64,000 nucleotides of DNA from a virus (IMGVR_UViG_3300042922_001182:174985-238984); one strand, 5' to 3'. Shown: positions 1 to 64,000, numbered from the stretch's first letter. The notes: generated by a model from the letters alone, not told the origin. Numbers and translations are program-made.

Positions 1-33
1 GTCATCGAGGCAATAACCTACGACCTGGTCTAG
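1..33 (+). CDS. Possible 3' end of an upstream gene (partial)
   Basis: Frame 1 is open from the window edge to a TAG at 31-33, giving a tail ending ITYDLV. A strong terminator follows at 125-163, as expected after a gene end. Frame 3 is also open to 141, so the frame assignment is uncertain. The rest of 34-250 holds the terminator, a weak promoter-like motif and the leader of the next gene. Confidence 0.25.
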   Translation, partial: VIEAITYDLV

Positions 34-124
34 TTCGAGACCCACAGCTAAAGAAATACGGTCTCGGACCACGGCTAATGAGCATACCTCACCTAGAGCA
101 AAGCCGGTTTACCGGCTGGGGATC

Positions 125-163
125 GGAGGCGGGGCCCTAGCGGCCACGCCTCCCTTCTTTTTT
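125..163 (+). terminator. Rho-independent terminator
   Basis: GGAGGCG pairs with CGCCTCC around a GC-rich inner hairpin, followed by TTCTTTTTT. It separates whatever lies upstream from the gene cluster beginning at 251. Confidence 0.75.
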
Positions 164-192
164 GGGTGTGACCAAGACCCCCGTGCAAACTA

Positions 193-204
193 ACATTTCA
201 TTAT
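193..204 (+). promoter_or_regulatory. Weak match to phage promoter motif
   Basis: ACATTTCATTAT lies about 47 nt upstream of the start at 251. It resembles the CATATTAT motif seen elsewhere in the window but is split by extra bases, so it is a low-confidence member. Confidence 0.3.
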
Positions 205-250
205 CGAAAGCGCATTAATCCCTTCAAGGAGAGAGCGAGGAAAACTGTTT

Positions 251-1435
251 ATGCTTAAGGACATTTTCGAAGTGGTCCGGGCGGTGGCGGACTACGCTGA
301 CGTCGATTCGGCCAAGGAGAACATCAAGGACGCTCTCCTCACCAAGAGGAGGGATTCCATCGTCAGCAGGGCGAAGGACTCGATCGCCATGTTCCCGGCG
401 ATCTTCTCGACCAGCGTCAGCCAGACCACGGCCATGATGCTGATCAAGGCCCTGGAGGTCGAGTACGCGGAGCTGTTCCGGATCGTGCTGAGCAACGAGG
501 GAATCATCGACCTCGACAGCAACGACGCGAACACCAAGCGGAGTCTCGTCCGCAAGTTCCACCAGAACACCTACGTCGGCGCCCGTGACGGCATCGATGT
601 TAGCTCCGTCGTCAGGGAGCAGGTCCAGCCCGAGCACGTCTTCCAGGCCTGCCGCGAGCTGCTGACCGCCAGCGCCGAGGACCTCAACCTGGAGAGCCTC
701 AACGACATGACGATCAAGAACGTGCGGATCTTCACCGAGGCCCGCGAGAACGAGATCAAGAACAACGGCGTCCGGAGCCAGATCGACACCAAGGAGATCA
801 AGAAGTTCGGCACGATGGAGCCCCTGATCCTCCGGATCGAGGTCCAGTACAAGACGAACGCCGGTAGCACGACCACCACCGAGCTGGTCCTCGGCGTGAA
901 GGTCGTCCCCCACTTCGTCGACACGAACGAGATGACCTACTACGTGGGCAGCTCGATCAAGCACGAGTCGGTCGTCTTCCGCATCATCCAGTGGGCCACC
1001 GGCGAGATCCAGTTCTTCCGCGACCTGCTCCTGACCGTGGACCAGGCGAAGGACGACGCCCGCTCCAGCTCGTCCATGGGCCGCACCTCGGCCTCCCTGT
1101 GGTGGCACAAGCTCCGCAGCCTGGCAAAGTCGTCGAAGTTCCGCAACCTGCTCGGCACCGAGAAGATCCTGCCCAACGCGACGATGGTCCTGACCATGGA
1201 CGAGGCGCAGCACCTCAAGGCCACCGAGGGCCTGGACCTCATGGACCCCAAGAACGCCCAGAAGCTCGTCGAGGTGTTCTTCCTCATGAGGCTCACCGTG
1301 GTGGACGAGGCCGATGAGATCGCGTACATGTACGACGAGGACACCATGTCGTACAACCGCTACTCCTACTCGTCGTTGTCGAAGTCCGGCAACACCAACG
1401 AGCTCAAGGCGCTAGTCTCCCTGCTCAGCAGGTAG
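251..1435 (+). CDS. Conserved phage protein, probable virion component
   Basis: The predicted 394-residue soluble protein follows a GGAGAGAGCGAGG-type ribosome site. No signal peptide or membrane segment is visible. The N-terminal third is helical and charged, and the middle (about residues 190-260) looks like beta strands. It is the first of three consecutive plus-strand genes of 330-395 residues separated from a minus-strand baseplate operon by a bidirectional terminator. Position and size suggest a structural or internal head protein, but no family was recognised; this role is inferred from context only. Confidence 0.6.
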   Translation: MLKDIFEVVRAVADYADVDSAKENIKDALLTKRRDSIVSRAKDSIAMFPAIFSTSVSQTTAMMLIKALEVEYAELFRIVLSNEGIIDLDSNDANTKRSLVRKFHQNTYVGARDGIDVSSVVREQVQPEHVFQACRELLTASAEDLNLESLNDMTIKNVRIFTEARENEIKNNGVRSQIDTKEIKKFGTMEPLILRIEVQYKTNAGSTTTTELVLGVKVVPHFVDTNEMTYYVGSSIKHESVVFRIIQWATGEIQFFRDLLLTVDQAKDDARSSSSMGRTSASLWWHKLRSLAKSSKFRNLLGTEKILPNATMVLTMDEAQHLKATEGLDLMDPKNAQKLVEVFFLMRLTVVDEADEIAYMYDEDTMSYNRYSYSSLSKSGNTNELKALVSLLSR

Positions 1436-1451
1436 TAACGGAGAGAAGAAG

Positions 1452-2438
1452 ATGAACCAGGACTTCGTTTACAGGACGATCCCCAACGTGGGCATCAACA
1501 GGGACGCGTTCCTCAAGCACACCTTGGTGCGCGAGGCCTCCGACGCCATGCGTTGGAACCGCCTCAACGAGGACGACAAGAGGGAGCTCCAGGCCAAGGT
1601 GGCGGAGTCCCTCTTCTTCACCGTGAAGGACAAGTCGTCGGAGCTCGAATACGACTCCATCGACAAGAGCGGCGGCGATATCGAGGACATGCCCGGCTAC
1701 GACGTGCTGAGCAACAGCATCCACAGCCTGCAGACCATGTACGCCAGCACCAAGTCGGCTCCCAGCGAGGTCAACGACCTCTTCCGGTGCCTGACCAACC
1801 TCCAGAAGTTCAAGCGCTACTTCACCCAGGCCTACGCCAAGGGCGACGAAGCCACCAAGCTGCTCTACCGCAACATGGTGGTGGCGCTGATCGCCGGTAC
1901 CTCCTTCATGGTGGCGACCCACGTCGAGTACATCAAGGAGCCGGGCGGAGAGTTCTCCGCGAAGCTGAAGACCCTGCGCACCATGGAGCGCAGCCTCTTC
2001 CTCGACAACATCGCGAAGTTCAACAGCATGGCCGACTCCGGCCAGCTGAAGACCTTCCTCGACGCCTCCTCCGGCCGCGACAACCTCGTCGGCATGGAGC
2101 TGGTGGCGGTGGGCGTGGGCGCGGTGGCGGTCGTGGGCTTGGTCCTCTGGACCCTGCGCGAGATCGTCTTCACCTACTTCAGGTTCCGAGTCGCCCTCTC
2201 GGAGGAGTTGAAGATGCTGGCGCTGTTCGTCCAGCTCCACTCCAACTCGCTCGCCCCCGAGAAGAAGAACGTGGCCGACAAGCAGCGGGCGATCGTGGAC
2301 GAACTGAATAAGTGGTCCGACCGAATCGCCGTCGATCAGAAGGCGGCTACCAAGGCGGCCGTGGCCGACCTGTCGGACGCGGATCGCGGGGCCACCATGA
2401 CGGCAGTGTCGAGCGCCCCCAGCGGAAACCTGCTGTAA
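1452..2438 (+). CDS. Phage protein with one membrane helix, probable virion component
   Basis: The 328-residue product starts at ATG 1452 after GGAGAGAAG, 16 nt downstream of the preceding stop. It is mostly charged helix. A strongly hydrophobic stretch at about residues 216-233 (MELVAVGVGAVAVVGLVL) is a clear membrane span, followed by an aromatic/basic patch. A short Ala-rich hydrophilic tail ends the protein. The family is not recognised. A membrane-anchored protein or an internal virion protein that meets the host membrane during DNA entry would fit, but this is inference. Confidence 0.6.
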   Translation: MNQDFVYRTIPNVGINRDAFLKHTLVREASDAMRWNRLNEDDKRELQAKVAESLFFTVKDKSSELEYDSIDKSGGDIEDMPGYDVLSNSIHSLQTMYASTKSAPSEVNDLFRCLTNLQKFKRYFTQAYAKGDEATKLLYRNMVVALIAGTSFMVATHVEYIKEPGGEFSAKLKTLRTMERSLFLDNIAKFNSMADSGQLKTFLDASSGRDNLVGMELVAVGVGAVAVVGLVLWTLREIVFTYFRFRVALSEELKMLALFVQLHSNSLAPEKKNVADKQRAIVDELNKWSDRIAVDQKAATKAAVADLSDADRGATMTAVSSAPSGNLL

Positions 2439-2475
2439 GGGACACCCTCGGGACAACAAAAAGATAAGGGTAAGA

Positions 2476-2503
2476 GGTGACCGCCGCTACGGTCCACTTT
2501 TTT
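2476..2503 (+). terminator. Probable terminator
   Basis: GTGACCG pairs with CGGTCCAC (one bulge) around a short loop and is followed directly by six T. It lies between 1452-2438 and the next gene, so the third gene may be transcribed separately or by read-through. Confidence 0.5.
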
Positions 2504-2532
2504 GCATGCAAAAAGAAAGAAGGAGAAGCGGA

Positions 2533-3540
2533 ATGTTTCTGAACGAGAACAACAACACTTTCCGGAACGTGAACACCGGTATCGAGGCCAGCGAGACCAA
2601 CCTGATGGGCGGCTCGGTCGGCATGATGGACATCGCCCTGGAGTCGGAGACGACCTGGAACAACATCTGCGTCGCCATGATGCGTCTGGAGCACACCTCC
2701 TACGTGGAGAAGGACGACGTTCTGATGGAGCGCGGCGTCAAGGCCTTCTGGGGCAAGGTCGTCGCCTTCTTCAAGAAGATGATCGCCAAGGTCAAGGAGT
2801 GGGCCAAGAAGACCTGGAACTCGATCCAGTCGTTCTTCGCCAACTCCAAGAAGTGGCTGGAGCTGAACAAGGCCGCCCTCATGAAGAAGAACCTGAACGG
2901 CTTCAAGTTCTCCATCAACACCTTCCAGAACATCGAGACCGCCAGCGGCAAGATGGACGCCGCCGCTGCCAAGCAGGCCGTCGCCGCCTCCGCCGCTGCT
3001 GGTCGCAGCACGAAGGAAGATGACATGGACGAGTACGACTCGAACTTCCGCGAGGCCTTCCTCCAGGCCATGGGCATCGACGATGACTCCGATGCCCTCG
3101 GCACCGCCTTGAGCCTCTACTTCCGCGCCGACGAAGGCGTCAAGAAGGAGAAGGCCCTGTCGGCGGCCGAGATCGTCAAGGTCCTCGAAGAGACCCCCAA
3201 GGCCCAGCAGCAGGTGGATACCGGCGCCAAGGTGATGGAGCGCCTCGCCGCCCAGGGCATCACCCAGGCCGAGAAGGCCGAAGCCGCCGCCGAGAAGAAG
3301 GACAACGACAAGGGCCGCAAGGAGGCCGCCGGTCACCAGCGTGCCGTCAGCGCGATCCGCAGCCTGCTGGGCCTCCAGCAGCAGGTCCTGTCGGCTCTGG
3401 CCGGTGCCATCGCCGATCGCCACAACCAGTACTTCGCCGCTGCCAAGGCCGCGCTGTCGTACAAGCCCGCGAACGTGAAGGAGTCGACCGACTTCGGCAC
3501 CGACGAGGACGACGTGCTCGACGCGTTCATGCCCATCTAG
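2533..3540 (+). CDS. Helical, amphipathic phage protein, probable virion component
   Basis: Start is ATG 2533 after AAGGAGAAGCGGA; an in-frame ATG at 2506 lacks a ribosome site. The 335-residue product has a lysine/tryptophan-rich amphipathic segment at about residues 70-110 (FWGKVVAFFKKMIAKVKEWA) and Ala-rich helices with coiled-coil character at 150-290. Such amphipathic helices can bind membranes or DNA. It may be an internal head or ejected protein; the family is not recognised. It ends just before a strong bidirectional terminator. Confidence 0.6.
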   Translation: MFLNENNNTFRNVNTGIEASETNLMGGSVGMMDIALESETTWNNICVAMMRLEHTSYVEKDDVLMERGVKAFWGKVVAFFKKMIAKVKEWAKKTWNSIQSFFANSKKWLELNKAALMKKNLNGFKFSINTFQNIETASGKMDAAAAKQAVAASAAAGRSTKEDDMDEYDSNFREAFLQAMGIDDDSDALGTALSLYFRADEGVKKEKALSAAEIVKVLEETPKAQQQVDTGAKVMERLAAQGITQAEKAEAAAEKKDNDKGRKEAAGHQRAVSAIRSLLGLQQQVLSALAGAIADRHNQYFAAAKAALSYKPANVKESTDFGTDEDDVLDAFMPI

Positions 3541-3562
3541 TAGCTCCGGCAAGCAACCAAGG

Positions 3563-3607
3563 AAACAAAGGACCGCATCCCCACTCGGGGATGCGGTCTT
3601 TCCTTTG
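3563..3607. terminator. Bidirectional terminator between convergent genes
   Basis: A perfect 12-bp stem, GACCGCATCCCC/GGGGATGCGGTC, has a 4-nt loop and is flanked by A-rich and T-rich sides, so it can stop transcription from both directions. It sits between the plus gene ending at 3540 and the minus gene ending at 3610. Confidence 0.85.
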
Positions 3608-3609
3608 CT

Positions 3610-4938
3610 TTATCTCTTCGAGAACGTGCACGTCATCGTGCAGATCATCTCCTCCGTCTGGAGGTTGCGACCGACCCCGTGCAGCGAGAGGGCGTAGTCC
3701 CTCATGACGTACTCGCCGTTGAGCTCCTCCGACCTCTCCTTGTTGCTGAAGATGACGAAGAAGGACTTGTTGGGGGTGAAGATGGAGGGGTCGACGCCGG
3801 AGAAGCTGAAGGCCACCTCGCTGTTGTGCTCCGTGACGTGATGAGCGTGCGTCGTTTCGGCCATCGGGTTGTCGAACCTGTTGTAGAGGACCTTGATCTT
3901 GTCCTCCCCGGCGGCGAAGTTCCCTGGCCCGGCGGCCCCGTCCGTGCTGGTGCCCTCCTGGATGGCCACCTCCCTGATCTGTCCACCCAGCTCCTGGGAG
4001 TCCGAGAGGACGAAGAGCTTGGAGCCGAAGATCTCCTTCGTAGCTCGCCCTCCACGGTTGATGGCCACGGCGTTCTGCACCTTCACCTGGAAGGTCTTGT
4101 TCTTGGTGTCCTCGAAGACGCCGTTGAGCTCCGAAGAGGCGTCCACCTTGTCAGTGACGAAGATGTGGACCTCCCCGTACTCCGTCTTCTCCTTGACCTT
4201 GGAGTCCGCGCCAAGCATGTAGTGGCGGTCCAGGTCGAAGAAGAGGCGCATGCCGCCCTTGTAGATGCCGTAGGCGTCCTGGAGGTAGCGGAGCGAGCTG
4301 ATCACGTTCCCGGGCGGGACCAGGATCTGGTCGTAGACCTTGGTGTTGTCCGGGTTGCCGATCAGCTTGGGGGCGTCCCCGGAGGCGGTCTTCAGCATGT
4401 GAAGGACCACCGGGAGAACCGGGGTCTCCGTGTAGACGTCGTTGAAGATGGCCTTGTTGATGTCCAGGTGCTTCGAGGAGAGAAGCGTGGCCGTCCACTC
4501 GATGTCCCTTCGCTCTTCGGTCTCTACGGCCTGAGCTGGTTGCTCGGTGGGGGAGCGGTCGAAGTCGATGACCCGGAACTCCAGCTGCTTCCAGAGATCG
4601 GTCGGCGGCGGGGGCTCGGAGGCGCTGTTCTCGTCGGAGCTGTCGATGGTCCTATATCGCTTGATGCTGATCACCACCTTGGCGTCGTCGGTGTACTTCT
4701 GGAAGGCCAGCAGGAGCTCGTAGTTCAGCCGTAGGCCTAGGCCGATGACGGGGAAGAACTCGTCCCCGTCCACCTTGCCCTTGACCTGAATCTCCACGAT
4801 GCTCTTGATCAGGCTCATCACCCCGGCGTCCTCCGGGAGGATGAGGTCGGCCTGGGTGATTCGGAACTTGTACCGAGTCAGGTCCCCCAGGACCTTGTTG
4901 GACAGTCTGCCGTCTGCCTCGAAACCGGTGGGTGCCAT
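3610..4938 (-). CDS. Baseplate hub-like virion protein (tentative)
   Basis: The 442-residue protein is beta-rich throughout. A central segment (about 215-245) with VPPGNVISSLRYLQDAYGIY followed by GMRLFFDLDRHYML resembles the hub/tail-tip (gp27/gpD-like) fold, where this region precedes a beta domain. Residues 100-150 contain a Pro/Glu-rich linker. It is the last gene of a three-gene minus operon, one base downstream of the SLOG gene. A hub or other baseplate role is inferred; a profile search would be needed to distinguish this from another virion protein. Confidence 0.5.
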   Translation of the reverse strand: MAPTGFEADGRLSNKVLGDLTRYKFRITQADLILPEDAGVMSLIKSIVEIQVKGKVDGDEFFPVIGLGLRLNYELLLAFQKYTDDAKVVISIKRYRTIDSSDENSASEPPPPTDLWKQLEFRVIDFDRSPTEQPAQAVETEERRDIEWTATLLSSKHLDINKAIFNDVYTETPVLPVVLHMLKTASGDAPKLIGNPDNTKVYDQILVPPGNVISSLRYLQDAYGIYKGGMRLFFDLDRHYMLGADSKVKEKTEYGEVHIFVTDKVDASSELNGVFEDTKNKTFQVKVQNAVAINRGGRATKEIFGSKLFVLSDSQELGGQIREVAIQEGTSTDGAAGPGNFAAGEDKIKVLYNRFDNPMAETTHAHHVTEHNSEVAFSFSGVDPSIFTPNKSFFVIFSNKERSEELNGEYVMRDYALSLHGVGRNLQTEEMICTMTCTFSKR

Positions 4939-4939
4939 T

Positions 4940-5308
4940 CTAGATCCTCCTGATAACCCGGTGGCGCTTGAGCCTCATGCGCTGCGCCACATCGTACATG
5001 TTCCTCGACCCCGGGGAGCAACCGTCCCAGAGGACGACGACCCCCTTGGCCTTGCCCTGGTGGGCCATCTGGTAGTTGCGGAGGTGCCCGGCCATGTCCC
5101 CCAGGCCCTCCCAGTCGGGGGAGAAGGGGTGGATGGGGATGCCCCGCTCTATGGCGAAGCGCTCCCCCAGGTTGTCGGCCCCCCTCTTGGCACGGCCGCT
5201 GATCACCGAGGTGATGACGACGCCGTGCATGGCCTCGAACTCCTCGGCGGCCCGGACCATGGCCGCGTAGTCCCAGAGCCCCCTGGAGCCCGCTAGTATG
5301 ACCCGCAC
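4940..5308 (-). CDS. YspA-like SLOG-fold protein (DUF2493)
   Basis: The 122-residue product matches the cpYpsA/SLOG family along its length: GSRG at residues 7-10, then SGRAKRGAD at 38-46, the conserved Glu of LGERFAIERG near 49-56, a DW motif near 65, RNYQMA near 78-83 and LWDGCSPGS near 93-101. SLOG proteins have Rossmann-like folds that bind nucleotides or nucleotide-derived ligands; YspA relatives are small single-domain forms often carried by phages. The exact ligand is unknown. It lies 1-2 nt from both neighbours in a minus operon with an exonuclease-like gene, so a role in nucleotide or DNA metabolism is plausible. Confidence 0.85.
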   Translation of the reverse strand: MRVILAGSRGLWDYAAMVRAAEEFEAMHGVVITSVISGRAKRGADNLGERFAIERGIPIHPFSPDWEGLGDMAGHLRNYQMAHQGKAKGVVVLWDGCSPGSRNMYDVAQRMRLKRHRVIRRI

Positions 5309-5310
5309 GG

Positions 5311-6417
5311 CTAGGTGCCCACCACGCCGCTGAAGCCCTCGAAGAGGTAGTCCAGCTTGATGTAGTTGGCGCCGTAGTAGCGCTCGTTCACGCGCTTGAG
5401 CGACTCGGGGTCGTACAGGTCGGTGATCTGGGAGCGGAGCATCGCCACCTCGGCGTCGGTGATGCAGGCGAAGGAGTCCTTGATGCTCAGCACTCGGAAG
5501 TTCTGCTCCAGGACCTTCAGCTCCTCGTCGGTTAGCGCTCCCTTCCGCTCGTCCTTGGACACGCGGGCGATGAGGTCATCGGGGTCGTCGTAGGCGGTCT
5601 GGGAGATCAGGCCGTCCTCCAGCCACCCCCGGATGCGCCCCAGGGCCTTCAGCGGGCCGATGCCCCGGCGCACCGCGTCGATGTCGTACCTCTTGGACCC
5701 GGAAAGGGCGAAGACGTACGGCAGGAGCTCGGGGCTGATGAAGCCGGGCACCTTGTCGTCGCTGCCCGCCACGGAGGCGATGGCGCTCTCCCGGTCGACG
5801 ACGTCGCTCTTCTCGCCCTTGGCGGTCATGACGATGGCGTACTCGTCGATCTCGGTGTACTGAACGGCCAGCGGGTCGTTGCTGATGACGCAGGTGAGCT
5901 GCCCGGGGACGTGGAACAGGTAGGGCACCACCCGGTGATCGGTCTCACCGGTGTCGAGGAAGTAGACGTAGGGGATGTACTCGCACACGCCCCGGGCCAG
6001 CTTGATGTTGATGTCCATGACCTCGTTCAGACCGGCGAACTCCGGCGAGGCGGGACCGCGCTTCCGGTAGTAGTCGCTGCGGTACTTGTCGTTGATCTGA
6101 AGCATCCGCTTGGCGGGCTTGCCGGAGTAGTAGAAGTAGACGTTGGTGTACATCTCCAGGCGGCTCCAGAAGTAGTGCCGGTAGTGGGCGGCGGCGTTGA
6201 GGATGCCCTCGGAGGAGATCGCCAGCCGCTGCTCCCTCTTGAGCTTGCCGAACATCTGCAGCATCTCGGGCTTGTAGAGGCTGTTCAGGATGCTCCCCAC
6301 ATCCAGGAAGATGTTGACGGTGTCGTAGCCCTCGGGGATCTTCGTCTTCGTCACCTCGTTGAGCACGTCGTACCGGATCTTCTTGCTGTGCAGGATCTTT
6401 TCAAGCGCGTCGTTCAT
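5311..6417 (-). CDS. FEN/PIN-like 5'-3' exonuclease (probable)
   Basis: The 368-residue protein carries an N-terminal acidic strand (NIFLDVGS, residues 35-42), a basic arch-like region rich in Tyr/Lys/Arg (about 100-125), an ETDH...VISND acidic pair around 155-185, and a helix-hairpin-helix-like segment near 240-260 (ALSGSKRYDIDAVRRGIGPL) that resembles the DNA-binding turn of FEN and T4 RNase H/T5 exonucleases. This order fits structure-specific 5' nucleases that remove RNA primers or flaps. It is the first gene of the minus operon and sits beside AT-rich non-coding DNA. Confidence 0.55.
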   Translation of the reverse strand: MNDALEKILHSKKIRYDVLNEVTKTKIPEGYDTVNIFLDVGSILNSLYKPEMLQMFGKLKREQRLAISSEGILNAAAHYRHYFWSRLEMYTNVYFYYSGKPAKRMLQINDKYRSDYYRKRGPASPEFAGLNEVMDINIKLARGVCEYIPYVYFLDTGETDHRVVPYLFHVPGQLTCVISNDPLAVQYTEIDEYAIVMTAKGEKSDVVDRESAIASVAGSDDKVPGFISPELLPYVFALSGSKRYDIDAVRRGIGPLKALGRIRGWLEDGLISQTAYDDPDDLIARVSKDERKGALTDEELKVLEQNFRVLSIKDSFACITDAEVAMLRSQITDLYDPESLKRVNERYYGANYIKLDYLFEGFSGVVGT

Positions 6418-6574
6418 GGCCGGTCGGGGCCTCCTTTGCGGGTAGGGTCGGGGGAAGGTCGTATGGGGCTGTTGGCGGGGGCATTTCCAGGTTATGCGGA
6501 GGCGTGCCTCGCTCGCGGTTAATGATTCCGTATGTCAGAGTAAGTTCTAGGATACATAGTTGCAAATGAAAGAG

Positions 6575-6600
6575 AGAAAGGAGTACAACAACTCCTTTCT
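6575..6600. terminator. Hairpin, terminator-like
   Basis: AGAAAGGAGT pairs with ACTCCTTTCT around a 6-nt loop, followed by TCTTATTT on the plus strand. No convincing upstream plus-strand gene exists, so it may instead be part of a structured leader or small RNA. Confidence 0.4.
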
Positions 6601-6694
6601 TCTTATTTAAACACGAAGTTACCTAGAGGTCCCCTAGAGAACCTGGAAAAGGTCATCAAAGGATAGTTTTGACCGGTAATTAACTTTTTAGGGA

Positions 6695-6709
6695 AGACCT
6701 TAAAGGTCT
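6695..6709. repeat. Perfect inverted repeat, candidate operator
   Basis: AGACCTT-A-AAGGTCT is a 7-bp perfect dyad with a single central base, in AT-rich DNA 72 nt upstream of the promoter motif at 6781. It could bind a dimeric regulator. Confidence 0.4.
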
Positions 6710-6779
6710 AAACGGTATGTATCTGTAAATCGCGCGAAATCCCACCCAGGGAATAAAGCGAATCTAAGCCATTTCCGAC

Positions 6780-6804
6780 CGTATATTATTGTTGTGACGT
6801 GATT
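6780..6804 (+). promoter_or_regulatory. Phage promoter motif
   Basis: TATATTAT is followed four bases later by GTGAC and then GTGAT, the fullest form of the motif shared by several intergenic regions here. The start codon at 6834 lies 45 nt downstream behind a GGAGG ribosome site. Confidence 0.65.
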
Positions 6805-6833
6805 GGATACTTAGCTATAGGAGGTTATTAATC

Positions 6834-7595
6834 ATGAACAACAACAAGCCTTTCGTCCGTGGTAACTTCGAGCAGGCCACCTGGCTGACCGAGCGGATCA
6901 TGCAGCACATCGTCACCGGCAAGGCGAAGCGCGTGCGGGACTACCTGGAGTTCGCCCGCCGCCAGCTCCAGGTTTCTGAGATCCCGGCGGACAACAAGCT
7001 GAAGGTCAGCAGCCTGAAGGTCATCGGCATCCACGAGGACGTCCTCGAACTCGCCATCGAGCTCCTCAAGTCGGAGGGCTGGAAGGCGGGCAACGTCTCC
7101 CAGGAGGACTTCCTCAATGGTTCCCCCTGGCTCCTCGACGCCAAGATGCAGGAAGATCTCCTGAAGAAGGCGGAGAAGGACGAGGAGAAGAAATCCGAAT
7201 CCATCGGGTCCATCTTCCTCTTCGTCAAGGCCAACCAGGTGGTCCTGGACAAGACCACCATCTACCGCGCCGAGTGCGTCGCGGAGGACATCGTCCTCCA
7301 GAGCAAGATGCGCAGCTGCATCGGACTGACCGTCGAGGAGATCGAGGACCGAGGCGGCTTCCTCGCGGAGGCCATGCACGACCTCCAGGGCAAGATGCTC
7401 ACGAAGACCTTCAACTTCCTGAAGAGCTTCGACGACAACGAGCTCAGCACCGCCCAGCGGGACAAGCTCTTGGGCATCATCCTGGGGAACACCGTCGCTC
7501 ACCTCGACGCGATCATCCCCGGCTGCGGGGAGGCCTTCGAGGCGTCCTCCAGCGCCAAGGTCCAGGCCCTGGTCAAGACCGGTTCCAAGCGCTAA
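6834..7595 (+). CDS. Unknown phage protein, probably early expressed
   Basis: The 253-residue, mostly helical soluble protein starts at ATG 6834 behind TAGGAGGTTATTAATC. A Lys/Glu-rich segment at about 105-122 looks like a linker. No catalytic motif was recognised. It is a single-gene transcription unit: its own strong promoter motif in AT-rich DNA upstream and a strong terminator 2 nt after the stop. That isolated arrangement suggests high or specially timed expression. Confidence 0.65.
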   Translation: MNNNKPFVRGNFEQATWLTERIMQHIVTGKAKRVRDYLEFARRQLQVSEIPADNKLKVSSLKVIGIHEDVLELAIELLKSEGWKAGNVSQEDFLNGSPWLLDAKMQEDLLKKAEKDEEKKSESIGSIFLFVKANQVVLDKTTIYRAECVAEDIVLQSKMRSCIGLTVEEIEDRGGFLAEAMHDLQGKMLTKTFNFLKSFDDNELSTAQRDKLLGIILGNTVAHLDAIIPGCGEAFEASSSAKVQALVKTGSKR

Positions 7596-7633
7596 GAAGA
7601 AGGGGAAGCCAGGCGGCTTCCCCTTCTTTTTTT
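7596..7633. terminator. Bidirectional terminator
   Basis: GAAGGGGAAGCC pairs with GGCTTCCCCTTC around a 4-nt loop and is followed by seven T; the A/G-rich left arm gives pyrimidines on the other strand. It separates convergent genes ending at 7595 and 7632. Confidence 0.85.
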
Positions 7634-8396
7634 AGCCCTCGGAGTCCTTCAACCGGACCAGGTAGGCCATGAACGAGTCGTAGTCCTTGTCGACGATCTT
7701 GAAGTACCTGATTCCGAGCCTCTTCACCTCGGCCTCCTTGGCGATCTCCTTGACCCGTTCTCGCTCCCTGTAGTCGTGGGTGTTGGCGATAGATGGGTCC
7801 ACGCCGTCTGCAACGGAGGAACCCTTCACCTCCACGATGAGGTCGTAGCTGGTGAGGTAGAAATCGGGGATGTAGACCCGCTTGACGCCTCCCTCCTCGT
7901 AGACGATGGTCTGCGGGGCGGGGGAGATCACGTCGCTGGGGTTCCACTCAAGGACGACGTCCATGAACTCAAGGAAGTCCCTCTCGTAGGAGCCGGTGTA
8001 GGTGGAGCTGGTGCCGTCCCTCCACTCGTAGGTGCCCGAGATGCCACGGTTGGCGAGCATCTTGCGCTGCTGCTCGGGGTCGTCCAGAAGGTGCTCCTTC
8101 CCGAACTTCTTGACCATCCGCTCCCTGAACTGGCTGCGGTACTTCTCCCGGCAGGAGGTCTCCGGACGGGAGCACAGGCGCTCGTAGCGGCCCGCCTTCT
8201 CGTTGAACGGGACGGACTTGCGGCACATGATGCAGCTACCCCTACGGCCGCCGTTCCTGGAGTCGAAGAGGGCCTGGAGGGGGCTGACGCCGCCGATGGC
8301 CTTGAGCCCGTCCGAGTGCTCCCGCTCGATGTGCTCGCATAGGAGCTTCTCGTCCTTGCCCGTCCTGTCGCAGAACGGGCACTTCTGCTTCCTCAT
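7632..8396 (-). CDS. Zinc-finger PD-(D/E)XK nuclease, homing-endonuclease-like
   Basis: The 254-residue protein has an N-terminal C2H2-like finger (C6-x2-C9, C20/H22...H27), a second cysteine cluster (C55-x2-C58, C75, C82), and a C-terminal nuclease core with YIPDFY (D178) and IVEVKG (E189, K191), the PD-(D/E)XK signature. An upstream S-Y-E-R-D-F helix fits the conserved Glu of this class. Phages carry such enzymes as free-standing homing or repair-like endonucleases. It is transcribed opposite to both neighbours from its own promoter motif and ends at a terminator, which suggests an inserted cassette. The target is unknown. Confidence 0.75.
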   Translation of the reverse strand: MRKQKCPFCDRTGKDEKLLCEHIEREHSDGLKAIGGVSPLQALFDSRNGGRRGSCIMCRKSVPFNEKAGRYERLCSRPETSCREKYRSQFRERMVKKFGKEHLLDDPEQQRKMLANRGISGTYEWRDGTSSTYTGSYERDFLEFMDVVLEWNPSDVISPAPQTIVYEEGGVKRVYIPDFYLTSYDLIVEVKGSSVADGVDPSIANTHDYRERERVKEIAKEAEVKRLGIRYFKIVDKDYDSFMAYLVRLKDSEG

Positions 8397-8419
8397 ATCG
8401 TCCTCCTGTTCTTTCCTGG

Positions 8420-8434
8420 CTATAATATGGTGTT
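8420..8434 (-). promoter_or_regulatory. Phage promoter motif, reverse strand
   Basis: Read on the minus strand it is CACCATATTATAGCC, close to the CACATATTAT consensus. It lies 24 nt upstream of the nuclease start at 8396, consistent with private transcription of that gene. Confidence 0.5.
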
Positions 8435-8497
8435 TCCACCAGAAGGGCGAAGGCCAACAAAACCATAACTTCGCAGAGCCAACAGGAGGAAAGACGG

Positions 8498-8926
8498 ATG
8501 GCAGACGAAATCGTGCCCGAGTACCAGAAGGAGGAGTTCTTCCTCCAGGTGGGCGACTTCAAGAAGGCCAACTCGGTGACCAAGAACCTAGCCCTCGCGA
8601 GGGTGCTGCAGACCCTCATCATCCTGATGCCGGGCACCTACCCCAACGCCCCCGACATGGGCGTCGGGATCGAGCAGTACCTCTTCGAGTTCCTGGACGG
8701 CGTGACCATCCAGCAGCTCACCCAGAGGCTGCGGGACCAGATCGACACCTACATCCCCAACAACGACATCAACGGGATCGAGATCCAACCGATCAAGGGC
8801 CCCGACGGCAAGACCAACACCCTGGGAATGATCTTCACGCTGGGGAATTCGGAACAGGTGGCCTTGGCCTTCGACCTGGCCGCATCCCGCAAGACCAAGG
8901 TGGTCTCCCGCGTCGTCCTCGCCTGA
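8498..8926 (+). CDS. gp25-like baseplate wedge protein
   Basis: The 142-residue protein has the size and pattern of the GPW/gp25 family: an N-terminal strand region, the segment LMPGTYPNAPDMGVGIEQYL (about residues 45-65), then FEFLDGVTIQQLTQRLRDQI helix and two final beta strands around NDINGIEI and TLGMIFTLG. Family members are baseplate wedge components of contractile tails and contribute to sheath initiation. The start follows ACAGGAGGAAAGACGG. It precedes the large gene at 9027 in the same direction and no CATATTAT motif lies upstream. Confidence 0.65.
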   Translation: MADEIVPEYQKEEFFLQVGDFKKANSVTKNLALARVLQTLIILMPGTYPNAPDMGVGIEQYLFEFLDGVTIQQLTQRLRDQIDTYIPNNDINGIEIQPIKGPDGKTNTLGMIFTLGNSEQVALAFDLAASRKTKVVSRVVLA

Positions 8927-9026
8927 CGAGTTTTAAAGAAAAAGGCATGGGGCCAACAACAGCAGTAGGGCCGCCCTGGGCCTGACCCACCGTGGCACAA
9001 CACCACAGGAAAGGATTCGAGGAAGT

Positions 9027-10550
9027 ATGGAAAGCTTCGACAACACCAACCCCCAGGCCGGGGCGGACTCCACCCCGGCCGGAACCCCCATGTACGGTAG
9101 CGATCAGGCTGAGCCTCCTTTCGCCCGTCCCAAGGCCAGCGAGCCCCAGCAGGCTCCGGCCTACGACCCTCCGTTCGAGAGGAACGCCGGTGTCCCGCTT
9201 CCCGGAGCCACCCCTCTGAAGCAGCTCGTGGAGAAGCAGCAGAGCGTGGCTCCCGTCCAGGGCTACGTCGTCGACATCGACAACGCCCCGGAGGAGACCC
9301 CCGAGGAGATCATGGGAACCGTCTCCGGCTACCTGGAGGCCTACGACAACCTCTTGGGAGAGACCCCGACCAAGAGCCAGGAGCCTTCTGCCCCGGCGGT
9401 CGAGCGGGAGCCCGTCGTCCACGCTCCGACGACCCCTCCCCCTGTGGTCGAGCAGAAGAAGGACGAGATGTGGTCGGAGCCGGTCTCGCCTCCCCCTGTC
9501 CACAACCCGCCCCCGGATCAGCAGCCCGTCCTGGCCATCCAGCTCACCGAGGACGAGCGGCAGGAGCGAGAGAACGGCAAGATCACGACGCGCAACGTCT
9601 TCGACGGTCTGAACGTCTCGATCGACGTCAACAAGATCGTCCTCTCCGAGTCGAACAAGCTGGTCCAGATGACCTCCATGGAGTCGGTGTTCAACGCCGT
9701 GCCCACCATGAAGGTGATCCTCACCCAGTCCGGCTGGTGGGGTGAGATGTCGGCCCTCAGCATGGCGGAGATCAACTCCATCAACCTGTCGACGAACGAC
9801 CCCTACACGGACACCCGCCGCCAGTACCAGATCCTGCACAAGCACATCGAGTCCAGCAACCTGGGCAAGATCGGCTTCAACGACTTCCTGAAGGCCACCG
9901 CCTTCTACGACGTCGACAGCTTGTACTACGGCTGCTACTGCATGACGTTCCCCGGCGAGAACGAGTTCGAGATCACCTGCCCGTCGTGCCAGAAGAAGAC
10001 CGTCGCGATCATCACCAACAACAGCCTCTTCAAGCGCCCGTCGGCGGAGACGATCGCCAAGGTGAAGCAACTGCGCAACACGGTCGCCACCCCGCAGGAG
10101 CTGGTCGCCGCGTCGCTGCTCTCGGAGACGCACCGCGTCGCCCTGCCGGACAGCAAGATGGTCGTCGAGCTGCGTTCGCCCACGCTGGAGGACTACCTGG
10201 AAAACCTGAACGGCATCACCCCCGAGCAGGCCGACAAGTACGCCAGCGCCGTCGGCATCCGGGCCTTCGTCAGCCGCCTGTTCATGCTGGACATCCCCGC
10301 CACCAAGCGGGCCAACGAGCCCAGGTTCTTCGAGGTCCACGGCGACGTGCTGTTCGAGGCCCTGTGCCGCCTGAGCAAGGTCGACGGCAAGACCGTCAGC
10401 ACGGCCATCGAGGGGGACGTCAAGCGGTACATCATCGGCTACTCTCTGAAGCCGTTCCCCTGCCGCAACTGCAACGACACCATCCCGGAGATGCCCGTCA
10501 ACATGGAGCGCGTGCTTTTCACCCAGATCGCGAAGGAGGTGAGGTCCTAA
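9027..10550 (+). CDS. Large phage protein with two C-x2-C pairs, possible baseplate/tail assembly factor
   Basis: The 507-residue product has a disordered Pro/Glu-rich first 170 residues, then a folded helical domain. It contains CPSC at about residues 318-321 and CRNC near 480-483, which together could form one zinc site linking the two ends of the folded domain. It follows the gp25-like gene, as T4 gp26/gp51-type baseplate hub proteins do in some large phages; that assignment is only suggested by context. Its last codons contain a perfect Shine-Dalgarno sequence (AAGGAGGT) that serves no visible start, and a second frame continues downstream (see 10544-10720). Confidence 0.55.
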   Translation: MESFDNTNPQAGADSTPAGTPMYGSDQAEPPFARPKASEPQQAPAYDPPFERNAGVPLPGATPLKQLVEKQQSVAPVQGYVVDIDNAPEETPEEIMGTVSGYLEAYDNLLGETPTKSQEPSAPAVEREPVVHAPTTPPPVVEQKKDEMWSEPVSPPPVHNPPPDQQPVLAIQLTEDERQERENGKITTRNVFDGLNVSIDVNKIVLSESNKLVQMTSMESVFNAVPTMKVILTQSGWWGEMSALSMAEINSINLSTNDPYTDTRRQYQILHKHIESSNLGKIGFNDFLKATAFYDVDSLYYGCYCMTFPGENEFEITCPSCQKKTVAIITNNSLFKRPSAETIAKVKQLRNTVATPQELVAASLLSETHRVALPDSKMVVELRSPTLEDYLENLNGITPEQADKYASAVGIRAFVSRLFMLDIPATKRANEPRFFEVHGDVLFEALCRLSKVDGKTVSTAIEGDVKRYIIGYSLKPFPCRNCNDTIPEMPVNMERVLFTQIAKEVRS

Positions 10551-10720
10551 GGTTCAAGTACCGCAAGTACGCTGAACTTTTGGTCTCAATCATCGACCTA
10601 TTCGAGGGTCGCCTCCAGATAGAGCACGTCATGAACCAGCCGATGCCGATCGTGAAGGACATGATCGACGCTAAGATAAAGCAGATCGAGAAGGAGCGGG
10701 CCAAGATGCCCAAGGTGTAG
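10544..10720 (+). CDS. Orphan C-terminal frame, possible frameshift extension
   Basis: In the -1 frame relative to 9027-10550, a protein-like sequence runs across the stop at 10550: RFKYRKYAELLVSIIDLF then RLQIEHVMNQPMPIVKDM and a charged helical end. No ATG, GTG or TTG lies within a usable distance of the perfect AAGGAGGT at 10533-10540; the first in-frame TTG is at 10580. It is therefore either a -1 frameshift extension, with the internal Shine-Dalgarno as stimulator, a gene with a non-canonical start, or a sequence error. Contractile- and long-tailed phages often make tail assembly chaperones by frameshift. Confidence 0.5.
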   Translation, partial: VLRFKYRKYAELLVSIIDLFEGRLQIEHVMNQPMPIVKDMIDAKIKQIEKERAKMPKV

Positions 10721-10760
10721 GTCCGCTCCCCTCCCACCCACAGAAAGAGAAAGAAAGTCA

Positions 10761-11087
10761 ATGAGCACCAACGAGCAGAACGCCCCCGAGCAGAACGACG
10801 AGCAGAACGCCCCCGAGCAGTCCCCTCCTCCCGTCGAGCTGAACCTGGAGCTCTACAGCGCCACCGTCGTCGCTCAGGACGGTAGCAGCGCCCAGACGGC
10901 GCAGCTGTGGCCCAACCGTGGGACCGCCCTTGCCGAGGCCGAGGCCATGGCCGACCGAGCCAAGGTCGCCATCGTCAAGGTCGACGTCGTCACCCACCGC
11001 ATCAACAGCTCCGTCGTGGAGGCCCTGTCGCAGCACATCGCGGCCCTCCGAGCCCAGATGGCCGAGCAGCAGCAGCCGCAGGGCTAG
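10761..11087 (+). CDS. Small acidic unknown protein with N-terminal repeat
   Basis: The 108-residue product begins with a disordered Asn/Glu/Gln/Pro stretch containing EQNAPEQ twice, encoded by a 21-nt direct repeat at 10773 and 10800. The rest is a strand-helix-strand-helix domain (about 26-95) ending in a Gln-rich tail. No family recognised. It lies between the baseplate-like genes and the chaperonin and is followed closely by a tiny ORF. Confidence 0.5.
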   Translation: MSTNEQNAPEQNDEQNAPEQSPPPVELNLELYSATVVAQDGSSAQTAQLWPNRGTALAEAEAMADRAKVAIVKVDVVTHRINSSVVEALSQHIAALRAQMAEQQQPQG

Positions 11088-11098
11088 GAGGTAGAGCC

Positions 11099-11146
11099 AT
11101 GCTGACCTCCGATATCCGGGGTCTGACGGTAGGAGGTCGGCTATGA
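11099..11146 (+). CDS. Possible 15-codon leader peptide
   Basis: ATG 11099 follows a strong CTAGGAGGTAGAGCC site and encodes MLTSDIRGLTVGGRL, ending in a TGA that overlaps the ATG at 11143 (ATGA). The next gene has its own GGAGG inside this ORF. The arrangement suggests a translated leader that couples to 11143-11538. It could equally be a chance ORF. Confidence 0.4.
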   Translation: MLTSDIRGLTVGGRL

Positions 11147-11538
11147 ACATCGAGCTCTACCGTTCGGTGACAGGCGGGAGCGGCGACGTCAACGAGGACA
11201 GGGACCGCCTTCTCAAGGGCTTGAGCTTCACCAGCAACTTCAAGCGACTGGAGCAGGCGGTCAACCTCCTTCTCGAATACAGCCTCTTCTCCGTGGCCTC
11301 CAACTTCAGACCGGGTGAACTGGAAGAGTATCCCCAAGAGGCGAAGCTGGAGAGCGTCCGTCTGGACTTCTCCAGCTACGAAGACGCCGAGGCCCTCTAC
11401 GAGAGGATGTCCTCCGGCGCAATCCCCCAGGTGACACCCCTCCGGTACGTCGTCCTGCACCAAGACAGCATCTACCTCTACCTCCACAACGAGGAAGAGC
11501 ACGGTGTCGAGGCCACCGAGTACTCCGTGGCACTGTAA
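11143..11538 (+). CDS. Unknown small phage protein
   Basis: The 131-residue soluble protein starts at ATG 11143 behind GTAGGAGGTCGGCT. It has a helical N-terminal half and a C-terminal half of alternating strands. No motif recognised. It may be translationally coupled to the tiny ORF before it, and ends just before the hairpin preceding the chaperonin gene. Confidence 0.5.
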   Translation: MNIELYRSVTGGSGDVNEDRDRLLKGLSFTSNFKRLEQAVNLLLEYSLFSVASNFRPGELEEYPQEAKLESVRLDFSSYEDAEALYERMSSGAIPQVTPLRYVVLHQDSIYLYLHNEEEHGVEATEYSVAL

Positions 11539-11551
11539 GGGCGAAAGACCT

Positions 11552-11581
11552 CCGCTGCAAGGCCAATGCGCCTTGCAGCGG
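11552..11581 (+). other. Stable hairpin before the chaperonin gene
   Basis: A perfect 12-bp stem (CCGCTGCAAGGC/GCCTTGCAGCGG) with a 6-nt loop is not followed by a T-run, so it is unlikely to be an intrinsic terminator. It lies 47 nt before the chaperonin start and may be an RNA-processing site or 5' stabilising element. Confidence 0.5.
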
Positions 11582-11627
11582 AATGGTTCTCCACACTATA
11601 CCAAGACAGGAAAGAGGAAAGACAACC

Positions 11628-13382
11628 ATGTCCCAGAAAAAGAAGACCGACGTGGACAGGAAGATGCCGTTGGAGGAGACCTTTATCACCTCGAACGTCG
11701 TGACCGAGGCCGACACCCGTCGGCAGATCGGGGACACCCTGACCTTCGTCTCCAAGGCGCTCGCCAAGACGCTCGGCCCCTACGGCTCGACCACCATCGT
11801 CCACGATCGCGAGGCCATGGCCCACTTCATGACGAAGGACGGCTACAAGGTGCTCAACTCCATCCAGATCATGGAGGAGGTCCCGCGCACGGTTCTGAAC
11901 ATCATCACCCGCGTCAGCCGGACCCTGGTCCGCACGGTGGGCGACGGATCGACGTCCTCGATCGTGGTTTCCAACAACCTCTACCACCGGATCGCCAAGC
12001 TCCTCCAGAAGTACTCCATCGCCCCCAAGGACATGGTGGACGCGCTCACCCTCGCCTCCCAGATGCTCGCCGACCTGATCGACAAGAAGGCGTACCAGAT
12101 CCCCGACCTCGACACCGAGGAGGGGCTGGAGCTGGTCGCGTGCGTTGCCGCCGTGTCCACCAACAACGACCTGGCGTCGGGCGACCTCGTCGCCAAGATC
12201 TTCCAGGAGATCGGCCGACACGGCTTCGTCACCATCGACGACAACTTCTCCGAGACCGACGAGTACAAGATCACGAACGGCCTGGAGCACAACCGGGGCT
12301 GGATCGACTCTGTCTTCATCAACGACCACAACCGCAGGTCGGTAGAGTTCGAGAACGCATTCGTCCTCCTGGTGGACGACTTCATGACGCAGAACGACCT
12401 CCAGGTGCTGGCTGAGATGATGACAGAGATCGTTGTCAATAACCGCTCTCCCATGGTCATCGTGGCACGCGGCTTCGACGATGCCACGACCAAGTTCTTC
12501 CGGGACAACAAGGTGAGCAGCCCCACGCTCCCCATCTGCGTGGTGGACATCGCCATGTCGAGCAAGGACCACCTGGAGCGCTTCGAGGACATCGCGGCCT
12601 TCATCGGCGGGCGACCCCTCCGCAAGAGCCAGGGCGAGAAGCTGAGCGAAATCAGCCCTGAGGAGCTCGGCATCGTGAAGGCCTTCAGCAGCGACGAGCT
12701 GAAGACGCGCTTCGTCGGCGGTCGGGGCGTCGCCACGGCGAAGCTGAACGAACGCGTGGAAAAGCTCAAGGAGAAGATCCAGGAGCTCTCCGGCGTCAGC
12801 GACCGGGTCAACCGGGACGCCGAGATCCGACTGGTGGAGAAGCGCATCGCCGCGCTGACCTCCGGGATGGCCGTCCTCCGGGTCGGCGGCGCGACGGACT
12901 CCGAGCGGAGCGCCCGCAAGGACCTGTTCGAGGATGCCGTCTACGCCGTCCAGAGCGCCCTGCGCCACGGCATCGTCATGGGCGGCACCCTGGCGGTCCC
13001 GCACATCATCGCCTCCACCCCTACCATCTACGGCGACTTCGCCAACCTGGTGAGGGAGCGCGAGATGCTGCCCACCGTCGAGAAGCTGAACGACTTCAGC
13101 AAGGACTTCCTGGAGTGCATCCTGAAGTCGTTCAAGATGTCGTTCCGCCAGGTGCTGCTCAACTCCGGCATGAAGGAGAACGTCGCCGATGACAACGTGA
13201 ACCGCTGCGTCACCGGGGGCGTAATCTACAACCTCAGCACCCGGGAGTTCGAGCCGTGGGAGGAGACCTCGATCGTGAACTCGGCGGACACGGAGAAGGA
13301 GATCATGAAAGCGGCCTTCTCCATCATCTCGCTCCTCGCAACGTCGAACCAATTCCTTGCCTCCCGGCCGGGGACGCTCTAA
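11628..13382 (+). CDS. groL: GroEL-like (group I) chaperonin
   Basis: The 584-residue product is full length for a group I chaperonin (GroEL is 548). ATP-site aspartates are all present: TKDG (D71), GDGSTS (D106) and the FEDA motif (D436), corresponding to E. coli D52, D87 and D398. The apical domain is recognisable from GRHGFVTIDD through LEHNRGWIDS and FVLLVDDFM, and EDIAAFIGG matches the EDIATLTGG region. The C-terminal GGM tail is absent. No GroES is visible here; the phage EL chaperonin works without one, so this may be similar. It would fold phage proteins in the cytoplasm. Confidence 0.93.
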   Translation: MSQKKKTDVDRKMPLEETFITSNVVTEADTRRQIGDTLTFVSKALAKTLGPYGSTTIVHDREAMAHFMTKDGYKVLNSIQIMEEVPRTVLNIITRVSRTLVRTVGDGSTSSIVVSNNLYHRIAKLLQKYSIAPKDMVDALTLASQMLADLIDKKAYQIPDLDTEEGLELVACVAAVSTNNDLASGDLVAKIFQEIGRHGFVTIDDNFSETDEYKITNGLEHNRGWIDSVFINDHNRRSVEFENAFVLLVDDFMTQNDLQVLAEMMTEIVVNNRSPMVIVARGFDDATTKFFRDNKVSSPTLPICVVDIAMSSKDHLERFEDIAAFIGGRPLRKSQGEKLSEISPEELGIVKAFSSDELKTRFVGGRGVATAKLNERVEKLKEKIQELSGVSDRVNRDAEIRLVEKRIAALTSGMAVLRVGGATDSERSARKDLFEDAVYAVQSALRHGIVMGGTLAVPHIIASTPTIYGDFANLVREREMLPTVEKLNDFSKDFLECILKSFKMSFRQVLLNSGMKENVADDNVNRCVTGGVIYNLSTREFEPWEETSIVNSADTEKEIMKAAFSIISLLATSNQFLASRPGTL

Positions 13383-13394
13383 CCTCCGCTTCTC

Positions 13395-13446
13395 GGGGCC
13401 TCAATGCGAGGCCCTGCGGCAATTTGCGGGAAAAGCGTGCTTTTTT
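13395..13446 (+). terminator. Hairpin region after the chaperonin gene
   Basis: GGGCCTC/GAGGCCC with loop AATGC forms a strong stem; a weaker GCAATTTGC element and a run of six T follow about 25 nt later. It probably ends the chaperonin transcript, although the T-run is not directly adjacent to the main stem. Confidence 0.45.
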
Positions 13447-13539
13447 GTTCGGGTCGGGGTATAATGCGGGGGCCGGGGTGTGAGGTAGAGCCTGCTACCC
13501 TCCCCGGCACCCGCCTCGGGGCAATCCCCCGCATCGACT

Positions 13540-13550
13540 GTATATTATAC
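13540..13550 (+). promoter_or_regulatory. Phage promoter motif variant
   Basis: GTATATTATAC matches the TATATTAT form of the motif, about 65 nt upstream of ATG 13616. It lacks the GTGAC block. The 233-nt gap 13383-13615 otherwise contains the hairpins described above. Confidence 0.45.
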
Positions 13551-13615
13551 CCTCGATGCGTAACACCGCAAACCCTGGCGGGCAGAACGCACATTCCACA
13601 GGAAGGACAACCGTA

Positions 13616-14446
13616 ATGGCAAGCGAAAGACGGATCTACACCCCGAACGATGAGGTTTGGGATATGACCATTGGTCAGCTCCTGCAGAACCCCACCGGCT
13701 GGGGCTCGGCCGCCGTCGGGAACCGCGAGCGGATCAAGAAGGACCTGGCCGACAGGTTCCAGGTGCTGATGGTGAAGGCCAAGGGCGAGATCGTCCACCA
13801 GGTCTACACCGACGGCGACGACTTCGTGGTTCACCTGCGCGTTCCTTCGGAGACCATCGAGGGTCTCAAGTACGACGTGGTCCTGCGCCTCCACCCCGAG
13901 ACGGCCGACCAAGCCCTATCGGACTACCGGATGACGCTGTTCTCCAACAGCCCTCACTTCGTCTTCACGTACGCGTACGTGCTGAACCAGAAGGGCTCAT
14001 TGGAGGAGACGGTCAAGGGCAAGATGTCCAGCAAGGCGCTGGACGAGGAGCCCAAGATCAGGAACCCGATCGAGACCTGGGGCTTCGAGAAGAGCACGTA
14101 CTTCGCCTGCCTGTACCTCCGGCACTCCATGCGCACCCGCTCTAGGAATGCCATGGCCAAGGACTCCCTCAAGCTCAACCGGAAGCTGCTCCTGGCGAAC
14201 GTCAAAACGTCGGAGGCGAAGATGGTCGAGTACAAGCAGAAGGAGAAGGAGGCCAAGGAGGCCCGGAAGTCCAAGAAGGCGGCTGCGGCCGGTCGTAATG
14301 CCACCAGGGGGCTGGGGCAGGAGGCCGGGGCAGAGGGCCGCGTCGGGAAGGTCAGGGAGGCCCCCGGCGCTGCTGGTCGTCAGGTCAAACAGTCCAAGTC
14401 GGTCGGTAAGACCGGACGGACCCAGCGCAAGCGCCCTACCCGCTAG
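13616..14446 (+). CDS. Conserved-looking phage protein with basic tail
   Basis: Start is ATG 13616 after GGAAGGACAACCGTA; an upstream in-frame ATG at 13556 has no ribosome site. The 276-residue protein has a mixed alpha/beta body (about 1-200) and a Lys/Arg/Ala-rich, probably disordered C-terminal 75 residues that could bind nucleic acid. No family was recognised. It is followed by another conserved-looking gene at 14487, so the two may work together. Confidence 0.55.
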   Translation: MASERRIYTPNDEVWDMTIGQLLQNPTGWGSAAVGNRERIKKDLADRFQVLMVKAKGEIVHQVYTDGDDFVVHLRVPSETIEGLKYDVVLRLHPETADQALSDYRMTLFSNSPHFVFTYAYVLNQKGSLEETVKGKMSSKALDEEPKIRNPIETWGFEKSTYFACLYLRHSMRTRSRNAMAKDSLKLNRKLLLANVKTSEAKMVEYKQKEKEAKEARKSKKAAAAGRNATRGLGQEAGAEGRVGKVREAPGAAGRQVKQSKSVGKTGRTQRKRPTR

Positions 14447-14486
14447 TATTCCCCCTCAACCCCCAGAAGGGAAGGAACATCATCAC

Positions 14487-15938
14487 TTGCAAGAGACCGT
14501 AGAAATCAGAGAATCCGGGAAGATCATCGCGATCGACTTCTCCACCCCGTTCAAGCACGACCTTGAGCACCTTCACGAGTTCAGCCTCGCTCCGAAGCGC
14601 AACTTTGCCAACATCGCCGACTCCATCAAGGAGATCCTCGGCTATGTTATCGGGCGCAGCGAATCCGTGTTGTACGGCTTCCTCCACTTGCAGAACCGTC
14701 TGCAGGACGAGGACGTCATCCTCTCGGAGGAGGAGGTCGCGGACCTGGTGATGTCGGAAATCGTCAACGACGACGCCCGAGCCATCATCGACGAGCACAT
14801 CGAGTCCACCTACTCGGTGAACCTGGACGAGATGACCAAGACGACCAAGAAGGTCAACGAGGAGCTCCAGTTCACCGACATGCACGCCCGCATCATCCTG
14901 AAGGCGAGCATGGCGATGCGCCTGTCCATCCCGGCGCTCACCCAGTATCTACACGTCTACCAACTCGGCAAGTCCGAGAACCTGTTCTTCAACGTCTTCA
15001 GCCGGATCATGGACGCCTTCACGCCGGAGGGTTACGACGCCAAGGCCAAGATCATGAAGCTGACCGGGTCGATCCTGTCGTCCACCCGGTACAGCGACAA
15101 GGTGCTGTGGGCGTACCTGAAGAACATGGCGCTCGACATCCAGACGCTCCACCGGGAGTTCTTCAAGAAGCTGCTCGTCAATGTGCTCCCCAAGCTCAAG
15201 GTCGATCAGAACGTCGTCCCCTACCTCCACGTCACGATCAAGAACCAGATCGACTTCCTGTTCCGCTCCAAGTTCGCCGTCTCCTACAAGTCGGTGAACA
15301 TGATGGAGTCGGACTCGGAGGGCCTGACGGAATTCGACAAGTTCGAGTCCCAGATGGCGATGGTGGACGAGGGCATGTCGGTCATCTCGAAGGACTCCAT
15401 CTCGGAGGAGATCGAGAACACCGCCCGCGCTATCGGAACCACGCTCACGGTCCAGGAGCTGGAGTACTTCCGGGAGCGCATCGTCATCAACAAGACGCAG
15501 ACCAACCTCGTGTTCACCTTCTTCAGCAAGTTCGTGGGCGATTACTTCGACCTGTACAACTGCTCGAAGGACGAGTACGTGGCGCTCTGCGTGCTGACCC
15601 GCAAGTGGCTCCAGAAGAACGGCTACCGCTACCTGTGGCAGTACGTCACCGGTATCCCGGACGAGCTCCGGGAGCGGAAGACGATCAACAAGAAGGAGTT
15701 CATGGACCGACTGCTGTCGTCGCGCCAGTACAAGTCGCTCTTCGACCAGCAGTACAAGCACACGGTCAGCAACATCGTCGACAGCGGCGTCATCCTCAAG
15801 ACGATCGCCACCCTGAAGGCGAACAAGTTCTACAACATCCCGGACATGGAGGAGGGCTCGGACGTCATGGCCGAGATCGATCCCAAGATCGAGGACCTCA
15901 GCGCGGAGTTCTTGAACTTCGTGGCTGCGGCGGTCTAG
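14487..15938 (+). CDS. Large helical phage protein of unknown function
   Basis: The open frame extends far upstream (14148), but that part overlaps the basic tail of the previous gene in another frame. The first good start is TTG 14487 behind GAAGGGAAGGAA, giving 483 residues starting (M)QETVEIRES. The product is almost entirely helical with no membrane segment. Around residues 240-300 it has many charged and aromatic residues. No catalytic motif is evident. Size and position between chaperonin and primase suggest a core phage function, structural or replicative. Confidence 0.55.
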   Translation: MQETVEIRESGKIIAIDFSTPFKHDLEHLHEFSLAPKRNFANIADSIKEILGYVIGRSESVLYGFLHLQNRLQDEDVILSEEEVADLVMSEIVNDDARAIIDEHIESTYSVNLDEMTKTTKKVNEELQFTDMHARIILKASMAMRLSIPALTQYLHVYQLGKSENLFFNVFSRIMDAFTPEGYDAKAKIMKLTGSILSSTRYSDKVLWAYLKNMALDIQTLHREFFKKLLVNVLPKLKVDQNVVPYLHVTIKNQIDFLFRSKFAVSYKSVNMMESDSEGLTEFDKFESQMAMVDEGMSVISKDSISEEIENTARAIGTTLTVQELEYFRERIVINKTQTNLVFTFFSKFVGDYFDLYNCSKDEYVALCVLTRKWLQKNGYRYLWQYVTGIPDELRERKTINKKEFMDRLLSSRQYKSLFDQQYKHTVSNIVDSGVILKTIATLKANKFYNIPDMEEGSDVMAEIDPKIEDLSAEFLNFVAAAV

Positions 15939-15956
15939 CGCCGGAACGGCAAAGGA

Positions 15957-15982
15957 GAGGGGGAGGGCTTCGGCCCTTCCCC
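15957..15982 (+). other. UUCG hairpin without T-run
   Basis: GGGGAGGGC/GCCCTTCCCC closed by a TTCG tetraloop lies between the stop at 15938 and the gene at 16015. There is no following T-run, so it may be a processing or stability hairpin or a weak terminator. Confidence 0.4.
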
Positions 15983-16014
15983 AACCAACTTCCCCTAGGA
16001 CAAGGAAACTCAAC

Positions 16015-16512
16015 ATGAACGTATTCGGTAAGAAGCGCTACAACGCCTACACCAGGCCCTGGACCGTGGGTAGCGTGCTGCACATGCTCGGGGACGGCCA
16101 GCTGATCCTGGACGCGCCCTACCAGAGGGGCCACGTCTGGTCCCAGGAGCAGCAGGAGCGGCTCATCGACTCCCTGGCATCCGGCCTGGGCATCCCGCCT
16201 ATCTACATCCGCGAGCTGGATGCGGGCGAGCAGGCGTGGATAGAGGTGATCGACGGCAAGCAGAGGATTACCGCCCTGCAAGCCTTCGTCCGTGGTGAGT
16301 TCGCCTACAAAGGCCACCTCTACCCGGACCTTCCCAGGTCCCAGCAGAGGTTCTTCGAGGCCATCGGCTTCGGGGCGCTCTCCCTAAAGGAGATCACCGA
16401 CGAGGAGGCGTGGGAGGTCTTCAGGCGGGTGAACTTCTGCGGGGTGCCGCAGGACACGCTGTCCTTCGAGGAGAGGCTCCACGACTACCTAGCAAAGAAA
16501 GCAGACCAATGA
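16015..16512 (+). CDS. Stand-alone DUF262 (GmrSD N-terminal/ParB-like) domain protein
   Basis: The 165-residue protein contains the DUF262 signatures: PYQRGHVWSQEQQERLIDSL (about residues 39-58), PPIYIREL and VIDGKQRITALQAF (about 80-95). DUF262 is the NTP-dependent N-terminal part of GmrSD-type modification-dependent restriction enzymes, but also occurs alone. Here the HNH partner domain is missing, so restriction activity is not expected from this protein alone. It overlaps the next gene by ATGA and leads a run ending in primase, which suggests a DNA-related role. Confidence 0.8.
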   Translation: MNVFGKKRYNAYTRPWTVGSVLHMLGDGQLILDAPYQRGHVWSQEQQERLIDSLASGLGIPPIYIRELDAGEQAWIEVIDGKQRITALQAFVRGEFAYKGHLYPDLPRSQQRFFEAIGFGALSLKEITDEEAWEVFRRVNFCGVPQDTLSFEERLHDYLAKKADQ

Positions 16513-17039
16513 TTCCGACCAACTGGGTACACATCTCCAAGGTTCGCCTCTTCGTCGGCGAGATGACCTCCCTGACGGAGGAGCACCTGGCCGCCGCCGG
16601 TTACGTCCCCTCAGGCGACGAGAACTCCGACGAGTGGCGTGCCTTCCACAAGAACCAGGCGGACCACTTCCGGGAGGCCCTCTGGAAGATCGGGTACGGC
16701 ACCCCCGACTGCTGGAACTCCGGGATGGCGAAGGCGGCCAGGAAGGCCCTGGACACCGCGCCGAAGACCCTGGAGACCGTCGGGGGTCTCCTCAAGGCCC
16801 CCTCCGACTGCGTCTACTTCGTGAACGGGAAGGCGTACGCCAGCTCTGGCGTCCTCATCGGTGGCCGGGAGGTGCTGGGGATGGCCCTCATCCAGGGGGA
16901 CTTCAACCCGCTGACGCAGTCCATGTGGCAAGAAAACCAGGACGGGGAGGACTTCCGGGTCCACTCTGATATGTCCTTCAACATCCAGGGCCAGCGGGTC
17001 TACTTCTACACCGCTCCCAACCAGATCAACGGAGGCTAG
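16509..17039 (+). CDS. Unknown phage protein
   Basis: ATG 16509 overlaps the preceding stop (ATGA), giving 176 residues. The N-terminal half is helical and Trp-rich; the C-terminal half (about 95-170) is beta-rich. No recognised motif. Tight coupling to the DUF262 gene suggests a joint function. Confidence 0.55.
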   Translation: MIPTNWVHISKVRLFVGEMTSLTEEHLAAAGYVPSGDENSDEWRAFHKNQADHFREALWKIGYGTPDCWNSGMAKAARKALDTAPKTLETVGGLLKAPSDCVYFVNGKAYASSGVLIGGREVLGMALIQGDFNPLTQSMWQENQDGEDFRVHSDMSFNIQGQRVYFYTAPNQINGG

Positions 17040-17042
17040 AAC

Positions 17043-17699
17043 ATGCACATGAAGAACTGGGCCTGCTCGCGCTGCGGCCTCAAGGGGGAGAACCGGACCT
17101 TCGCGGACGGCACCGTTGTCAAGCTCTGCGGGGCCCATGTCCTGGAGTCGTGCCACGCCTGCGGGGCCGCGATGGGCGTCGGGTCCATGGCGGTAGCGGT
17201 GGACCACCGCTCGACCGGCGTCCACGGGCTCTGCAAGGGCTGCTCCAAGGCGCTCGTCTTCTCCAGCGACGAGCGGTGGAAGAACTGCATGTTCGGCGGC
17301 CTGCGGATGACGCCCATCGGCCTTCCTCACGTCGTCGCCACCAACATGGAGGATGTGGTCGAGGCGGTCCTGAGTGGCCGGGAGGTCCTGGGCGAAGTGG
17401 AGAACGCTGGCTGGGTGGTCTCGAAGGTCGCCCGCCAGAACGGCCGCAATTCCAACTCGCAGCTGGTCTCCATCGACTTCAGCGCCCCGGAGCCGACCAA
17501 TTTCGAGTTGCCTGAGGAGCTCGTTATCCCGAAGGACCACTACGAGAAGATGGACAAGCTCTTCCAGGATCTGTCGCGAAGCGGGGACCTCCACGTCACT
17601 GCCGTTCAGGGTGGTAAGACTATCGTCTGGGACACCCTGGCCGTCGTTGCGGACGAGTTCGCGAGCTGCGGTGGCCCGGTGCTGGCCGATGGCGAGTAG
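17043..17699 (+). CDS. Zinc-binding protein of unknown function
   Basis: The 218-residue protein has an N-terminal cysteine-rich region: CSRCG (about 8-12), a CGAH near 29 and CHACG near 38-42, followed by CKGC near 61-64. These could form two zinc sites. The remainder is a mixed fold without recognisable motifs. Its end overlaps the primase start by 11 nt, so translational coupling is likely and a role in replication is possible. Confidence 0.6.
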   Translation: MHMKNWACSRCGLKGENRTFADGTVVKLCGAHVLESCHACGAAMGVGSMAVAVDHRSTGVHGLCKGCSKALVFSSDERWKNCMFGGLRMTPIGLPHVVATNMEDVVEAVLSGREVLGEVENAGWVVSKVARQNGRNSNSQLVSIDFSAPEPTNFELPEELVIPKDHYEKMDKLFQDLSRSGDLHVTAVQGGKTIVWDTLAVVADEFASCGGPVLADGE

Positions 17700-18750
17700 C
17701 GACTCCCTGAGCCTCGGGGAGCTGTTCTACGAGGTGGCCTTGCGCCACCTCGCGGTCTGCTACCCGAACGCGGCCGGTACGGACCTGACCATCCGGTGCC
17801 CCTACTGCGGCGACTCCGACAAGAGCACCCGGAAGGGGCACTTCTACGTCAGCCTCCTGGACGAGCCCCTGCGGTTCTACTGCCAGCGCTGCACCGTCTC
17901 CGGGGTGGTGACGGCTACCACCCTCCGCGATCTCAACCTCCCGGACGACTCCCTGCTCATCCGGGTGTACAAGAGCTGCAAGGAGGCGAAGTACTACCGG
18001 AAGCTCAAGACCAGGGAGACCGGCTTCGCCGACAAGCAGCTGGTGGTCCCGTACCCCCTCGGGACGGCCAGGGAGCTGGAGAACCTGGCCTACATCAACG
18101 AGCGGCTCGGCTCCGACATCACCCTTGCCGAAGCGGCGGAGACCTACCGGGTCCTGCTCAGCTTCAGCGCCTTCTTCAAGGCCAACAAGATCAGCGTCCA
18201 CACCGAGGACCCCGACCGCCTGCGCCTCTACGACAAGGCGTGCGTGGGGTTCCTCAGCTACGACCAGTCCCATGTCGGCTTCCGCTCCCTCAACGAGAGG
18301 TCCACCGGATTCCGTTACCGGACTTACAACATCTTCGGCGAGTACGAGGATGCGTCTCGCTTCTACACCATCAAGTCGGAGGTAGACGTCCTGAAGCAGC
18401 GCCAGCACGTCGTGCTGGCCGAGGGATTCTTCGACATCGTGGGCGTCCACCAGCACGTCTACGGCGGGGAGACGAACGGGTCCATATTCGTCGCCATCAA
18501 CGGCAAGGGCTACAACGTGGTCCTTCTCCACCTCCTCCGCCTGGGCTTCCTGGAGATGGACGTGGACATCTACTCCGACGACGAGCTGGAGCTCGGCTTC
18601 TACAAGAACATGCTCAGCCGTGAGCCCAAGCTAGCCGCGCAGAACTACCGGATACACTACAACCGCAAGTCCAAGGACTTCGGAGTCCCGGCGGACAGCA
18701 TCGCCGTTCGATCCGCCACCCTTAGGATAGAGAGGAACATCAGAAGATGA
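17689..18750 (+). CDS. DnaG-type DNA primase (zinc ribbon + TOPRIM)
   Basis: Start ATG 17689 overlaps the previous gene by 11 nt. The 353-residue product begins with a CHC2-like zinc ribbon (C37-x2-C40...C65-x2-C68) and ends with a TOPRIM domain: AEGFFD near residue 245 supplies the conserved Glu and IYSDDELE near 295 the Asp pair that binds metal. The middle part resembles phage primases of large myophages. It would make RNA primers for phage replication. It is shorter than bacterial DnaG (about 580) and lacks a helicase-interaction domain. Confidence 0.85.
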   Translation: MASSDSLSLGELFYEVALRHLAVCYPNAAGTDLTIRCPYCGDSDKSTRKGHFYVSLLDEPLRFYCQRCTVSGVVTATTLRDLNLPDDSLLIRVYKSCKEAKYYRKLKTRETGFADKQLVVPYPLGTARELENLAYINERLGSDITLAEAAETYRVLLSFSAFFKANKISVHTEDPDRLRLYDKACVGFLSYDQSHVGFRSLNERSTGFRYRTYNIFGEYEDASRFYTIKSEVDVLKQRQHVVLAEGFFDIVGVHQHVYGGETNGSIFVAINGKGYNVVLLHLLRLGFLEMDVDIYSDDELELGFYKNMLSREPKLAAQNYRIHYNRKSKDFGVPADSIAVRSATLRIERNIRR

Positions 18751-19037
18751 CGACCCCCAACCGAGAAGAGATCGCCCTCCAGCGCACCAACGCCCTCATG
18801 GCCCGCCTAGCCCCCGTGTACGATGGCGTGTACGTCGCCACCGTGGAGGCGAAGATGGATCTGGACCACGCCGAGCTGGCCTACAAGGCGGCGAGCTCGA
18901 ACATGGAATCCGCCAAGGCTCTGTCGAACGTGCTCAACAACCGACCCTCCGTCGCCATGCTCGATTGGGCGGAGAACATCCTCCAGCAGCTGGAGTCCGG
19001 CTACCTGCCCCAGCCCGAGGAAGAGGCGCAGCAGTGA
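18747..19037 (+). CDS. Small helical protein
   Basis: The 96-residue product starts at ATG 18747, overlapping the primase stop. It is predicted to be almost entirely helical with an acidic, Gln-rich C-terminus. No family recognised; its place suggests co-expression with primase. Confidence 0.5.
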   Translation: MTTPNREEIALQRTNALMARLAPVYDGVYVATVEAKMDLDHAELAYKAASSNMESAKALSNVLNNRPSVAMLDWAENILQQLESGYLPQPEEEAQQ

Positions 19038-19489
19038 TCGGGACGACGCCCGCTCTGGCCCTGCTGGTCGTCCTCGCGGTCCTACTCAGCGCCCTGGCCC
19101 TGGGGGTGGCCCTCGGTAGGGGCCCCGCCCCCAAGCCCGCAGCGCCCGCCCCCGCGCCCTTCAAGTCCAACTTCGAGGAGGACGTGAAGTACCTCAGCTT
19201 CCTGGTCCTGAGGTCGGTCACGAATCACGTCCTCCTGGTCCTTCGACCGCACATGGACGCCCACCCCAACAAGATCATCAACGACACCATGCTCAGGGAG
19301 GGCATCGAGGCCTGTCTGGATCAGGTCTTCGACAAGATCAGCCCCGAGTACAGGGCGCTCATGTCCAGGTACACCGGAGAGGAGGGCTTCGATCTCCTGG
19401 TCGCGGACATGGTGCTGATCGAGCTCACCAGCGTCGCCACGATGAAGATGAACTCCCCGAGGCTCAAGAAGATGGCCTCCTTCAGCTGA
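19034..19489 (+). CDS. Membrane-anchored phage protein
   Basis: GTG 19034 overlaps the previous stop. The 151-residue product has one N-terminal hydrophobic helix (about residues 5-25, ALALLVVLAVLLSALALGVA) followed by an Ala/Pro linker and a soluble helical domain. This is a signal-anchor topology with the bulk probably outside or, if reversed, cytoplasmic. It ends immediately before a strong terminator. Function unknown; lysis accessory or membrane attachment roles are possible. Confidence 0.6.
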   Translation: MIGTTPALALLVVLAVLLSALALGVALGRGPAPKPAAPAPAPFKSNFEEDVKYLSFLVLRSVTNHVLLVLRPHMDAHPNKIINDTMLREGIEACLDQVFDKISPEYRALMSRYTGEEGFDLLVADMVLIELTSVATMKMNSPRLKKMASFS

Positions 19490-19503
19490 CGATCCAGAGA
19501 ACG

Positions 19504-19548
19504 TAGAGACCCCAACGCCGCGATGGCGTTGGGGTCTCTACTTTTTTT
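19504..19548 (+). terminator. Strong Rho-independent terminator
   Basis: A perfect 15-bp stem, AGAGACCCCAACGCC/GGCGTTGGGGTCTCT, with a 5-nt loop is followed by seven T. It ends the 16-19.5 kb operon. Confidence 0.9.
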
Positions 19549-19550
19549 GG

Positions 19551-19652
19551 CTAGAACGAGAACGGCCTGACGTGGATGACCAACAGGGCCAGAAGGGCCA
19601 CGACCAGGGCCACAGGATATAGGAGCGGTGCTAGACCGCCTAGGAGGCGCAC
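19551..19652 (-). CDS. Tiny single-helix membrane protein
   Basis: A GTG start at 19652 lies inside the 3' end of the upstream minus gene (stop 19640), with AGGG seven bases before it. The 33-residue product is mostly one hydrophobic helix (LAPLLYPVALVVALLALLVI) with a basic end. It ends against the shared terminator region at 19548. Small membrane peptides like this can be lysis or membrane-modifying proteins, but nothing more specific is visible. Confidence 0.4.
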   Translation of the reverse strand: MRLLGGLAPLLYPVALVVALLALLVIHVRPFSF

Positions 19653-19873
19653 CACTCCGCCCTGATGTGCTTGATGTTAGGCTGCTCAGTGAGCCCGTCG
19701 GTGATCACTTCCTTGCAATCGGTGCACTGCACCCACCACTGGAAGCGACCCCCTCCGAGGTCGCCGGTGAAGAGCTCGTGCCTGGTGTGCTTAGCACCTG
19801 GGCACCTCCACCGCTTTCCCTTTCTCGGGCTCTTGTCGCCCTCACCATTCCCGCCTTTGCTTTTGTCCGCCAT
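19640..19873 (-). CDS. Small basic zinc-ribbon-like protein
   Basis: The 77-residue product starts at ATG 19873. Its first 20 residues are Lys/Gly-rich, followed by a possible zinc site with a cysteine near 24 (WRCPG), His residues, CTDC near 50-53 and a final cysteine near the C-terminus. An upstream in-frame start at 19909 is less well supported. Role unknown; a nucleic-acid-binding protein is plausible. Confidence 0.55.
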   Translation of the reverse strand: MADKSKGGNGEGDKSPRKGKRWRCPGAKHTRHELFTGDLGGGRFQWWVQCTDCKEVITDGLTEQPNIKHIRAEWCAS

Positions 19874-19946
19874 AAGGATCCCTCTTCCATTTCCGGGCGG
19901 TTGGACCACCCTTGTAGGCGCTATCTTGGTGTTACCCGAGGGCGCT

Positions 19947-20726
19947 CTACAGGATCAGGGAGATTAGCGGGATGAGGACGCGGGTGTAGTTGTACGTGAT
20001 GTCGATCTCGTCGAGGTCGCCCTCCGTGGCGTTGTGCATGTAGACGGGGGAGCCCGTCACGGAGAGCCTGGTGCGGTAGGCGTTGTTCAGCCCCATCTCC
20101 CGGTACGTCTCGACTGGGAGGTCCCGGCTGAGGTACTTGGATCGATACCTGCGGAGGACCGCTAAAATGCCTGCTTGGTCCAGTCGCTCGGAGGCCCTCA
20201 CGAGGCCCCCGAGGTCCTTGATCAGGAAGTCCTGCTGGGACTCCCTCGCCCCCTTGGCGATGCCCTTCACGTCGAGGCGGTCGTCCCACGCGCTGTAGTA
20301 CAGCTCCACCTGGCGATCCAGCCGGTAGAAAGAGCTGTAACGGTTCTTGGCCTTGAAGCGGTATGCTCCGTTGCAGACCTCGGTCTTGAGTGCGGTCCTA
20401 CCGACGACGAAGAGGGCGTCCCTCTTGATGGCGAGGATCTGGTAGTCCTCGATGCCGTTGTCCTCGACGAAGGCCACGCGGGCCCTCGCCAGCTCGGCCA
20501 TGAACTCCTTGGAGGCGGTCTTGTTGTCGATGAGCAGCTTGCCCACCGCCACGTTTCGCTCGTGCTTGCCGAGGCCCTCCAGGCGCTCGATGACGCCGTC
20601 CTTGAAGATGCGGCGTCGCTTGATTATGCTCCAGCCCGCGTCCTCCATGTCGTACTCCCTGAGCACGGTGGAGCGCAGGTTCAGGACCGCGTTGTTGCTG
20701 TACTGGTGGCGCTCCGCCAGGCTCAT
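19947..20726 (-). CDS. Unknown phage protein
   Basis: ATG 20726 (after AAGGAGACACAG on the minus strand) gives 259 residues; the open frame extends upstream without a ribosome site. The protein is mixed alpha/beta with a basic central region (about 60-200) and no membrane span. The hydrophobic C-terminus (VLIPLISLIL) probably packs in the fold. It follows the small membrane genes in the same minus operon as guanylate kinase. No family recognised. Confidence 0.55.
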   Translation of the reverse strand: MSLAERHQYSNNAVLNLRSTVLREYDMEDAGWSIIKRRRIFKDGVIERLEGLGKHERNVAVGKLLIDNKTASKEFMAELARARVAFVEDNGIEDYQILAIKRDALFVVGRTALKTEVCNGAYRFKAKNRYSSFYRLDRQVELYYSAWDDRLDVKGIAKGARESQQDFLIKDLGGLVRASERLDQAGILAVLRRYRSKYLSRDLPVETYREMGLNNAYRTRLSVTGSPVYMHNATEGDLDEIDITYNYTRVLIPLISLIL

Positions 20727-20737
20727 TCTGTGTCTCC

Positions 20738-20935
20738 TTAGTCTACCCTGCCGACGCCGCAGTGGCACTGGCAATCGCACTCTTCTTTCGCTCCCTCCGG
20801 GGAGAAGGCGACCGCTAGGCCGCTGAACACCAGGAGGCCCACCACGATCCAGAAGTAGCGGTTGAACAGGACCTCCCAGTCCGGGGCCCGCTGGCTCCCG
20901 ACCCACCGCTTCAGCCGTCTCTTGAGCTCCCTCAT
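20738..20935 (-). CDS. Small membrane protein with cysteine-rich tail
   Basis: The 65-residue product starts at ATG 20935, overlapping the previous stop (TGATG), behind GGGAGGTGGGTG. A basic N-terminus (RELKRRLKRW) precedes one membrane helix (about residues 30-48), and the tail carries C-x-C-x-C-x-C. The basic side should be cytoplasmic. The cysteines could bind metal or form disulfides outside. With the neighbouring membrane gene it may be part of a lysis or membrane-protein pair. Confidence 0.6.
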   Translation of the reverse strand: MRELKRRLKRWVGSQRAPDWEVLFNRYFWIVVGLLVFSGLAVAFSPEGAKEECDCQCHCGVGRVD

Positions 20936-21087
20936 CACACCCACCTCCCGGTGATCTTGTGGAACGCCGTCGCGAGCATCGCCACGGCGACCAGGAGCAT
21001 GACGAATGACGTCGTCAGCTCCTCGTGGTTGTCAGCCACCCAATCCGCCGCCTTGCCGAGGGCGTCCTGCACCACCCGGGGGTACAT
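20935..21087 (-). CDS. Small membrane protein, holin-like size
   Basis: The 50-residue product starts at ATG 21087 overlapping the guanylate kinase stop. One hydrophobic helix (about 26-43, TSFVMLLVAVAMLATAF) follows a charged amphipathic N-terminus. Size and topology suit a small holin or accessory membrane protein, but no endolysin lies next to it, so this is only a possibility. Confidence 0.55.
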   Translation of the reverse strand: MYPRVVQDALGKAADWVADNHEELTTSFVMLLVAVAMLATAFHKITGRWV

Positions 21088-21683
21088 CAGTCGTCCCTCG
21101 GGTCGGCAACACCGGAGGTCATCAGCTCTACGGGGGCCTCCTTGGCGTCGGGCGGCAGGTAGCCGCGCTCCACGAGGAGGTCCACTACCCCCTGGCACTG
21201 GACGTAGGGGCCGTTCTCCTGACGCACGAAGACGAAGTCGCACATGCGCAGGACCCTGGCCTCCTCGGCCACGAAGCCCGCGTCGCGGCCCTCGCGGACC
21301 ACGGGGTTCAGCACGTCCAAGCCCAGGAAGAAGTAGTCCCAGCCGTGTAGCTCGGCCTGCTCGCGGAAGTCCACGAATCCGGCCCGGTTGAGGATGATCG
21401 TGTTGACCCGGTCGGTGTTGACGGACTCGGGCTTGGTGCCGTAGCTGTTACCCAGGAAGTGCGTGCGGCCGATCAGGCCCGACTCCATCTCGTGGTACCG
21501 CTCGCGGTCGATGAACTCGTAGGTGTCGTCCGGCTCGTCGGCCCTCTGCGCCCTGGTGGTGACCTGAACGGTCTTGTTGAACAGGTCCGGGCGCTCCCGC
21601 ACCAGGGCCCGTTCGAGCTCGTTCTTGCCGGAGCCGGAGACCCCGGCGATGATCAGGAAGCGCCTGTCTTGTTGTTGGTTCAT
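21087..21683 (-). CDS. gmk: Guanylate kinase-like nucleotide kinase
   Basis: The 198-residue product carries a P-loop near residues 13-20 (GVSGSGKN) and the guanylate-kinase signature TTRAQRADEPDDTYEFID (about 42-59), where canonical enzymes have TTRxPRxGE and YxFV. Length matches bacterial Gmk (about 205). It would phosphorylate GMP/dGMP to support nucleotide supply for phage replication. The Ser/Thr after the P-loop lysine is Asn here, so catalytic strength is uncertain. It is the first gene of a minus operon with two small membrane proteins. Confidence 0.8.
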   Translation of the reverse strand: MNQQQDRRFLIIAGVSGSGKNELERALVRERPDLFNKTVQVTTRAQRADEPDDTYEFIDRERYHEMESGLIGRTHFLGNSYGTKPESVNTDRVNTIILNRAGFVDFREQAELHGWDYFFLGLDVLNPVVREGRDAGFVAEEARVLRMCDFVFVRQENGPYVQCQGVVDLLVERGYLPPDAKEAPVELMTSGVADPRDD

Positions 21684-21790
21684 GGTGTTACCTCTCTGGA
21701 AGAGTCTCGCGTTTAGGGGGTTGTTGGGGAGGGGTTTAGCGCGGTAGGCGGGATGCTCCTTCCGGAAACCGAATCTAGGCAAAACCCGAA

Positions 21791-21815
21791 CGCATATTAT
21801 TACTGTGACATGATA
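21791..21815 (+). promoter_or_regulatory. Phage promoter motif
   Basis: CGCATATTAT is followed by TACT and GTGACATGAT, nearly identical to the site at 6781 and in the same spacing. The ATG at 21867 is about 50 nt downstream. Confidence 0.7.
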
Positions 21816-21866
21816 AGGCATTGGAGACGATGCCTGCCTTATAGCTCTTGAAAGGAGCCCAACACC

Positions 21867-22232
21867 ATGACCACCACCAACATCACCGCCGCCGCCGAGC
21901 TCTCGATCGAGCAGCTGGAAGCCCTCCTCGCCAAGAAGAAGGCTGTGGAGAGCGAGCAGAAGGCCATCGAGGGCGGTGCCAAGACCTACGCCATCTGGCT
22001 CACCACGCTCGGCGACAACGTCAAGTTCGGCCAGATCGTCAAGCTCGTGAAGATGATCGGCGACGAGCCCTTCATGAGCATGATGCACAGCTTCGAGAAT
22101 ACCACCGCCCTGAAGACCTTCGTCAAGGTCCTGGCCTGCTCGACCGCCCGCCCCGGCAACGCGGACGACTGCATCATCCTGGGCGGTCGCTACGCCGTGG
22201 AGGCCCTGGCCAAGGAGAACGGCTGGATGTAA
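21867..22232 (+). CDS. Small helical protein of unknown function
   Basis: The 121-residue protein is helical, with a probable coiled coil at about 13-40 (IEQLEALLAKKKAVESEQKA). It is a single-gene unit with a full promoter motif upstream and a terminator 8 nt after the stop. This arrangement, shared with 6834-7595, suggests an early, highly expressed phage factor. Confidence 0.6.
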   Translation: MTTTNITAAAELSIEQLEALLAKKKAVESEQKAIEGGAKTYAIWLTTLGDNVKFGQIVKLVKMIGDEPFMSMMHSFENTTALKTFVKVLACSTARPGNADDCIILGGRYAVEALAKENGWM

Positions 22233-22239
22233 GAGGAAC

Positions 22240-22267
22240 GGGAGCCTTCGGGTTCCCTTTTCTTTTT
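22240..22267 (+). terminator. Rho-independent terminator
   Basis: GGGAGCC pairs with GGTTCCC (one G-U) around TTCG and runs into TTTTCTTTTT. The next promoter motif begins three bases after the T-run. Confidence 0.75.
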
Positions 22268-22269
22268 GC

Positions 22270-22288
22270 CCATATATTATAACGTGAC
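22270..22288 (+). promoter_or_regulatory. Phage promoter motif
   Basis: CCATATATTAT is followed by AAC and GTGACTAG. The start at 22307 is about 20 nt after the GTGAC block, behind GAAAGGAGTC. Confidence 0.65.
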
Positions 22289-22306
22289 TAGCGAAAGGAG
22301 TCTTTC

Positions 22307-22963
22307 ATGAGTATCGTTATCCCCTACTGTGTTCCTAACACCGAGGTACTGCGTTCCCACATTCCCCTCTGGGCCTTTCCGGCTGTCTCCGAGGCGATCA
22401 AGATGGCCACAGCACAGAACGCCTGGGGGACCGGGAGCGTTGAGGTGATGCTTGACCGCTCGGACGTGCTGCGGTTCGAGGGGGTTGGCATGGCGCGCTC
22501 CCTGGAGGACGGTGGTCCAGAGGACGCGACCTTCGACGAGGAGCGCGGCTGCTGGAGTCTGCTGTTCAACTCCCCGAGCGGTCGCTGGCGGCAGGTGGTC
22601 GTCAACGAACAACATCTCGGTGAGCGAGAGAAGTCAATCCTGATGGACAGGAAGCTGGCCTTCGAGCAGCTCCGGGAGAAGCAGCTGGAGAAGTCCAGGG
22701 TCCTGGTGCGGTGGGCCCTCTCCCAGCAGAGCCTCAACCTGGCCGCCGTGATGGTGGTCCTTGGCGATGTGGGTCTGGATCTCTGTCAGAAGAGCCTGGC
22801 ATTCCTCGGTAACGAGGAGCTGCGCCTCTTCGGGGATATCCTTCTGCGATCCTGCCTCGGTGCGGATCCCCACTCCGACGTCACCGTGGAGGCCACTCGC
22901 CTCCTCTCTGATCTGGACGACTCGCTTGAGTATGTCCAACGGAGAATCATCTCTAAGACCTAA
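22307..22963 (+). CDS. Unknown phage protein
   Basis: The 218-residue protein has a beta-rich N-terminal half (about 1-95) and a helical, charged C-terminal half (100-218) starting with a basic coiled segment (REKSILMDRKLAFEQLREKQ). It has its own promoter motif and is followed by another such motif. No family recognised. Confidence 0.55.
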   Translation: MSIVIPYCVPNTEVLRSHIPLWAFPAVSEAIKMATAQNAWGTGSVEVMLDRSDVLRFEGVGMARSLEDGGPEDATFDEERGCWSLLFNSPSGRWRQVVVNEQHLGEREKSILMDRKLAFEQLREKQLEKSRVLVRWALSQQSLNLAAVMVVLGDVGLDLCQKSLAFLGNEELRLFGDILLRSCLGADPHSDVTVEATRLLSDLDDSLEYVQRRIISKT

Positions 22964-22993
22964 GGGTGGAAACCGAATCTTCTGCAATCGTCT

Positions 22994-23012
22994 CCATATA
23001 TTATCTACATGA
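22994..23012 (+). promoter_or_regulatory. Phage promoter motif
   Basis: CCATATATTAT followed by CTACATGACAT. It lies about 38 nt before ATG 23044. Confidence 0.6.
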
Positions 23013-23043
23013 CATACACCCCCATTAGATAGGAGATGATAAA

Positions 23044-23361
23044 ATGAAGCAAGAAGGTTGCAAGGATCGCGACTGCGGCGTCGTGTCGGATCTCGGCGTG
23101 TTGACCTGTCAGCGTTGCGCCGCCGTCCGGGACGCGGCCAGCACCCCCGTGGGCCAGCAGAAGGCCAAGGTGGCCCGGCTCAAGTCCTTGGCCGAGTCCA
23201 TGGAGGCCGACTACCACCGGAAGCTCCGTAAGGGGTTCGAGGACGAGATAGCCAAGGCGGAGCTCCTGATGGACAAAGCCCAGGACGAGTACTACGAGGA
23301 GGACATGAAGCTCTCCGAGATGCTCTACGCCGAGGAAGACAATGAGAGGAACGCCGCGTGA
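23044..23361 (+). CDS. Small zinc-finger/coiled-coil protein
   Basis: The 105-residue protein has four cysteines near the N-terminus (C6, C11, and CQRC at about 24-27) that could form one zinc site, then a long charged helix from about residue 45, rich in Lys/Glu, with an acidic end. Its last codons form the left arm of the following terminator. Its structure suggests a nucleic-acid or protein-binding adaptor. Confidence 0.6.
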   Translation: MKQEGCKDRDCGVVSDLGVLTCQRCAAVRDAASTPVGQQKAKVARLKSLAESMEADYHRKLRKGFEDEIAKAELLMDKAQDEYYEEDMKLSEMLYAEEDNERNAA

Positions 23362-23386
23362 GCGGCGTTCCTCTTTCTTTTTTTTT
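23346..23386 (+). terminator. Strong terminator overlapping a gene end
   Basis: GAGGAACGCCGC/GCGGCGTTCCTC with GTGA loop, followed by TTTCTTTTTTTT. The left arm and loop include the final codons and stop of 23044-23361. It lies between convergent genes. Confidence 0.9.
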
Positions 23387-23387
23387 G

Positions 23388-24086
23388 CTACGACGTCGGT
23401 CCCTTGAGCCTGCCGGTGCCCTTGCACCTGCGGTGGCCCGAGGGGTCGTTGTTGAACTTCAGCTGCTCCTTCTTGGACTTCCTGCGAAGGTGGTCCTGGA
23501 GGTTGGCGTCCTCCTTGCGGTAGGACTCGCTGCCGTCCCACTGGGTGCCCTTGACGTGGGTGTTGAACAACCTGTCCTTCGCCAGGGCGTCGCAGCGGTC
23601 GTTCAGCACGGAGTCGGTCTCGAAGGAGTCCGTGTGGGCCTTGACCCACTTGAAGTCCATCATGAAGTCCGGGTGCTCCATGCACGCGAGGATCCTGACC
23701 CAGAGGTCCCTGTTGGGCACGGGGTTCCCGGTCGAGTTGACCCAGGCGTTCTTCTGCCACGTCCTGAGGTAGTTGTTGATCGACTTGATGACGTAGGCCG
23801 AGTCCGACACCACGGTCACCCGGATGGGCTTGGGGACGTTGCTCAGGTCCCACGCGTTCAGCAGGTCCTCCATGCCCAGGAGCACCGCCCGGAGCTCTCC
23901 CTCGTTGTTGGTGATGCCCTCGGTCGAGTCCACCATCTCCCCGATGACGTCGCCGTTCATCGTGGTGATGCACGCCCACGCGGCGAAGCAGGGCTTGCTG
24001 GGGTCCTTCCGCCCGTTGTTGAACGAGGCGGCGTCCCCGTAGATCCTGAACCTCAGGCCGCCGTCGCGGTTGGGTCTCCTGCGCAT
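23388..24086 (-). CDS. rnhA: Ribonuclease HI
   Basis: The 232-residue protein has the full RNase HI active site: YGDAA (D18), NEGEL (E64), SDSAYV (D95) and RCDALA (D166), with the flexible-loop His in KAHT (H151). These match E. coli D10, E48, D70, D134 and H124. It degrades RNA in RNA-DNA hybrids, probably primers made by the phage primase. An extra basic C-terminal 60 residues follow the catalytic domain and may bind nucleic acid. It is the last gene of the 23.4-26.3 kb minus strand group. Confidence 0.93.
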   Translation of the reverse strand: MRRRPNRDGGLRFRIYGDAASFNNGRKDPSKPCFAAWACITTMNGDVIGEMVDSTEGITNNEGELRAVLLGMEDLLNAWDLSNVPKPIRVTVVSDSAYVIKSINNYLRTWQKNAWVNSTGNPVPNRDLWVRILACMEHPDFMMDFKWVKAHTDSFETDSVLNDRCDALAKDRLFNTHVKGTQWDGSESYRKEDANLQDHLRRKSKKEQLKFNNDPSGHRRCKGTGRLKGPTS

Positions 24087-24173
24087 GTCTCCTCCTAAAT
24101 CTCCCTAGGGGGCTTTTGGACGGGGGAGGGCCGGTGCCCGCCCCCATCTTGGTGTTCCCGGCCCCCTAACCGG

Positions 24174-24488
24174 CTAGCCGCCAGCCGGTGCGTGGTCGCC
24201 GACGCTGGCGTAGATGAAGAAGCCCTGGGTGCGATGGTCCAGGCTGACCAAGCGGAGGCGGACCTCGTCGGCGAGGTCGAGGTGCCTCACCCTCACCGGG
24301 CCCTTCTCGATGGAGGGCTGGACCATCGCCACCTCCCCGTTCACCAGGACCTCCACGGCGGCGTATCCCTCGGAGCCGAAGTTGCCCTCGATGAGGACGA
24401 CGCCCTGGCCCCTGCAGTCGATGGGGGGAGTGGTGATAGAGGCCCCCGGGTCGAGGCGCCCGACTTGGTAGATGGTGTGCTGTATCAT
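24174..24488 (-). CDS. Small beta-rich protein
   Basis: ATG 24488 gives a 104-residue protein, with the upstream gene ending one base before the start. The sequence alternates hydrophobic and polar residues in strand-length blocks (VLIEGNFGSEGYAAVEVLVN) and looks like a beta-sandwich. Such folds occur in virion decorations and tail proteins, but there is no clear family match. Confidence 0.5.
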   Translation of the reverse strand: MIQHTIYQVGRLDPGASITTPPIDCRGQGVVLIEGNFGSEGYAAVEVLVNGEVAMVQPSIEKGPVRVRHLDLADEVRLRLVSLDHRTQGFFIYASVGDHAPAGG

Positions 24489-24489
24489 C

Positions 24490-25221
24490 CTACGCGGTGG
24501 CCTCCCTGTTCTCGATGACGAGGTCCTCAAGGGTCAGGGGGCGCATGCCCTCCATCTCGACGATGGTGATCGTCCGCTCAAGGGCCTCCGGGACGCGGTC
24601 GCACGCGCCGATACGCTCCATGCGCTCGGCGACGTCGAGCAGGGTGCGGAGGCGGATGAGCTGCTCGTCGTCGAAGCCCTCGCGGTACCGGTTGACGAAC
24701 GTGCGCATGTCGCCGAAGACCTGGTCGGCCGTGATGAACAGGTCGCCGCTGTGGACCAGCTTGTGGGCCGTATTCGACAGGGGGACCAGGGGAATGATGT
24801 TCTCGTAGTGGCACTTCAGGATCTCGTCCGCGATGTCGTAGGGGGAGATCCTGGTGGCCGGACCGCCCTTGACGCACCTCGCCCGCACGACCGCGCTAGT
24901 GACGTCGTACAGGGTCAGGATGGCGTGGTGCATCTCGATCTTGACGCCCTTGTGCTCCTTGGGGTCCGCGCCCGCGATGAACGAGCACCGGCTGATGTCG
25001 AGGCCGGTGCCGACGTAGTGGACGTAGTCCCGGTACTCCATCGACCCGCGCACGATGCGCTCCACGCGCTTCACGTAGTTCTTGAAGTCCTTGGCCTCGT
25101 CGATCTGCCAGGCCTGCATCCTGTGGTCGGTGGTCCTGATCTTCTGGGGGACGCTCAGGGTCTCGAACTTCTCCTGATCGTCGCCGGAGCCCCTCACGGC
25201 CCCGCTGTTGGGCAACTTCAT
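24490..25221 (-). CDS. Unknown protein A of a paralogous pair
   Basis: The 243-residue protein shares motifs with 25597-26289: MHHAILTLYD (about residues 107-116 here) versus FHHYPLTLYD, then HxxNxxPLVPLSNTAH and VHSGDLFI...QVFGDMRTFV. The conserved paired histidines and a Cys (SRCSF) could bind metal; the order H-H...H...H is compatible with an HNH-like or other metal site, but no family is certain. The gene is in a four-gene minus operon that ends with RNase H. Confidence 0.6.
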   Translation of the reverse strand: MKLPNSGAVRGSGDDQEKFETLSVPQKIRTTDHRMQAWQIDEAKDFKNYVKRVERIVRGSMEYRDYVHYVGTGLDISRCSFIAGADPKEHKGVKIEMHHAILTLYDVTSAVVRARCVKGGPATRISPYDIADEILKCHYENIIPLVPLSNTAHKLVHSGDLFITADQVFGDMRTFVNRYREGFDDEQLIRLRTLLDVAERMERIGACDRVPEALERTITIVEMEGMRPLTLEDLVIENREATA

Positions 25222-25233
25222 CTCACACCTCCT

Positions 25234-25593
25234 CTAGCTGGTCCAGATGCTCGCCGAAGCCGGGAGCACCATGGAGAGACCTTCGCGGTTGTTGTGCTCC
25301 TCGCAGAGGTCGTAGGGCGTCTCGTTGCAGACGGCGAGGCCCTGGGTGAACTCGCCGCAGACCCTGCACTTGTGCATGCTGTTGCCGCCGCCCTTGACGC
25401 CGTACCGGGTCAGGTGGTCCAGCTTGTACTGCCTGTAGTGCTCTGCGGCACCCTCCCGGCTGTCGTGGCCGGGGCAGCCGTCGGCGCAGTAGCCGGTCGG
25501 GGCGACGACCCCCCGGATGTCGGAGGTCATATGGAACAGACCCGTGCCGACGCCATTCTCGTCCGCCTTCTCCAAAACAGTGTAGTGGCGCAT
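25234..25593 (-). CDS. Small zinc-binding protein
   Basis: The 119-residue protein has two cysteine groups: YCADGCPGH near residues 35-44, and CRVC near 76-79 followed by C near 89 and CEEH near 97-100. The second group has the pattern of a recombination-endonuclease or HNH-type zinc knuckle, but the catalytic histidines are not recognisable. It lies between the two paralogous genes and may be their partner. Confidence 0.55.
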   Translation of the reverse strand: MRHYTVLEKADENGVGTGLFHMTSDIRGVVAPTGYCADGCPGHDSREGAAEHYRQYKLDHLTRYGVKGGGNSMHKCRVCGEFTQGLAVCNETPYDLCEEHNNREGLSMVLPASASIWTS

Positions 25594-25596
25594 ATG

Positions 25597-26289
25597 CTAA
25601 ACCTCCTCCGACCCCATGGGGGTCACTCCGCTCTTGTTCCAAGTCCTGCGCTCGTAGGCCAGGGCGCCGCCGTGGGGGGCGCTGCGCTGGCTCTCCTCCA
25701 CCAGGGTGGCCAGCTTGTCGAAGTTCTTAGGGTGGACGCCCTCCTTGTACTTCTCGACGAAGGCGCGGATGTCCCCGAAGACCATGGACAGGGGGATGAA
25801 CAGCTGGCCGCTGTGGGCCATCTGGTGGGCCGTCTCGGAGAGCATGACCCCGCCGATACGGTCGGCGTAGTGCTCCTCCAGGAGCCTGTCGACCAGCCTC
25901 GGAACGGAGACCATCTCGCCGTTCAGGGCCATCTGCACGGCGATCGCCTCGGCGCAGTCGTACAGGGTCAGGGGGTAGTGGTGGAACTCGATGTCGGCGT
26001 TGTCGCCGTCGACGTTGCCCAGGAAGGCGCACCGGTCCATCCCCACGCTGCTCCTGAGGTAGGCCAGGTACGACGTGTACTCGTCGCTGCGCCTGAACAG
26101 AGTCTCCGCGTTCTTCACGAACTTCTTGAGCCTCTTGGGGTCGGCGTCGAAGCTCTCCGTGTAGTAGGGGAGGACGTAGTATCCTCCGTCCCTGACCTCC
26201 ACGTTGCCGTTCTTCAGCCGGAAGGCGTCGATATTGGCCACCTTGCCTAGGGGCTGCTCCTCCGCGCCGTTATCGAAATAGTCGTCCAT
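25597..26289 (-). CDS. Unknown protein B of a paralogous pair
   Basis: The 230-residue protein is homologous to 24490-25221 across about 150 residues: MDRCAFLGN, FHHYPLTLYDCAEAI, SETAHQMAHSGQLFI and MVFGDIRAFVEKYKEG are the shared blocks. The invariant histidines and cysteine suggest metal binding. The N-terminal 35 residues differ. It is the first gene of the minus operon and faces the plus gene at 26392 across a 100-nt divergent region. Confidence 0.6.
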   Translation of the reverse strand: MDDYFDNGAEEQPLGKVANIDAFRLKNGNVEVRDGGYYVLPYYTESFDADPKRLKKFVKNAETLFRRSDEYTSYLAYLRSSVGMDRCAFLGNVDGDNADIEFHHYPLTLYDCAEAIAVQMALNGEMVSVPRLVDRLLEEHYADRIGGVMLSETAHQMAHSGQLFIPLSMVFGDIRAFVEKYKEGVHPKNFDKLATLVEESQRSAPHGGALAYERRTWNKSGVTPMGSEEV

Positions 26290-26338
26290 CTCTTGGATCT
26301 CCTTTCCTCTCTATCCTAATCATTTGTTCGCCGTTCGT

Positions 26339-26358
26339 CCACATATTATGAGGGTGAA
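26339..26358 (+). promoter_or_regulatory. Phage promoter motif
   Basis: CCACATATTAT followed by GAGGGTGAAT. It lies about 42 nt upstream of the start at 26392 in the divergent gap 26290-26391. Confidence 0.65.
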
Positions 26359-26391
26359 TCCTATTGAACCAAACCGCAAGGAGGTATGGAG

Positions 26392-27531
26392 TTGCGCGAT
26401 ACCGATAGCACTAAGAAGAAAGAAATGATCGAGTTCATCTTCAAGGCGATCGTGTCCTACATGGAAAGGCACAGCCTGGCCACCGATAGCTTCGAGAACT
26501 ACGATAAGGATAGAGCCTGCACCGCCGCCTACCAGAGCCACATCGAGGCGATCCTTAGTGGGTTGGGGCTCAACTGGCACGTCGTGTTCGACATTATGTC
26601 ACCCGGTGGGAACATCCTCGCGATGAGCTCCGCGAAAGATGTCCCCACGACGGAGGGTGGTACCATGTACCGTGGTTGCGTGAAGTACCTGACGGATTTC
26701 CTCGGAGGTCTGTACGGCAACGCATCGGGCCACCCCGGCGTCGACTACTTCGCCGCCGATCTGTACGACATGGCCGTTGAGAGCAACACCACGCTCCGGG
26801 TGCCCCACTGGGACGTGGCCACCCCGAAGGAAACCCGGAAGGCTGAGCCGGTGACCTTCGAGGTCAGCGTGCTCCTGTTCAGCAGGGAGAAGCTACGCAT
26901 GTACCAGTCCGAAATCGCCAGGGCCGAAGAGTGCGAGGCCAACCCTAGCACCATCCCCGACGAAGAGTTGCTCGGCATGGCCGTCACCAACTTCGGGGAG
27001 GCGAGGTCACTGGAGATGGGCTACCAGATCCGCACCTGCAGGGTCGTCCATAAAGCCACGGCACTGGAGGAAGGGGAGAAGGAGGCCGACACGAAGCTGC
27101 TGGAGTACTGGCAGCTCGGCACCCACTTCCCCTTCAACCCCACGGAGGCGGACCTCCGTGATCTGGAGGCGACCCGAGAGGTCGTACTGAGGTACATGGT
27201 GGACAACTCCCTGGGCACCGGGGCGTTCAACCAGTCCAATAGCGCCCCGAACGAGGCGTCGGAGGTCATCGACCACTACCGGGCCATCCTCAACAAGCTG
27301 GAGCTCGACACCGACGGCTGGGACGTGCGCTTCACCTCCGGCGAGACCTTCTACGAGCTCACGGCCGAGCGCCAGACCACCGAGTACGGCGGTCTCCTCG
27401 GGTCCCTGACTTGCATGAAGCAGGTGAAGAAGATCGCCCACATCTTCAACGGAACCTACAACAACGTGGACACCGCAGCGAAGTTCCTCGCCCTCGACCT
27501 CGTCGACATGAAGAGACTGTCAGAAAGGTAG
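26392..27531 (+). CDS. Unknown protein with an internal duplication
   Basis: TTG 26392 is preferred because an AAGGAGGT site lies 7 nt before it; ATG 26386 is too close. The 379-residue protein contains two copies of a roughly 130-residue unit. Copy 1 reads YMERHSLATDSFEN...YQSHIEAILSGLGL...WHVVFD and copy 2 YMVDNSLGTGAFNQ...DHYRAILNKLEL...WDVRFT. Each is followed by a strand-helix pair ending near VDYFAADLYDM or LALDLVDMK. It sits 9 nt before a GHKL ATPase gene and may act with it. The function is unknown. Confidence 0.6.
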   Translation: MRDTDSTKKKEMIEFIFKAIVSYMERHSLATDSFENYDKDRACTAAYQSHIEAILSGLGLNWHVVFDIMSPGGNILAMSSAKDVPTTEGGTMYRGCVKYLTDFLGGLYGNASGHPGVDYFAADLYDMAVESNTTLRVPHWDVATPKETRKAEPVTFEVSVLLFSREKLRMYQSEIARAEECEANPSTIPDEELLGMAVTNFGEARSLEMGYQIRTCRVVHKATALEEGEKEADTKLLEYWQLGTHFPFNPTEADLRDLEATREVVLRYMVDNSLGTGAFNQSNSAPNEASEVIDHYRAILNKLELDTDGWDVRFTSGETFYELTAERQTTEYGGLLGSLTCMKQVKKIAHIFNGTYNNVDTAAKFLALDLVDMKRLSER

Positions 27532-27540
27532 GCTAGAGCC

Positions 27541-29331
27541 TTGGAAGACAAAGAGAAGAAGTACGGGGACCTGATCAACCAGGACGCCGCCCGTCGAGTA
27601 CTGCGCGGGATGTTCAACGACTCCGTCCCCGGGGTCGTCGCCGAGCTGCTGCAGAACGCCCAGCGGGCGGGCGCCACCCGCGTGGAGTTCGCCACCTCGG
27701 GGGAGGGTGGGTCCTACGCCGTCTCCTACAGGGACGACGGCCACGGTCTCCTCGGCGGTATGGACGGGCTGCACGCCTTCCTGAAGCTGGCCGAGACCTT
27801 CTTCGAGAACCCCGACGTGTACGACCAGCAGCCCATGGGGGTCGGCATCTACTCCCTCCTGGCCCACCCCGACATCCAGTCGGTGGTCGTCCGCTCCGGG
27901 GGCCTGGCGCTGGAGGTCGACACCCAGCGGTGGTGGGTGGAGCCCGGCTACTCGAAGACCTGGTTCGACCGCGTCCTTGAGTCGTCTGCCGAAGCCGACC
28001 CCGGCCTCAGGCTCAACATCACCTGCAACGCGTCCTTCGCGAAGGCCCTGAAGGACTGCCTCCCACCCTACCGCCCTCAGGCCCTGGAGGCCGAGGGCAG
28101 GGTCCGGGAGGTGCTAAACTTCCCCGCCGTCGGGTACGAGGGCATTCTTTCTGTGTCCCTTGATGGAACCCCTGTCTACACTGGTATCCCCCGCCGCATC
28201 CGAATCCCCGAATCCATCCTGAACTTCGAGTTCAGGGGCTCCATGGTCCGTGCCTCCTGGGTGGACCCGGAGGGCGGTGGCGCTACCCCGTCCTCCGTCG
28301 TGAACTGGTACGGCCAGCTCATCCCGATCGCCTCCAAGCGCCTCCGTAGGCTGCAGTTCTTCATGGACGTGAAGGACGGAAGGCCGCTGAACCCGCTGAC
28401 CCCCACCAGGAAGGGCATCGTCGAGGACGAGGCGTTCACCGAGCTCCTACAGGAGCTGGAGGACAAGCTGTTCGCATTCGTCTGCGACGAGTCCAACCGC
28501 CACCGGATCGGGCCCACCGTGATCGCTGGCCTGTTCACCATCGACGCGGCGAGGGCCCGCCGCCGGTGCCCCTACTACCTCGCCGCCAGGGTGGACAAGG
28601 CGGAGCCGTACCCCACCTCGTTCGAGTCCCTGACCCACACAAGCGATCTCGTGATCCTCTCCTACGACGAGGTGGTCACGGTCGTCGAGCCAGCCGTCCG
28701 GGTGTTCGACCAGGCCACGAAGAAGGAGATCAGCCTGACCATGAAGGGCCTCTCTACCTTCGCAGCCCTGGAGGGGGCCCCGGAGATGGTCATCCCCACC
28801 AGGTTCGCCGACTCCAAGCGGCTCCACAAGCAGGCTGTCTGGTGGGTGGTGGACACCGCCGCAGCTAACAAGGCAGCACGGTTCATCGTCCCTCCCGGCT
28901 TCTGGGCCGTCGGCGGTGTCGACGAGGTCCCCACCAACCTGAAAGCCGTGGAGGGGGAGGTGTTCGCCCTGGAGGTCCCCGCAGCCAGGGAGATCAGGGA
29001 CGCCGAGTGGCTCTGCGGCACCGACGACCCCGTAGGGTTCCTCCAGAGGTGGTCCAACGCGGCCTTCGAGCCCGCAGTGGAGGAGCGCCTGTTCGAAGAC
29101 GAGCTCTCCGACTACAGCGACTCCGTCAAGCGGCTGATCCGCAAGGTGCTCGGGAACCGCATACCCCTCAACTTCACACACGGGGAGCTCCAGCAGTTCT
29201 TCCCCGAGCGTCAGAAGACGAAGATATCCTCCGTGGTGTTCATCCACGGCAACCCGGGGTCGTCGATCCCGACAGAGATAGCAGTCTACTCCTCCGACGG
29301 GCAGGAGGTTCGCCTCACCATCATGGAGTAG
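27541..29331 (+). CDS. GHKL (Hsp90/histidine-kinase-fold) ATPase A
   Basis: TTG 27541 begins a 596-residue protein with Bergerat ATP-binding motifs at the N-terminus: N-box ELLQNAQRA (E35, N39), G1 DDGHGL (D65-L70) and G2 PMGVGIYSLL (98-107). The next domain contains WYGQLIPI (about 257) and LTPTRKGIV (about 285), the latter in the place where transducer or middle-domain basic residues contact ATP in GHKL enzymes. The remaining 300 residues are not recognised. A paralogue lies at 37504-39468. An Hsp90-like or MORC-like machine role is possible; no kinase H-box or topoisomerase domain is seen. Confidence 0.75.
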   Translation: MEDKEKKYGDLINQDAARRVLRGMFNDSVPGVVAELLQNAQRAGATRVEFATSGEGGSYAVSYRDDGHGLLGGMDGLHAFLKLAETFFENPDVYDQQPMGVGIYSLLAHPDIQSVVVRSGGLALEVDTQRWWVEPGYSKTWFDRVLESSAEADPGLRLNITCNASFAKALKDCLPPYRPQALEAEGRVREVLNFPAVGYEGILSVSLDGTPVYTGIPRRIRIPESILNFEFRGSMVRASWVDPEGGGATPSSVVNWYGQLIPIASKRLRRLQFFMDVKDGRPLNPLTPTRKGIVEDEAFTELLQELEDKLFAFVCDESNRHRIGPTVIAGLFTIDAARARRRCPYYLAARVDKAEPYPTSFESLTHTSDLVILSYDEVVTVVEPAVRVFDQATKKEISLTMKGLSTFAALEGAPEMVIPTRFADSKRLHKQAVWWVVDTAAANKAARFIVPPGFWAVGGVDEVPTNLKAVEGEVFALEVPAAREIRDAEWLCGTDDPVGFLQRWSNAAFEPAVEERLFEDELSDYSDSVKRLIRKVLGNRIPLNFTHGELQQFFPERQKTKISSVVFIHGNPGSSIPTEIAVYSSDGQEVRLTIME

Positions 29332-29356
29332 ACGACACTAGGAAGGAGAAACACCA

Positions 29357-29845
29357 ATGACCGTTAAGAAGGCCGTCCCGCCCAAGCCGAAGGCCGCCGC
29401 CAAGCAGCCCACCCGCATCACCCCGAAGGGGGACCACGCGGCCCTCGCCGTCATCCCCTCGGAGCAGCCGCCCGGCACCGCCCTGCTGTACGCCACCGTC
29501 GGCGGCCAGGAGGACCCGGAGACGGACCACGAGTACGCCGAGGGCGTCATGCTGTTCGTCAACGGCAAGCTCATCATGGAGGACTTCGGCGGCTGCTTCG
29601 CGGCGGCTGGAGTCGGCCTGTGGGCGATGGCCGCGAACCTCTCCGAGGCCCTCGGCGCCGAGATCGTCAAGGAGGAGATCGGCAAGGAGCACGAGGAGCG
29701 GATGGAGAAGTACTCCTACTCCGAGGCCCTGAACGGCCGCTCGGCCGACTCCCTCGACATGGCGATGTGGACCCTCGCCGACCGAGGCCTCATCGACTAC
29801 ACCCCTATGCACCTGCGAGAGCAGGAGAAGGAGATCACCGAATAA
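29357..29845 (+). CDS. Small acidic protein next to GHKL ATPase A
   Basis: The 162-residue product has a basic Pro/Ala/Lys-rich first 25 residues and a domain with VMLFVNGKLIMEDFGGCFAA followed by a helix ending LGAEIV. This strand-NGKL-strand-helix unit resembles those in the next gene. ATG 29357 follows GGAAGGAGAAACACC. It overlaps the next start by TAATG. Confidence 0.55.
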   Translation: MTVKKAVPPKPKAAAKQPTRITPKGDHAALAVIPSEQPPGTALLYATVGGQEDPETDHEYAEGVMLFVNGKLIMEDFGGCFAAAGVGLWAMAANLSEALGAEIVKEEIGKEHEERMEKYSYSEALNGRSADSLDMAMWTLADRGLIDYTPMHLREQEKEITE

Positions 29846-30459
29846 TGAGCGACGCGATCCTCAACCCCACCCACGTCTCCATCAACGACCACGTCCTGGT
29901 CTCGACCGAGGCGGCGGAGTACGCACTCGTCCTGTTCATCGGCGGCCAGCTCGTCACCCACGGCTCCGAGGGCGCCGGGGCCGAGACCGTCCGGCAGCTG
30001 GCCACCCAGCTCGCCTCCCTCTACGGCCAGAACGTGGTCGACCTGAGCTTCGAGGCCGCCCAGGTCGGCTACGAGTTCGACGACATCTACAATGACCAGG
30101 ACGTGCTGTTCAGCACCCTGACGAAGTGGCTGACGTCGCTGCGCACCGGCGAGGAGGAGCCCCGCGTGACGTTCGTCGAGGTCATCAGCCTGAACGACGC
30201 CGACAAGTCGCAGGCCGCCTTCCTCAACGGCCAGCTGGTCGTCTTCGACCGCGACCGCCGCAACCCGGACTTCACGGCCTCCGAGGTCGCCAACCGCATG
30301 GCGACGGCGCTCGGAGTCGGCCTGGAGTCGGTGGAGTGTCCCATCGAGCACATCGCCATGCCCCAGAACGGCGACTACGAGGTGACGGACCTCGTCCAGT
30401 GGGTCCAGATCAACTACTTCCCGGAGCTCCTGGAGGAGGAGTCCGCTCAGCCCGAGTAG
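29845..30459 (+). CDS. Acidic protein with two similar domains
   Basis: ATG 29845 overlaps the previous stop. The 204-residue product has two related units: ALVLFIGGQLVTHG...VRQLATQLASLYG and AAFLNGQLVVFDRD...VANRMATALGV. Both match the NGKL unit of the preceding gene. A multi-copy small alpha/beta domain is therefore encoded by two adjacent genes downstream of a GHKL ATPase. Biochemical role unknown. Confidence 0.55.
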   Translation: MSDAILNPTHVSINDHVLVSTEAAEYALVLFIGGQLVTHGSEGAGAETVRQLATQLASLYGQNVVDLSFEAAQVGYEFDDIYNDQDVLFSTLTKWLTSLRTGEEEPRVTFVEVISLNDADKSQAAFLNGQLVVFDRDRRNPDFTASEVANRMATALGVGLESVECPIEHIAMPQNGDYEVTDLVQWVQINYFPELLEEESAQPE

Positions 30460-30491
30460 GGCCAGGGCGAACGAGTTTTAATCCGAAAGGG

Positions 30492-30519
30492 TGGGTGCCA
30501 GCAGGCGCCCATTCTTTTT
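30492..30519 (+). terminator. Rho-independent terminator
   Basis: TGGGTGCC pairs with GGCGCCCA around AGCA and runs into TTCTTTTT. The next promoter motif starts three bases later. Confidence 0.75.
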
Positions 30520-30521
30520 GT

Positions 30522-30540
30522 CCACATATTATAGACGCGA
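30522..30540 (+). promoter_or_regulatory. Phage promoter motif
   Basis: CCACATATTATAG, exact to the CACATATTAT core, lies 36 nt before TTG 30568. The downstream block is GACGCGAGC instead of GTGAC. Confidence 0.65.
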
Positions 30541-30567
30541 GCCCAACCCAACATAGGAGGTAAGACA

Positions 30568-31029
30568 TTGATCGAAATACGCCAAGAGAGCGAGGCCACC
30601 GCCCTGCTCGCCAACCCCGACCTCAGCCCCGCCATGCGGGCCATGATCGAGGGGTGCGGCAGCATCCAGAAGGCCATCGTCGATGGTCTGTCGGATGGAC
30701 CCTGGACGGTCGAGGACGTCGGCTGGTGCGTCATCATCGAGAACGTAAACGATCTCGCCTCCTTCGAGGCGAGCGGCGAGATCGAAGACGGCATCGTGTG
30801 GACGACGGCCGAGGCCGTCACCTACAACAGCGAGCACCAGTTCTTCAGCATCACCATCATCTACAACAACGACTTCGGCAAGAACTTCTTCGTTCCCTAC
30901 GAGATCCTGGGTAACAACGAGCGCGTCGAGCTGCTGAAGCAGGCCGTCGAATACGAGCGGTCGGCCCTGAAGACGCTCTCGGAGGCCTACGAGATCCTCA
31001 AGGACTCCAAGAAGGACGGCCCCAAGTGA
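30568..31029 (+). CDS. Unknown phage protein
   Basis: TTG 30568 follows AGGAGGTAAGACA. The 153-residue protein has an N-terminal helical half, a central beta region (FFSITIIYNNDFGKNFFV) and a C-terminal Lys/Glu-rich helix. Nothing is recognised. It overlaps the next gene by 4 nt. Confidence 0.55.
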   Translation: MIEIRQESEATALLANPDLSPAMRAMIEGCGSIQKAIVDGLSDGPWTVEDVGWCVIIENVNDLASFEASGEIEDGIVWTTAEAVTYNSEHQFFSITIIYNNDFGKNFFVPYEILGNNERVELLKQAVEYERSALKTLSEAYEILKDSKKDGPK

Positions 31030-31226
31030 GCGCCCCGAACCGCTGCGGGGAGTGCCCCGCCTGCATCCGCTTCAAGCGGGTGCAGCAGCAGATGCTCTCC
31101 AACCTGCCCCTGATCGCCAACGGCATGATGGTCCAGGGGAGCCACCTAACGGACAGCGACGTGGCCTTCTACAACCGCTCCCTAGAGGAGAACCCCTGCG
31201 AAAAGAAAGAAGGTGAGCAACAGTGA
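31026..31226 (+). CDS. Small cysteine-containing protein
   Basis: GTG 31026 overlaps the previous stop. The 66-residue product has CGECPAC near residues 7-13 and a later cysteine, suggesting an incomplete zinc or metal site. It is linked by 4-nt overlaps to genes on both sides. Confidence 0.5.
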   Translation: MSAPNRCGECPACIRFKRVQQQMLSNLPLIANGMMVQGSHLTDSDVAFYNRSLEENPCEKKEGEQQ

Positions 31227-32047
31227 ACGAGCCCATCAGCACCCAGGACATGCTCCTGGCCGTCTGCACGACCCTCATGTGGAGCATGTTCGGGGGAGGT
31301 CGGAGGCCCCTCACCACCAAGAGCGACGGGAAGGAAGTGGCGTTGCTGTACCTCCCCGAGCGGTTCAGCGGGGTCGAGGCCCTGATCGCCGTGAGGTCGG
31401 AGAACATCGTTGGGAAGGCCCTCCACATCAAGGGGTTCTCCCTGGTCTTCACCGCGACGACGGCCGTCGGTCGCGACGCCCTCATGGACGCCCAGCAGGA
31501 CATGCGGCAGAGGAAGGGCTGGTTCGACTCGCCCAGCGAGCCCATCCGGGCGCTGGCGCAGTGGGGGCTTGAGGGGGAGGACCCCTCGTCCATCACCGTC
31601 GAGCTGGACACCGGCTCCATCACGGAGGCCGTGCACGTCTTCACGGAGGCGATGGTCATCGTCGACAACCTGTTGAAGAGCACGACCGACGCGGCGTGCT
31701 CCTCTTTCCGCGAGAAGGTCAGGCGGGTGGCCGAGGACACCCTCGACGAGATGTCGCACATCGACCGCCCGCTCTTCAACCTGTGCATGCAGGCCGTCGG
31801 CCTGGGGCGCATCCAGACCGTCGTCGACACGACGACCGACAGGGCGGGTGTCGCGATCGCGCCCGTCACCAGGCTCACCGCCCTGGTCCCCTTCCCCTTC
31901 AACACCAACGGCAACAGCGCCCTCTCCCTGAGCATGCTGCTCTCCGCCAGCGCCCCCGAGGAGTGCGAGGAGGCCTTCATGCTCACGTTGAAGGAGGCCA
32001 TCCATACCTCCGTCAACTACAGCCAGGAGGCTGAGACCACGCCCTGA
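31223..32047 (+). CDS. Unknown phage protein
   Basis: GTG 31223 overlaps the previous stop. The 274-residue protein alternates strands and helices; its VDTTTDRAGVAIAPVTRL...LVPFPF segment weakly resembles VDTSTDAVALVTCQCVMDR...LVPVPL of 40875-41780, so the two may be distant relatives. It ends just before a strong terminator. Confidence 0.5.
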   Translation: MNEPISTQDMLLAVCTTLMWSMFGGGRRPLTTKSDGKEVALLYLPERFSGVEALIAVRSENIVGKALHIKGFSLVFTATTAVGRDALMDAQQDMRQRKGWFDSPSEPIRALAQWGLEGEDPSSITVELDTGSITEAVHVFTEAMVIVDNLLKSTTDAACSSFREKVRRVAEDTLDEMSHIDRPLFNLCMQAVGLGRIQTVVDTTTDRAGVAIAPVTRLTALVPFPFNTNGNSALSLSMLLSASAPEECEEAFMLTLKEAIHTSVNYSQEAETTP

Positions 32048-32057
32048 GGGCGAACTG

Positions 32058-32086
32058 CGGGGGGCCTCGGCCCCCCGTATTTTTTT
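32058..32086 (+). terminator. Rho-independent terminator
   Basis: CGGGGGGCC/GGCCCCCCG with a short loop is followed by TATTTTTTT. It separates the 30.5-32.0 kb unit from the tail/baseplate genes. Confidence 0.85.
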
Positions 32087-32145
32087 GGGCACGGCAACAA
32101 TCCCATAGGCAACTACGTGAGAATTTCCGACTGGGGGTGACCGCA

Positions 32146-34203
32146 TTGAAACTAACGGACAGCCAGAGAGAAGACCTGGACAGGCTCTTCGAATTCGTGC
32201 TCACCCTCGTCGTCAAGGACGAGTGGCAGGCCGAGGCCAACGAGACCGTCGAGTCGGCGAGGCTGGCCTACGAGTACATGGACGCCATCCTTGGCGTGGA
32301 CGGCAGGACCGAGGCGGAGAGGCAGCTGCTTATCTCCTCGTACGTCGAGCCCAATCCCTACTACAAGAAGCTGCAGGACGACCACGGCATCTCGCCGTTC
32401 GAGGCCAGGTCGGCCAAGAACTTCCAGATCCTCAGCTACGAGCGATTCATCCTCCCGCAGGCCAGGTACGCCGTCTTCCTGGACGAGTACTACAAGGTGA
32501 TGAGGTACTTCACGGCCGTCCTCTACACGAAGGCGTTCGAGTCCGACCTCCTCTACCCCAACTTCTGCAGGCTCTACATCACGATGATGGCGATCCTCCG
32601 GTACCTGGACGCGTCCATGGACCAGACCGGCAACATCGACTTCCTGAGCTCCAGCGCCCTGGAGAACATGCTCAAGTCCCACGGCCTGGGCATCCTGACC
32701 ACCCTCCCCGCCGTGTACCAGCGGAAGGTGCTGAAGAACCTGACGGAGCTCATCCGATTCAAGGGAACGACGACCGCCATCGAGCGCATCGTGGACCTGT
32801 TCGGCTTCAGCGGCGTCTTCATCTACCGTCACTACCTCTTCAAGGACTACCCGAGAGACGAGGCGGGCGCGATCGTCGACTGGTCCTCCCCCGACATCAG
32901 GTTCCTCAAGATCCGGCACGACGCCGAGGACGTCGAGAGGGAGATCCCCGACGCGGCGTCCGACAGCTACGACTTCTTCACTGGGCGCGATCCCTACTGG
33001 CAGTGCAGCCGCGAGGAGCTGCTGGCGAAGGACTTCAACCTCCTGGCCACCAAGTACATCTCCATCGGCTCGACGCTGGACTTCGTCGGCACGGCCCTTG
33101 AGCTGTCCTACTTCAGGACGCTCATCAACCGCATCGAGACGACGGGCATCCCGGCGCACCTCCAGTTCCTCAACGAGAAGATCTCGGCGGAGGAGATCAA
33201 GGTCTACGATGCCCTCATCGCGGCGCAGATCCTCGTCACGAGGTTCCTCGGCTTCAACGATACCATCATCACGAGCGAGACCGGGGTGGCGACCGTCTAC
33301 GGGTACTCCTTCGACCAGGCCGACAAGTTCGAGATCGACGGGGTCAGCGACGTCGTCGACCCGGCCACGCTGCCGAAGGCCGACGAGCAGGCGTTCATCG
33401 AAACGTACCGGCGAAACAACATCTACCGTAGGGCCTTCGAGAGAATCACAGCAGGGACGCAGGACTACGAGACCTACAAGGAGCTCGCCAGGATCCACAA
33501 GGTGAAGTTCATCGCGCAGTACCAGTCGGCGGTCTTCGACGGCTTCGCGACGTACTCCGCGTACCTCCTCACCAGGAACCCGGACCTGCACAAGTACGTC
33601 GAGGAGGCCCTGGTGCTCACCGAGGACCAGGACGTCGACGTGGAGGCCACGAGGAACATCATCGTCGATCGGCTCTCGGAGATCGTCACCTCGCTGGACA
33701 ACTACCTCGACCTTGAGGACGGCGCGTTGAACATCTTCGCCTCGGCCAACTCGGCCCTGGTGGACCAGATCAAGGTCTACATGCGCCAGGTGGTCCAGCT
33801 GTTCAAGTCCTACACCGTGGACCTGCGCGACTTCGTCGTGACCTACATGGTGAAGGGCGACCCCTTCAACACCGGCATCCACTGGCGCGAGAGGAAGACG
33901 CTCACCTCCGAGCTCTGGAAGGCGGACGACGCCTCGGAGCACGCCTACGACAGGTTCTCCATCATCATCCCCGTACAGAGGGGCACGATCGACCACATGG
34001 TCTTCGAGGACGAGCTCTGGATCACCTCCAGGGTGCGTAAGCGAGACGACGCGGCGTTCAGCGACGACAGGACCATCACCGCCAGCACGGCGAGGGCCGA
34101 CCTGCTGCCGCTCAGCGACGACAGGAAGACCCACGGCTTCTTCCAGAGGGCGGACGGCCTGACGGGAATGCACGACACGTTCACCATCACGGTGATACCA
34201 TAA
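32146..34203 (+). CDS. Large tail/baseplate protein (gpI-like region)
   Basis: TTG 32146 is preferred over GTG 32137 because GGGGGTGA is 6 nt upstream. The 685-residue protein contains LPAVYQRKVLKNLTELIRFK then GTTTAIERIVDLFG (about residues 187-225), which matches the KGT helix of phage tail protein I and related baseplate proteins. The remaining parts are helical in the middle and beta-rich in the last 100 residues. It is followed 18 nt later by another structural-like gene. A baseplate or tail-fibre connector role is likely; the exact position is not known. No CATATTAT motif precedes it. Confidence 0.6.
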   Translation: MKLTDSQREDLDRLFEFVLTLVVKDEWQAEANETVESARLAYEYMDAILGVDGRTEAERQLLISSYVEPNPYYKKLQDDHGISPFEARSAKNFQILSYERFILPQARYAVFLDEYYKVMRYFTAVLYTKAFESDLLYPNFCRLYITMMAILRYLDASMDQTGNIDFLSSSALENMLKSHGLGILTTLPAVYQRKVLKNLTELIRFKGTTTAIERIVDLFGFSGVFIYRHYLFKDYPRDEAGAIVDWSSPDIRFLKIRHDAEDVEREIPDAASDSYDFFTGRDPYWQCSREELLAKDFNLLATKYISIGSTLDFVGTALELSYFRTLINRIETTGIPAHLQFLNEKISAEEIKVYDALIAAQILVTRFLGFNDTIITSETGVATVYGYSFDQADKFEIDGVSDVVDPATLPKADEQAFIETYRRNNIYRRAFERITAGTQDYETYKELARIHKVKFIAQYQSAVFDGFATYSAYLLTRNPDLHKYVEEALVLTEDQDVDVEATRNIIVDRLSEIVTSLDNYLDLEDGALNIFASANSALVDQIKVYMRQVVQLFKSYTVDLRDFVVTYMVKGDPFNTGIHWRERKTLTSELWKADDASEHAYDRFSIIIPVQRGTIDHMVFEDELWITSRVRKRDDAAFSDDRTITASTARADLLPLSDDRKTHGFFQRADGLTGMHDTFTITVIP

Positions 34204-34221
34204 GAAAGGAAGAGTAAAGGG

Positions 34222-35022
34222 ATGCAGAAGAAGGAGAACATCGTCGTCAAGACCTTCAAGGAGCTGCTCAAGCTCCGGGAGAAGGTCGTCGGCCTGACGG
34301 CAGAGGCGGTGGGCGCCACCGTCAGCGCCTACGAGAGGCAGCCGATGGGCGGCGCCCTGACGACCGGCCACAAGAAGAACAAGATCATCATCAGGGACGC
34401 CATCACCAACGAGATCCTCCTGGAGGACTGGCCCAACCTGATCGTGCTCCGTGGGCGCACCTACGCCCTGGAGAAGCTGTTCGCCGACCCCATCGGCGCC
34501 TCAGGCACCAACCCGGCGTACGTCAACAACCTGAACCGCAAGATCGCCCTCTTCTCGATCGGCGACGGCGGGGCCCCCTCGGCCGACCCCTTCAACCCCA
34601 CGCCCCCTGAGCCGCTGGACCAGGCGCTCGGCAACCGCATTCCGTTCAGGACGGTGGACTCCAGGGACGCGGCCACCAACCTCAGCGTCCCCGAGCAGTC
34701 GATGTACTACCAGTCCGTCGTCACCAACCTGAACGACGGCGCCCCGTACACCCTGACGAAGTACTACGCCAAGACGTTCGACGTGGCCGACCCCGAGTGG
34801 GGCCTGGACACGGCGAACAACGAGGTGTACAAGAAGATCGTCCTCCGCATCAGCGACAAGGACGCCCGCAACCTCGGCGTGAACGAGATCATGCTCATGA
34901 TCGCCGAGTGGACCGGGAGCACCTACGCGGACATCGAGGCGTACTCCATCATCACCTTCCCGACGGAGTCGCTCCTGGACCCCACGAAGCAGCTCATCAT
35001 CGAGTACTACGTCTACTCCTAG
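34222..35022 (+). CDS. Probable tail/baseplate protein
   Basis: The 266-residue protein starts at ATG 34222 behind AAGAAAGGAAGAG. It has a basic N-terminal helix, a beta-rich body with IIIRDAITNEILLEDWPNLIV (about residues 53-74) and a final ITFPTES...QLIIEYYVYS, a pattern common at the ends of phage wedge and fibre-attachment proteins. It lies directly after the gpI-like gene. The role is inferred from this linkage. Confidence 0.5.
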   Translation: MQKKENIVVKTFKELLKLREKVVGLTAEAVGATVSAYERQPMGGALTTGHKKNKIIIRDAITNEILLEDWPNLIVLRGRTYALEKLFADPIGASGTNPAYVNNLNRKIALFSIGDGGAPSADPFNPTPPEPLDQALGNRIPFRTVDSRDAATNLSVPEQSMYYQSVVTNLNDGAPYTLTKYYAKTFDVADPEWGLDTANNEVYKKIVLRISDKDARNLGVNEIMLMIAEWTGSTYADIEAYSIITFPTESLLDPTKQLIIEYYVYS

Positions 35023-35033
35023 GCGATCATCAA

Positions 35034-35046
35034 GCACATATTATAG
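35034..35046 (+). promoter_or_regulatory. Phage promoter motif abutting a hairpin
   Basis: GCACATATTATAG is an exact core match. The terminator-like hairpin at 35047 begins directly after it, so a transcript starting here would carry the hairpin at its 5' end. The next gene starts at 35102. Confidence 0.6.
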
Positions 35047-35080
35047 ACCGGCAAGCCTTCGGGCTTGCCGGTTTCCGTTT
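35047..35080 (+). terminator. Terminator-like UUCG hairpin
   Basis: ACCGGCAAGCC/GGCTTGCCGGT with TTCG loop and following TTTCCGTTTT. It can end transcripts of the tail genes and is also at the 5' end of any transcript from the motif at 35034. Confidence 0.75.
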
Positions 35081-35101
35081 TCGCCCTATAGGAGGCTAGA
35101 C

Positions 35102-35578
35102 ATGATCGCAGACATCGCCCGTCAGGACGACGTGGAGACGAAGACCCTGGTCCTCTACAGGGCCGCCATGGACTTCAAGCCCTCGCGGCACAGCATGCTC
35201 ACCCACCTCGTCGGCAAGGTGGTCAAGGATGAGGTTTACTACGTTTCCTACATGGCCCGCATGGCGGCCAAGTGGGGCGTTCAGCTCTACCTCCGCTCCT
35301 CCGAGCTGAAGATCTACAGGATCGAGGCGAGCCACGCCTACGGGTGGAGCCGACAGTACCAGAACTGGGACGAGAAGAAGCTCTGGCGGTCCGGAGAGAA
35401 GATGCCGGAGGACGGATTCACGATCGTCCGCAGCACCCGCGAGGCCTCTCGCGAGGCCCACTGCGAGCTGATCACGCCGCCGGAGCTCATCGTCCCCAAG
35501 ATGGCGATCATCACTTACGATGAGCTCTCCCCCGAAGAGACGAAGCGCTACCTCATTGATGCGTCCTACAGGTGCTAG
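35102..35578 (+). CDS. Unknown phage protein
   Basis: The 158-residue protein starts at ATG 35102 behind ATAGGAGGCTAGAC. It is basic in the middle and rich in Tyr/Trp/Arg (about residues 45-100), suggesting a folded alpha/beta domain that could bind nucleic acid. No family recognised. It is the first gene after a promoter motif and hairpin leader. Confidence 0.55.
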   Translation: MIADIARQDDVETKTLVLYRAAMDFKPSRHSMLTHLVGKVVKDEVYYVSYMARMAAKWGVQLYLRSSELKIYRIEASHAYGWSRQYQNWDEKKLWRSGEKMPEDGFTIVRSTREASREAHCELITPPELIVPKMAIITYDELSPEETKRYLIDASYRC

Positions 35579-35695
35579 CAGGGGAAGAACAAATCTTCTG
35601 AAGAGAAAGAAAAAAAACGCGGATCCGTTTGGAACCCGTGGGTTCTGGGTATGAAGGACGGGGCGAGAGGTCGCCCCCACTAGAAAGGAGGAGTC

Positions 35696-36430
35696 TTGCA
35701 GTTCCAGGTGATCAACAAAGGCACGGGTGAGGAGGTCATCCTGATAGGGGTGGAGAGCAGGGAAGAGATCTACGAACGTCTCTTCAAAATGCAGGGATTC
35801 ACTATCAACGGACTCGATGAGAATGGGTTCGACAGCAAGGTCGAGCACTTCCTCAGAAGCACGTCCAAGCTGCACAGGGACGACACCTGGTACCCCGAGG
35901 ACGAGACCCACACCGTCCCCCGGCAGGTGGCGGACGTGGTCTGGCCGAAGGGGGCCAGCGGCCCCTCGGTCCACTACAGGGTGAATGGGTCGGCGTCCGT
36001 CCGGAGGTGCTCCGTGGAGGTCTGGTACGGCTGGGCGTTCTCCTACCGGTGCCGCCCGCGCACGGGACCGCCCCCGGCCCACGCGGCCCCCGACTGGGAC
36101 CCCCTGGTGGACGCCATCGGGGCGGTGATCAACAACTCCTCCCCGCTGATGCGAGAACCGGCGGAGCCGTGGGGAGGCGTTAGCTTCCACACCCTGCTAC
36201 AGATGATCACCGGGAGGCTCCGCTTCCTCCCTAGGGGGACCAAGCAGCACGACCTATGGCCCGGGACCGAGGGCAAGCTCGTCCAGCGCCTCCGCAGCCA
36301 GGAGTTCATCGTCAGGCTGGCGGAGCGCCAGAACATCTACTACCACCTTGACAAGCAGTCGGCCACCTTCATGCGCGTCCCGGGAACGGGACGCCCGATG
36401 AGCCGCGACCAGAGAGGAGAAACAACTTGA
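35696..36430 (+). CDS. Unknown phage protein
   Basis: TTG 35696 follows AGAAAGGAGGAGTC. The 244-residue protein has a beta/alpha N-terminus and a central Pro/Arg-rich part with two nearby cysteines (RRCSVEVWYGWAFSYRC). The C-terminus is helical and basic. It overlaps the next gene by 4 nt. The 117-nt gap before it (35579-35695) has an A-rich stretch and a weak inverted repeat. Confidence 0.5.
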   Translation: MQFQVINKGTGEEVILIGVESREEIYERLFKMQGFTINGLDENGFDSKVEHFLRSTSKLHRDDTWYPEDETHTVPRQVADVVWPKGASGPSVHYRVNGSASVRRCSVEVWYGWAFSYRCRPRTGPPPAHAAPDWDPLVDAIGAVINNSSPLMREPAEPWGGVSFHTLLQMITGRLRFLPRGTKQHDLWPGTEGKLVQRLRSQEFIVRLAERQNIYYHLDKQSATFMRVPGTGRPMSRDQRGETT

Positions 36431-36825
36431 TCCGTTTCATGACCCAGGCCCAGCTCGAAGCCGACAGGGAGAACCTGCAGCCGAGCGTCTACACCTCCAT
36501 CGTCCACCGCATCGACGAGCTCGCCACCTTCGACGAAGACCCGGCCTTCCACGGGCCGATCGTCTTCCTGGAGGACAGCGACCCCCTGGACGACCTGACC
36601 GCCTTCGGGGTGAGCAAGGAGCAGCGCGGGCTGTACGGCCCCGCCATCGACGGCGTCCACCTCTACGACAACGGCCTCGTCTGGATGGCCACCTTCCTGG
36701 TCGGCGTCGGCAAGAGCGGCACCGGCTCCGGGGTGGACGTCTTCGTCCACGACACCCACCCGGCCATGAACGAGGCCGTCCGGCAGAACCTGCTGGCGAT
36801 CTACAGGAAGGCAGGCGGTCGATGA
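36427..36825 (+). CDS. Small unknown protein
   Basis: TTG 36427 overlaps the previous stop and follows AGAGGAGAAACAAC. The 132-residue product is mixed alpha/beta, with GVHLYDNGLVWMATFLVGVG as a core strand pair. It overlaps the next gene by 4 nt and belongs to the operon of GHKL ATPase B. Confidence 0.5.
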   Translation: MIRFMTQAQLEADRENLQPSVYTSIVHRIDELATFDEDPAFHGPIVFLEDSDPLDDLTAFGVSKEQRGLYGPAIDGVHLYDNGLVWMATFLVGVGKSGTGSGVDVFVHDTHPAMNEAVRQNLLAIYRKAGGR

Positions 36826-37502
36826 AGAAGACCATCGAGTTCGCGCAGGACCTCGGCGACCTGGCCCTTGAGGTGGGGCGCATGGCCCAGGACAAGGAGA
36901 ACGAGCACCGCACGGAGGACGCCAAGATCGCCATCAAGCTGGTCGAGCTCCTCCAGGCCATCGCGGCGGCCCCCACGGGCCGTCTGGAGGCGGCCTTCAA
37001 CAACATGAACGCCAAGGCTGCCCTCAAGGGCGCCTTGGCGCGTTCCAAGCACGCGATCAGGTTCGAGGAGCTCCCCCCGGAGACCACCGGGCTGATGATC
37101 GGCGCTGGTCCGCGCATGTGGACCAGCGGCTCCATGGGGGCCAACATGTACCCCTACCGCTACGACGAGAAGGGCAGATTGGTGCCCGTGTCGGAGGACG
37201 ACCGCTGGATGTTCCAGGACTCCATCGATCACGGTTTCTCCGTCATCAACCTCCTCCCCGTCGGGCCACACGGCCCCGGGATGGCTCGCACCCTGACGAC
37301 CGGGGACCTCCTCTCCGTCCTGGCCCCGGACATCCAGGTCCGCGTCGTCAGCGGGGAGCTTGAGCTCACCTGGGGGCACATGGACCAGAAGGAGGTCTAC
37401 GTCGTGGACCCGTCCGACCTGACCCAGGAGCTCCCCTGGATCCCCGACCCCTACGAGTCGGTGGACAGCTCCAACCCCGCCAAGACCAAGGAGATCACCT
37501 AG
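36822..37502 (+). CDS. Unknown protein upstream of GHKL ATPase B
   Basis: The 226-residue protein starts at ATG 36822 overlapping the previous stop. The first 90 residues are helical; the rest is mixed with a Gly/Pro-rich middle. It ends one base before the GHKL ATPase B start, so the two are probably co-translated. No family recognised. Confidence 0.5.
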   Translation: MKKTIEFAQDLGDLALEVGRMAQDKENEHRTEDAKIAIKLVELLQAIAAAPTGRLEAAFNNMNAKAALKGALARSKHAIRFEELPPETTGLMIGAGPRMWTSGSMGANMYPYRYDEKGRLVPVSEDDRWMFQDSIDHGFSVINLLPVGPHGPGMARTLTTGDLLSVLAPDIQVRVVSGELELTWGHMDQKEVYVVDPSDLTQELPWIPDPYESVDSSNPAKTKEIT

Positions 37503-37503
37503 C

Positions 37504-39468
37504 ATGACGAAGAGCACCAAGGACTACACCAAGCTCGTCAACGAGCACAAGATCCGCAGCGGCATCCGCCGCGCCTTCACCGGCGAGGTCGGCGAGGTCG
37601 TCGCCGAGCTGCTGCAGAACTCCCAGCGGGCAGGTGCCCGCACCGTGGACGCCCGCACCGAGTACGAGGGGGAACCTTCGGTCCCGCAGATGAAGGCGGC
37701 GGCCCCCAAGATGAAGGGGGGACCCATGCCCAAGAGGGCTCCCTCACCCGCGCCCATCCCCAGCGCCGCGAAGAAGGCCGGTAGCGGGGAGTGGAAGGAT
37801 CAGGCCGCCGGACGTTTCTGCTACAGCGACGACGGCCACGGCCTCTCGCGTGGTAAGGACTCTTTCCACGACCTCCTGAGCATGGGGGACAGCGGCTACG
37901 ACCGCCCCGAGGTGGAGCAGCAGCATCCCATGGGCATCGGCATCAACTCCCTTTTGGCCCTGGAGGGCGTCAAGCGTGTGGTCCTCCGCTCCAACGGCCT
38001 CCGCCTGAGCATCGACACCCACTCCTGGTGGGAGGACGAGGGGTACTACACGACCTGGGCGGACCGCGTGGAGGCGGACCCCCTACCGGTGGACGGGCTC
38101 GCCATCGAGGCCGACCTGGCCCCCGGGGTCCTCTGGGAGTTCGAGAAGTGCTTCCTCCGCTACGATCGAGGCGATAGCGCGCTCCTAGCTGTCACCGGCT
38201 ACGGCGAGGTATTCGACGCCCTCCGGATCAACGGGGTTCAGGCCGACACCGCAATCCCCTCCGCCGTCCTTCCGTTCTCGTCGGAGCCGCTGGTCGACAC
38301 CGACTTCGACGGCTCGCGCCTCCGCGTCTGGCACGTGCCGCCGGAGAACCGCTACGACTACTCCAAGAAGAGCCTCGTGAGCTGGTATGGCCAGCTCATT
38401 CCCATTCACATCGAGGCGATGCAGTACCGCCAGCGGTTCTTCTTCCACCTCCAGGTCGGCTCCGGCACCCCCGTCACCCCCAAGAGCCCCACCCGGGACT
38501 CGATCGTGAAGGACGCCAAGTGGGACAAGCTCAACCGGGCCATCGTCGACGCCCTGTTCGCCTCCGCATCCGACGAGTCCAAGGTGGAGACGTGGACCGC
38601 AAAGGCTGTAAAGGCGCTCTACCATATCGACCGCATCCGCGCCTCACGCACCCTCTTCTTCGTGGCGGCCCCCGTCGATGAAGAGGCCATCAAGAAAGCG
38701 CAAACGCACGCGCACGACGGTTCCAGCTACGACGAGCCTCCGGATCTAGAGGTCTACCGCACCAAGGAGATCAGCCAGCTGATGACCATCTCCGGCGTCG
38801 TCCGGGTGATCGGCGGCGAGGGCAAGAAGGCGAAGAAGAAGAAGGAGGAGGAGAAGGGGTTCAAGGCGGAGAACCTCGGCTGCCTGGGCTCCTTCGCGCT
38901 CCCCGAGGGGACGGTCCTCCTGACCGACCTCCAGGTTCCAGACGGCTGGGAGGGTCGCCTGTTCGACCTGGAGGTCTCCCTGGACGCCGAGCCCTTCTTC
39001 GTCTGGGCTGACGCGTCCTTCTTCCGCTCCGCCAGCTGGCGGCTCGTGCCCCGGGACCACGGGACTGCGACGGACTGGAAGCCGCTCGCCAAGGACGCGT
39101 GGTTCCTGAAGGAGGACTTCCAGTACACCTTCGGCGACGTCAAGACCAGCGCGGTGGTGCTCGACGGCAACGTCAAGCGCTTCCTGAACGAATTCGGCGA
39201 CTACCTCATCTACCTCGGCGAGGACGACCAGGACGGCCAGGAGGAGAACCACTCCGACTGCATCGCCACCGCCATCCGAGAGTTCGTCGGCAAGGACGTC
39301 ATCGAGGAGGGCTTCACGATGCACACCCTCTCCATGATGTTCAAGAAGCTCACCGGTAAGAAGCAGGAGGTCGAGAGCATCAAGGTCAATCGCGACAAGG
39401 ACGGCAACATGACCAGCATCGACGTCGTCAGCACCACCGGGACCGCGCAGACCCTGCGCGTCCTTTAG
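37504..39468 (+). CDS. GHKL (Hsp90/histidine-kinase-fold) ATPase B
   Basis: The 654-residue protein is a paralogue of 27541-29331. Bergerat motifs are ELLQNSQRA (E35, N39), DDGHGLSRG (from 109) and PMGIGINSLL (142-151). An extra 50-residue Pro/Lys-rich loop (about 53-100) separates N-box and G1. Also conserved are DTHSWWEDEGYYTTWADRV, SWYGQLIPI (about 295) and SPTRDSIV (about 330). A Lys/Glu-rich stretch near 440-455 marks a linker before the unrecognised C-terminal third. ATP binding is likely; function is unknown. Confidence 0.75.
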   Translation: MTKSTKDYTKLVNEHKIRSGIRRAFTGEVGEVVAELLQNSQRAGARTVDARTEYEGEPSVPQMKAAAPKMKGGPMPKRAPSPAPIPSAAKKAGSGEWKDQAAGRFCYSDDGHGLSRGKDSFHDLLSMGDSGYDRPEVEQQHPMGIGINSLLALEGVKRVVLRSNGLRLSIDTHSWWEDEGYYTTWADRVEADPLPVDGLAIEADLAPGVLWEFEKCFLRYDRGDSALLAVTGYGEVFDALRINGVQADTAIPSAVLPFSSEPLVDTDFDGSRLRVWHVPPENRYDYSKKSLVSWYGQLIPIHIEAMQYRQRFFFHLQVGSGTPVTPKSPTRDSIVKDAKWDKLNRAIVDALFASASDESKVETWTAKAVKALYHIDRIRASRTLFFVAAPVDEEAIKKAQTHAHDGSSYDEPPDLEVYRTKEISQLMTISGVVRVIGGEGKKAKKKKEEEKGFKAENLGCLGSFALPEGTVLLTDLQVPDGWEGRLFDLEVSLDAEPFFVWADASFFRSASWRLVPRDHGTATDWKPLAKDAWFLKEDFQYTFGDVKTSAVVLDGNVKRFLNEFGDYLIYLGEDDQDGQEENHSDCIATAIREFVGKDVIEEGFTMHTLSMMFKKLTGKKQEVESIKVNRDKDGNMTSIDVVSTTGTAQTLRVL

Positions 39469-39476
39469 CCAATCGA

Positions 39477-39502
39477 GGGAGGGGCCTGCGCCCCTCCCCC
39501 TT
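39477..39502 (+). other. Hairpin between operon genes
   Basis: GGGAGGGGC/GCCCCTCCC with a CTGC loop is followed by CCTT rather than a T-run. It lies after the GHKL ATPase B stop and before 39518, and may attenuate or process the transcript. Confidence 0.4.
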
Positions 39503-39517
39503 AGAAAAGAGGAAACC

Positions 39518-40897
39518 ATGGAAAACACCGGGCACCGCGAGGTCCAGGGGTACGAGGAGATACGCCAGGAGGCCGCGAAGGCCGACGAGCGCGGTAACGA
39601 GCTCTTTGCCCTCGCCTGGAGGCACCACGCGATCATCGAGGAGAACACGGAGGAGGGGGAGCGGGACTCCATCGGTCCGATCCTGGTCTTCCTCCCCAAG
39701 GGGGAGGAAGACAGCGACGAGGAGCTGGTCCGGATCACCGAGGACACCTTCGAGGAGCTGGTCTATGTCCCTGCGGTCAGGGCCTTCACCGGCATCATCA
39801 TCACCGGTGAGGAAGGCTTCGGGGTCGTGTTCCCCGAGGAGCGCCTGTCGCCGAGGGATGTCGAGCACCTCAAGACCGTCGCGACCGAGTACGGGGACCA
39901 GCAGGTCATCTCCCCCCTGGCGGGCTTCGGCACCCCCGAGGCCCAGGCCAAGGAGGCCCAGGACGTCATGACCCAACACCTGTTCCAGCACGGCGGCTTC
40001 TACGCCGTCGGCCCCGTCTGGACCTTCTCGAACTCTCGTAGCAAGGTCACTTACCGGGACGCCATGATCGCGGAGCGGATGACCCACGTCGTCGCCTGCG
40101 CCATCGAGGCTGGCCTCAAGGAAGGCCGGGAGGAGATCCTCAAGACGTCGGAGGCGCTGGCGCAGGCCCTCGGCTCGTACTCCTCCGTCCTCTCCAACGT
40201 CGCCATGGCCACCTTCTTCGCCCGCTTCCCGGGAGTGACCGGCGATTTCGGCCTCAAGGACAACGAGGCGTTCATCCACCTCGTGCGGAAGGTCGTCGAA
40301 GGCGGTGGCCTCTCTGTGGGGGCCGTGATCTACGCCAAGAGGGAGCTCGCCGAGCGCTCCGAGATGCAGGTCGCCGCCCTCCCGGAGGCGGTGTCGGAGG
40401 CTGGCGGCGCCGTGCCGGAGGACATGGTGCCAGTCTCCGTGACGGGCCTCGGGGCGGGCCACCACCCCCTTGACGAGGACGCGGTCGACATCCTGGAGGA
40501 GGCCGCGACGCTGATCGGCATCTCCGAGGTGATCAGCTCGTACCTGGATCAGCCCATCCTGCTCACCGCCTTCCTGTCAATGGAGCAGCTCCAATCCCTC
40601 AACCAGCGGCTCACCGGCCACATCCAGTGGCTGCAGTCCGGCTTCATGGCGGATGCCGCCGAGGCCCTGAAGGACAAAGACGAGGCCCGGCGTGGGGATC
40701 CCGATCCCATCCTGGTGCTCCAAGGCCCCAGCGGTGCCCCGATGCTCCTGACGTGCAAGTGCGTCCTGGATCGGGCGGGGATGAAGGTCGAGGGCCTCGA
40801 CAAGGTCCCCAATAAGGTCATCTACGAGATCGTCGGCATCGTGACCGACGTTGAAGAGAAAGGAAACGACGACAGTGGATCCGAATCGCAAGAGTAG
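39518..40897 (+). CDS. Unknown protein, paralogue of 40875-41780
   Basis: The 459-residue protein has an N-terminal alpha/beta part (about 1-150, with PILVFLPKGEE and FTGIIITGEEGFGVVF) and a C-terminal part homologous to the next gene: QHGGFYAVGPVW, VPVSVTGLGA...HPLDED and MLLTCKCVLDRAGM. The conserved pair of cysteines in LTCKCV could be functional. It lies downstream of GHKL ATPase B. No family was recognised. Confidence 0.55.
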   Translation: MENTGHREVQGYEEIRQEAAKADERGNELFALAWRHHAIIEENTEEGERDSIGPILVFLPKGEEDSDEELVRITEDTFEELVYVPAVRAFTGIIITGEEGFGVVFPEERLSPRDVEHLKTVATEYGDQQVISPLAGFGTPEAQAKEAQDVMTQHLFQHGGFYAVGPVWTFSNSRSKVTYRDAMIAERMTHVVACAIEAGLKEGREEILKTSEALAQALGSYSSVLSNVAMATFFARFPGVTGDFGLKDNEAFIHLVRKVVEGGGLSVGAVIYAKRELAERSEMQVAALPEAVSEAGGAVPEDMVPVSVTGLGAGHHPLDEDAVDILEEAATLIGISEVISSYLDQPILLTAFLSMEQLQSLNQRLTGHIQWLQSGFMADAAEALKDKDEARRGDPDPILVLQGPSGAPMLLTCKCVLDRAGMKVEGLDKVPNKVIYEIVGIVTDVEEKGNDDSGSESQE

Positions 40898-41780
40898 CAC
40901 CGACCCCTTCGGCAGGCAGCAGTTCGAGGAGCACGCCCGCGACCACGGCGGCTTCTTCATCGCGGGCCAGGTCTGGGACTGGGGCACCAAGAACGAGCAG
41001 GAGCTGTACAAGCTCCTCGCCGTCATGAAGACGCAACTCGTTCGCCTCTTCTCCCTGGCCCGGGTCAACGACAAGAGCCGTGACCTCACCGAGGCCGCCG
41101 CAGTCCTCTCCTCGTCCCTGGCCCTGGCCTCCAGGCTGTCCAGCAGCGCGGCCATCGAGGCCTTCTGCAAGGACAAGACCGCCGAGGAGATCCTGACCGG
41201 TGGGGTTGGCACCGTCATCAAGCAGACCAAGTTCGAAGGCGCCCACGGCGGCATCGAGATCTACGTCTTCATGCTCCCGGAGTTCGCCGAGTCCCTCGGC
41301 ATGGCCGCCGTGGAGCCCCCGCGCCACGTCGCGGATCAGCTCCCTCCCGGGACCGTGCTCGTCTCGGTCACCGGGCGAGGCGCCCTGGACCACAACCCCC
41401 TCCCTGCTCGGGCCCTGCTGCGGTTCATGAGCTCGGACGTCTACCACACCGTGAGGCCCTTCCTCCTCAAGGCCTCCCAGTCCAAGTCCGCCGTGAAGTC
41501 CCTGCTCCAAGGGGACTTCTTCCAGGCCTTCGAGGAGAAGCTTCGCAACGACACGGAGGCCCTCAGGACGGTCCTCTTCTACAAGGCGGTCGACGCCCTC
41601 GGCGTCGGCGTCGGCGAGGAGTCCAGGGACCCCCTCCTCTCCATCGTCGACACCTCGACCGACGCGGTCGCCCTGGTGACCTGCCAGTGCGTCATGGACC
41701 GCAACGGCATCGAGAAGCTCGTCCCCGTCCCGCTGAGCGTCGTCCGGGAGGCCCTGGACGCCGGTCTGGCTGGCGGCTGA
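40875..41780 (+). CDS. Unknown protein, paralogue of 39518-40897
   Basis: GTG 40875, behind GAGAAAGGAAACGACGACA, gives 301 residues and overlaps the previous gene by 23 nt; an in-frame TTG at 40851 is possible. Shared blocks with 39518-40897 are DHGGFFIAGQVW, VLVSVTGRGALDHNPLP and LVTCQCVMDRNGI. It lacks the N-terminal 150-residue domain of its neighbour, consistent with tandem duplication and loss. Confidence 0.55.
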   Translation: MDPNRKSSTDPFGRQQFEEHARDHGGFFIAGQVWDWGTKNEQELYKLLAVMKTQLVRLFSLARVNDKSRDLTEAAAVLSSSLALASRLSSSAAIEAFCKDKTAEEILTGGVGTVIKQTKFEGAHGGIEIYVFMLPEFAESLGMAAVEPPRHVADQLPPGTVLVSVTGRGALDHNPLPARALLRFMSSDVYHTVRPFLLKASQSKSAVKSLLQGDFFQAFEEKLRNDTEALRTVLFYKAVDALGVGVGEESRDPLLSIVDTSTDAVALVTCQCVMDRNGIEKLVPVPLSVVREALDAGLAGG

Positions 41781-41801
41781 ATCTCAAACACCGCTTGAAG
41801 A

Positions 41802-41811
41802 CACACATTAT
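41802..41811 (+). promoter_or_regulatory. Phage promoter motif, shorter form
   Basis: CACACATTAT, followed by CGGG, matches the site at 63828 best. A hairpin at 41831 and then TTG 41876 follow. Confidence 0.5.
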
Positions 41812-41830
41812 CGGGTTGGACTCGATACAG

Positions 41831-41858
41831 GAAAGGCCCTGGCAAGGCCTTTCTTTTT
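41831..41858 (+). terminator. Terminator-like hairpin
   Basis: GAAAGGCC/GGCCTTTC with a 7-nt loop is followed by TTTTT. It lies downstream of the promoter motif and upstream of the gene start, so it would act as terminator for the upstream operon and as leader hairpin for the next transcript. Confidence 0.7.
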
Positions 41859-41875
41859 CGGACAGGAGAAACGAC

Positions 41876-42283
41876 TTGACAAGAGAAGAGTTGCTGGCCA
41901 GGTTCAGCGACCCCAAGGGGGAGGCTTACGCCAGTTGGAGGAAGAAGAAGGAGAGCGGGGAGTCCGATCGCCGGATGGCCGAGGAGCTGAAGGCGGCTAA
42001 GGAAGACCTGGCCGTGACCCTCGGGCGAATCAGGAGCATGACGGAGAAGACCGGCTCGCCTTTCAGCTTCACGATGAAGCGGTTCGAGGCCGAGGACAAG
42101 CACAGGGAAGAGGTCCACAGGATCGAATCGAAGTACCGATGGCCCCGAGACGTCAAGGGAGACGAGGTGCTCGACGCCATCCTGCGGAACCAACGGCTGA
42201 TCGTCGAGCAGCTGAGCCTGCCGAAGAAGCCCGAGAGAAAGCCGAGGCGGTGGAAGACCGCCTCCAGCCCAATCAGAAGATAG
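41876..42283 (+). CDS. Small basic helical protein
   Basis: TTG 41876 follows GGACAGGAGAAACGAC. The 135-residue product is charged and helical, with a coiled-coil-like stretch at about 15-60 and a basic tail (KKPERKPRRWK). It may bind nucleic acid. No family recognised. Confidence 0.5.
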   Translation: MTREELLARFSDPKGEAYASWRKKKESGESDRRMAEELKAAKEDLAVTLGRIRSMTEKTGSPFSFTMKRFEAEDKHREEVHRIESKYRWPRDVKGDEVLDAILRNQRLIVEQLSLPKKPERKPRRWKTASSPIRR

Positions 42284-42296
42284 GAGAAACGAAATC

Positions 42297-42821
42297 ATGA
42301 TCAAGATCACCTGCATCGAGGAGCTCAAGGCGCTTCCGGACGGGGCCCCGCTCTTCGTGGTCGAGCCCGACAACTTCACCATGCTGTGGGGCTGGTTCGA
42401 CAAGGAGGGGACGGATGAGAGCGGCGAAGAGCTATCCGTCATCCCCGAGAGCAAGGCCCACCACGGCCAGGGAGACATCGAGTACCTCAGCGCCGTTTAC
42501 TACCCGCTGGAGTTCATCTTCCAGCAGGAGGGCAGCTGCTCCCCCGAGGCCGGCACCCACGTCTACCACCTCGACAACTCCGCCGAGACGCGTGGAATGG
42601 AGGAGCCCCTGCCGGAGCCCACCGAGCAGGACAAGAAGAACGCCAGGGAGGTCCTGCGCCTCGCCACTTCCGACGACGATACCGAAGACGTCGATCTGGC
42701 CTTCCTGGCCGAGGCGGCGGCCGAGGTTCTGAACGGCTGGCCGAAATGGGTGGGCTACCTGAACAAGGAGCTCGAAGAGCGTCGTACGGGTAAGAAGGAG
42801 GAGAACGGCGATGAGGGATAG
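42297..42821 (+). CDS. Acidic unknown protein
   Basis: The 174-residue protein starts at ATG 42297 behind ATAGGAGAAACGAAATC. It is strongly acidic, alpha/beta in the first half and helical in the second, with a charged C-terminal tail. Its end overlaps the next start by 11 nt. Nothing recognised. Confidence 0.5.
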   Translation: MIKITCIEELKALPDGAPLFVVEPDNFTMLWGWFDKEGTDESGEELSVIPESKAHHGQGDIEYLSAVYYPLEFIFQQEGSCSPEAGTHVYHLDNSAETRGMEEPLPEPTEQDKKNAREVLRLATSDDDTEDVDLAFLAEAAAEVLNGWPKWVGYLNKELEERRTGKKEENGDEG

Positions 42822-43164
42822 CACCGAGGGGGCGGTCGTCGCCCCCGAGCTCTACCGCACCCTTCTGGGCCCCGAGCTCTACCGCACGCGCCAGGGCGTC
42901 GGCTGCCGGGAGATCCTCGACGTGCTCGGCAAGACCGTCAAGGTCGACATCTACCGGGACTCCGTAGAGTTCCAGTCCCACGCCAGGGCGAAGATCTGGG
43001 ACGGCTTCCAGTGGAACTCCATGGCGTCCGTCCACTGGTCGAACATGGAGACCCCGGAGAACCTGCACGTCAAGAAGTCGGCCAGCACCGCCGTCTTCCT
43101 GGTCGACCGGGCGGCGGTCCTCGAACAGGTCCTCGTCATCCTGCGGCCCCGTGAGGGCGGCTAG
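42811..43164 (+). CDS. Small unknown protein
   Basis: The 117-residue product starts at ATG 42811 behind AAGGAGGAGAACGGCG, inside the previous gene. A short repeat near the N-terminus (PELYRT twice within residues 11-26) precedes a beta-rich domain. No family recognised. Confidence 0.5.
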   Translation: MRDSTEGAVVAPELYRTLLGPELYRTRQGVGCREILDVLGKTVKVDIYRDSVEFQSHARAKIWDGFQWNSMASVHWSNMETPENLHVKKSASTAVFLVDRAAVLEQVLVILRPREGG

Positions 43165-43165
43165 G

Positions 43166-43411
43166 ATGGGTTCGACGATCAGGTTCTACGCCGTGGCGAT
43201 CCTGGTCGGTGCCTTGGTCGGCTGGCTCCAGCCCATCAAGCCCGCAGCCGCCGCCAGGGGGTACTACGACCAGCTCAACTGGGCCCCGAACCAGGAGACG
43301 GCCAACCTCTGGCTGGCCGACCCGCGCTACGAGACCCACGTCCTTTCTGTAGTCCACGACCGTTACAGCCAGGTCGTGGGCGTATGGCTCATCAGGAGGC
43401 AACCGAGATGA
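43166..43411 (+). CDS. Small exported or membrane-anchored protein
   Basis: ATG 43166 gives 81 residues. The N-terminus has a basic residue, a hydrophobic core (FYAVAILVGALVGWL) and a small-residue stretch (AAAARG) around residues 28-33, consistent with a signal peptide cleaved near residue 31 or an anchor. The rest (about 50 residues) is a soluble domain rich in Tyr/Trp. Possible roles are envelope interaction or superinfection exclusion; unproven. Confidence 0.55.
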   Translation: MGSTIRFYAVAILVGALVGWLQPIKPAAAARGYYDQLNWAPNQETANLWLADPRYETHVLSVVHDRYSQVVGVWLIRRQPR

Positions 43412-43731
43412 TGCAATCCAAGCTTGAGGAGATCCTCAGCCTAGTCTCAGTGTCCGGAGAGGAGGGAGTCGACCGGAAGACGACCGACTCTCACGTCGTC
43501 CACTACGACCTCGGCACCAGGGACGACCGGTGGATCTCCATCACCGTCGGCATCGCCGGGGAGAGACCGGAGGTCACGTTCATGAGCGTCGTGATCCTCG
43601 GGGAGGATCCCGGCATCTTCTTCCACAGCTCCCCGAACGTCGTCGGGGCGGAGGTCCTGGTCGACCTCCTCTTCGGCGACTACCTCTACGGCGACAGGGC
43701 CCCTCAGGGCGGGGGGTACATCGGTGGCTGA
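43408..43731 (+). CDS. Small acidic unknown protein
   Basis: ATG 43408 overlaps the previous stop (ATGA) and follows CAGGAGGCAACCGAG. The 107-residue product is alpha/beta with alternating strands (WISITVGIAGERPEVTFMSV). It overlaps the next gene by 8 nt. Confidence 0.5.
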   Translation: MMQSKLEEILSLVSVSGEEGVDRKTTDSHVVHYDLGTRDDRWISITVGIAGERPEVTFMSVVILGEDPGIFFHSSPNVVGAEVLVDLLFGDYLYGDRAPQGGGYIGG

Positions 43732-44422
43732 CCCGCAGAACGCCAACACCTGGGGGCCGACGCCCCCCTCTCGCCCGAACCTGGGCCCCCTGCCGGAGTT
43801 CCTGAGGGGGACCCACTGGAGGGCGAGCAAGACGCTCCCCTTCCGCCTCTGGCCCGAGGTCGTGGCCAAGTACGGACCGCCGAAGACGTTCCAGGAGGTC
43901 TTCCCAGGGGAGGTCTACCTGGAGATGGAGTTCACCAACATGAGAGCGGGATTCCTGATGAACAGCTACAAGCCCCTCGAACGGGGCACCCCCGAGAGGG
44001 AATCCTACGAGAACGAGCTGGGGAAGGCCCTGGAGGAGTGCTTCCGGTACTCCCTGCGGGCGGTTGCCCACCTGGACACGAAGGAGGAGATCTGGGTCCA
44101 CCTCGGCGAGTTCTGGGAGGGGTTCGGCCACATGGCCCTCGACTCCCTGCTCCCCGCCGTCGGCATCCGGGACTGGGACCTCTACTTCCCCCCTGGGTTC
44201 CGGTTCGAGGAGGACGAGCGGACCCGCACCGCCAGCTCCGCGCACAGCGCGATCGGCTGGCAGGCCGGAGGCGCCGCGTCGGAGCGGTGGTTCCTCGGCG
44301 GCATGATGACCCCCTGGATGGGTAAGAGGATGGCGTTCGCCATCATCGAATCCGTGCAGGAGCAGCTGGAAGAGATCGAGGAGTACAGGAAGAGTGAATC
44401 AGAGCAACGCGAGGGGGTTTAG
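43724..44422 (+). CDS. Unknown phage protein
   Basis: GTG 43724 gives 232 residues. The N-terminal 35 residues are Pro-rich and the rest is helical with many aromatic and acidic residues, ending in a charged helix. Its last 29 nt overlap the next gene. No family recognised. Confidence 0.5.
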   Translation: MADPQNANTWGPTPPSRPNLGPLPEFLRGTHWRASKTLPFRLWPEVVAKYGPPKTFQEVFPGEVYLEMEFTNMRAGFLMNSYKPLERGTPERESYENELGKALEECFRYSLRAVAHLDTKEEIWVHLGEFWEGFGHMALDSLLPAVGIRDWDLYFPPGFRFEEDERTRTASSAHSAIGWQAGGAASERWFLGGMMTPWMGKRMAFAIIESVQEQLEEIEEYRKSESEQREGV

Positions 44423-44816
44423 CCCCCACGTCGAACCGCTGGTCCCCATCCGGGTCGACGTCCAAATGAACCATGCGCAACAGGAGCGCCTCAGGTCTAT
44501 GATCCTTGGTCACCCGAGTCACAACGACTACAACAAGGGGGACGAAGGCTACCTGAACCACCTGACCCTCACGCAGACCATCAAGGACAAGAACTACACC
44601 TACGACTACGACGTCAAGATAGCCATCTGGCCTGACAGACCGGTCAGGATCTACACCGGCTTCGGGCAGAACACGACGCTCGTCTCACGTATCTTCGACG
44701 TATCGAAGGCCGACGACGAGCTCAAGCGGCGGCTGGCGTCGATCGCGGCGGGGCTCCTCCTGGACGTCCAGGCCATGCTCCTCGAACTCTTCGCCGAGAT
44801 CAGGGAGGCGCAGTGA
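44394..44816 (+). CDS. Unknown phage protein
   Basis: GTG 44394 lies inside the previous gene, behind AGGAAGA. The 140-residue product has a beta-rich middle (KNYTYDYDVKIAIWP) and a helical C-terminus. It overlaps the oxygenase start by 4 nt, so both are probably translated together. Confidence 0.5.
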   Translation: MNQSNARGFSPHVEPLVPIRVDVQMNHAQQERLRSMILGHPSHNDYNKGDEGYLNHLTLTQTIKDKNYTYDYDVKIAIWPDRPVRIYTGFGQNTTLVSRIFDVSKADDELKRRLASIAAGLLLDVQAMLLELFAEIREAQ

Positions 44817-45514
44817 GGAAGCTGTACACCTTCGCTCCTGCCCACAGGCTCCTGGGAGGGGTCCCAGGGGTGCGCCCCATCGCCGAGCTAGCGGAGGAGG
44901 TCGGCATGTACTCCGCCAGCCCGGACTTCGTCCGCCGGAACGGCGGCCCCATCGCCAACCAGATCCTGGACTCCGTGCCCCCCTCGTGGTTCGAGGAGTG
45001 CGAGGCCAGGGGGCTCGTCCCGAACATCGACGTCCGGGTCCACCGGCTCTACCCCGGCGACTACCCGGCCTTCCCCGGCTGGCACTGCGACGGGGAGTTC
45101 CGGGAGACCTACTTCTCCCAGCCAGACCTGGATCGGGTTCCGGTCTCGGGGCACATGGTCGCCACCGTGGCGAGCCACGAGTCCGGCGTCTCCCGCACGG
45201 AGTGGCTCAACGAGGCGTACGACTTCTTCCTCGACAAGGTCGGGGAGGGCGACCAAGGGCTCTGGGCCCAGGTCGACAAGAAGCTGAACGCCATCTCGGA
45301 GAACCACCGGCTGTGGACCACGTCGTACCCTCCCGGGTCCATCGTGTCCTTCGACTCCCGGACCCTCCACCGCGCCACGGCTACGGCCGTTCGCGGGTGG
45401 CGGCTCTTCTTCCGTATGAGCCAGTGGCACAAGCCGGGGCTGGGCCCCGACAGCGAGGGGAGGCTCGCGAAGCAGGAGCAGATATACCGCATGGTAGGCC
45501 CCACCGGTTGGTAG
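44813..45514 (+). CDS. 2-oxoglutarate/Fe(II)-dependent oxygenase-like protein
   Basis: GTG 44813 gives 233 residues. The double-stranded beta-helix signature is visible: HCD (H91, D93), a distal LHRA histidine (H186) and an arginine in RGWRLFF (R197) suitable for binding 2-oxoglutarate. YPPGSIVSFDSRTLH precedes the distal His, as in Fe(II) dioxygenases. The reaction would be hydroxylation of an unknown substrate (nucleobase, nucleotide, protein or small molecule). Phages carry such enzymes in DNA modification pathways, but no partner modification gene is obvious nearby. Confidence 0.75.
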   Translation: MRKLYTFAPAHRLLGGVPGVRPIAELAEEVGMYSASPDFVRRNGGPIANQILDSVPPSWFEECEARGLVPNIDVRVHRLYPGDYPAFPGWHCDGEFRETYFSQPDLDRVPVSGHMVATVASHESGVSRTEWLNEAYDFFLDKVGEGDQGLWAQVDKKLNAISENHRLWTTSYPPGSIVSFDSRTLHRATATAVRGWRLFFRMSQWHKPGLGPDSEGRLAKQEQIYRMVGPTGW

Positions 45515-45529
45515 GGCGGAAAGGAAATT

Positions 45530-45817
45530 ATGACCGACAGAATAACCTGGGACTGCCTAGAGAGGCACGATGGCCCTGACCTCACCGTGTACAGCTTCAA
45601 CGCAGAGAACTGCACGGACCGAGAGATCACGGAGTTCATGAAGCTGCACGGCTTCGAGGAGGTCCTGACAGAGAGCCAGGAGCCCGTCGTGCGCTCTTTG
45701 GAAGCGGCCAACCGCCGCCTGGCCGAGCACGGGCTGGAGCTGGAGCTGCTGGACGCGCAGACGGACGGGTCCCACCACCTCTCCGTCCGGGCCGTCAGTA
45801 TGAAGGGGGTGGAATAG
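45530..45817 (+). CDS. Small acidic unknown protein
   Basis: The 95-residue product starts at ATG 45530 behind CGGAAAGGAAATT. It is helical and acidic with a final strand. The next gene starts on the base after its stop. No family recognised. Confidence 0.5.
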   Translation: MTDRITWDCLERHDGPDLTVYSFNAENCTDREITEFMKLHGFEEVLTESQEPVVRSLEAANRRLAEHGLELELLDAQTDGSHHLSVRAVSMKGVE

Positions 45818-46246
45818 ATGTACATCACCGACCGCAACAGGCACCCCAACCGGATGGTGCTTGAGAACAGCCTGCTGGTCGTCGGCGACATCGACGAGAA
45901 GACGCTGGATGTCGTCATTCGGATACCGGACATCAGGACGAAGATCCAGTTCTCCGTCACCGGTGCGGACGAGATCAAGAAGATGCTCGCCCGCTTCGAG
46001 GTTGGGAAGGTCGTCCTGCTGGAGCACGACATGGGCCAGGAGGAAGGCTACTACGTGACCCTCACGCCCACCTCCGTGAGCCTCGTGGGCAGCACTCTGA
46101 CGGTCGAGGCGACCGCCAAGGAGCACGGCTGCGACGGTCGAGGCGTGTCCTACGGCGACACCCCCGACGAATGGCGGTACTGCGGCAACAGGGATTGCGA
46201 GATCTGTGAAGGAAGGAAATCGGCCGATGACGACTACCCGGATTAG
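45818..46246 (+). CDS. Small protein with C-terminal cysteines
   Basis: The 142-residue product is beta-rich over about 1-110. Cysteines occur in HGCDG and in CGNRDCEIC near the end, a possible zinc site. Its last 20 nt overlap the next gene. Confidence 0.5.
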   Translation: MYITDRNRHPNRMVLENSLLVVGDIDEKTLDVVIRIPDIRTKIQFSVTGADEIKKMLARFEVGKVVLLEHDMGQEEGYYVTLTPTSVSLVGSTLTVEATAKEHGCDGRGVSYGDTPDEWRYCGNRDCEICEGRKSADDDYPD

Positions 46247-46955
46247 GGCCCTTGAGGTCGCCGAGGGCAAGATGCTCCTCGACAACGTCCACTGCCACCC
46301 CCCGGCGCCCCTCGACCGGGAGGAGGGCGGGGCCACCACGCCGGAGGTGTTCTGGGCCCTGCGGCTCGGGGAGCACGTCGTCATCAGCGGCACGTCCTTC
46401 GAGGACGAGGACTGCGAGGACCGGGACCACCTCCACGTCTTCGTCGTCCCCGAGGCCAAGGAGTACGTCTTCGGCTGGACGCAGGAGGAGGGCTACTACG
46501 TCGAGTACGACGCCCAGCACGCCTGCGAGACCTGCAAGGGGCCGATGGTGGCCGCCGGTAGGGGCCGCTGGATCTGCGCCCCGTGCGCGGCCGACAGCCT
46601 CCAGGAGATGGCGGAGGCCCTGGAGGGAGAGGACCTGGGCGAGGAGCTCGGTAGGATGGTCTGGACCCCCGGGCAGCCCGACAAGCTCCAGCAGGGGACG
46701 CCGGTGGTCATCACTCGGGAGTTCCGGGGGGTGAACGCCTACAAGGACGGCGACTTTGCGGAGACGCCGCCCTGGGAGGAGATCGAGCCCGACGACATCG
46801 TCGTGCCCGTGGGCACCCCGGCGTCCGTGTCCCAGTACGTGGGGGAGGGTCAGTACCAGCTCCTCGTCGAGCACGATTCCATCGACGGGGGCAGGCTGCA
46901 CTACTGGGTCGTCTCCGAGGACGACTTCTCCTCCGTAGAGAGCACTGCGGAATAA
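46227..46955 (+). CDS. Acidic protein with central zinc ribbon
   Basis: ATG 46227 follows GAAGGAAGGAAATCGGCCG. The 242-residue protein has a beta-rich first half, a CETC...CAPC pair at about residues 102-121 that should form a zinc ribbon, and a beta-rich C-terminal half. The remainder is highly acidic. It ends immediately before a promoter motif. Function unknown. Confidence 0.55.
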   Translation: MTTTRIRALEVAEGKMLLDNVHCHPPAPLDREEGGATTPEVFWALRLGEHVVISGTSFEDEDCEDRDHLHVFVVPEAKEYVFGWTQEEGYYVEYDAQHACETCKGPMVAAGRGRWICAPCAADSLQEMAEALEGEDLGEELGRMVWTPGQPDKLQQGTPVVITREFRGVNAYKDGDFAETPPWEEIEPDDIVVPVGTPASVSQYVGEGQYQLLVEHDSIDGGRLHYWVVSEDDFSSVESTAE

Positions 46956-46969
46956 GCACATATCATTAT
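46956..46969 (+). promoter_or_regulatory. Phage promoter-motif variant abutting a hairpin
   Basis: GCACATATCATTAT resembles CACATATTAT with an internal insertion. The hairpin at 46970 begins on the next base, and the following gene starts at 47030. Confidence 0.45.
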
Positions 46970-47008
46970 CCGGGAAGGCCTGACGCCTTCCCGGGTACTT
47001 TTTCTTTT
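46970..47008 (+). terminator. Terminator-like hairpin
   Basis: CCGGGAAGGC/GCCTTCCCGG with a CTGAC loop, then TACTTTTTCTTTT. It directly follows the promoter-like motif. Confidence 0.8.
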
Positions 47009-47029
47009 AGCTGAAAGTAGGACTGATCA

Positions 47030-47329
47030 ATGCCCTTTGATGAAGATCCCAGGGACGGCATTCCTTATGACAAGGAGTCGTACGAGGAGTGGGAGCGCTC
47101 CCAACAGAAGAAGGTCCAGGTGACCTGGAATGTCGTCGACGAGCAGAAGCTCAGGGCGGCGTACGCCCGGCTCAGCGAGTCCGATCCGCAGGCCTTCCCC
47201 CCGGTGCTGGACGGCGGCGTCGAGCAGGTCGCCCGCTACGTCGCCGTCAACATCGACACCTACTGCCACCGCTTCACCAAGGTCCCGCTCGGGAGCTGGG
47301 GGGACGTCGGACTGGAGCTGACGAAATGA
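47030..47329 (+). CDS. Small protein, paralogue of 60091-60300
   Basis: The 99-residue product contains VTWNVVDEQKLRAAYARL (about residues 31-48), matching MSWRIVDEARVRAAYAKL of the gene at 60091. It has a charged N-terminal extension of 30 residues missing from the second copy. Both copies lie beside members of another family (47344 and 59634), suggesting a duplicated gene pair. Confidence 0.55.
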   Translation: MPFDEDPRDGIPYDKESYEEWERSQQKKVQVTWNVVDEQKLRAAYARLSESDPQAFPPVLDGGVEQVARYVAVNIDTYCHRFTKVPLGSWGDVGLELTK

Positions 47330-47343
47330 GAAAGGAAGGAACG

Positions 47344-47805
47344 TTGAGCGAGTACAAGCTATTGACGGGGGCGTTCAACCCCCTCGACATGATGCTCCCG
47401 CACGGCTACGACGACGACTTCGAGACGGAGTGCGCCGCCGGTGAGGCCTACGGGCGGGAGATGCTCATCGCGCTCGGCGGCGACCCCGACCGGGACGAGC
47501 TCGTCGTCATCTACGGCTACGAGACCCCCACAGGGGCCAACGCGGAGCTGTGGGCGGCCGTTCACCTGGGGTTCTTCCCGGGAGCAACCGGCCCCCTCGC
47601 GGAGGCCCTGGGGGTCTTGTGCGTGCAGTCCAAGGGCGTCAGCGCCTCGGTCCACCATGACGTCGAGGGCCACGAGCCGGTCATCGGCATCGCCAACCAG
47701 GACTCCTGCCCCGTCGGCGTCTTCGTGCTGAAGCGCGAGCTGGTCCGCCTGAAGGAGCAAGGCGGGATGGACTACGAGCTTGAGGAGGCGAAAGAAAATG
47801 GCTAG
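47344..47805 (+). CDS. Small protein, family shared with 57498 and 59634
   Basis: TTG 47344 follows AAGGAAGGAACG. The 153-residue product shares with 57498-57917 and 59634-60080 the blocks LVVIYGYETPTG and IGIANQDSCPVGVFVLKREL, corresponding to VVYDYDLGEG and GIANGEVFVAGVYVRRDSL. The family has no recognised domain. It precedes 47798 with an 8-nt overlap. Confidence 0.55.
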   Translation: MSEYKLLTGAFNPLDMMLPHGYDDDFETECAAGEAYGREMLIALGGDPDRDELVVIYGYETPTGANAELWAAVHLGFFPGATGPLAEALGVLCVQSKGVSASVHHDVEGHEPVIGIANQDSCPVGVFVLKRELVRLKEQGGMDYELEEAKENG

Positions 47806-48424
47806 AACCTTCACCCCCATCGAATCCGTCGACTTCCCCATGACCGCCCGACCCGGTTACACCTACCGGGCCTCGTTCGGGTACCAGCAGAGGCACGGCG
47901 GCGAGGGCGTGGTCGCAGCTGTCATCGTCCGGGTGGTGGACGACCGCACCGGCCACGTTCTGGGTCGCATGAGCCCCACCTATGCCAACGCCACCGACCT
48001 GGAGCGGATGCACAAGGAGGTGGACAGCCTTGTGGAGAAGTACAAGCAGCAGCTCGACAAGAACGAGGCCGCCGTCAAGGACAACAGCTCGGCCGTGGAA
48101 CGGGCCAAGGCCATCGTAGGTTTCAAGGACAAGCTCAAGTCCATGGAGTTCCACGGCGACCTGTGGATCGGGGTCGGGGAGGTGTCCGTCACCTTCGGCG
48201 AGAAGCTGGGGCTGGATGACAAGCGCCATTTCACGGACGAGCAGCTGCTCGGCGTCTTCGCCGACCACTTCGCCAACCAGTTTCCGGCAGCCTTCGGCAA
48301 GAAGCGCCAGGAGATCATCGACCTCCTCGACGAGTGGGAGAAGTACGATCCCTTCGACGACAAGGAGCTCCTGCTCGGCGTCGCCAACAGGATCGTGCCC
48401 ATCCTCAGTAAAATGGTGGAATAG
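47798..48424 (+). CDS. Unknown phage protein
   Basis: ATG 47798 follows GAGGAGGCGAAAGAAA. The 208-residue protein has a beta-rich start, a coiled-coil-like helix at about 62-105 (MHKEVDSLVEKYKQQLDKNE) and a final helical part. No family recognised. It is the last plus-strand gene before a short minus-strand interruption. Confidence 0.55.
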   Translation: MARTFTPIESVDFPMTARPGYTYRASFGYQQRHGGEGVVAAVIVRVVDDRTGHVLGRMSPTYANATDLERMHKEVDSLVEKYKQQLDKNEAAVKDNSSAVERAKAIVGFKDKLKSMEFHGDLWIGVGEVSVTFGEKLGLDDKRHFTDEQLLGVFADHFANQFPAAFGKKRQEIIDLLDEWEKYDPFDDKELLLGVANRIVPILSKMVE

Positions 48425-48435
48425 GAAGGAAAGAG

Positions 48436-48465
48436 TCCCAAGGGCCCCTGTCGGGTCCCTTGGGG
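48436..48465. terminator. Probable bidirectional terminator
   Basis: CCCAAGGG and CCCTTGGG form a stem around a GC-rich loop between convergent genes. T-runs are weak on both sides, so efficiency is uncertain. Confidence 0.5.
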
Positions 48466-48476
48466 TTGTCTCGATC

Positions 48477-48878
48477 CTAGTCCTTGGTCTCCTCCACGGA
48501 GACCTTGCCCTTGAAGCCCTTGAGGTCCACGCCGTCCTTGGCCCTCGCGACGGCCTCGCCGCCGCTACCGGCCCAGCCGACGACCACCTTGTCCTCGCCG
48601 CCGTCGGCGGAGTGGAAGGTGACCTTGAACTTCTTGTCGCCGGGCTGCTTGCCGTCCTCGCCGGTCTTGAACGACGCCAGCTCGGCCTCGCTCACCACCC
48701 GGTTCAGGCCGGTCAGGCGGCACCCGGGGTACTCCCGGGCGAAGCCCTCAAGGATGGCCACGGCGTCCTCGGAGTCGCTGAACCTCGTCAGCACACCCCC
48801 CTCCAGGGTGACGTACTCGACGGCCCAGACGGCGCCATCCGGCGCAGCGCCCGCGAGCGCTGAGAAACGATCTGTCAT
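48477..48878 (-). CDS. Unknown phage protein
   Basis: ATG 48878 follows GTAGGAGGTAAAGCT on the minus strand. The 133-residue product is alpha/beta with alternating strands, and its last 60 residues are Lys/Gly/Asp-rich. It is the only minus-strand gene between 26.3 and 60.3 kb, and faces 48968 across a short control region (48879-48967) with no clear CATATTAT motif. Confidence 0.55.
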   Translation of the reverse strand: MTDRFSALAGAAPDGAVWAVEYVTLEGGVLTRFSDSEDAVAILEGFAREYPGCRLTGLNRVVSEAELASFKTGEDGKQPGDKKFKVTFHSADGGEDKVVVGWAGSGGEAVARAKDGVDLKGFKGKVSVEETKD

Positions 48879-48967
48879 AGCTTTACCTCCTACGCGCCTC
48901 TGCGCTGTCATAGGAGTGTTCCCCACCACAGCGAAAGTCCCCTCTGAGGGAGAATAGGAGAACCGAA

Positions 48968-49159
48968 ATGACCTACAACTACACCGTTACCGGCGTGCTG
49001 CCTGACGAGAACGCGGAAGTGATGATCTCCTCGGAGAAGGAGATCAAGGTCAACGACATCATCCGTGTGGATAACCAGGAGTACTACGTCACCGAGGTTG
49101 ATGGCCGTAGCGTCGAAGTCGTCGATGTCGCCATCGTCCAGGTCCAGCGAATCAGCTAG
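48968..49159 (+). CDS. Small beta-rich protein
   Basis: The 63-residue product starts at ATG 48968 behind ATAGGAGAACCGAA. Alternating hydrophobic residues (EVMISSEKEIKVNDIIRVDN, YYVTEVDGRSVEVVDV) suggest a small beta barrel. It is the first gene of the 11-kb run of tiny plus-strand genes. Confidence 0.55.
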   Translation: MTYNYTVTGVLPDENAEVMISSEKEIKVNDIIRVDNQEYYVTEVDGRSVEVVDVAIVQVQRIS

Positions 49160-49178
49160 AGAAAGGAACACAGAGAAA

Positions 49179-49790
49179 ATGGATAAGACCAAGGTAATCG
49201 ACTCCCTCATCGCGGCCCCCATCACCGTGGAACGGAATACCGTCATCCGCCAGACCTGGGAGAACGAGCAGGGGCACCAGGTGGTCCTGGCGTACAGCCC
49301 GCTGGCGTCCTACCCCAAGGCCCCCTTCTCGGTGGAGGTGTTCAGCGTCCCCCTGGCCGAGGGCGAGCCGGAGTACGTCGTCAGCGCCCCGACCATCGGG
49401 AGGGCCCTGATGGAGGCCTCCTACGACGTCGGCTTCATCCGCCCCCAGCTCATCGCCAGGTCGCTCCTCCAGGACGCCCTCGCCCTGGAGGAGCGGGGGT
49501 GGGTCATCACCGACATCTCGGAGCCCTTCCAGAGGGTCTACGAGTCCGCCGTGGAGATCCGCGCCTTCTGGAAGAAGCACAGCTCCTACCACATCTCCCT
49601 AGCGAACGAGAGCGGTACGGTGATCACCGTCAGCGGCGGCGAGGGCGCTAACCTCTTCTCCGAGACCGAGATCGGCGGCGAGGAGCTCAACCGGTGGAAC
49701 TGGCACCCCCTCCTCAGCCGCAAGGTCATCCCTGACCTCTCGGAGGTCGTCACGGTCGCCGAGGAGCACATCAACGAAGTTAGCTGCTAG
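49179..49790 (+). CDS. Unknown phage protein
   Basis: ATG 49179 follows AGAAAGGAACACAGAGAAA. The 203-residue product has a beta-rich first part and mixed remainder. No motif recognised. Confidence 0.5.
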   Translation: MDKTKVIDSLIAAPITVERNTVIRQTWENEQGHQVVLAYSPLASYPKAPFSVEVFSVPLAEGEPEYVVSAPTIGRALMEASYDVGFIRPQLIARSLLQDALALEERGWVITDISEPFQRVYESAVEIRAFWKKHSSYHISLANESGTVITVSGGEGANLFSETEIGGEELNRWNWHPLLSRKVIPDLSEVVTVAEEHINEVSC

Positions 49791-49815
49791 CGCGGCGAAA
49801 GGAAAGGAGAACGCA

Positions 49816-50235
49816 TTGGAAGACAAGGAATTCGTGCTGAGCCGGTTCCCCGACTCGAAGGCCGAGACCGGCGAGGACGGCGGCGTGTACATCGTGACCT
49901 CCGTCCGGGGCCAATACCGCTCCAGGGCCATCGTCGAGGTGGACCCCGAGCCCGACAACGAGGCCGACGCCTGGACCGAGGTGGCCAACTTCATCCGATC
50001 GGCCGACGAGGACAGAGCGAAGTCCTACATGATGCCCCTGACCAAGGAGGACTGGATGCGGTCGTTCTCCGACTACGTCCCGCCCGAGAAGCCCGGGGGC
50101 GAGCCCAACCTCATCACCGTGGTGGTTGAGATCTTACCCGGGCTGAAGCCCGACGACGTGGCCGAGGAGCTGGTAGGCGCCTTGTCCAAGGTCAACGGAA
50201 TCATCGAGACACGAGAGATCAAGGAGGTCAAGTAG
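49816..50235 (+). CDS. Small acidic protein, paralogue of 50239-50883
   Basis: TTG 49816 follows GGAAAGGAGAACGCA. The 139-residue product shares FVLSRFPDSKAETGEDGGVY and AWTEVANFIRSADEDRA with IAVLERYPDAREVQGEDGTW and AWKDAAKSIRQNDEDAA of the next gene. The second half is unrelated, with a strand-helix-strand end. Function unknown. Confidence 0.5.
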   Translation: MEDKEFVLSRFPDSKAETGEDGGVYIVTSVRGQYRSRAIVEVDPEPDNEADAWTEVANFIRSADEDRAKSYMMPLTKEDWMRSFSDYVPPEKPGGEPNLITVVVEILPGLKPDDVAEELVGALSKVNGIIETREIKEVK

Positions 50236-50238
50236 ACC

Positions 50239-50883
50239 ATGAGCAACTACGTGGACCCGACCACCGCCGCCATCAGGAACGCGTGGGTGGAAGAGGGCAA
50301 GGAATTCCCGGTGGACATGGCCCTCGGGCGGCGAACGTTCGTCCGAGTCGGGAACGCCGTGGAGGAGCGCGGTACGTACTGGCAATCCGGCGAGAGCTAC
50401 GTCGTCCACCGCTACCGAGTCCTGGACAACGACTACATCGACTACCTCTCGGAGGAGAAGATCGCCGTGCTGGAGCGGTACCCCGACGCCAGGGAGGTGC
50501 AGGGTGAGGACGGTACCTGGGACATCCTCACGCCCCAGTACCGGCTCAGCGAGGGTGACGACCACGTCGAGGCCAAGGATGCCTGGAAGGACGCCGCCAA
50601 GAGCATCCGACAGAACGACGAGGACGCCGCCGTCACCCTGGACGAGACCTGGGCCTACGTCAACTCCGAGGAGGACAAGGACCCCGAAGGCGAGGAGTGG
50701 CAGCACGGCGGCGAGGGTCGGGACGCCAAGGTCGGTATCCTGAACGCCGTCGGGGCGGTCAAAGAGCTCGTCGAGAAGATGGAGGCCATGGACAAGGTCA
50801 AGGCTCTCCCCGTCGACCTCTGGGCGGCTGTCGAGAAGGTCAAGCTCTACGTCCAGGGACCCGACAAGGAGCCGACGTCATGA
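50239..50883 (+). CDS. Acidic protein, paralogue of 49816-50235
   Basis: The 214-residue protein starts 3 nt after the previous stop. Its middle (about residues 73-130) matches the N-terminal part of the preceding gene, and its flanks differ. The final 50 residues form an acidic helix. The two genes probably arose by tandem duplication. Confidence 0.5.
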   Translation: MSNYVDPTTAAIRNAWVEEGKEFPVDMALGRRTFVRVGNAVEERGTYWQSGESYVVHRYRVLDNDYIDYLSEEKIAVLERYPDAREVQGEDGTWDILTPQYRLSEGDDHVEAKDAWKDAAKSIRQNDEDAAVTLDETWAYVNSEEDKDPEGEEWQHGGEGRDAKVGILNAVGAVKELVEKMEAMDKVKALPVDLWAAVEKVKLYVQGPDKEPTS

Positions 50884-51221
50884 GCGAAAGCGAGGATCAG
50901 AAGCCCCCCGTCGTCCACCACCCCCTCTCCTACGACGTCGCGGAGGAGAGATCGATCTACATCCCATCCTCCCAAGAGGAGCACTACAACGCCACCGGCT
51001 TCTGGCTCGGCGATGGAAGGCTCATCGTCAACATCCGGGACTACAACACCGACGACAACTTCAACACCGTCTTCGAGGGAATCCCTGATTCGGACCTGAC
51101 CCTGATCATGTACACAAACGGCGAGGGTCAGTACGTGGCCGCGCTGGTCGAGGGGGATGTCGAGTGGGACGGCGACCCGTCGTCGCTGGGGCTCCCCGGT
51201 GGGAAGGGGGGCAACGCGTGA
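50880..51221 (+). CDS. Small acidic unknown protein
   Basis: ATG 50880 overlaps the previous stop. The 113-residue product is beta-rich with a Gly-rich tail. It overlaps the next start by 4 nt. Nothing recognised. Confidence 0.5.
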   Translation: MSESEDQKPPVVHHPLSYDVAEERSIYIPSSQEEHYNATGFWLGDGRLIVNIRDYNTDDNFNTVFEGIPDSDLTLIMYTNGEGQYVAALVEGDVEWDGDPSSLGLPGGKGGNA

Positions 51222-51502
51222 ACGAGTTCCTGATCGAGAGCCTGTTCGCCGACGTCCCTCCCCTCCAGGTCACCCTGGGCAACTGGAGGGACACCCCCGA
51301 CGGCAGGGAGGTGTGCGACGCCACCCTGACGGACGGGGCGGAGAGCGTGGTCATGACCCGCTACTCCCCCTCACCAATCAGCCGGGGCCAGGACGACTGG
51401 GTCGACGACATGGTGACCTTCATCGAGGCCGTCACGGACGACCCAGATCAGAGAAGGGCCCACGAGCTGTGGGCGGGCAAGTACGAGAGCCCCATCGACT
51501 AG
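51218..51502 (+). CDS. Small unknown protein
   Basis: GTG 51218 overlaps the previous stop and follows GGGAAGGGGGGCAAC. The 94-residue product is alpha/beta and acidic. Nothing recognised. Confidence 0.45.
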   Translation: MNEFLIESLFADVPPLQVTLGNWRDTPDGREVCDATLTDGAESVVMTRYSPSPISRGQDDWVDDMVTFIEAVTDDPDQRRAHELWAGKYESPID

Positions 51503-51515
51503 AGAGGAAAAGGCC

Positions 51516-52169
51516 ATGATCACACATCAACAGAGGCTGACCGCCCTGTTCAAGAGCCTGGCGGAGCTACGCGGGGCCGCCCTGGACGAGAGGCCGGTCA
51601 ACGACGAGGGCGCCACGCCGGTCGCCATCGTGGCCCGGCTACCCTCTGGCAGGGGGGTCAAGCTCAACACGGGGGACAGGTACACCCCCCACGAGGGGTA
51701 CGTCTGGTTCAGGGAGGCGGACTCCTACCAACAGGCCGCGTTCGACCTCATGGACGAGGAGTACGGGTCCAAGCTGCTCCTAGCCGCCTTCGACCGCAAG
51801 CGCCTACCGAGCGCCTCCAAGACCGCCAAGGCCGACAACCAGGCGTGGGCCGACAGGGTGAAGCGCGTCGTGGAGTCCATGGGGCTCGGCTGGGAGCTGC
51901 GCTGGGCCGAGGCGTACCTGAACGACGGGAACGAGGCCAAGGCGTGCGCCATCTACGGCCTGCCGGGCACAGCAACGGACAACGCCGAGAGCCGAGCGAT
52001 GACGGCCTCGTTCCAGGCCAAGACGGGGGCGTACGCCCACTTCCACCACGGCCCCCCGTGGGGGCCTCCGACCGCCTCCGCCAGGTGGGACGACGACGAG
52101 GGCATCCGACGGGCCGTTCAGGCCATCGCCGACCTCGGGCCGTTCCAGATGAACGAAGGCGTCAGGTAG
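51516..52169 (+). CDS. Unknown phage protein
   Basis: The 217-residue product starts at ATG 51516 behind AGAGAGGAAAAGGCC. It is mostly helical with a central Lys-rich stretch and an aromatic/Pro patch (HFHHGPPWGPP) near residue 175. No family recognised. Confidence 0.5.
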   Translation: MITHQQRLTALFKSLAELRGAALDERPVNDEGATPVAIVARLPSGRGVKLNTGDRYTPHEGYVWFREADSYQQAAFDLMDEEYGSKLLLAAFDRKRLPSASKTAKADNQAWADRVKRVVESMGLGWELRWAEAYLNDGNEAKACAIYGLPGTATDNAESRAMTASFQAKTGAYAHFHHGPPWGPPTASARWDDDEGIRRAVQAIADLGPFQMNEGVR

Positions 52170-52304
52170 GTGGAGCCCTTGCCCCACCTCTACGACTGGG
52201 GGATGTGGTTGGTGCTCGCCGCGATGGCGGGCGTCTCGGCCCTGGTCGGCGTGATAGCGGAGGCCCTCATCAGGAGGGCCAGAGAAAGAAGGCTAGAGAA
52301 ATGA
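52170..52304 (+). CDS. Tiny single-helix membrane protein
   Basis: GTG 52170 begins on the base after the previous stop. The 44-residue product has one hydrophobic helix (MWLVLAAMAGVSALVGVI) and an Arg/Lys-rich C-terminus (RRARERRLEK), giving N-out/C-in topology. Its TGA overlaps the next ATG (ATGA), which supports it being a real gene despite its size. Confidence 0.55.
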   Translation: MEPLPHLYDWGMWLVLAAMAGVSALVGVIAEALIRRARERRLEK

Positions 52305-52561
52305 TTCTGAAGATGAAGGGGTACCCTACGGTCGAGATCGCCGATTTCGCCGAGGCCTCCAAGGTGTTCTGCGAGCGGCGCGAGGAGTCGGGCCTCGGTT
52401 TCAGGGACTTCGTCGACGGGTTCGTCTACGAGGGGAAGAAGAAGGTCGCCCGGATCAGCTACAACGGCCGCGTCTGGCCGCCGGGGCCCTACAAGGAGGG
52501 CCAGGTCCCCCTCTGGGACAACCGGAGGGGTAGCGATACTAGAGAGAAAGAAGGTAGCTAG
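52301..52561 (+). CDS. Small unknown protein
   Basis: ATG 52301 overlaps the previous stop. The 86-residue product is alpha/beta with basic residues in the middle and a short polar C-terminal tail. Nothing recognised. Confidence 0.45.
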   Translation: MILKMKGYPTVEIADFAEASKVFCERREESGLGFRDFVDGFVYEGKKKVARISYNGRVWPPGPYKEGQVPLWDNRRGSDTREKEGS

Positions 52562-52562
52562 C

Positions 52563-52736
52563 ATGTCCAAGAAGTACAAGTTCGACGTCATGGTGCAGAA
52601 GCCCAACAGCAGCGCTCATCGCCACGACGGGGTCAACTCCTTCGTCCAGACCATCGAGGTGGAAAGCACCCAGGAGGCCCTGGAGGCCCTCGGGAGCTAC
52701 AAGCTCGTCGTGGTCCCCTCGGACCAGGAGGGCTAG
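52563..52736 (+). CDS. Tiny unknown protein
   Basis: ATG 52563 follows AGAAAGAAGGTAGC and encodes 57 residues starting MSKKYKFDVMVQKP. A beta-alpha-beta pattern is plausible. The gene is in line with its tightly packed neighbours. Confidence 0.5.
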   Translation: MSKKYKFDVMVQKPNSSAHRHDGVNSFVQTIEVESTQEALEALGSYKLVVVPSDQEG

Positions 52737-52739
52737 GGC

Positions 52740-52946
52740 ATGGCGGACACGCACACCTTCGCCAACCTCATCTCCCCCCTGGTGGCCTCGCTCGTCATGT
52801 ACGAGCGGGCCGGGGACGGCAACGACCTCAAGGACGAGTTCGCCGACCACCTGGCCGAGACCTCGCGCAGGATGATCGTCAAGATGGCGGACATCGAGGG
52901 CCCCCACCAGGAGGCCTTCAGGGCCGCCGCCAGGCTGCTCACGTAG
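52740..52946 (+). CDS. Tiny helical protein
   Basis: The 68-residue product starts 3 nt after the previous stop, behind GGAGGGCTAGGGC. It is helical throughout. Nothing recognised. Confidence 0.45.
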   Translation: MADTHTFANLISPLVASLVMYERAGDGNDLKDEFADHLAETSRRMIVKMADIEGPHQEAFRAAARLLT

Positions 52947-52961
52947 AGGGGGGCATCCACC

Positions 52962-53261
52962 ATGGACAAGTTCACGAAGGAGCTCCTGGACGGGCTGACG
53001 AAGGTCGACCCCATCGAGGAGCGCCCCAACCTCTACCACGCCGTCGTCACGGAGAAGCTCGAAGATGATCTCGACTGGGGCACCCTGGAGGACCTGGGGT
53101 ACCGCATGCTGGGCCTCGATGAGGGGGCCATCTCCGACGAGGCCCTGCTCACCTTCGCCGACGCCCTGGACGAGATCGGCGTGGACCTCCACGTCGTCGA
53201 GCACTGGTGCTGCGGCCCCCAGGCCATCAAGCTGGTCAAGAGAGAGGAGACCGAGTCGTGA
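52962..53261 (+). CDS. Small acidic protein
   Basis: The 99-residue product starts at ATG 52962 behind AGAGGGGGGCATCCACC. It is helical and acidic, with a CC pair near residue 85. It overlaps the next gene by 4 nt. Confidence 0.45.
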   Translation: MDKFTKELLDGLTKVDPIEERPNLYHAVVTEKLEDDLDWGTLEDLGYRMLGLDEGAISDEALLTFADALDEIGVDLHVVEHWCCGPQAIKLVKREETES

Positions 53262-54004
53262 AGAAGGAACCCGGCATCGTCGAGATGCTCGACGCCCTGA
53301 TCGCACTCCAGCAGGAGACCAACCGCCTCCTGGGGATCCTCGTGGAGCGAGAGCTACCCGGGGTGGACCACACGCAGCCCACCATGGCCCGCCGCCGCGA
53401 GACCGTCCTCGGGGTGGACCACACGCAGCACACCAGGAAGCCCACCCGGATACGGGAGTACCCGGAGGACTACCGGAGGGAGGCGGTCTCCCTTTACGAG
53501 GACCAGTCCCTCACCTCCTGGCACACCGCCGAGGAGATGGGCAGGCTCCATCCGGAGATCCAGAAGCCCTCCACCAAGATTATCGACCACTGGGTCAGCC
53601 AGGTCCGTAAGGCCAAGGCATCGAGGCCGGAGAAGCTTCCGGTGATCGAGGCGGGTCAGAGGTGGGTCATTCCCTCTGGTGGCAAGGGATTCAACGCCAC
53701 CGCTCGCAGGGTCTACGAGGTCTCCTATGGGATGGTCTACTTCCTCGGGTCCAACGGGAAGGGCCGCGTAGACAGCCTGAGCAACTTCCAGAGGTTCGTC
53801 GCGGAGCGGAACCCCAGGCTGACGAGCTGGACCCCCGTCCCCACGAAGGCCAAGTGCCTCGTATGCGGGGCGTGGGTAGAGGGTCAGATGCCATCCCACC
53901 TCCGGTGGAACGCCAAGGAGCACCTGCAGAGGAGCCACAAGCTACCTGCGAAGTTGCCCACCTGTTTGAACAAATTCCTTTCCCCGGTGGCGGTTGACCA
54001 ATAA
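53258..54004 (+). CDS. Multi-domain DNA-binding protein (transposase-like HTH plus zinc finger)
   Basis: GTG 53258 gives 248 residues. After an N-terminal coiled-coil-like helix, GVDHTQ occurs at about residues 35-40 and 52-57, encoded by an 18-nt repeat. Residues 64-120 resemble the HTH_Tnp_1 domain of transposase OrfA proteins (EYPEDYRREAVSLYE...KIIDHWVSQVRKAK). A beta-rich region follows, and the C-terminus has a CLVC...H...H pattern of a C2H2-like finger (about 201-227). No transposase catalytic domain is present, so a regulator or adapted remnant is more likely. Confidence 0.6.
   Translation: MKKEPGIVEMLDALIALQQETNRLLGILVERELPGVDHTQPTMARRRETVLGVDHTQHTRKPTRIREYPEDYRREAVSLYEDQSLTSWHTAEEMGRLHPEIQKPSTKIIDHWVSQVRKAKASRPEKLPVIEAGQRWVIPSGGKGFNATARRVYEVSYGMVYFLGSNGKGRVDSLSNFQRFVAERNPRLTSWTPVPTKAKCLVCGAWVEGQMPSHLRWNAKEHLQRSHKLPAKLPTCLNKFLSPVAVDQ
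53360..53428 (+). repeat. 18-bp direct repeat, in-frame
   Basis: GGGGTGGACCACACGCAG occurs at 53360-53377 and 53411-53428, 51 bp (17 codons) apart, inside the gene 53258-54004. Both encode GVDHTQ in frame. Confidence 0.8.
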
Positions 54005-54025
54005 TAGAAGAGGAACTATAACACA

Positions 54026-54559
54026 ATGCCTTCAGGAGAGCACGCTAGGAAGATCGGCTACAAGAAGCACGCGGAGATCCAGGCCCTCAGGACCTCCGGG
54101 ATGACGCTCAGGGCCATCGGGTCCAGGTACGGGGTGTCCGCAGAGGCCGTCCGGCTGATCCTCAAGAAGATGGGGTACGTCCACGTCCCCAAGGAGGACC
54201 CCCTCGTAGGGCTGGCCGCGAAGCTGGGCTTCGACCTCGTTTCCAAGAGCGCCAGGGGAATCTGGACGTACCGCTGCCGCAGCTGCGGGCACGAGGCGCA
54301 GTCCAAGCGATCCTCGATCGAGGACGGCACGTTCCGGTGCTCGAAGTGCTCCTACGCGGGCCTGCGGGCGTCCCAGGTGGGCCAGAAGCACGGCCTCTGG
54401 ACCGTGGTGGGCTACCCGGAGACCGGAAAGTGGAGGGTCAGGTGCGCCTGCGGCGTGGAGCGCCTCAGGAACGCCGCCGCCATCAGGACGGGTCGCTCCA
54501 AGGGGTGCTGCAAGTGCCGCCACAGGGCCAGGCAAGACGAGAGGAACGAAGAATCATGA
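54026..54559 (+). CDS. HTH/zinc-ribbon DNA-binding protein
   Basis: The 177-residue product has an N-terminal helix-turn-helix (HAEIQALRTSGMTLRAIGSR...GVSAEAVRLILKKM, about residues 15-49) of resolvase/sigma-4 type. Next come CRSC and CSKC pairs near 84-111 that should bind zinc, and a C-terminal segment with CACG and CCKC that resembles the zinc part at the N-terminus of AP2/HNH-type phage endonucleases. No nuclease core is seen. A regulator or endonuclease remnant is possible. Confidence 0.65.
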   Translation: MPSGEHARKIGYKKHAEIQALRTSGMTLRAIGSRYGVSAEAVRLILKKMGYVHVPKEDPLVGLAAKLGFDLVSKSARGIWTYRCRSCGHEAQSKRSSIEDGTFRCSKCSYAGLRASQVGQKHGLWTVVGYPETGKWRVRCACGVERLRNAAAIRTGRSKGCCKCRHRARQDERNEES

Positions 54560-54871
54560 TAAGTAGAGACACCAGCGTCCTGAGGATGCTCGACGTGAGC
54601 ACCCAGCACCTGGCCCTGCCCACCCGGGCGAGCTACCTCCCGGCCTGCGTCAGGAACCGGGGGGGACTACCCCCTCATCGTCTACGAGAAGGGCGAGTAC
54701 GGGTGGCTCGTCAGGGTCCCCCAGGAGCCCATGGGGGTCCGTGACGCGCACCTCGTCCCCCACGACCTGTGGGGGGTGCTGGTGGTGGCCCGCGAGAGGG
54801 GCTGCGAGTGGGTCCAGCTCGACGTCGAGGGCGACGAGCACCCGTGGCTACCCAGGTACGAGGACGTGTAG
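54556..54871 (+). pseudogene. Frameshifted small gene
   Basis: ATG 54556 overlaps the previous stop. The frame reads normally to about codon 36 at seven G (54659-54665), after which it becomes low-complexity (stop 54744). The frame one base further on continues as DYPLIVYEKGEYGWLVRVP and DLWGVLVVARERGCEWVQL to TAG 54869-54871, which looks like real protein. The shift is +1. It may be an inactivating indel, a phase-variation-like homopolymer or a sequencing error. Confidence 0.55.
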
Positions 54872-54892
54872 AGAAGAAAGGATACCAAGGAT

Positions 54893-55264
54893 ATGTGGAC
54901 AGTGCAGGTCGGCATCGACCTCATCAAGTTGCTCGACGAGGGCGACTACGAGACCGTCAGGCAGTTCGTCGACGCCCACGAGGACGCGGTCAAGACCAAG
55001 CTTACCGTGGACACGGCGGCGGACCACCACAACGGGGAGGAGACGTGGTTCGAGGCCGAGGTCGGCCCGTTCGACGACGCGGTCTCCTACGCGGCGGCCC
55101 TTCCGGCCCTCTCGGGGGCTTTCGTCGTCGTCAGCTGGTCGGCCATGATGGAGCAGGAACCCGTGACCCCTCCCGAGGGCGCCGACCGGGCCCTGATCGA
55201 GGCCGGTTTCGTCCGGCCCGACGAGTCCCCCTACTGGCGCCGAGATCCCAAGGAGGAGAGCTAG
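54893..55264 (+). CDS. Small acidic protein, tandem paralogue of 55265-55636
   Basis: The 123-residue product starts at ATG 54893 behind AGAAAGGATACCAAGGAT. It shares WTVQVGIDLIKLL, ETVRQFVDAHEDA and WFEAEVGPFDDAVSYAAALP with the next gene's WKVQVVVDFHQLL, WTVREFMDAYGMA and WFEVAVSTFVEARDYALGLP. A beta-alpha-beta fold is likely. The short distance and conserved order point to tandem duplication. Confidence 0.55.
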   Translation: MWTVQVGIDLIKLLDEGDYETVRQFVDAHEDAVKTKLTVDTAADHHNGEETWFEAEVGPFDDAVSYAAALPALSGAFVVVSWSAMMEQEPVTPPEGADRALIEAGFVRPDESPYWRRDPKEES

Positions 55265-55636
55265 ATGGCCTGGAAGGTACAGGTCGTCGTCGACTTCCAC
55301 CAGCTCCTCCTGGAGCGCGACCACTGGACCGTCAGGGAGTTCATGGACGCCTACGGGATGGCCAAGGAGGACGACATCCTCAACGGCGTGGGCGAGAAGC
55401 ACGAGAGCCAGGACGCCTGGTTCGAGGTCGCCGTGTCCACCTTCGTCGAGGCGAGGGACTACGCCCTGGGCCTGCCCCCGCTGAGGGGCGCGGCGGTCAA
55501 CCTCCGCTGGGACGACGAGGGGGAGCCCCCGGCCTACAGCGCGACCCGCGTGGACGTGCTACTCCAGAGGGGCTTCGTCAAGGACAAGGAAGAGCAGCAC
55601 ATGTGGCGAAAGGAGCCCCAGTATGGAAAGCAATAG
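55265..55636 (+). CDS. Small acidic protein, tandem paralogue of 54893-55264
   Basis: The 123-residue product begins on the base after the previous stop, behind AGGAGAGCTAG. It aligns with 54893-55264 over nearly its full length. Its end overlaps the next gene by 14 nt. Function unknown. Confidence 0.55.
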   Translation: MAWKVQVVVDFHQLLLERDHWTVREFMDAYGMAKEDDILNGVGEKHESQDAWFEVAVSTFVEARDYALGLPPLRGAAVNLRWDDEGEPPAYSATRVDVLLQRGFVKDKEEQHMWRKEPQYGKQ

Positions 55637-56222
55637 CAAGGTAGAGTACGAGGAGGCCGAGGAGGGCTCCATCCGCTTCGCCGTCGTGGAGGACATGAAC
55701 GTCGTGGACATGGACGCCCCCGGGTGGCTCCACCTGGGCCCCGGCGAGCCCGTCGCCCGGACCCTGAGGCGGTTCGTCGACGAGCACCAGGCCTCCGTGG
55801 GCCGGGGACCCCTCCAGACGGAGCTCCCCGAGGACGACCCCGCTCACACCGAGGGCAACGAGTGGCCCGAGGACCTCTCCGGGGACGAGGCCGCCGCGAT
55901 GCTCAACGAGGAGCTGGCCGACAGGGGCTACGAGATCGTCGGCGTCATGGACGACTCCGGCGAATCCATCCAGCTGAAGGTGGTGGAGCTGGGCGCGAGC
56001 CCCGAGATCCCCATGAAGAGGTACACGCTCTGCACCGTCGACGTCCAGCTGTCGTTCATGGTGCGGGAGGGCGAGGATCCCATGCCGGTCTACAACCAGC
56101 TCAGCAGCGCCGCAGACGCCCTGGCCAACCACGGGGCCGTCTCCGAGCTCACCTTCGGACCCGGCTACAGCAGCCGCCCCGCCACCGAGCGGGAGGTCCG
56201 TGATCACATCTACGACGCCTAG
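55623..56222 (+). CDS. Acidic protein, distant relative of the preceding pair
   Basis: The 199-residue product starts at ATG 55623. ARTLRRFVDEHQASV near residues 44-58 resembles ETVRQFVDAHEDAV of 54893-55264. The middle is acidic and the C-terminal half has a strand-rich domain (YTLCTVDVQLSFMV). This may be a third, longer member of the duplicated family. Confidence 0.5.
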   Translation: MESNSKVEYEEAEEGSIRFAVVEDMNVVDMDAPGWLHLGPGEPVARTLRRFVDEHQASVGRGPLQTELPEDDPAHTEGNEWPEDLSGDEAAAMLNEELADRGYEIVGVMDDSGESIQLKVVELGASPEIPMKRYTLCTVDVQLSFMVREGEDPMPVYNQLSSAADALANHGAVSELTFGPGYSSRPATEREVRDHIYDA

Positions 56223-56238
56223 AGAGAAGGGAATAGCC

Positions 56239-56508
56239 ATGCAGTTCGAGATAGAGGTCAAGCCCCTGGGAGACCTCCCGGTGGTGGTGACCGGCCCCGG
56301 GCGGTACCGCACCAGGGGCGGGCTCCGGGTGGAGGTCTTCGAGGGGCGCGGGACGGGCACGTTCCCCGTAAGGGGGTGCTGGTTCGACGCCGGGAAGGAG
56401 AAGCGCAGCAAGAGCTACCCCGGGGAGTACAGCATCTGGCACCCCTCGGGGCGCTACATGCCCCTGGCGGAGCACCCCCTGGACATCGTGGGGCCTTGGG
56501 AGGGATGA
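56239..56508 (+). CDS. Small beta-rich protein
   Basis: ATG 56239 follows AGAGAGAAGGGAATAGCC. The 89-residue product is Gly/Arg/Pro-rich and beta-patterned. It overlaps the next gene by ATGA. Confidence 0.45.
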   Translation: MQFEIEVKPLGDLPVVVTGPGRYRTRGGLRVEVFEGRGTGTFPVRGCWFDAGKEKRSKSYPGEYSIWHPSGRYMPLAEHPLDIVGPWEG

Positions 56509-57077
56509 AGAGGCACGAGATCTTCACCGAGATGGCCAAGAGGCTCGTCCCCGAGCTGGCTGACGGGATCTCCGTCCAGACCCACGCCGACGGCAGGATC
56601 AGCGCCTACTACAAGAGGACCAGGATGGGGGGCCTATACAGGCCCGGCTGGAACGCCCCGCTGACCTCCAGCAGGGTCGAGGAGATCCTACCCCTGGTGG
56701 CCTTCTCCACCCGCCGCAGGCTGTTCCCCACCCCCGAGGAGCTGTCCGTGCCTCCCAGGGTCTTCTCCATGACCATCACCCCGGAGGAGGAGAAGGAGGC
56801 CATGGAGCTCTTCCTGGAGATCCGCGCCCACGGGGGCTCCTCCGACAGGTGGAGGAGGGCCGCCCGGACCCCGTGCCTGCAGGCCAGGGTCAAGTACCTG
56901 CTGGGGATGGGGCGGTACGACCCGGAGGACGTCCTGGAGCAGTTCTACCGCTACGGGGACTCCGGGATGCCCTCCGGGGACCACATCTGGAGGCGGGACG
57001 TGGACGTGCCAGCGGAGGAGAAGGAAAAGGGGCCCGACTCGGGCCTGTCCCCCTCTTTGGGGGGAGAAAGGAGCTAG
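56505..57077 (+). CDS. Unknown basic protein
   Basis: ATG 56505 overlaps the previous stop. The 190-residue product is basic in the middle (FSTRRRLFP, RWRRAARTPC) with an acidic linker and a Gly/Ser-rich tail. It is one of the few basic proteins in this gene run and could bind nucleic acid. No family recognised. Confidence 0.5.
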   Translation: MKRHEIFTEMAKRLVPELADGISVQTHADGRISAYYKRTRMGGLYRPGWNAPLTSSRVEEILPLVAFSTRRRLFPTPEELSVPPRVFSMTITPEEEKEAMELFLEIRAHGGSSDRWRRAARTPCLQARVKYLLGMGRYDPEDVLEQFYRYGDSGMPSGDHIWRRDVDVPAEEKEKGPDSGLSPSLGGERS

Positions 57078-57081
57078 AGAA

Positions 57082-57501
57082 TTGGAAAGCGATCAGAGGA
57101 TAGTCAGGCCGGGTCAGCCCATCGTGTCCGGCGCTCTCACCATCATGCCGCCCAAGGAGCACAGGACCCTCATCGTGAGGTGCCCTCCCGGGCTCCCCGT
57201 CAAGGCGGCGGACGCCCTCATCGACCGGCGGTTCACCGTGCTGTTCGTGCAGGACAGGGCCCATCGCGGCTTCGTCAGGTACCACTGGGTGGCCGGTTGG
57301 GACTGGCCGGACCTCTGGCTCCTGGACTACCGCAGGGGGTGCTCCTCCGGGTGGCAGGCCGCTGCGGCCCAGGTTGTGGAGGGCAGGCTGACGCCGGTGG
57401 AGAGGTCCCTGTTCCGCGTCAGGTCGATGCCGCACGAGACGGCGGCCCGGATCCACCCCAAGCTGCAGCCCAGCCGCTGGAACTGGGGGTTCGAGGTATG
57501 A
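57082..57501 (+). CDS. Unknown small protein
   Basis: TTG 57082 follows GAAAGGAGCTAGAGAA. The 139-residue product is basic and Trp-rich (FVRYHWVAGWDWPDLWLLDY) with a Pro-rich start. It overlaps the next gene by ATGA. Confidence 0.5.
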   Translation: MESDQRIVRPGQPIVSGALTIMPPKEHRTLIVRCPPGLPVKAADALIDRRFTVLFVQDRAHRGFVRYHWVAGWDWPDLWLLDYRRGCSSGWQAAAAQVVEGRLTPVERSLFRVRSMPHETAARIHPKLQPSRWNWGFEV

Positions 57502-57917
57502 TCAGGATCTACGCGGTCCCCTACGCCAGGGAGATGGTGAACCTCGTCCACGAGGACGATCTGAGGGCGTTCGAGGAGCTGCTGGGCCTGACCCTGGCCG
57601 TCCCCCTGGACCGGGTGTTGGTCGTCTACGACTACGACCTCGGGGAGGGCCGGGTGGAGGAGATGAACGACGGGGACGGGCTCCTGACCGTGGAGGGCGT
57701 CGAGCTGGAGCTGGCGCCCCGGGCGGCCGAGATCCTGAGGGACCTGGAGTCCAGCACCTCGCTGTGCGGGCTGTCCGCGTCCCCCTCCTACGGGATCGCG
57801 GGGATAGCCAACGGCGAGGTGTTCGTGGCGGGCGTCTACGTGCGCCGGGACAGCCTGGAGAGGCTGGCGAGGCACATCGGTGCCGAGATAGTAGAGGAAG
57901 GAATCCAAGAATCATGA
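57498..57917 (+). CDS. Small acidic protein, family shared with 47344 and 59634
   Basis: ATG 57498 overlaps the previous stop. The 139-residue product contains RVLVVYDYDLGEGRVEEM and IAGIANGEVFVAGVYVRRDS, which align with 59634-60080 (QVAVVYGYDVGQGLVHEL, IAGVANGEITLGVYVRKDS). The two share the full length and 47344 is the more distant third member. Confidence 0.55.
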   Translation: MIRIYAVPYAREMVNLVHEDDLRAFEELLGLTLAVPLDRVLVVYDYDLGEGRVEEMNDGDGLLTVEGVELELAPRAAEILRDLESSTSLCGLSASPSYGIAGIANGEVFVAGVYVRRDSLERLARHIGAEIVEEGIQES

Positions 57918-58540
57918 GCAACGTCACCAACATCGTCCTGGCGACGACCCACGTCTTCCCTGAGGACGAGTTCCAGCCCTTCCTGGAGAGGGTCAACGCC
58001 TACTTCGCGGGGACGGCGAGGCCCGGGGGCTTCGTGGCCGTCGAGGACCCCACCAGGGCGACCGAGATCTGGGCCTCCGGCACCGGATGGGCCCTGGAGT
58101 GCTCCTTCGCGCTGGGCGCCTTCAACCACCTGGACCTGGACGAGCTGGTGGCCCACATCAGGGCCATCGAGGTGGACGACGAGACCGTCCAGCTGCTCGT
58201 CCACCGCCAGGAGGACCTGAACTTCCACGTCGTCGACGTCCACCGCAGGGCTTCCCCCCGGGAGGACGAGCGCTACAAGGCCCTCAACATGGAGCCCTTC
58301 AACGACGCCGACCGGTGGACCCTGGCCCACCTCAGCAGGACCGTCGTGGCCACCACCGGGGAGCTGGCGGCGTACAGGGGGACCGAGTACACCATGCTGG
58401 GGCGGACCCCGGACGACGAGTACGAGCGCGTCGAGCCCGAGGCGGGCTCCCTGTGGCGTATCAGGCTGCACGACGGCGAGGTCGTCAACGCTTACGGCGA
58501 CGAGATCGCCAAGGAGGTCAAGGAAAATGGCGGAGAGTGA
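57914..58540 (+). CDS. Unknown acidic protein
   Basis: ATG 57914 overlaps the previous stop (ATGA). The 208-residue protein is alpha/beta and acidic, with His and Asp residues in the central part (FNHLDLDELVAHI, NFHVVDVHR). No catalytic family was recognised. It overlaps the next gene by 14 nt. Confidence 0.5.
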   Translation: MSNVTNIVLATTHVFPEDEFQPFLERVNAYFAGTARPGGFVAVEDPTRATEIWASGTGWALECSFALGAFNHLDLDELVAHIRAIEVDDETVQLLVHRQEDLNFHVVDVHRRASPREDERYKALNMEPFNDADRWTLAHLSRTVVATTGELAAYRGTEYTMLGRTPDDEYERVEPEAGSLWRIRLHDGEVVNAYGDEIAKEVKENGGE

Positions 58541-58832
58541 CCAGCAGGTGGTGAGCGGGTGGACCTGGACGAGGGACCACCTGGACTGCACCCCGATCAA
58601 GGCCAAGAGGGTCTCCGAGGGGTCTATCGAGGTAGTGGAGGCGGACGAGGCCCTCACCCGGATGGGGAAGGGGAGCATCCGCTCGGCGTCGGTGCTGCTC
58701 GACTCCCCCCTGGCGGTCCTCGCCCGCCTGGAGGAGTGGAAGAGGGAGGAGCTCAAGCGGGCCCAGAGCGCCGTCGGGCGGGCCGAGGCGGACCTCGTCA
58801 CCCTGGAGGCCAGGAGGAAGGACCTCCGCTAG
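58527..58832 (+). CDS. Small protein with C-terminal coiled coil
   Basis: ATG 58527 lies inside the previous gene, behind AAGGAGGTCAAGGAAA. The 101-residue product has a short N-terminal domain and a charged helical C-terminus from about residue 63 (LARLEEWKREELKRAQSAVG). Confidence 0.5.
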   Translation: MAESDQQVVSGWTWTRDHLDCTPIKAKRVSEGSIEVVEADEALTRMGKGSIRSASVLLDSPLAVLARLEEWKREELKRAQSAVGRAEADLVTLEARRKDLR

Positions 58833-58859
58833 ACTGTAGAGAAAGGACACAGAAAGACC

Positions 58860-59633
58860 ATGGAGAACGATACCAACGACGGGGTCGTCCGCACCGAGGG
58901 GTGGGGCGAGGCCCTGGAGGAGATCCTGGAGGACAGCGTCAACGAGATCGGCCTGGCCGAGATGCACGACAACTCCCCCGGGGAGCCCAGCGGGCGCTAC
59001 GCCCTGGCCACCCGCTCGGGCCTCTGCGGCTACCTGCTGCACGTCGAGGACTTCAACACCGAGGGGGAGCTGTGGGCCAAGGCCCGCGAGGTGGCCGCCC
59101 ACGGGGTAGGGGAGTGGCTGTCCTACATGCCCTCGAACGCGTGGGACCTGGAGGAGAAGCGCGAGCTGCAGTGGCCCGAGGACGTCCTGCGCTGGCGCGG
59201 CGTCCCCTCCGAGGACGGCGAGTTCTGGCCCGCCGACCTGGACGGCTGGTTCGGCATCATCTCCGCCCTCCACAGCGCCGACTTCGCCCTGGAGCTGGCG
59301 GGCCACGTAGCCGAGGGGCTCTCCGGGCTGGGCGTCCTCCTGGACTGCGTCCGCTCCGGGGACGACGTCAAGATGCGCCTCTCCACCCAGGGGTACTCCC
59401 CGGAGGAGCCCACGGAGTGGCGCACCTTCCAGATCGTGGACCTCGGGGCGGACGGTCGCGTCGACTCCCTGGGCGAGCGGTGGCCCGACGAGGAGGGCCA
59501 GCTCTTCGACGCCGAGCAGGTCCTTGAGGCCCTCCAGCAGCACCTCGCCCTCATCGGGGTGGGGCTGGAGTTCAGCGCCCCCGACAGGGAGGGCGGCCAC
59601 GTCGCCTACCGGTTCACCAAGGAGGAGGCCTAG
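58860..59633 (+). CDS. Unknown acidic protein
   Basis: The 257-residue product starts at ATG 58860 behind AGAAAGGACACAGAAAGACC. It is acidic, with many Trp residues in the middle (WLSYMPSNAWDLEEKRELQW). No motif recognised. The next gene begins on the base after its stop. Confidence 0.5.
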   Translation: MENDTNDGVVRTEGWGEALEEILEDSVNEIGLAEMHDNSPGEPSGRYALATRSGLCGYLLHVEDFNTEGELWAKAREVAAHGVGEWLSYMPSNAWDLEEKRELQWPEDVLRWRGVPSEDGEFWPADLDGWFGIISALHSADFALELAGHVAEGLSGLGVLLDCVRSGDDVKMRLSTQGYSPEEPTEWRTFQIVDLGADGRVDSLGERWPDEEGQLFDAEQVLEALQQHLALIGVGLEFSAPDREGGHVAYRFTKEEA

Positions 59634-60080
59634 ATGACCAAGGCCATCCACTGCGTGCCCTACGCCCCCGAGACGGTCTGCGCCGTGGACGAGCAGGTCC
59701 CCCTCTTCGAGGAGCTCCTCACGCTCTTCTTCGGGGTGTCCCTCGACCAGGTAGCGGTCGTCTACGGCTACGACGTCGGGCAGGGCCTGGTCCACGAGCT
59801 CTACGCGGACGACTCCGACGAGTTCATACTGACCGAGGGTGTGGATCCCTTCACCGGCAGGATGAAGGATATCGTCGACTCGCTGGAGTGGAAGTGGACC
59901 GGGTCCTGCACCATCGGCCTCGGGCCCTCCTACAGGATCGCGGGCGTCGCCAACGGCGAGATCACCCTGGGGGTGTACGTCCGCAAGGACAGCCTGGAGC
60001 GCCTGGGGAGGTACTCCGGGGTGGAGATCGTCGAAACGGGGAACGCAGACGACGAGGAGAAGGGAGGGGACAATGCCTAA
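59634..60080 (+). CDS. Small acidic protein, family shared with 57498 and 47344
   Basis: The 148-residue protein aligns along its length with 57498-57917 (YAPETV, VVYGYDVGQGLV, YRIAGVANGEITLGVYVRKDS). The next gene is the paralogue of 47030, so the adjacent pair 59634/60091 repeats the pair 47344/47030 in opposite order. Confidence 0.55.
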   Translation: MTKAIHCVPYAPETVCAVDEQVPLFEELLTLFFGVSLDQVAVVYGYDVGQGLVHELYADDSDEFILTEGVDPFTGRMKDIVDSLEWKWTGSCTIGLGPSYRIAGVANGEITLGVYVRKDSLERLGRYSGVEIVETGNADDEEKGGDNA

Positions 60081-60090
60081 AGGAGGCAAC

Positions 60091-60300
60091 GTGAAGACGC
60101 TGACGATGTCCTGGAGGATCGTCGACGAGGCCAGGGTCAGGGCCGCCTACGCCAAGCTCATGAGCCTCCAGTGGGACGGGGCGGAGTTCGACTCCGTCGA
60201 GAAGATGGCCGAGGAGCTGGTCACCTTCATGGACGTCTGGGGCAAGAACTTCGGCGAGGTGGACTGGCTCGACCTCGGCATGCAGCGGACGTACGTCTGA
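60091..60300 (+). CDS. Small protein, paralogue of 47030-47329
   Basis: GTG 60091 follows AAAGGAGGCAAC after the previous stop; ATG 60073 with GGGAGGGGACA is equally possible. The roughly 69-residue product shares MSWRIVDEARVRAAYAKL with VTWNVVDEQKLRAAYARL of 47030-47329. It ends 11 nt before a bidirectional terminator. Confidence 0.5.
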   Translation: MKTLTMSWRIVDEARVRAAYAKLMSLQWDGAEFDSVEKMAEELVTFMDVWGKNFGEVDWLDLGMQRTYV

Positions 60301-60311
60301 CGGCGATCGCC

Positions 60312-60351
60312 AAAAAAAAGAAGGGACCTGCGAGGGCCCCTTCTTTTTTTT
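60312..60351. terminator. Bidirectional terminator
   Basis: AAAAAAAAGAAGGG...CCCTTCTTTTTTTT with a GC-rich loop closes the 49-60 kb operon and the opposing minus gene ending at 60365. Confidence 0.9.
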
Positions 60352-60364
60352 GCTGCAGAACGAC

Positions 60365-60601
60365 CTACCCCTGCCCCGCGAGGTTCTTGAGGACGACGTT
60401 CTGGTGGTAGTCCGCGCACGGGGCGCACCGGCCGCCGCGCATGGTCTCCAGGGGGACCTCGGAGCTGCACCGGACGCACTCGTTCTCCGGGGGCACGTCG
60501 TACGCCTCCGGGTTGCAGTCCTTGCACTTGCCGTCGACCGTCGACGGGACGTCCTGGCCGCAACCGGTGCAAGACACGTTCTCCCAAAGTGAGTTCTCCA
60601 T
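60365..60601 (-). CDS. Small double zinc-ribbon protein
   Basis: The 78-residue product has four C-x2-C pairs: CTGC, CKDC, CVRC and CAPC at about residues 11-14, 26-29, 42-45 and 59-62, enough for two zinc ribbons. Pairs are spaced 11-13 residues apart. This is a typical small rubredoxin/zinc-ribbon phage protein; partner unknown. Confidence 0.65.
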   Translation of the reverse strand: MENSLWENVSCTGCGQDVPSTVDGKCKDCNPEAYDVPPENECVRCSSEVPLETMRGGRCAPCADYHQNVVLKNLAGQG

Positions 60602-60634
60602 GGTGATGTCTCCTATCTGCCCTCTAGGGGCTAA

Positions 60635-60985
60635 TTACCAAACCGCCTCGCTAGCCTTGGGCTGACCGGGGTAGAGCGGGGTGCCGTCGAGCTTCACCCA
60701 CCGCCCGTCGGCGTAGTAGGCCCCGACCGTCTTGGTCTCCTCCTCGATGCGCTTGAGGCGCCCCGCGTCGGCCTTGATGGGCTTCCCGTCCTGGGAGACC
60801 CGGGTGGCGGTGTGCCCCACCGCGTACCCGACCGTGACCTCCCCCTGGGGGGTGGCGACCTTGCGGGCCTGGACGTGGTCGAACGCCACGAAGTCCACCG
60901 TCACCCGCCTGCACCCCCGGTGCCCCTCGATCCACAACGGGGCCTTGTAGAAGGTGGGGGCGTCGTTCCTGAGCTGGTCGTTCAT
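60635..60985 (-). CDS. Unknown small phage protein
   Basis: The 116-residue product starts at ATG 60985 behind CGAAGGAGAACGAGC on the minus strand. It is basic and beta-rich, with an RRVTVDFVAFDHVQARKV core. No family recognised. A minus-strand terminator (61013-61043) sits just upstream, so this gene probably has its own or a read-through start. Confidence 0.5.
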   Translation of the reverse strand: MNDQLRNDAPTFYKAPLWIEGHRGCRRVTVDFVAFDHVQARKVATPQGEVTVGYAVGHTATRVSQDGKPIKADAGRLKRIEEETKTVGAYYADGRWVKLDGTPLYPGQPKASEAVW

Positions 60986-61012
60986 GCTCGTTCTCCTTCG
61001 CTAGCTATTGTG

Positions 61013-61043
61013 GAAAAATAAGAGGCCTGCTAGGGCCTCTTAC
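61013..61043 (-). terminator. Rho-independent terminator, minus strand
   Basis: On the minus strand TAAGAGGCC pairs with GGCCTCTTA and is followed by TTTTTCC. It follows the stop of the gene at 61046. Confidence 0.75.
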
Positions 61044-61045
61044 CT

Positions 61046-61231
61046 CTAGGGGACGACGGTGATGGGGGTGCTCTGCCAGCACTCGGGGCACTTGCCCGAG
61101 GGCTCGGTCGCCATCCCGTGGCGGGCCCCCTCGCCGCCGGTGAGGCGCACCTGGGGGACGCCCACGGTGGAGGTGACGCGGCTGAGGTCGTTGAGGGCGG
61201 CCTGGAGGCCGGGGTTGAACTTGGACTGCAT
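61046..61231 (-). CDS. Small phage protein with one CxxC
   Basis: The 61-residue product starts at ATG 61231 behind AGGAGATTAGAGAT and ends with CPECW near residue 48. It is flanked by a full-strength minus-strand promoter motif upstream and a terminator downstream, forming its own transcription unit. Function unknown. Confidence 0.55.
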   Translation of the reverse strand: MQSKFNPGLQAALNDLSRVTSTVGVPQVRLTGGEGARHGMATEPSGKCPECWQSTPITVVP

Positions 61232-61268
61232 ATCTCTAATCTCCTTCTACAGACTGTGGGTTATCGTA

Positions 61269-61283
61269 GGAATAATATGTGTA
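61269..61283 (-). promoter_or_regulatory. Phage promoter motif, reverse strand
   Basis: Read on the minus strand it is CTACACATATTATTC, an exact CACATATTAT core. It lies about 40 nt upstream of ATG 61231. Confidence 0.6.
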
Positions 61284-61347
61284 GACCCCTCCGCTAGATT
61301 CGGTTACGACGAACAACCCCATACCGCAGAGAGGAGAGGCTAGACAG

Positions 61348-61668
61348 ATGTTACACGAGTACTTCATGCTCCAACCCCCCAAGGGGCGCCCAGCCCCCTC
61401 CGACCCCAAGGACGGCGAGGGGCACCTCCCCTCGGTGCTGAGGTCGCTGGCCCGCATCAGGGGGGTCCCCGCCTCCAGGGTGGACCCCGACCTCCCGTTC
61501 GAGGCCTACGACGGCGGCCCGACCGACCGCGTCGAGGCCCTCATGGCGGCGGAGTCCCGCCTGAGGATCGAGATCCCCGACCACTTGGCCGACCAGGCCA
61601 CCACCCCCCGCCGTCTCGCCGGGATCATAGGGAATATCGAGTCGAACAAGCAGCTGTACAGGCATTAG
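61348..61668 (+). CDS. Acyl-carrier-protein-like protein lacking the 4'-phosphopantetheine serine
   Basis: The 106-residue product ends with an ACP-like half: VDPDLPFEAYDGGPTDRVEA then LMAAESRLRIEIPDHLADQA (about residues 45-84), aligning with the canonical loop, DSLDxVE and GIEIPD...A helices of ACP. In the prosthetic-group position the conserved Ser of DSL is replaced by Pro (GPTD), so loading with 4'-phosphopantetheine is not expected. It is the first gene of an operon with an RNAP beta-prime segment. It may be an ACP-fold partner or regulator. The first 40 residues are unrelated. Confidence 0.6.
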   Translation: MLHEYFMLQPPKGRPAPSDPKDGEGHLPSVLRSLARIRGVPASRVDPDLPFEAYDGGPTDRVEALMAAESRLRIEIPDHLADQATTPRRLAGIIGNIESNKQLYRH

Positions 61669-61679
61669 GAGGATACACC

Positions 61680-62912
61680 ATGTCCAAGGACAAGAAGAAG
61701 CGGAGGGAGCCCAGGCACCTCTCCAAGGAGGAGGTCCAGACCTTGATCATCCTGCCCCAGCAGGAGGTCACCCTCGCCTGGGTCCGGGGGGTGCTGGCGT
61801 CCACCTCCCAGAGGGAGGCCCGGTACCTCCCCAACGACACCCTCACCCTCCCCAAGGGGAGCCTCCCGGGGACGTCGGGCAAGCTACCCGCCTCCGACCT
61901 CAAGACCACGGTCGGCAGGCTCATCTTCAACCGCGCCGTCGTCGAGCCCCTCGGCTACGACGTCCTCGGCTACAGGAACGAGCCCATGGGCAAGCCCGGC
62001 ATCTCCAAATTGGACAGGGACGTGGCCGACCTCCTCCTGGAGGGGAGGGTCACCGCGCCCCAGGCGATCGCCCACGTCGACCGGCTCCAGTGGCTCGGGT
62101 TCTCCGCGTCGGCGTTCGTCAACCCGTCGCTCTCCCCCTGGCTCGTCGTCCCCCTCCCGGAGGTGGAGAAGCGCAAGAAGGAGCTCGTCAAGATCCACGA
62201 GGAGGCCATCCAGGCCGGTGACGTCTTCAAGGCCGGTGAGATCGAGGCGGAGCTGTTGAACCTGGCCCGAGGGATCCTCAAGGACGACCCGAGCTACGCC
62301 ATCTACGCCTCGGAGAGTCGCGGGGACTTCAAGAACAACTACAAGAACACGGCGGTGATGCGCGGCGCCATGCGCTCCGGCGTCGACGGCTCCTACTCGG
62401 TCTCCAGCGCCAACCTGGCCGAGGGGATCCCCCGGGGGGAGTACGATAAGTACGCGGACATGGCCGTGGAGGCGTCCTACGGTCGAGCCGTGCAGACGCG
62501 GATGGGCGGGTACGAGGCCAAGAAGCTTTCCGCCGCCTTCCAGTCCGTAGTTCTGGGCGAACCGTCTTCCGACTGCCTCACACGCGGGCTCCTGACCGTG
62601 GACATCACGCGTGAGAATGCGCCGGGGTTCAAGTACAGGTTCGTGAAGGAGGGCAACCGCCTAGTCGAGCTTACCCCCGACGTCCTCCAGACGTACATCG
62701 GCAGGTCCGTCCAGGTCCGGTCCCCCATGTTCTGCCGGGGCGAGGCCCTGTGTAGCCGCTGCTCGGGCACCCTCTACCACCGGATGGGCATCCGCAACGT
62801 GGGGCTCCTGAGCAGCCGGGTGGGGACGCGAATCCTCAACCTGGCCCTGAAGGCGTTCCACGACAGCTCGGTGAAGACCGCGAGGCTCTCGGTGGACAGG
62901 TACGTGTACTAG
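61680..62912 (+). CDS. RNA polymerase beta-prime subunit segment (split phage RNAP)
   Basis: The 410-residue protein matches the middle to C-terminal part of bacterial beta-prime: TTVGRLIFN (76-84), a bridge-helix/zinc-2 region GGYEAKKLSAAFQSVV...DC (276-299), the zinc-2 cysteines C299, C352, C358 and C361 (as E. coli C814, C888, C895, C898), and it ends at the trigger-loop sequence LALKAFHDSS (388-397). The catalytic NADFDGD part is absent and should be encoded elsewhere. This is typical of the split multisubunit RNAPs of giant phages. It follows GGAGGATACACC 12 nt after the ACP-like gene. Confidence 0.88.
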   Translation: MSKDKKKRREPRHLSKEEVQTLIILPQQEVTLAWVRGVLASTSQREARYLPNDTLTLPKGSLPGTSGKLPASDLKTTVGRLIFNRAVVEPLGYDVLGYRNEPMGKPGISKLDRDVADLLLEGRVTAPQAIAHVDRLQWLGFSASAFVNPSLSPWLVVPLPEVEKRKKELVKIHEEAIQAGDVFKAGEIEAELLNLARGILKDDPSYAIYASESRGDFKNNYKNTAVMRGAMRSGVDGSYSVSSANLAEGIPRGEYDKYADMAVEASYGRAVQTRMGGYEAKKLSAAFQSVVLGEPSSDCLTRGLLTVDITRENAPGFKYRFVKEGNRLVELTPDVLQTYIGRSVQVRSPMFCRGEALCSRCSGTLYHRMGIRNVGLLSSRVGTRILNLALKAFHDSSVKTARLSVDRYVY

Positions 62913-62925
62913 GGAGGTGATGACG

Positions 62926-63183
62926 ATGTTCTACGACGAGCAGAGGCCGGTGGCCTGGGCCGGGGCCGACCCGGACCCGTTCCAGGCGCTCTTCGAGGAG
63001 CTCACCGACGGGCTCCCCGAGCGCCCCATGGCGATCGTGAGGGACTGGTGGGGCGGCAAGTGCATCCAGAGGTCCTCCGACCCCGAGCCCGCCATGGCGC
63101 CGGAGTACGCGGGGTACACGCTGGAGGAGCGCCGGGAGGCGGCGAGGATTGTGACGTACCTGGCCTGCAGGGGCCTGGGGTAG
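62926..63183 (+). CDS. Small unknown protein
   Basis: ATG 62926 lies behind AGGGAGGTGATGACG; GTG 62917 and ATG 62920 are alternatives. The 85-residue product is helical, acidic at the start and basic near the end, with WWGGKC in the middle. It follows the RNAP gene closely and may be co-expressed. Confidence 0.5.
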   Translation: MFYDEQRPVAWAGADPDPFQALFEELTDGLPERPMAIVRDWWGGKCIQRSSDPEPAMAPEYAGYTLEERREAARIVTYLACRGLG

Positions 63184-63210
63184 CTGAGATAGACTAGGAG
63201 GTAACGGGAT

Positions 63211-63777
63211 ATGGCCGAGAGGGTGGTGGACGGCAGGACGGAGCGCCTGTACGTCCTTCTTACGAGGACGGGGAGCCTGGTGGGCGAGCTGGTGATACAC
63301 CCGTACACCCAGCAGCCCTACGGGCACGTGTCGCTGGCTTTCGACGAGAGCCTGAGGGACGTGTACTCGTTCGTGATGGTGAAGGGCTTCGTCAAGGAGA
63401 CCCTGGCGGCGTACCCGCCCGACACGACGTACTCCCTGTACGAGCTGAGGGTCACGCCCGCGCAGAAGCGGGAGGCCCGGAGGCAGGTGGAGGCGCTGTG
63501 GCGCAGGCGGCACAAGCTGGAGTTCAACCTGATGGGCATGGCCACCGGATTCCTGCTCGGCAGGCCCGTGGAGAACAAGGACGCCATGTTCTGCAGCCAG
63601 TTCGTGGTGACGGTCCTGAAGGCGGCGGGCGTGGACTGCTTCAAGAAGCCCGCGTACATGACCACCCCGTTCGACGTGGTGGAGAGCCGGGAGTTCCGGT
63701 TCGTGTCCAAGGGCAGGCTCAGGGACCTGTGGGAGGGCGCCGACGGCGACCCCCGGGAGGACGTGACCAGGGCATAG
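63211..63777 (+). CDS. Permuted NlpC/P60-like papain-fold hydrolase
   Basis: The 188-residue protein contains YGHVSLAFDESL near residues 36-47, supplying the histidine, and a catalytic cysteine in MFCSQFVVTVLKAAGV near 127-140. The order H before C is that of circularly permuted YiiX-type NlpC/P60 enzymes. No signal peptide is seen. The family includes peptidases, amidases and acyltransferases; the substrate here is unknown. It is the last gene of the RNAP operon and ends before a terminator. Confidence 0.7.
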   Translation: MAERVVDGRTERLYVLLTRTGSLVGELVIHPYTQQPYGHVSLAFDESLRDVYSFVMVKGFVKETLAAYPPDTTYSLYELRVTPAQKREARRQVEALWRRRHKLEFNLMGMATGFLLGRPVENKDAMFCSQFVVTVLKAAGVDCFKKPAYMTTPFDVVESREFRFVSKGRLRDLWEGADGDPREDVTRA

Positions 63778-63787
63778 GCCCGACGAG

Positions 63788-63825
63788 AAGACCCCAACGA
63801 CCTTCGATAGGTCGTTGGGGCTTTC
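63788..63825 (+). terminator. Rho-independent terminator
   Basis: CCCCAACGACC/GGTCGTTGGGG with a TTCGATA loop is followed by CTTTCG; the T-run is short. Confidence 0.65.
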
Positions 63826-63827
63826 GT

Positions 63828-63848
63828 ACACACATTATGGAGGTGAGA
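63828..63848 (+). promoter_or_regulatory. Phage promoter motif, shorter form
   Basis: ACACACATTAT is followed by GGAGGTGAGACT, reproducing the spacing to the GTGA block seen at other sites. The start at 63889 is about 50 nt downstream. Confidence 0.55.
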
Positions 63849-63888
63849 CTGAGATACCCACACCCCAACCGAGACCAAGGAGGCGACC

Positions 63889-64000
63889 ATGCCCATCTGC
63901 GAGTGCTACCCCGGCCACACCTGCGGCACCTGCATGTCGGACATGGAGGCCGACTACGACGAGATGACGACCTACACCCACTCAAGAGGAGACAACGACA
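63889..64000 (+). CDS. Cysteine-rich small protein, cut by the window end
   Basis: ATG 63889 follows CCAAGGAGGCGACC. The visible 37 residues contain CECYPGHTCGTC, a possible zinc or metal site, and an acidic stretch. The frame is open at the edge. Confidence 0.5.
   Translation, partial: MPICECYPGHTCGTCMSDMEADYDEMTTYTHSRGDND

Follow-up and report, generated by a model that had tools for sequence, protein, structure and literature searches.

Why does a large phage carry two genes for GHKL ATPases, and what do their products do for it? The two genes, here called gpA and gpB, lie in the window, the whole stretch of DNA that was analyzed. The virus record from which it comes is 238,984 bases long, and the window makes up its last 64 kb. 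Judging by its homologies, the source genome is that of an AR9/PBS1/phiR1-37-like jumbo phage. AR9, PBS1, and phiR1-37 have homologues of the ORF at 14487-15938, an RNA polymerase subunit, and of the ORF at 32137-34203, a virion structural protein; the stretch 61680-62912 is homologous to an RNA polymerase beta subunit. In related staphylococcal phages, the homologue of ORF 14487-15938 is annotated as a "non-viral RNA polymerase specificity subunit." The window also encodes a GroEL-type chaperonin (11628-13382) and the phage's primase (17689-18750), which adjoins neither gpA nor gpB. A preliminary description of the locus had held that Hsp90-like folds are uncommon in phages. This view is not supported: T4 RIIA is a GHKL protein (PMC7824862), and relatives of T4 rIIA were found in 2,865 of 50,697 phage records, so it is nothing out of the ordinary for a large phage to encode a GHKL protein.

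The two paralogous ORFs of that description are both present, on the plus strand, as are the parts of them given below. gpA (27541-29331) encodes a 596-aa GHKL-S5 ATPase, recognized from the ORF, its paralogy, the family alignment, AlphaFold, and Foldseek; it starts at a TTG codon, 9 bases past the preceding stop. gpB (37504-39468) starts at ATG and encodes a 654-aa GHKL-S5 ATPase, recognized from the ORF, BLASTP, alignment, AlphaFold, and Foldseek. By their alignment (32% identity over 453 columns; BLASTP E value of 2e-52), the two are paralogues, so the blocks that they share are not due to chance. All of the motifs noted previously were found in both proteins, namely, the N-box (E35-x3-N39 in gpA and E35 in gpB), DDGHG (residues 65-69 in gpA and from 109 in gpB), PMGxG (98-102 and from 142), YGQLIPI (from 257 and from 295), and PTR (288-290 and 329-331). 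The GHKL domain of gpA spans about residues 8-165 (27562-28035; AlphaFold pLDDT mostly 67-95 and profile alignment to the family), and it is followed by an S5/transducer-type domain at about residues 200-320 (28138-28500; AlphaFold and Foldseek). gpB has an extra insert in its GHKL domain, between the N-box and the DDGHG motif, at about residues 57-100 (37672-37803). The alignment shows this insert to be rich in Pro, Ala, and Lys, and it is predicted to be disordered (pLDDT of <50 at residues 61-93).

The C-terminal thirds had been described as unrelated. This holds only for roughly residues 390-520 of gpA, which do not align with their gpB counterpart, but not for the last ∼75 residues, which are weakly similar (z score of 3.8; 19 of 5,000 shuffles and 1 of 150 control C termini were as good). 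Both AlphaFold models end in helices and then three strands, the final helix and strands lying at 29104-29328 in gpA (AlphaFold and alignment) and at 39232-39465 in gpB (AlphaFold). Duplication is common in this genome, as the 64-kb window holds seven paralogous gene pairs in all. The possibility that gpA and gpB are parts of a larger duplicated block was rejected, the nearby genes that were compared being unrelated across the two sites.

Neither protein was recognized above threshold by Pfam or PHROGs, and neither gave a curated Hsp90 family match. As the preliminary description had stated, there was no sign of an H-box, topoisomerase, or MutL domain: H-box/DHp, HisKA, and histidine-kinase searches gave no match, the GHKL domain standing at the very N terminus; Pfam found no Toprim domain; and the MutL match reached 15 bits compared to a family cutoff of 693, with no match to the MutL C-terminal domain. 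No nuclease or DNA-binding domain was found in either protein, and PADLOC gave weak matches only, to their ATPase part. AlphaFold modeled the GHKL and S5 domains of gpA with confidence but residues 346-545 poorly, and the gpB model is likewise confident for these two domains only. When the models were compared with the PDB by Foldseek, a check proposed earlier, gpA matched TRAP1 first (1e-10), then MutL (6e-9) and MORC3 (4e-8), and gpB matched MutL first (3e-8), then TRAP1, ParE, MORC2, and GyrB. The T6 topoisomerase ranked low, at 33 for gpA and 21 for gpB. A profile search of the PDB placed Hsp90s first. Good matches among viral predicted structures were few and included a Vibrio phage "histidine kinase-like ATPase," an "HSP90 family protein," and RIIA of phage ME3. 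As modeled, the ATPase module appears to be a generic GHKL-S5 module. It matches TRAP1, MutL, MORC, and topoisomerases about equally, so neither "Hsp90" nor "MutL" can be chosen for it, and the chaperone-like or chromatin machine suggested previously is possible but has nothing specific in its favor.

To what family, then, do the two proteins belong? Searches of viral and genome contigs for close relatives, run with gpA, with gpB, and with both together, yielded nothing, and annotated phages gave no direct match to gpA or gpB; records near the source genome may be missing from these collections. A search for homologues with the WYGQLIPI block, also proposed earlier, yielded no true match in viral contigs, where the exact DNA scan hit only two chance WYGQFIPI matches in unrelated ORFs. 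The family was reached only by a degenerate N-box DNA motif for ELxQNxxRAGA. This motif occurs in 14 viral contigs and at least 120 bacterial contigs, and the ORFs bearing it are mostly 530 to 700 aa long with the full GHKL motif set. The gpA/gpB profile aligned over residues 1-356 with eight further proteins from viral contigs (probability of 99.1; E value of 9e-19) and over residues 1-330 with 57 relatives (E value of 1e-25), and the C-terminal regions of gpA and gpB did not align with the wider family (E values of 0.05 to 0.5). Because the ATPase module is shared whereas the C-terminal regions do not align, gpA and gpB are placed, on sequence comparison, as a divergent branch of an unnamed GHKL-S5 family found on plasmids, integrative elements, and large phages, which bears out the earlier suggestion of an undescribed family. 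None of the libraries consulted gives the family a name, and the open papers searched yielded no description of it. In the tree, gpA and gpB form a fully supported pair borne on a long stem (2.28 changes per column), and their nearest relative is uncertain. The C-terminal region common in the wider family, with its W-containing and acidic/Q motifs, is not shown to define the family and is not shared by gpA or gpB.

In the plasmid collection, two bacterial queries matched 97 and 28 records, annotated mostly as "ATP-binding protein" or hypothetical, for example, WP_011950458.1 of plasmid pSH2. HATPase_c or HATPase_c_3 is recognized in some relatives, and some weakly match phrog_6203, the nearest PHROG, to which no function is assigned. 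With the family profile, no relative of gpA or gpB was found in AR9, phiR1-37, Staphylococcus phage Machias, or Listeria phage LPJP1. The same profile matched HtpG (hhalign E value of 2e-10), MutL (5e-10), and RIIA (1.5e-6). gpA and gpB themselves aligned with RIIA at an hhalign probability of 1.9, and neither a RIIA profile match in this phage's genome nor a RIIB in its record was found. The genes downstream of gpA and gpB were considered as RIIB partners and rejected, as they fail to match RIIB. In two viral contigs, G003 and G009, a member of this family occurs along with a separate bona fide RIIA, and in G009 RIIB stands beside RIIA.

The active site is conserved throughout the family. The N-box E-x3-N, the G1 box DxGxG, and the G2 box GxG are present in gpA, gpB, and the 57 relatives. 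E35 (27643-27645), the predicted general base of the N-box, is invariant in these 59 sequences, as are L36, Q38, N39, R42, A43, G44, and A45 (gpA numbering), an invariance that is not independent evidence since the N-box residues are part of the search motif. Independent evidence comes from D65, G67, G69, G100, G102, P288, and R290, which lie outside the search motif and are also invariant in the 59 sequences. Among these, D65 of DDGHG (27733-27735) is the predicted adenine-contacting Asp, and P288-T-R290 (28402-28410) is the predicted catalytic Arg loop. The gpB counterparts are E35 (37606-37608; by alignment) and, both invariant in the alignment, D109 of DDGHG (37828-37830) and P329-T-R331 (38488-38496). 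The P-x-R motif has equivalents in T4 RIIA (PSR), HtpG (VSR; R336), and MutL (HPAK; PAK307, with K307). The HtpG and RIIA positions were set by hhalign itself and the MutL position was matched by eye; profile comparisons with HtpG, MutL, and RIIA that were limited to the S5 domain do not reach significance by themselves, and only the P-x-R position was used. P-x-R-E does not vary among T4 RIIA and 11 relatives, and ahead of it, where gpA and gpB have WYGQLIPI, these proteins carry a YG..P block. The YGQLIPI block of gpA (28309-28329) aligns at the position of YGGIVYPI in T4 RIIA, and that of gpB (38386-38406) was assigned by motif position. In Hsp90 and MutL, the residue at the P-x-R position contacts the ATP gamma-phosphate. 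By analogy, R290 of gpA and R331 of gpB probably make the same contact. The basic residue guessed at in the preliminary description is well supported by the invariance and the position of P-x-R. In MORC-type proteins, a conserved basic residue has been described in the S5 domain (PMC2292703).

The company that the family keeps in bacteria gives some indication of its role. On annotated plasmids, the family gene lies amid PRTRC, DUF932, DUF736, Toprim, ParB, MobH, and an ICE replication gene. A Toprim/Zn-ribbon primase gene follows in 13 of 109 loci, and at several of these the two genes overlap where the GHKL gene ends. ParB-like neighbors were found in 9 of the 109 loci, DUF932 in 8, and MPTase-PolyVal, an antirestriction-type metallopeptidase, also in 8, four of them overlapping. 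Conjugative elements typically have such genes in their establishment and conflict regions. These neighborhoods support a role in aiding invading DNA, and they do not separate counter-defense from DNA metabolism. In the phage itself, most neighbors of gpA and gpB match nothing, no known defense-related gene was found directly beside either one, and no helicase, nuclease, or methylase was matched among the neighbors scanned.

RIIA has been called a poorly understood counter-defense system (PMC7824862), and divergent rII pairs counter RexAB (PMC11879866; PMC8594841). We tentatively favor the reading that the two proteins of this phage work as ATP-gated dimeric clamps on behalf of invading DNA, probably by counter-defense. 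In each, an N-terminal GHKL ATPase would work with an S5/transducer-type domain whose invariant P-x-R arginine would reach the ATP gamma-phosphate, and the fast-diverging C-terminal regions would probably choose the target. We infer that the proteins dimerize and hydrolyze ATP. As a duplicated and diverged branch of a family spread by plasmids, integrative elements, and large phages, they may help incoming or replicating mobile DNA to survive the host, as the distantly related RIIA does against RexAB, and the duplication may have led to two target specificities. More doubtfully, the family as a whole may be an unrecognized GHKL-S5 counter-defense (or DNA-establishment) family that conjugative plasmids, integrative elements, and jumbo phages share and that is separate from RIIA and can coexist with it, the two paralogues here corresponding to two targets.

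Against the counter-defense part, the strongest recurrent bacterial partner is the primase, and a role in DNA metabolism accounts for it no less well. RIIA, moreover, comes with RIIB, which the record of this phage was not found to contain. Like the ATPase parts of MutL, MORC, or topoisomerases, the clamp may instead close on DNA with ATP and aid a partner enzyme, such as a primase, in replication, repair, or compaction. The primase loci with overlapping ends, the ParB-like and DUF932 genes nearby, the structural matches to MutL, MORC, and GyrB/ParE, and the match of the family profile to MutL all suit such a DNA clamp. However, gpA and gpB contain none of the nuclease, Toprim, or DNA-binding domains looked for, the primase of this phage is not adjacent to them, and the plasmid neighbors vary. 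This explanation is the main rival, although rather unlikely. An Hsp90-like chaperone remodeling phage or host proteins is improbable. TRAP1/Hsp90 is the top Foldseek match of gpA, Hsp90s lead the PDB profile search, and the catalytic loop has an HtpG-like SR motif, but the top match of gpB is MutL, the likeness ends at the GHKL-S5 module, and no Hsp90 C-terminal dimerization domain was recognized. The chaperonin, to which the two proteins had been linked, does not help this case, since phiR1-37 has GroEL near the same RNA polymerase subunit and no detectable GHKL relative.

Location might suggest virion-associated or injected proteins that act early in infection, because the genes stand amid virion structural genes: the structural pair at 32137-34203 and 34222-35022 begins 2.8 kb past gpA and ends 2.5 kb short of gpB. 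This is quite improbable, as the intervening genes match nothing, the structural pair adjoins quite different genes in AR9 and phiR1-37, and the neighborhood looks like an accessory insertion. Least probable, and already disfavored, is a true but fast-evolving RIIA pair of which one or both replaced rIIA in this lineage, since the RIIA-like order of the GHKL, YG..P, and P-x-R motifs and the ME3 RIIA match are set against the separate RIIA in G003 and G009, the missed RIIA profile, the lack of an adjacent RIIB, and a family profile nearer to HtpG and MutL than to RIIA.

Most of what is known about phage GHKL ATPases comes from RIIA, and seven decades of work have not made clear how that protein acts at the molecular level. 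The family described here is a further GHKL-S5 family, separate from RIIA; its active site is fully conserved, and it connects jumbo phages with large conjugative plasmids. It travels with primase and antirestriction-type genes and so offers an accessible second system for learning what such ATPases do for invading DNA.

On their sequences, gpA and gpB appear to be neither RIIA, Hsp90, nor MutL, and each comparison shows where the likeness stops. First, T4 RIIA is likewise a phage-borne GHKL and S5 protein with a PSR loop, a YG..P block, and a variable C terminus, whereas gpA and gpB have neither RIIB nor a RIIA profile match, and their family coexists with RIIA elsewhere. Second, prokaryotic MORC and paraMORC ATPases share the GHKL and S5 domains, the conserved basic residue, lateral spread, and a link to biological conflict (PMC2292703) but differ in that no helicase, nuclease, or methylase operon lies beside gpA or gpB. 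Third, in Hsp90, HtpG, and TRAP1, the order of the GHKL N-terminal and middle domains and the catalytic Arg loop are the same, and the first two domains of gpA and gpB resemble them; no Hsp90 C-terminal domain or curated match was recognized, and the C-terminal region is modeled with low confidence. Fourth, the N-terminal 40-kDa part of MutL has GHKL and S5 domains with PAK307 at the P-x-R position, whereas gpA and gpB are without the MutL C-terminal domain and match its sequence weakly, in the N-box region only. Finally, the unnamed plasmid, ICE, and phage family has in common with them the GHKL and S5 domains, the N-box ELxQN-x2-RAGA, the P-x-R loop, and a length of 530 to 700 aa, and gpA and gpB differ from it in carrying their own QRAGA, DDGHG, PMGxG, and WYGQLIPI variants.

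Small-scale duplication seems, from comparison of the encoded proteins, to be frequent in this phage genome. For instance, two overlapping genes located immediately 3′ of the GHKL-S5 ATPase gene gpB (positions 39518-40897 and 40875-41780) are paralogues of each other (26% identity, E 1e-12); the first of these showed no match to PHROGs or Pfam. Further paralogous gene pairs are found at 24490-25221 and 25597-26289, at 54902-55264 and 55265-55636, and at 57498-57917 and 59634-60080. gpB itself has a Pro/Ala/Lys-rich insert within its GHKL domain (37672-37803), which its paralogue gpA and the other aligned viral-contig relatives lack.

Among the GHKL relatives on other viral contigs, one GHKL-S5 gene (L167, 2196-3872) is accompanied by a separate rIIA-rIIB pair (10006-13246) about 6 kb away. 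Another contig, L006, encodes a 550-aa GHKL protein on a long branch (3477-5129), the C-terminal part of which contains a HELAH (HExxH) metallopeptidase-like motif. This protein is possibly a GHKL-protease fusion.

Judged by its homologues of two RNA polymerase subunits and of one virion protein, this genome belongs to a distant AR9-like jumbo phage. The homologues are an AR9/PBS1/phiR1-37-type subunit (14487-15938), which is the specificity subunit in related phages, a beta subunit (61680-62912), and the virion protein (32137-34203). By homology, there is also a second tie between the phage and GHKL-bearing plasmids: the 86-aa protein encoded at 52301-52561 matches (44% identity over 75 residues, E 2e-19) the small open reading frame (L142:9508-9810) that immediately precedes the GHKL gene of the Sphingobium plasmid pSH2.
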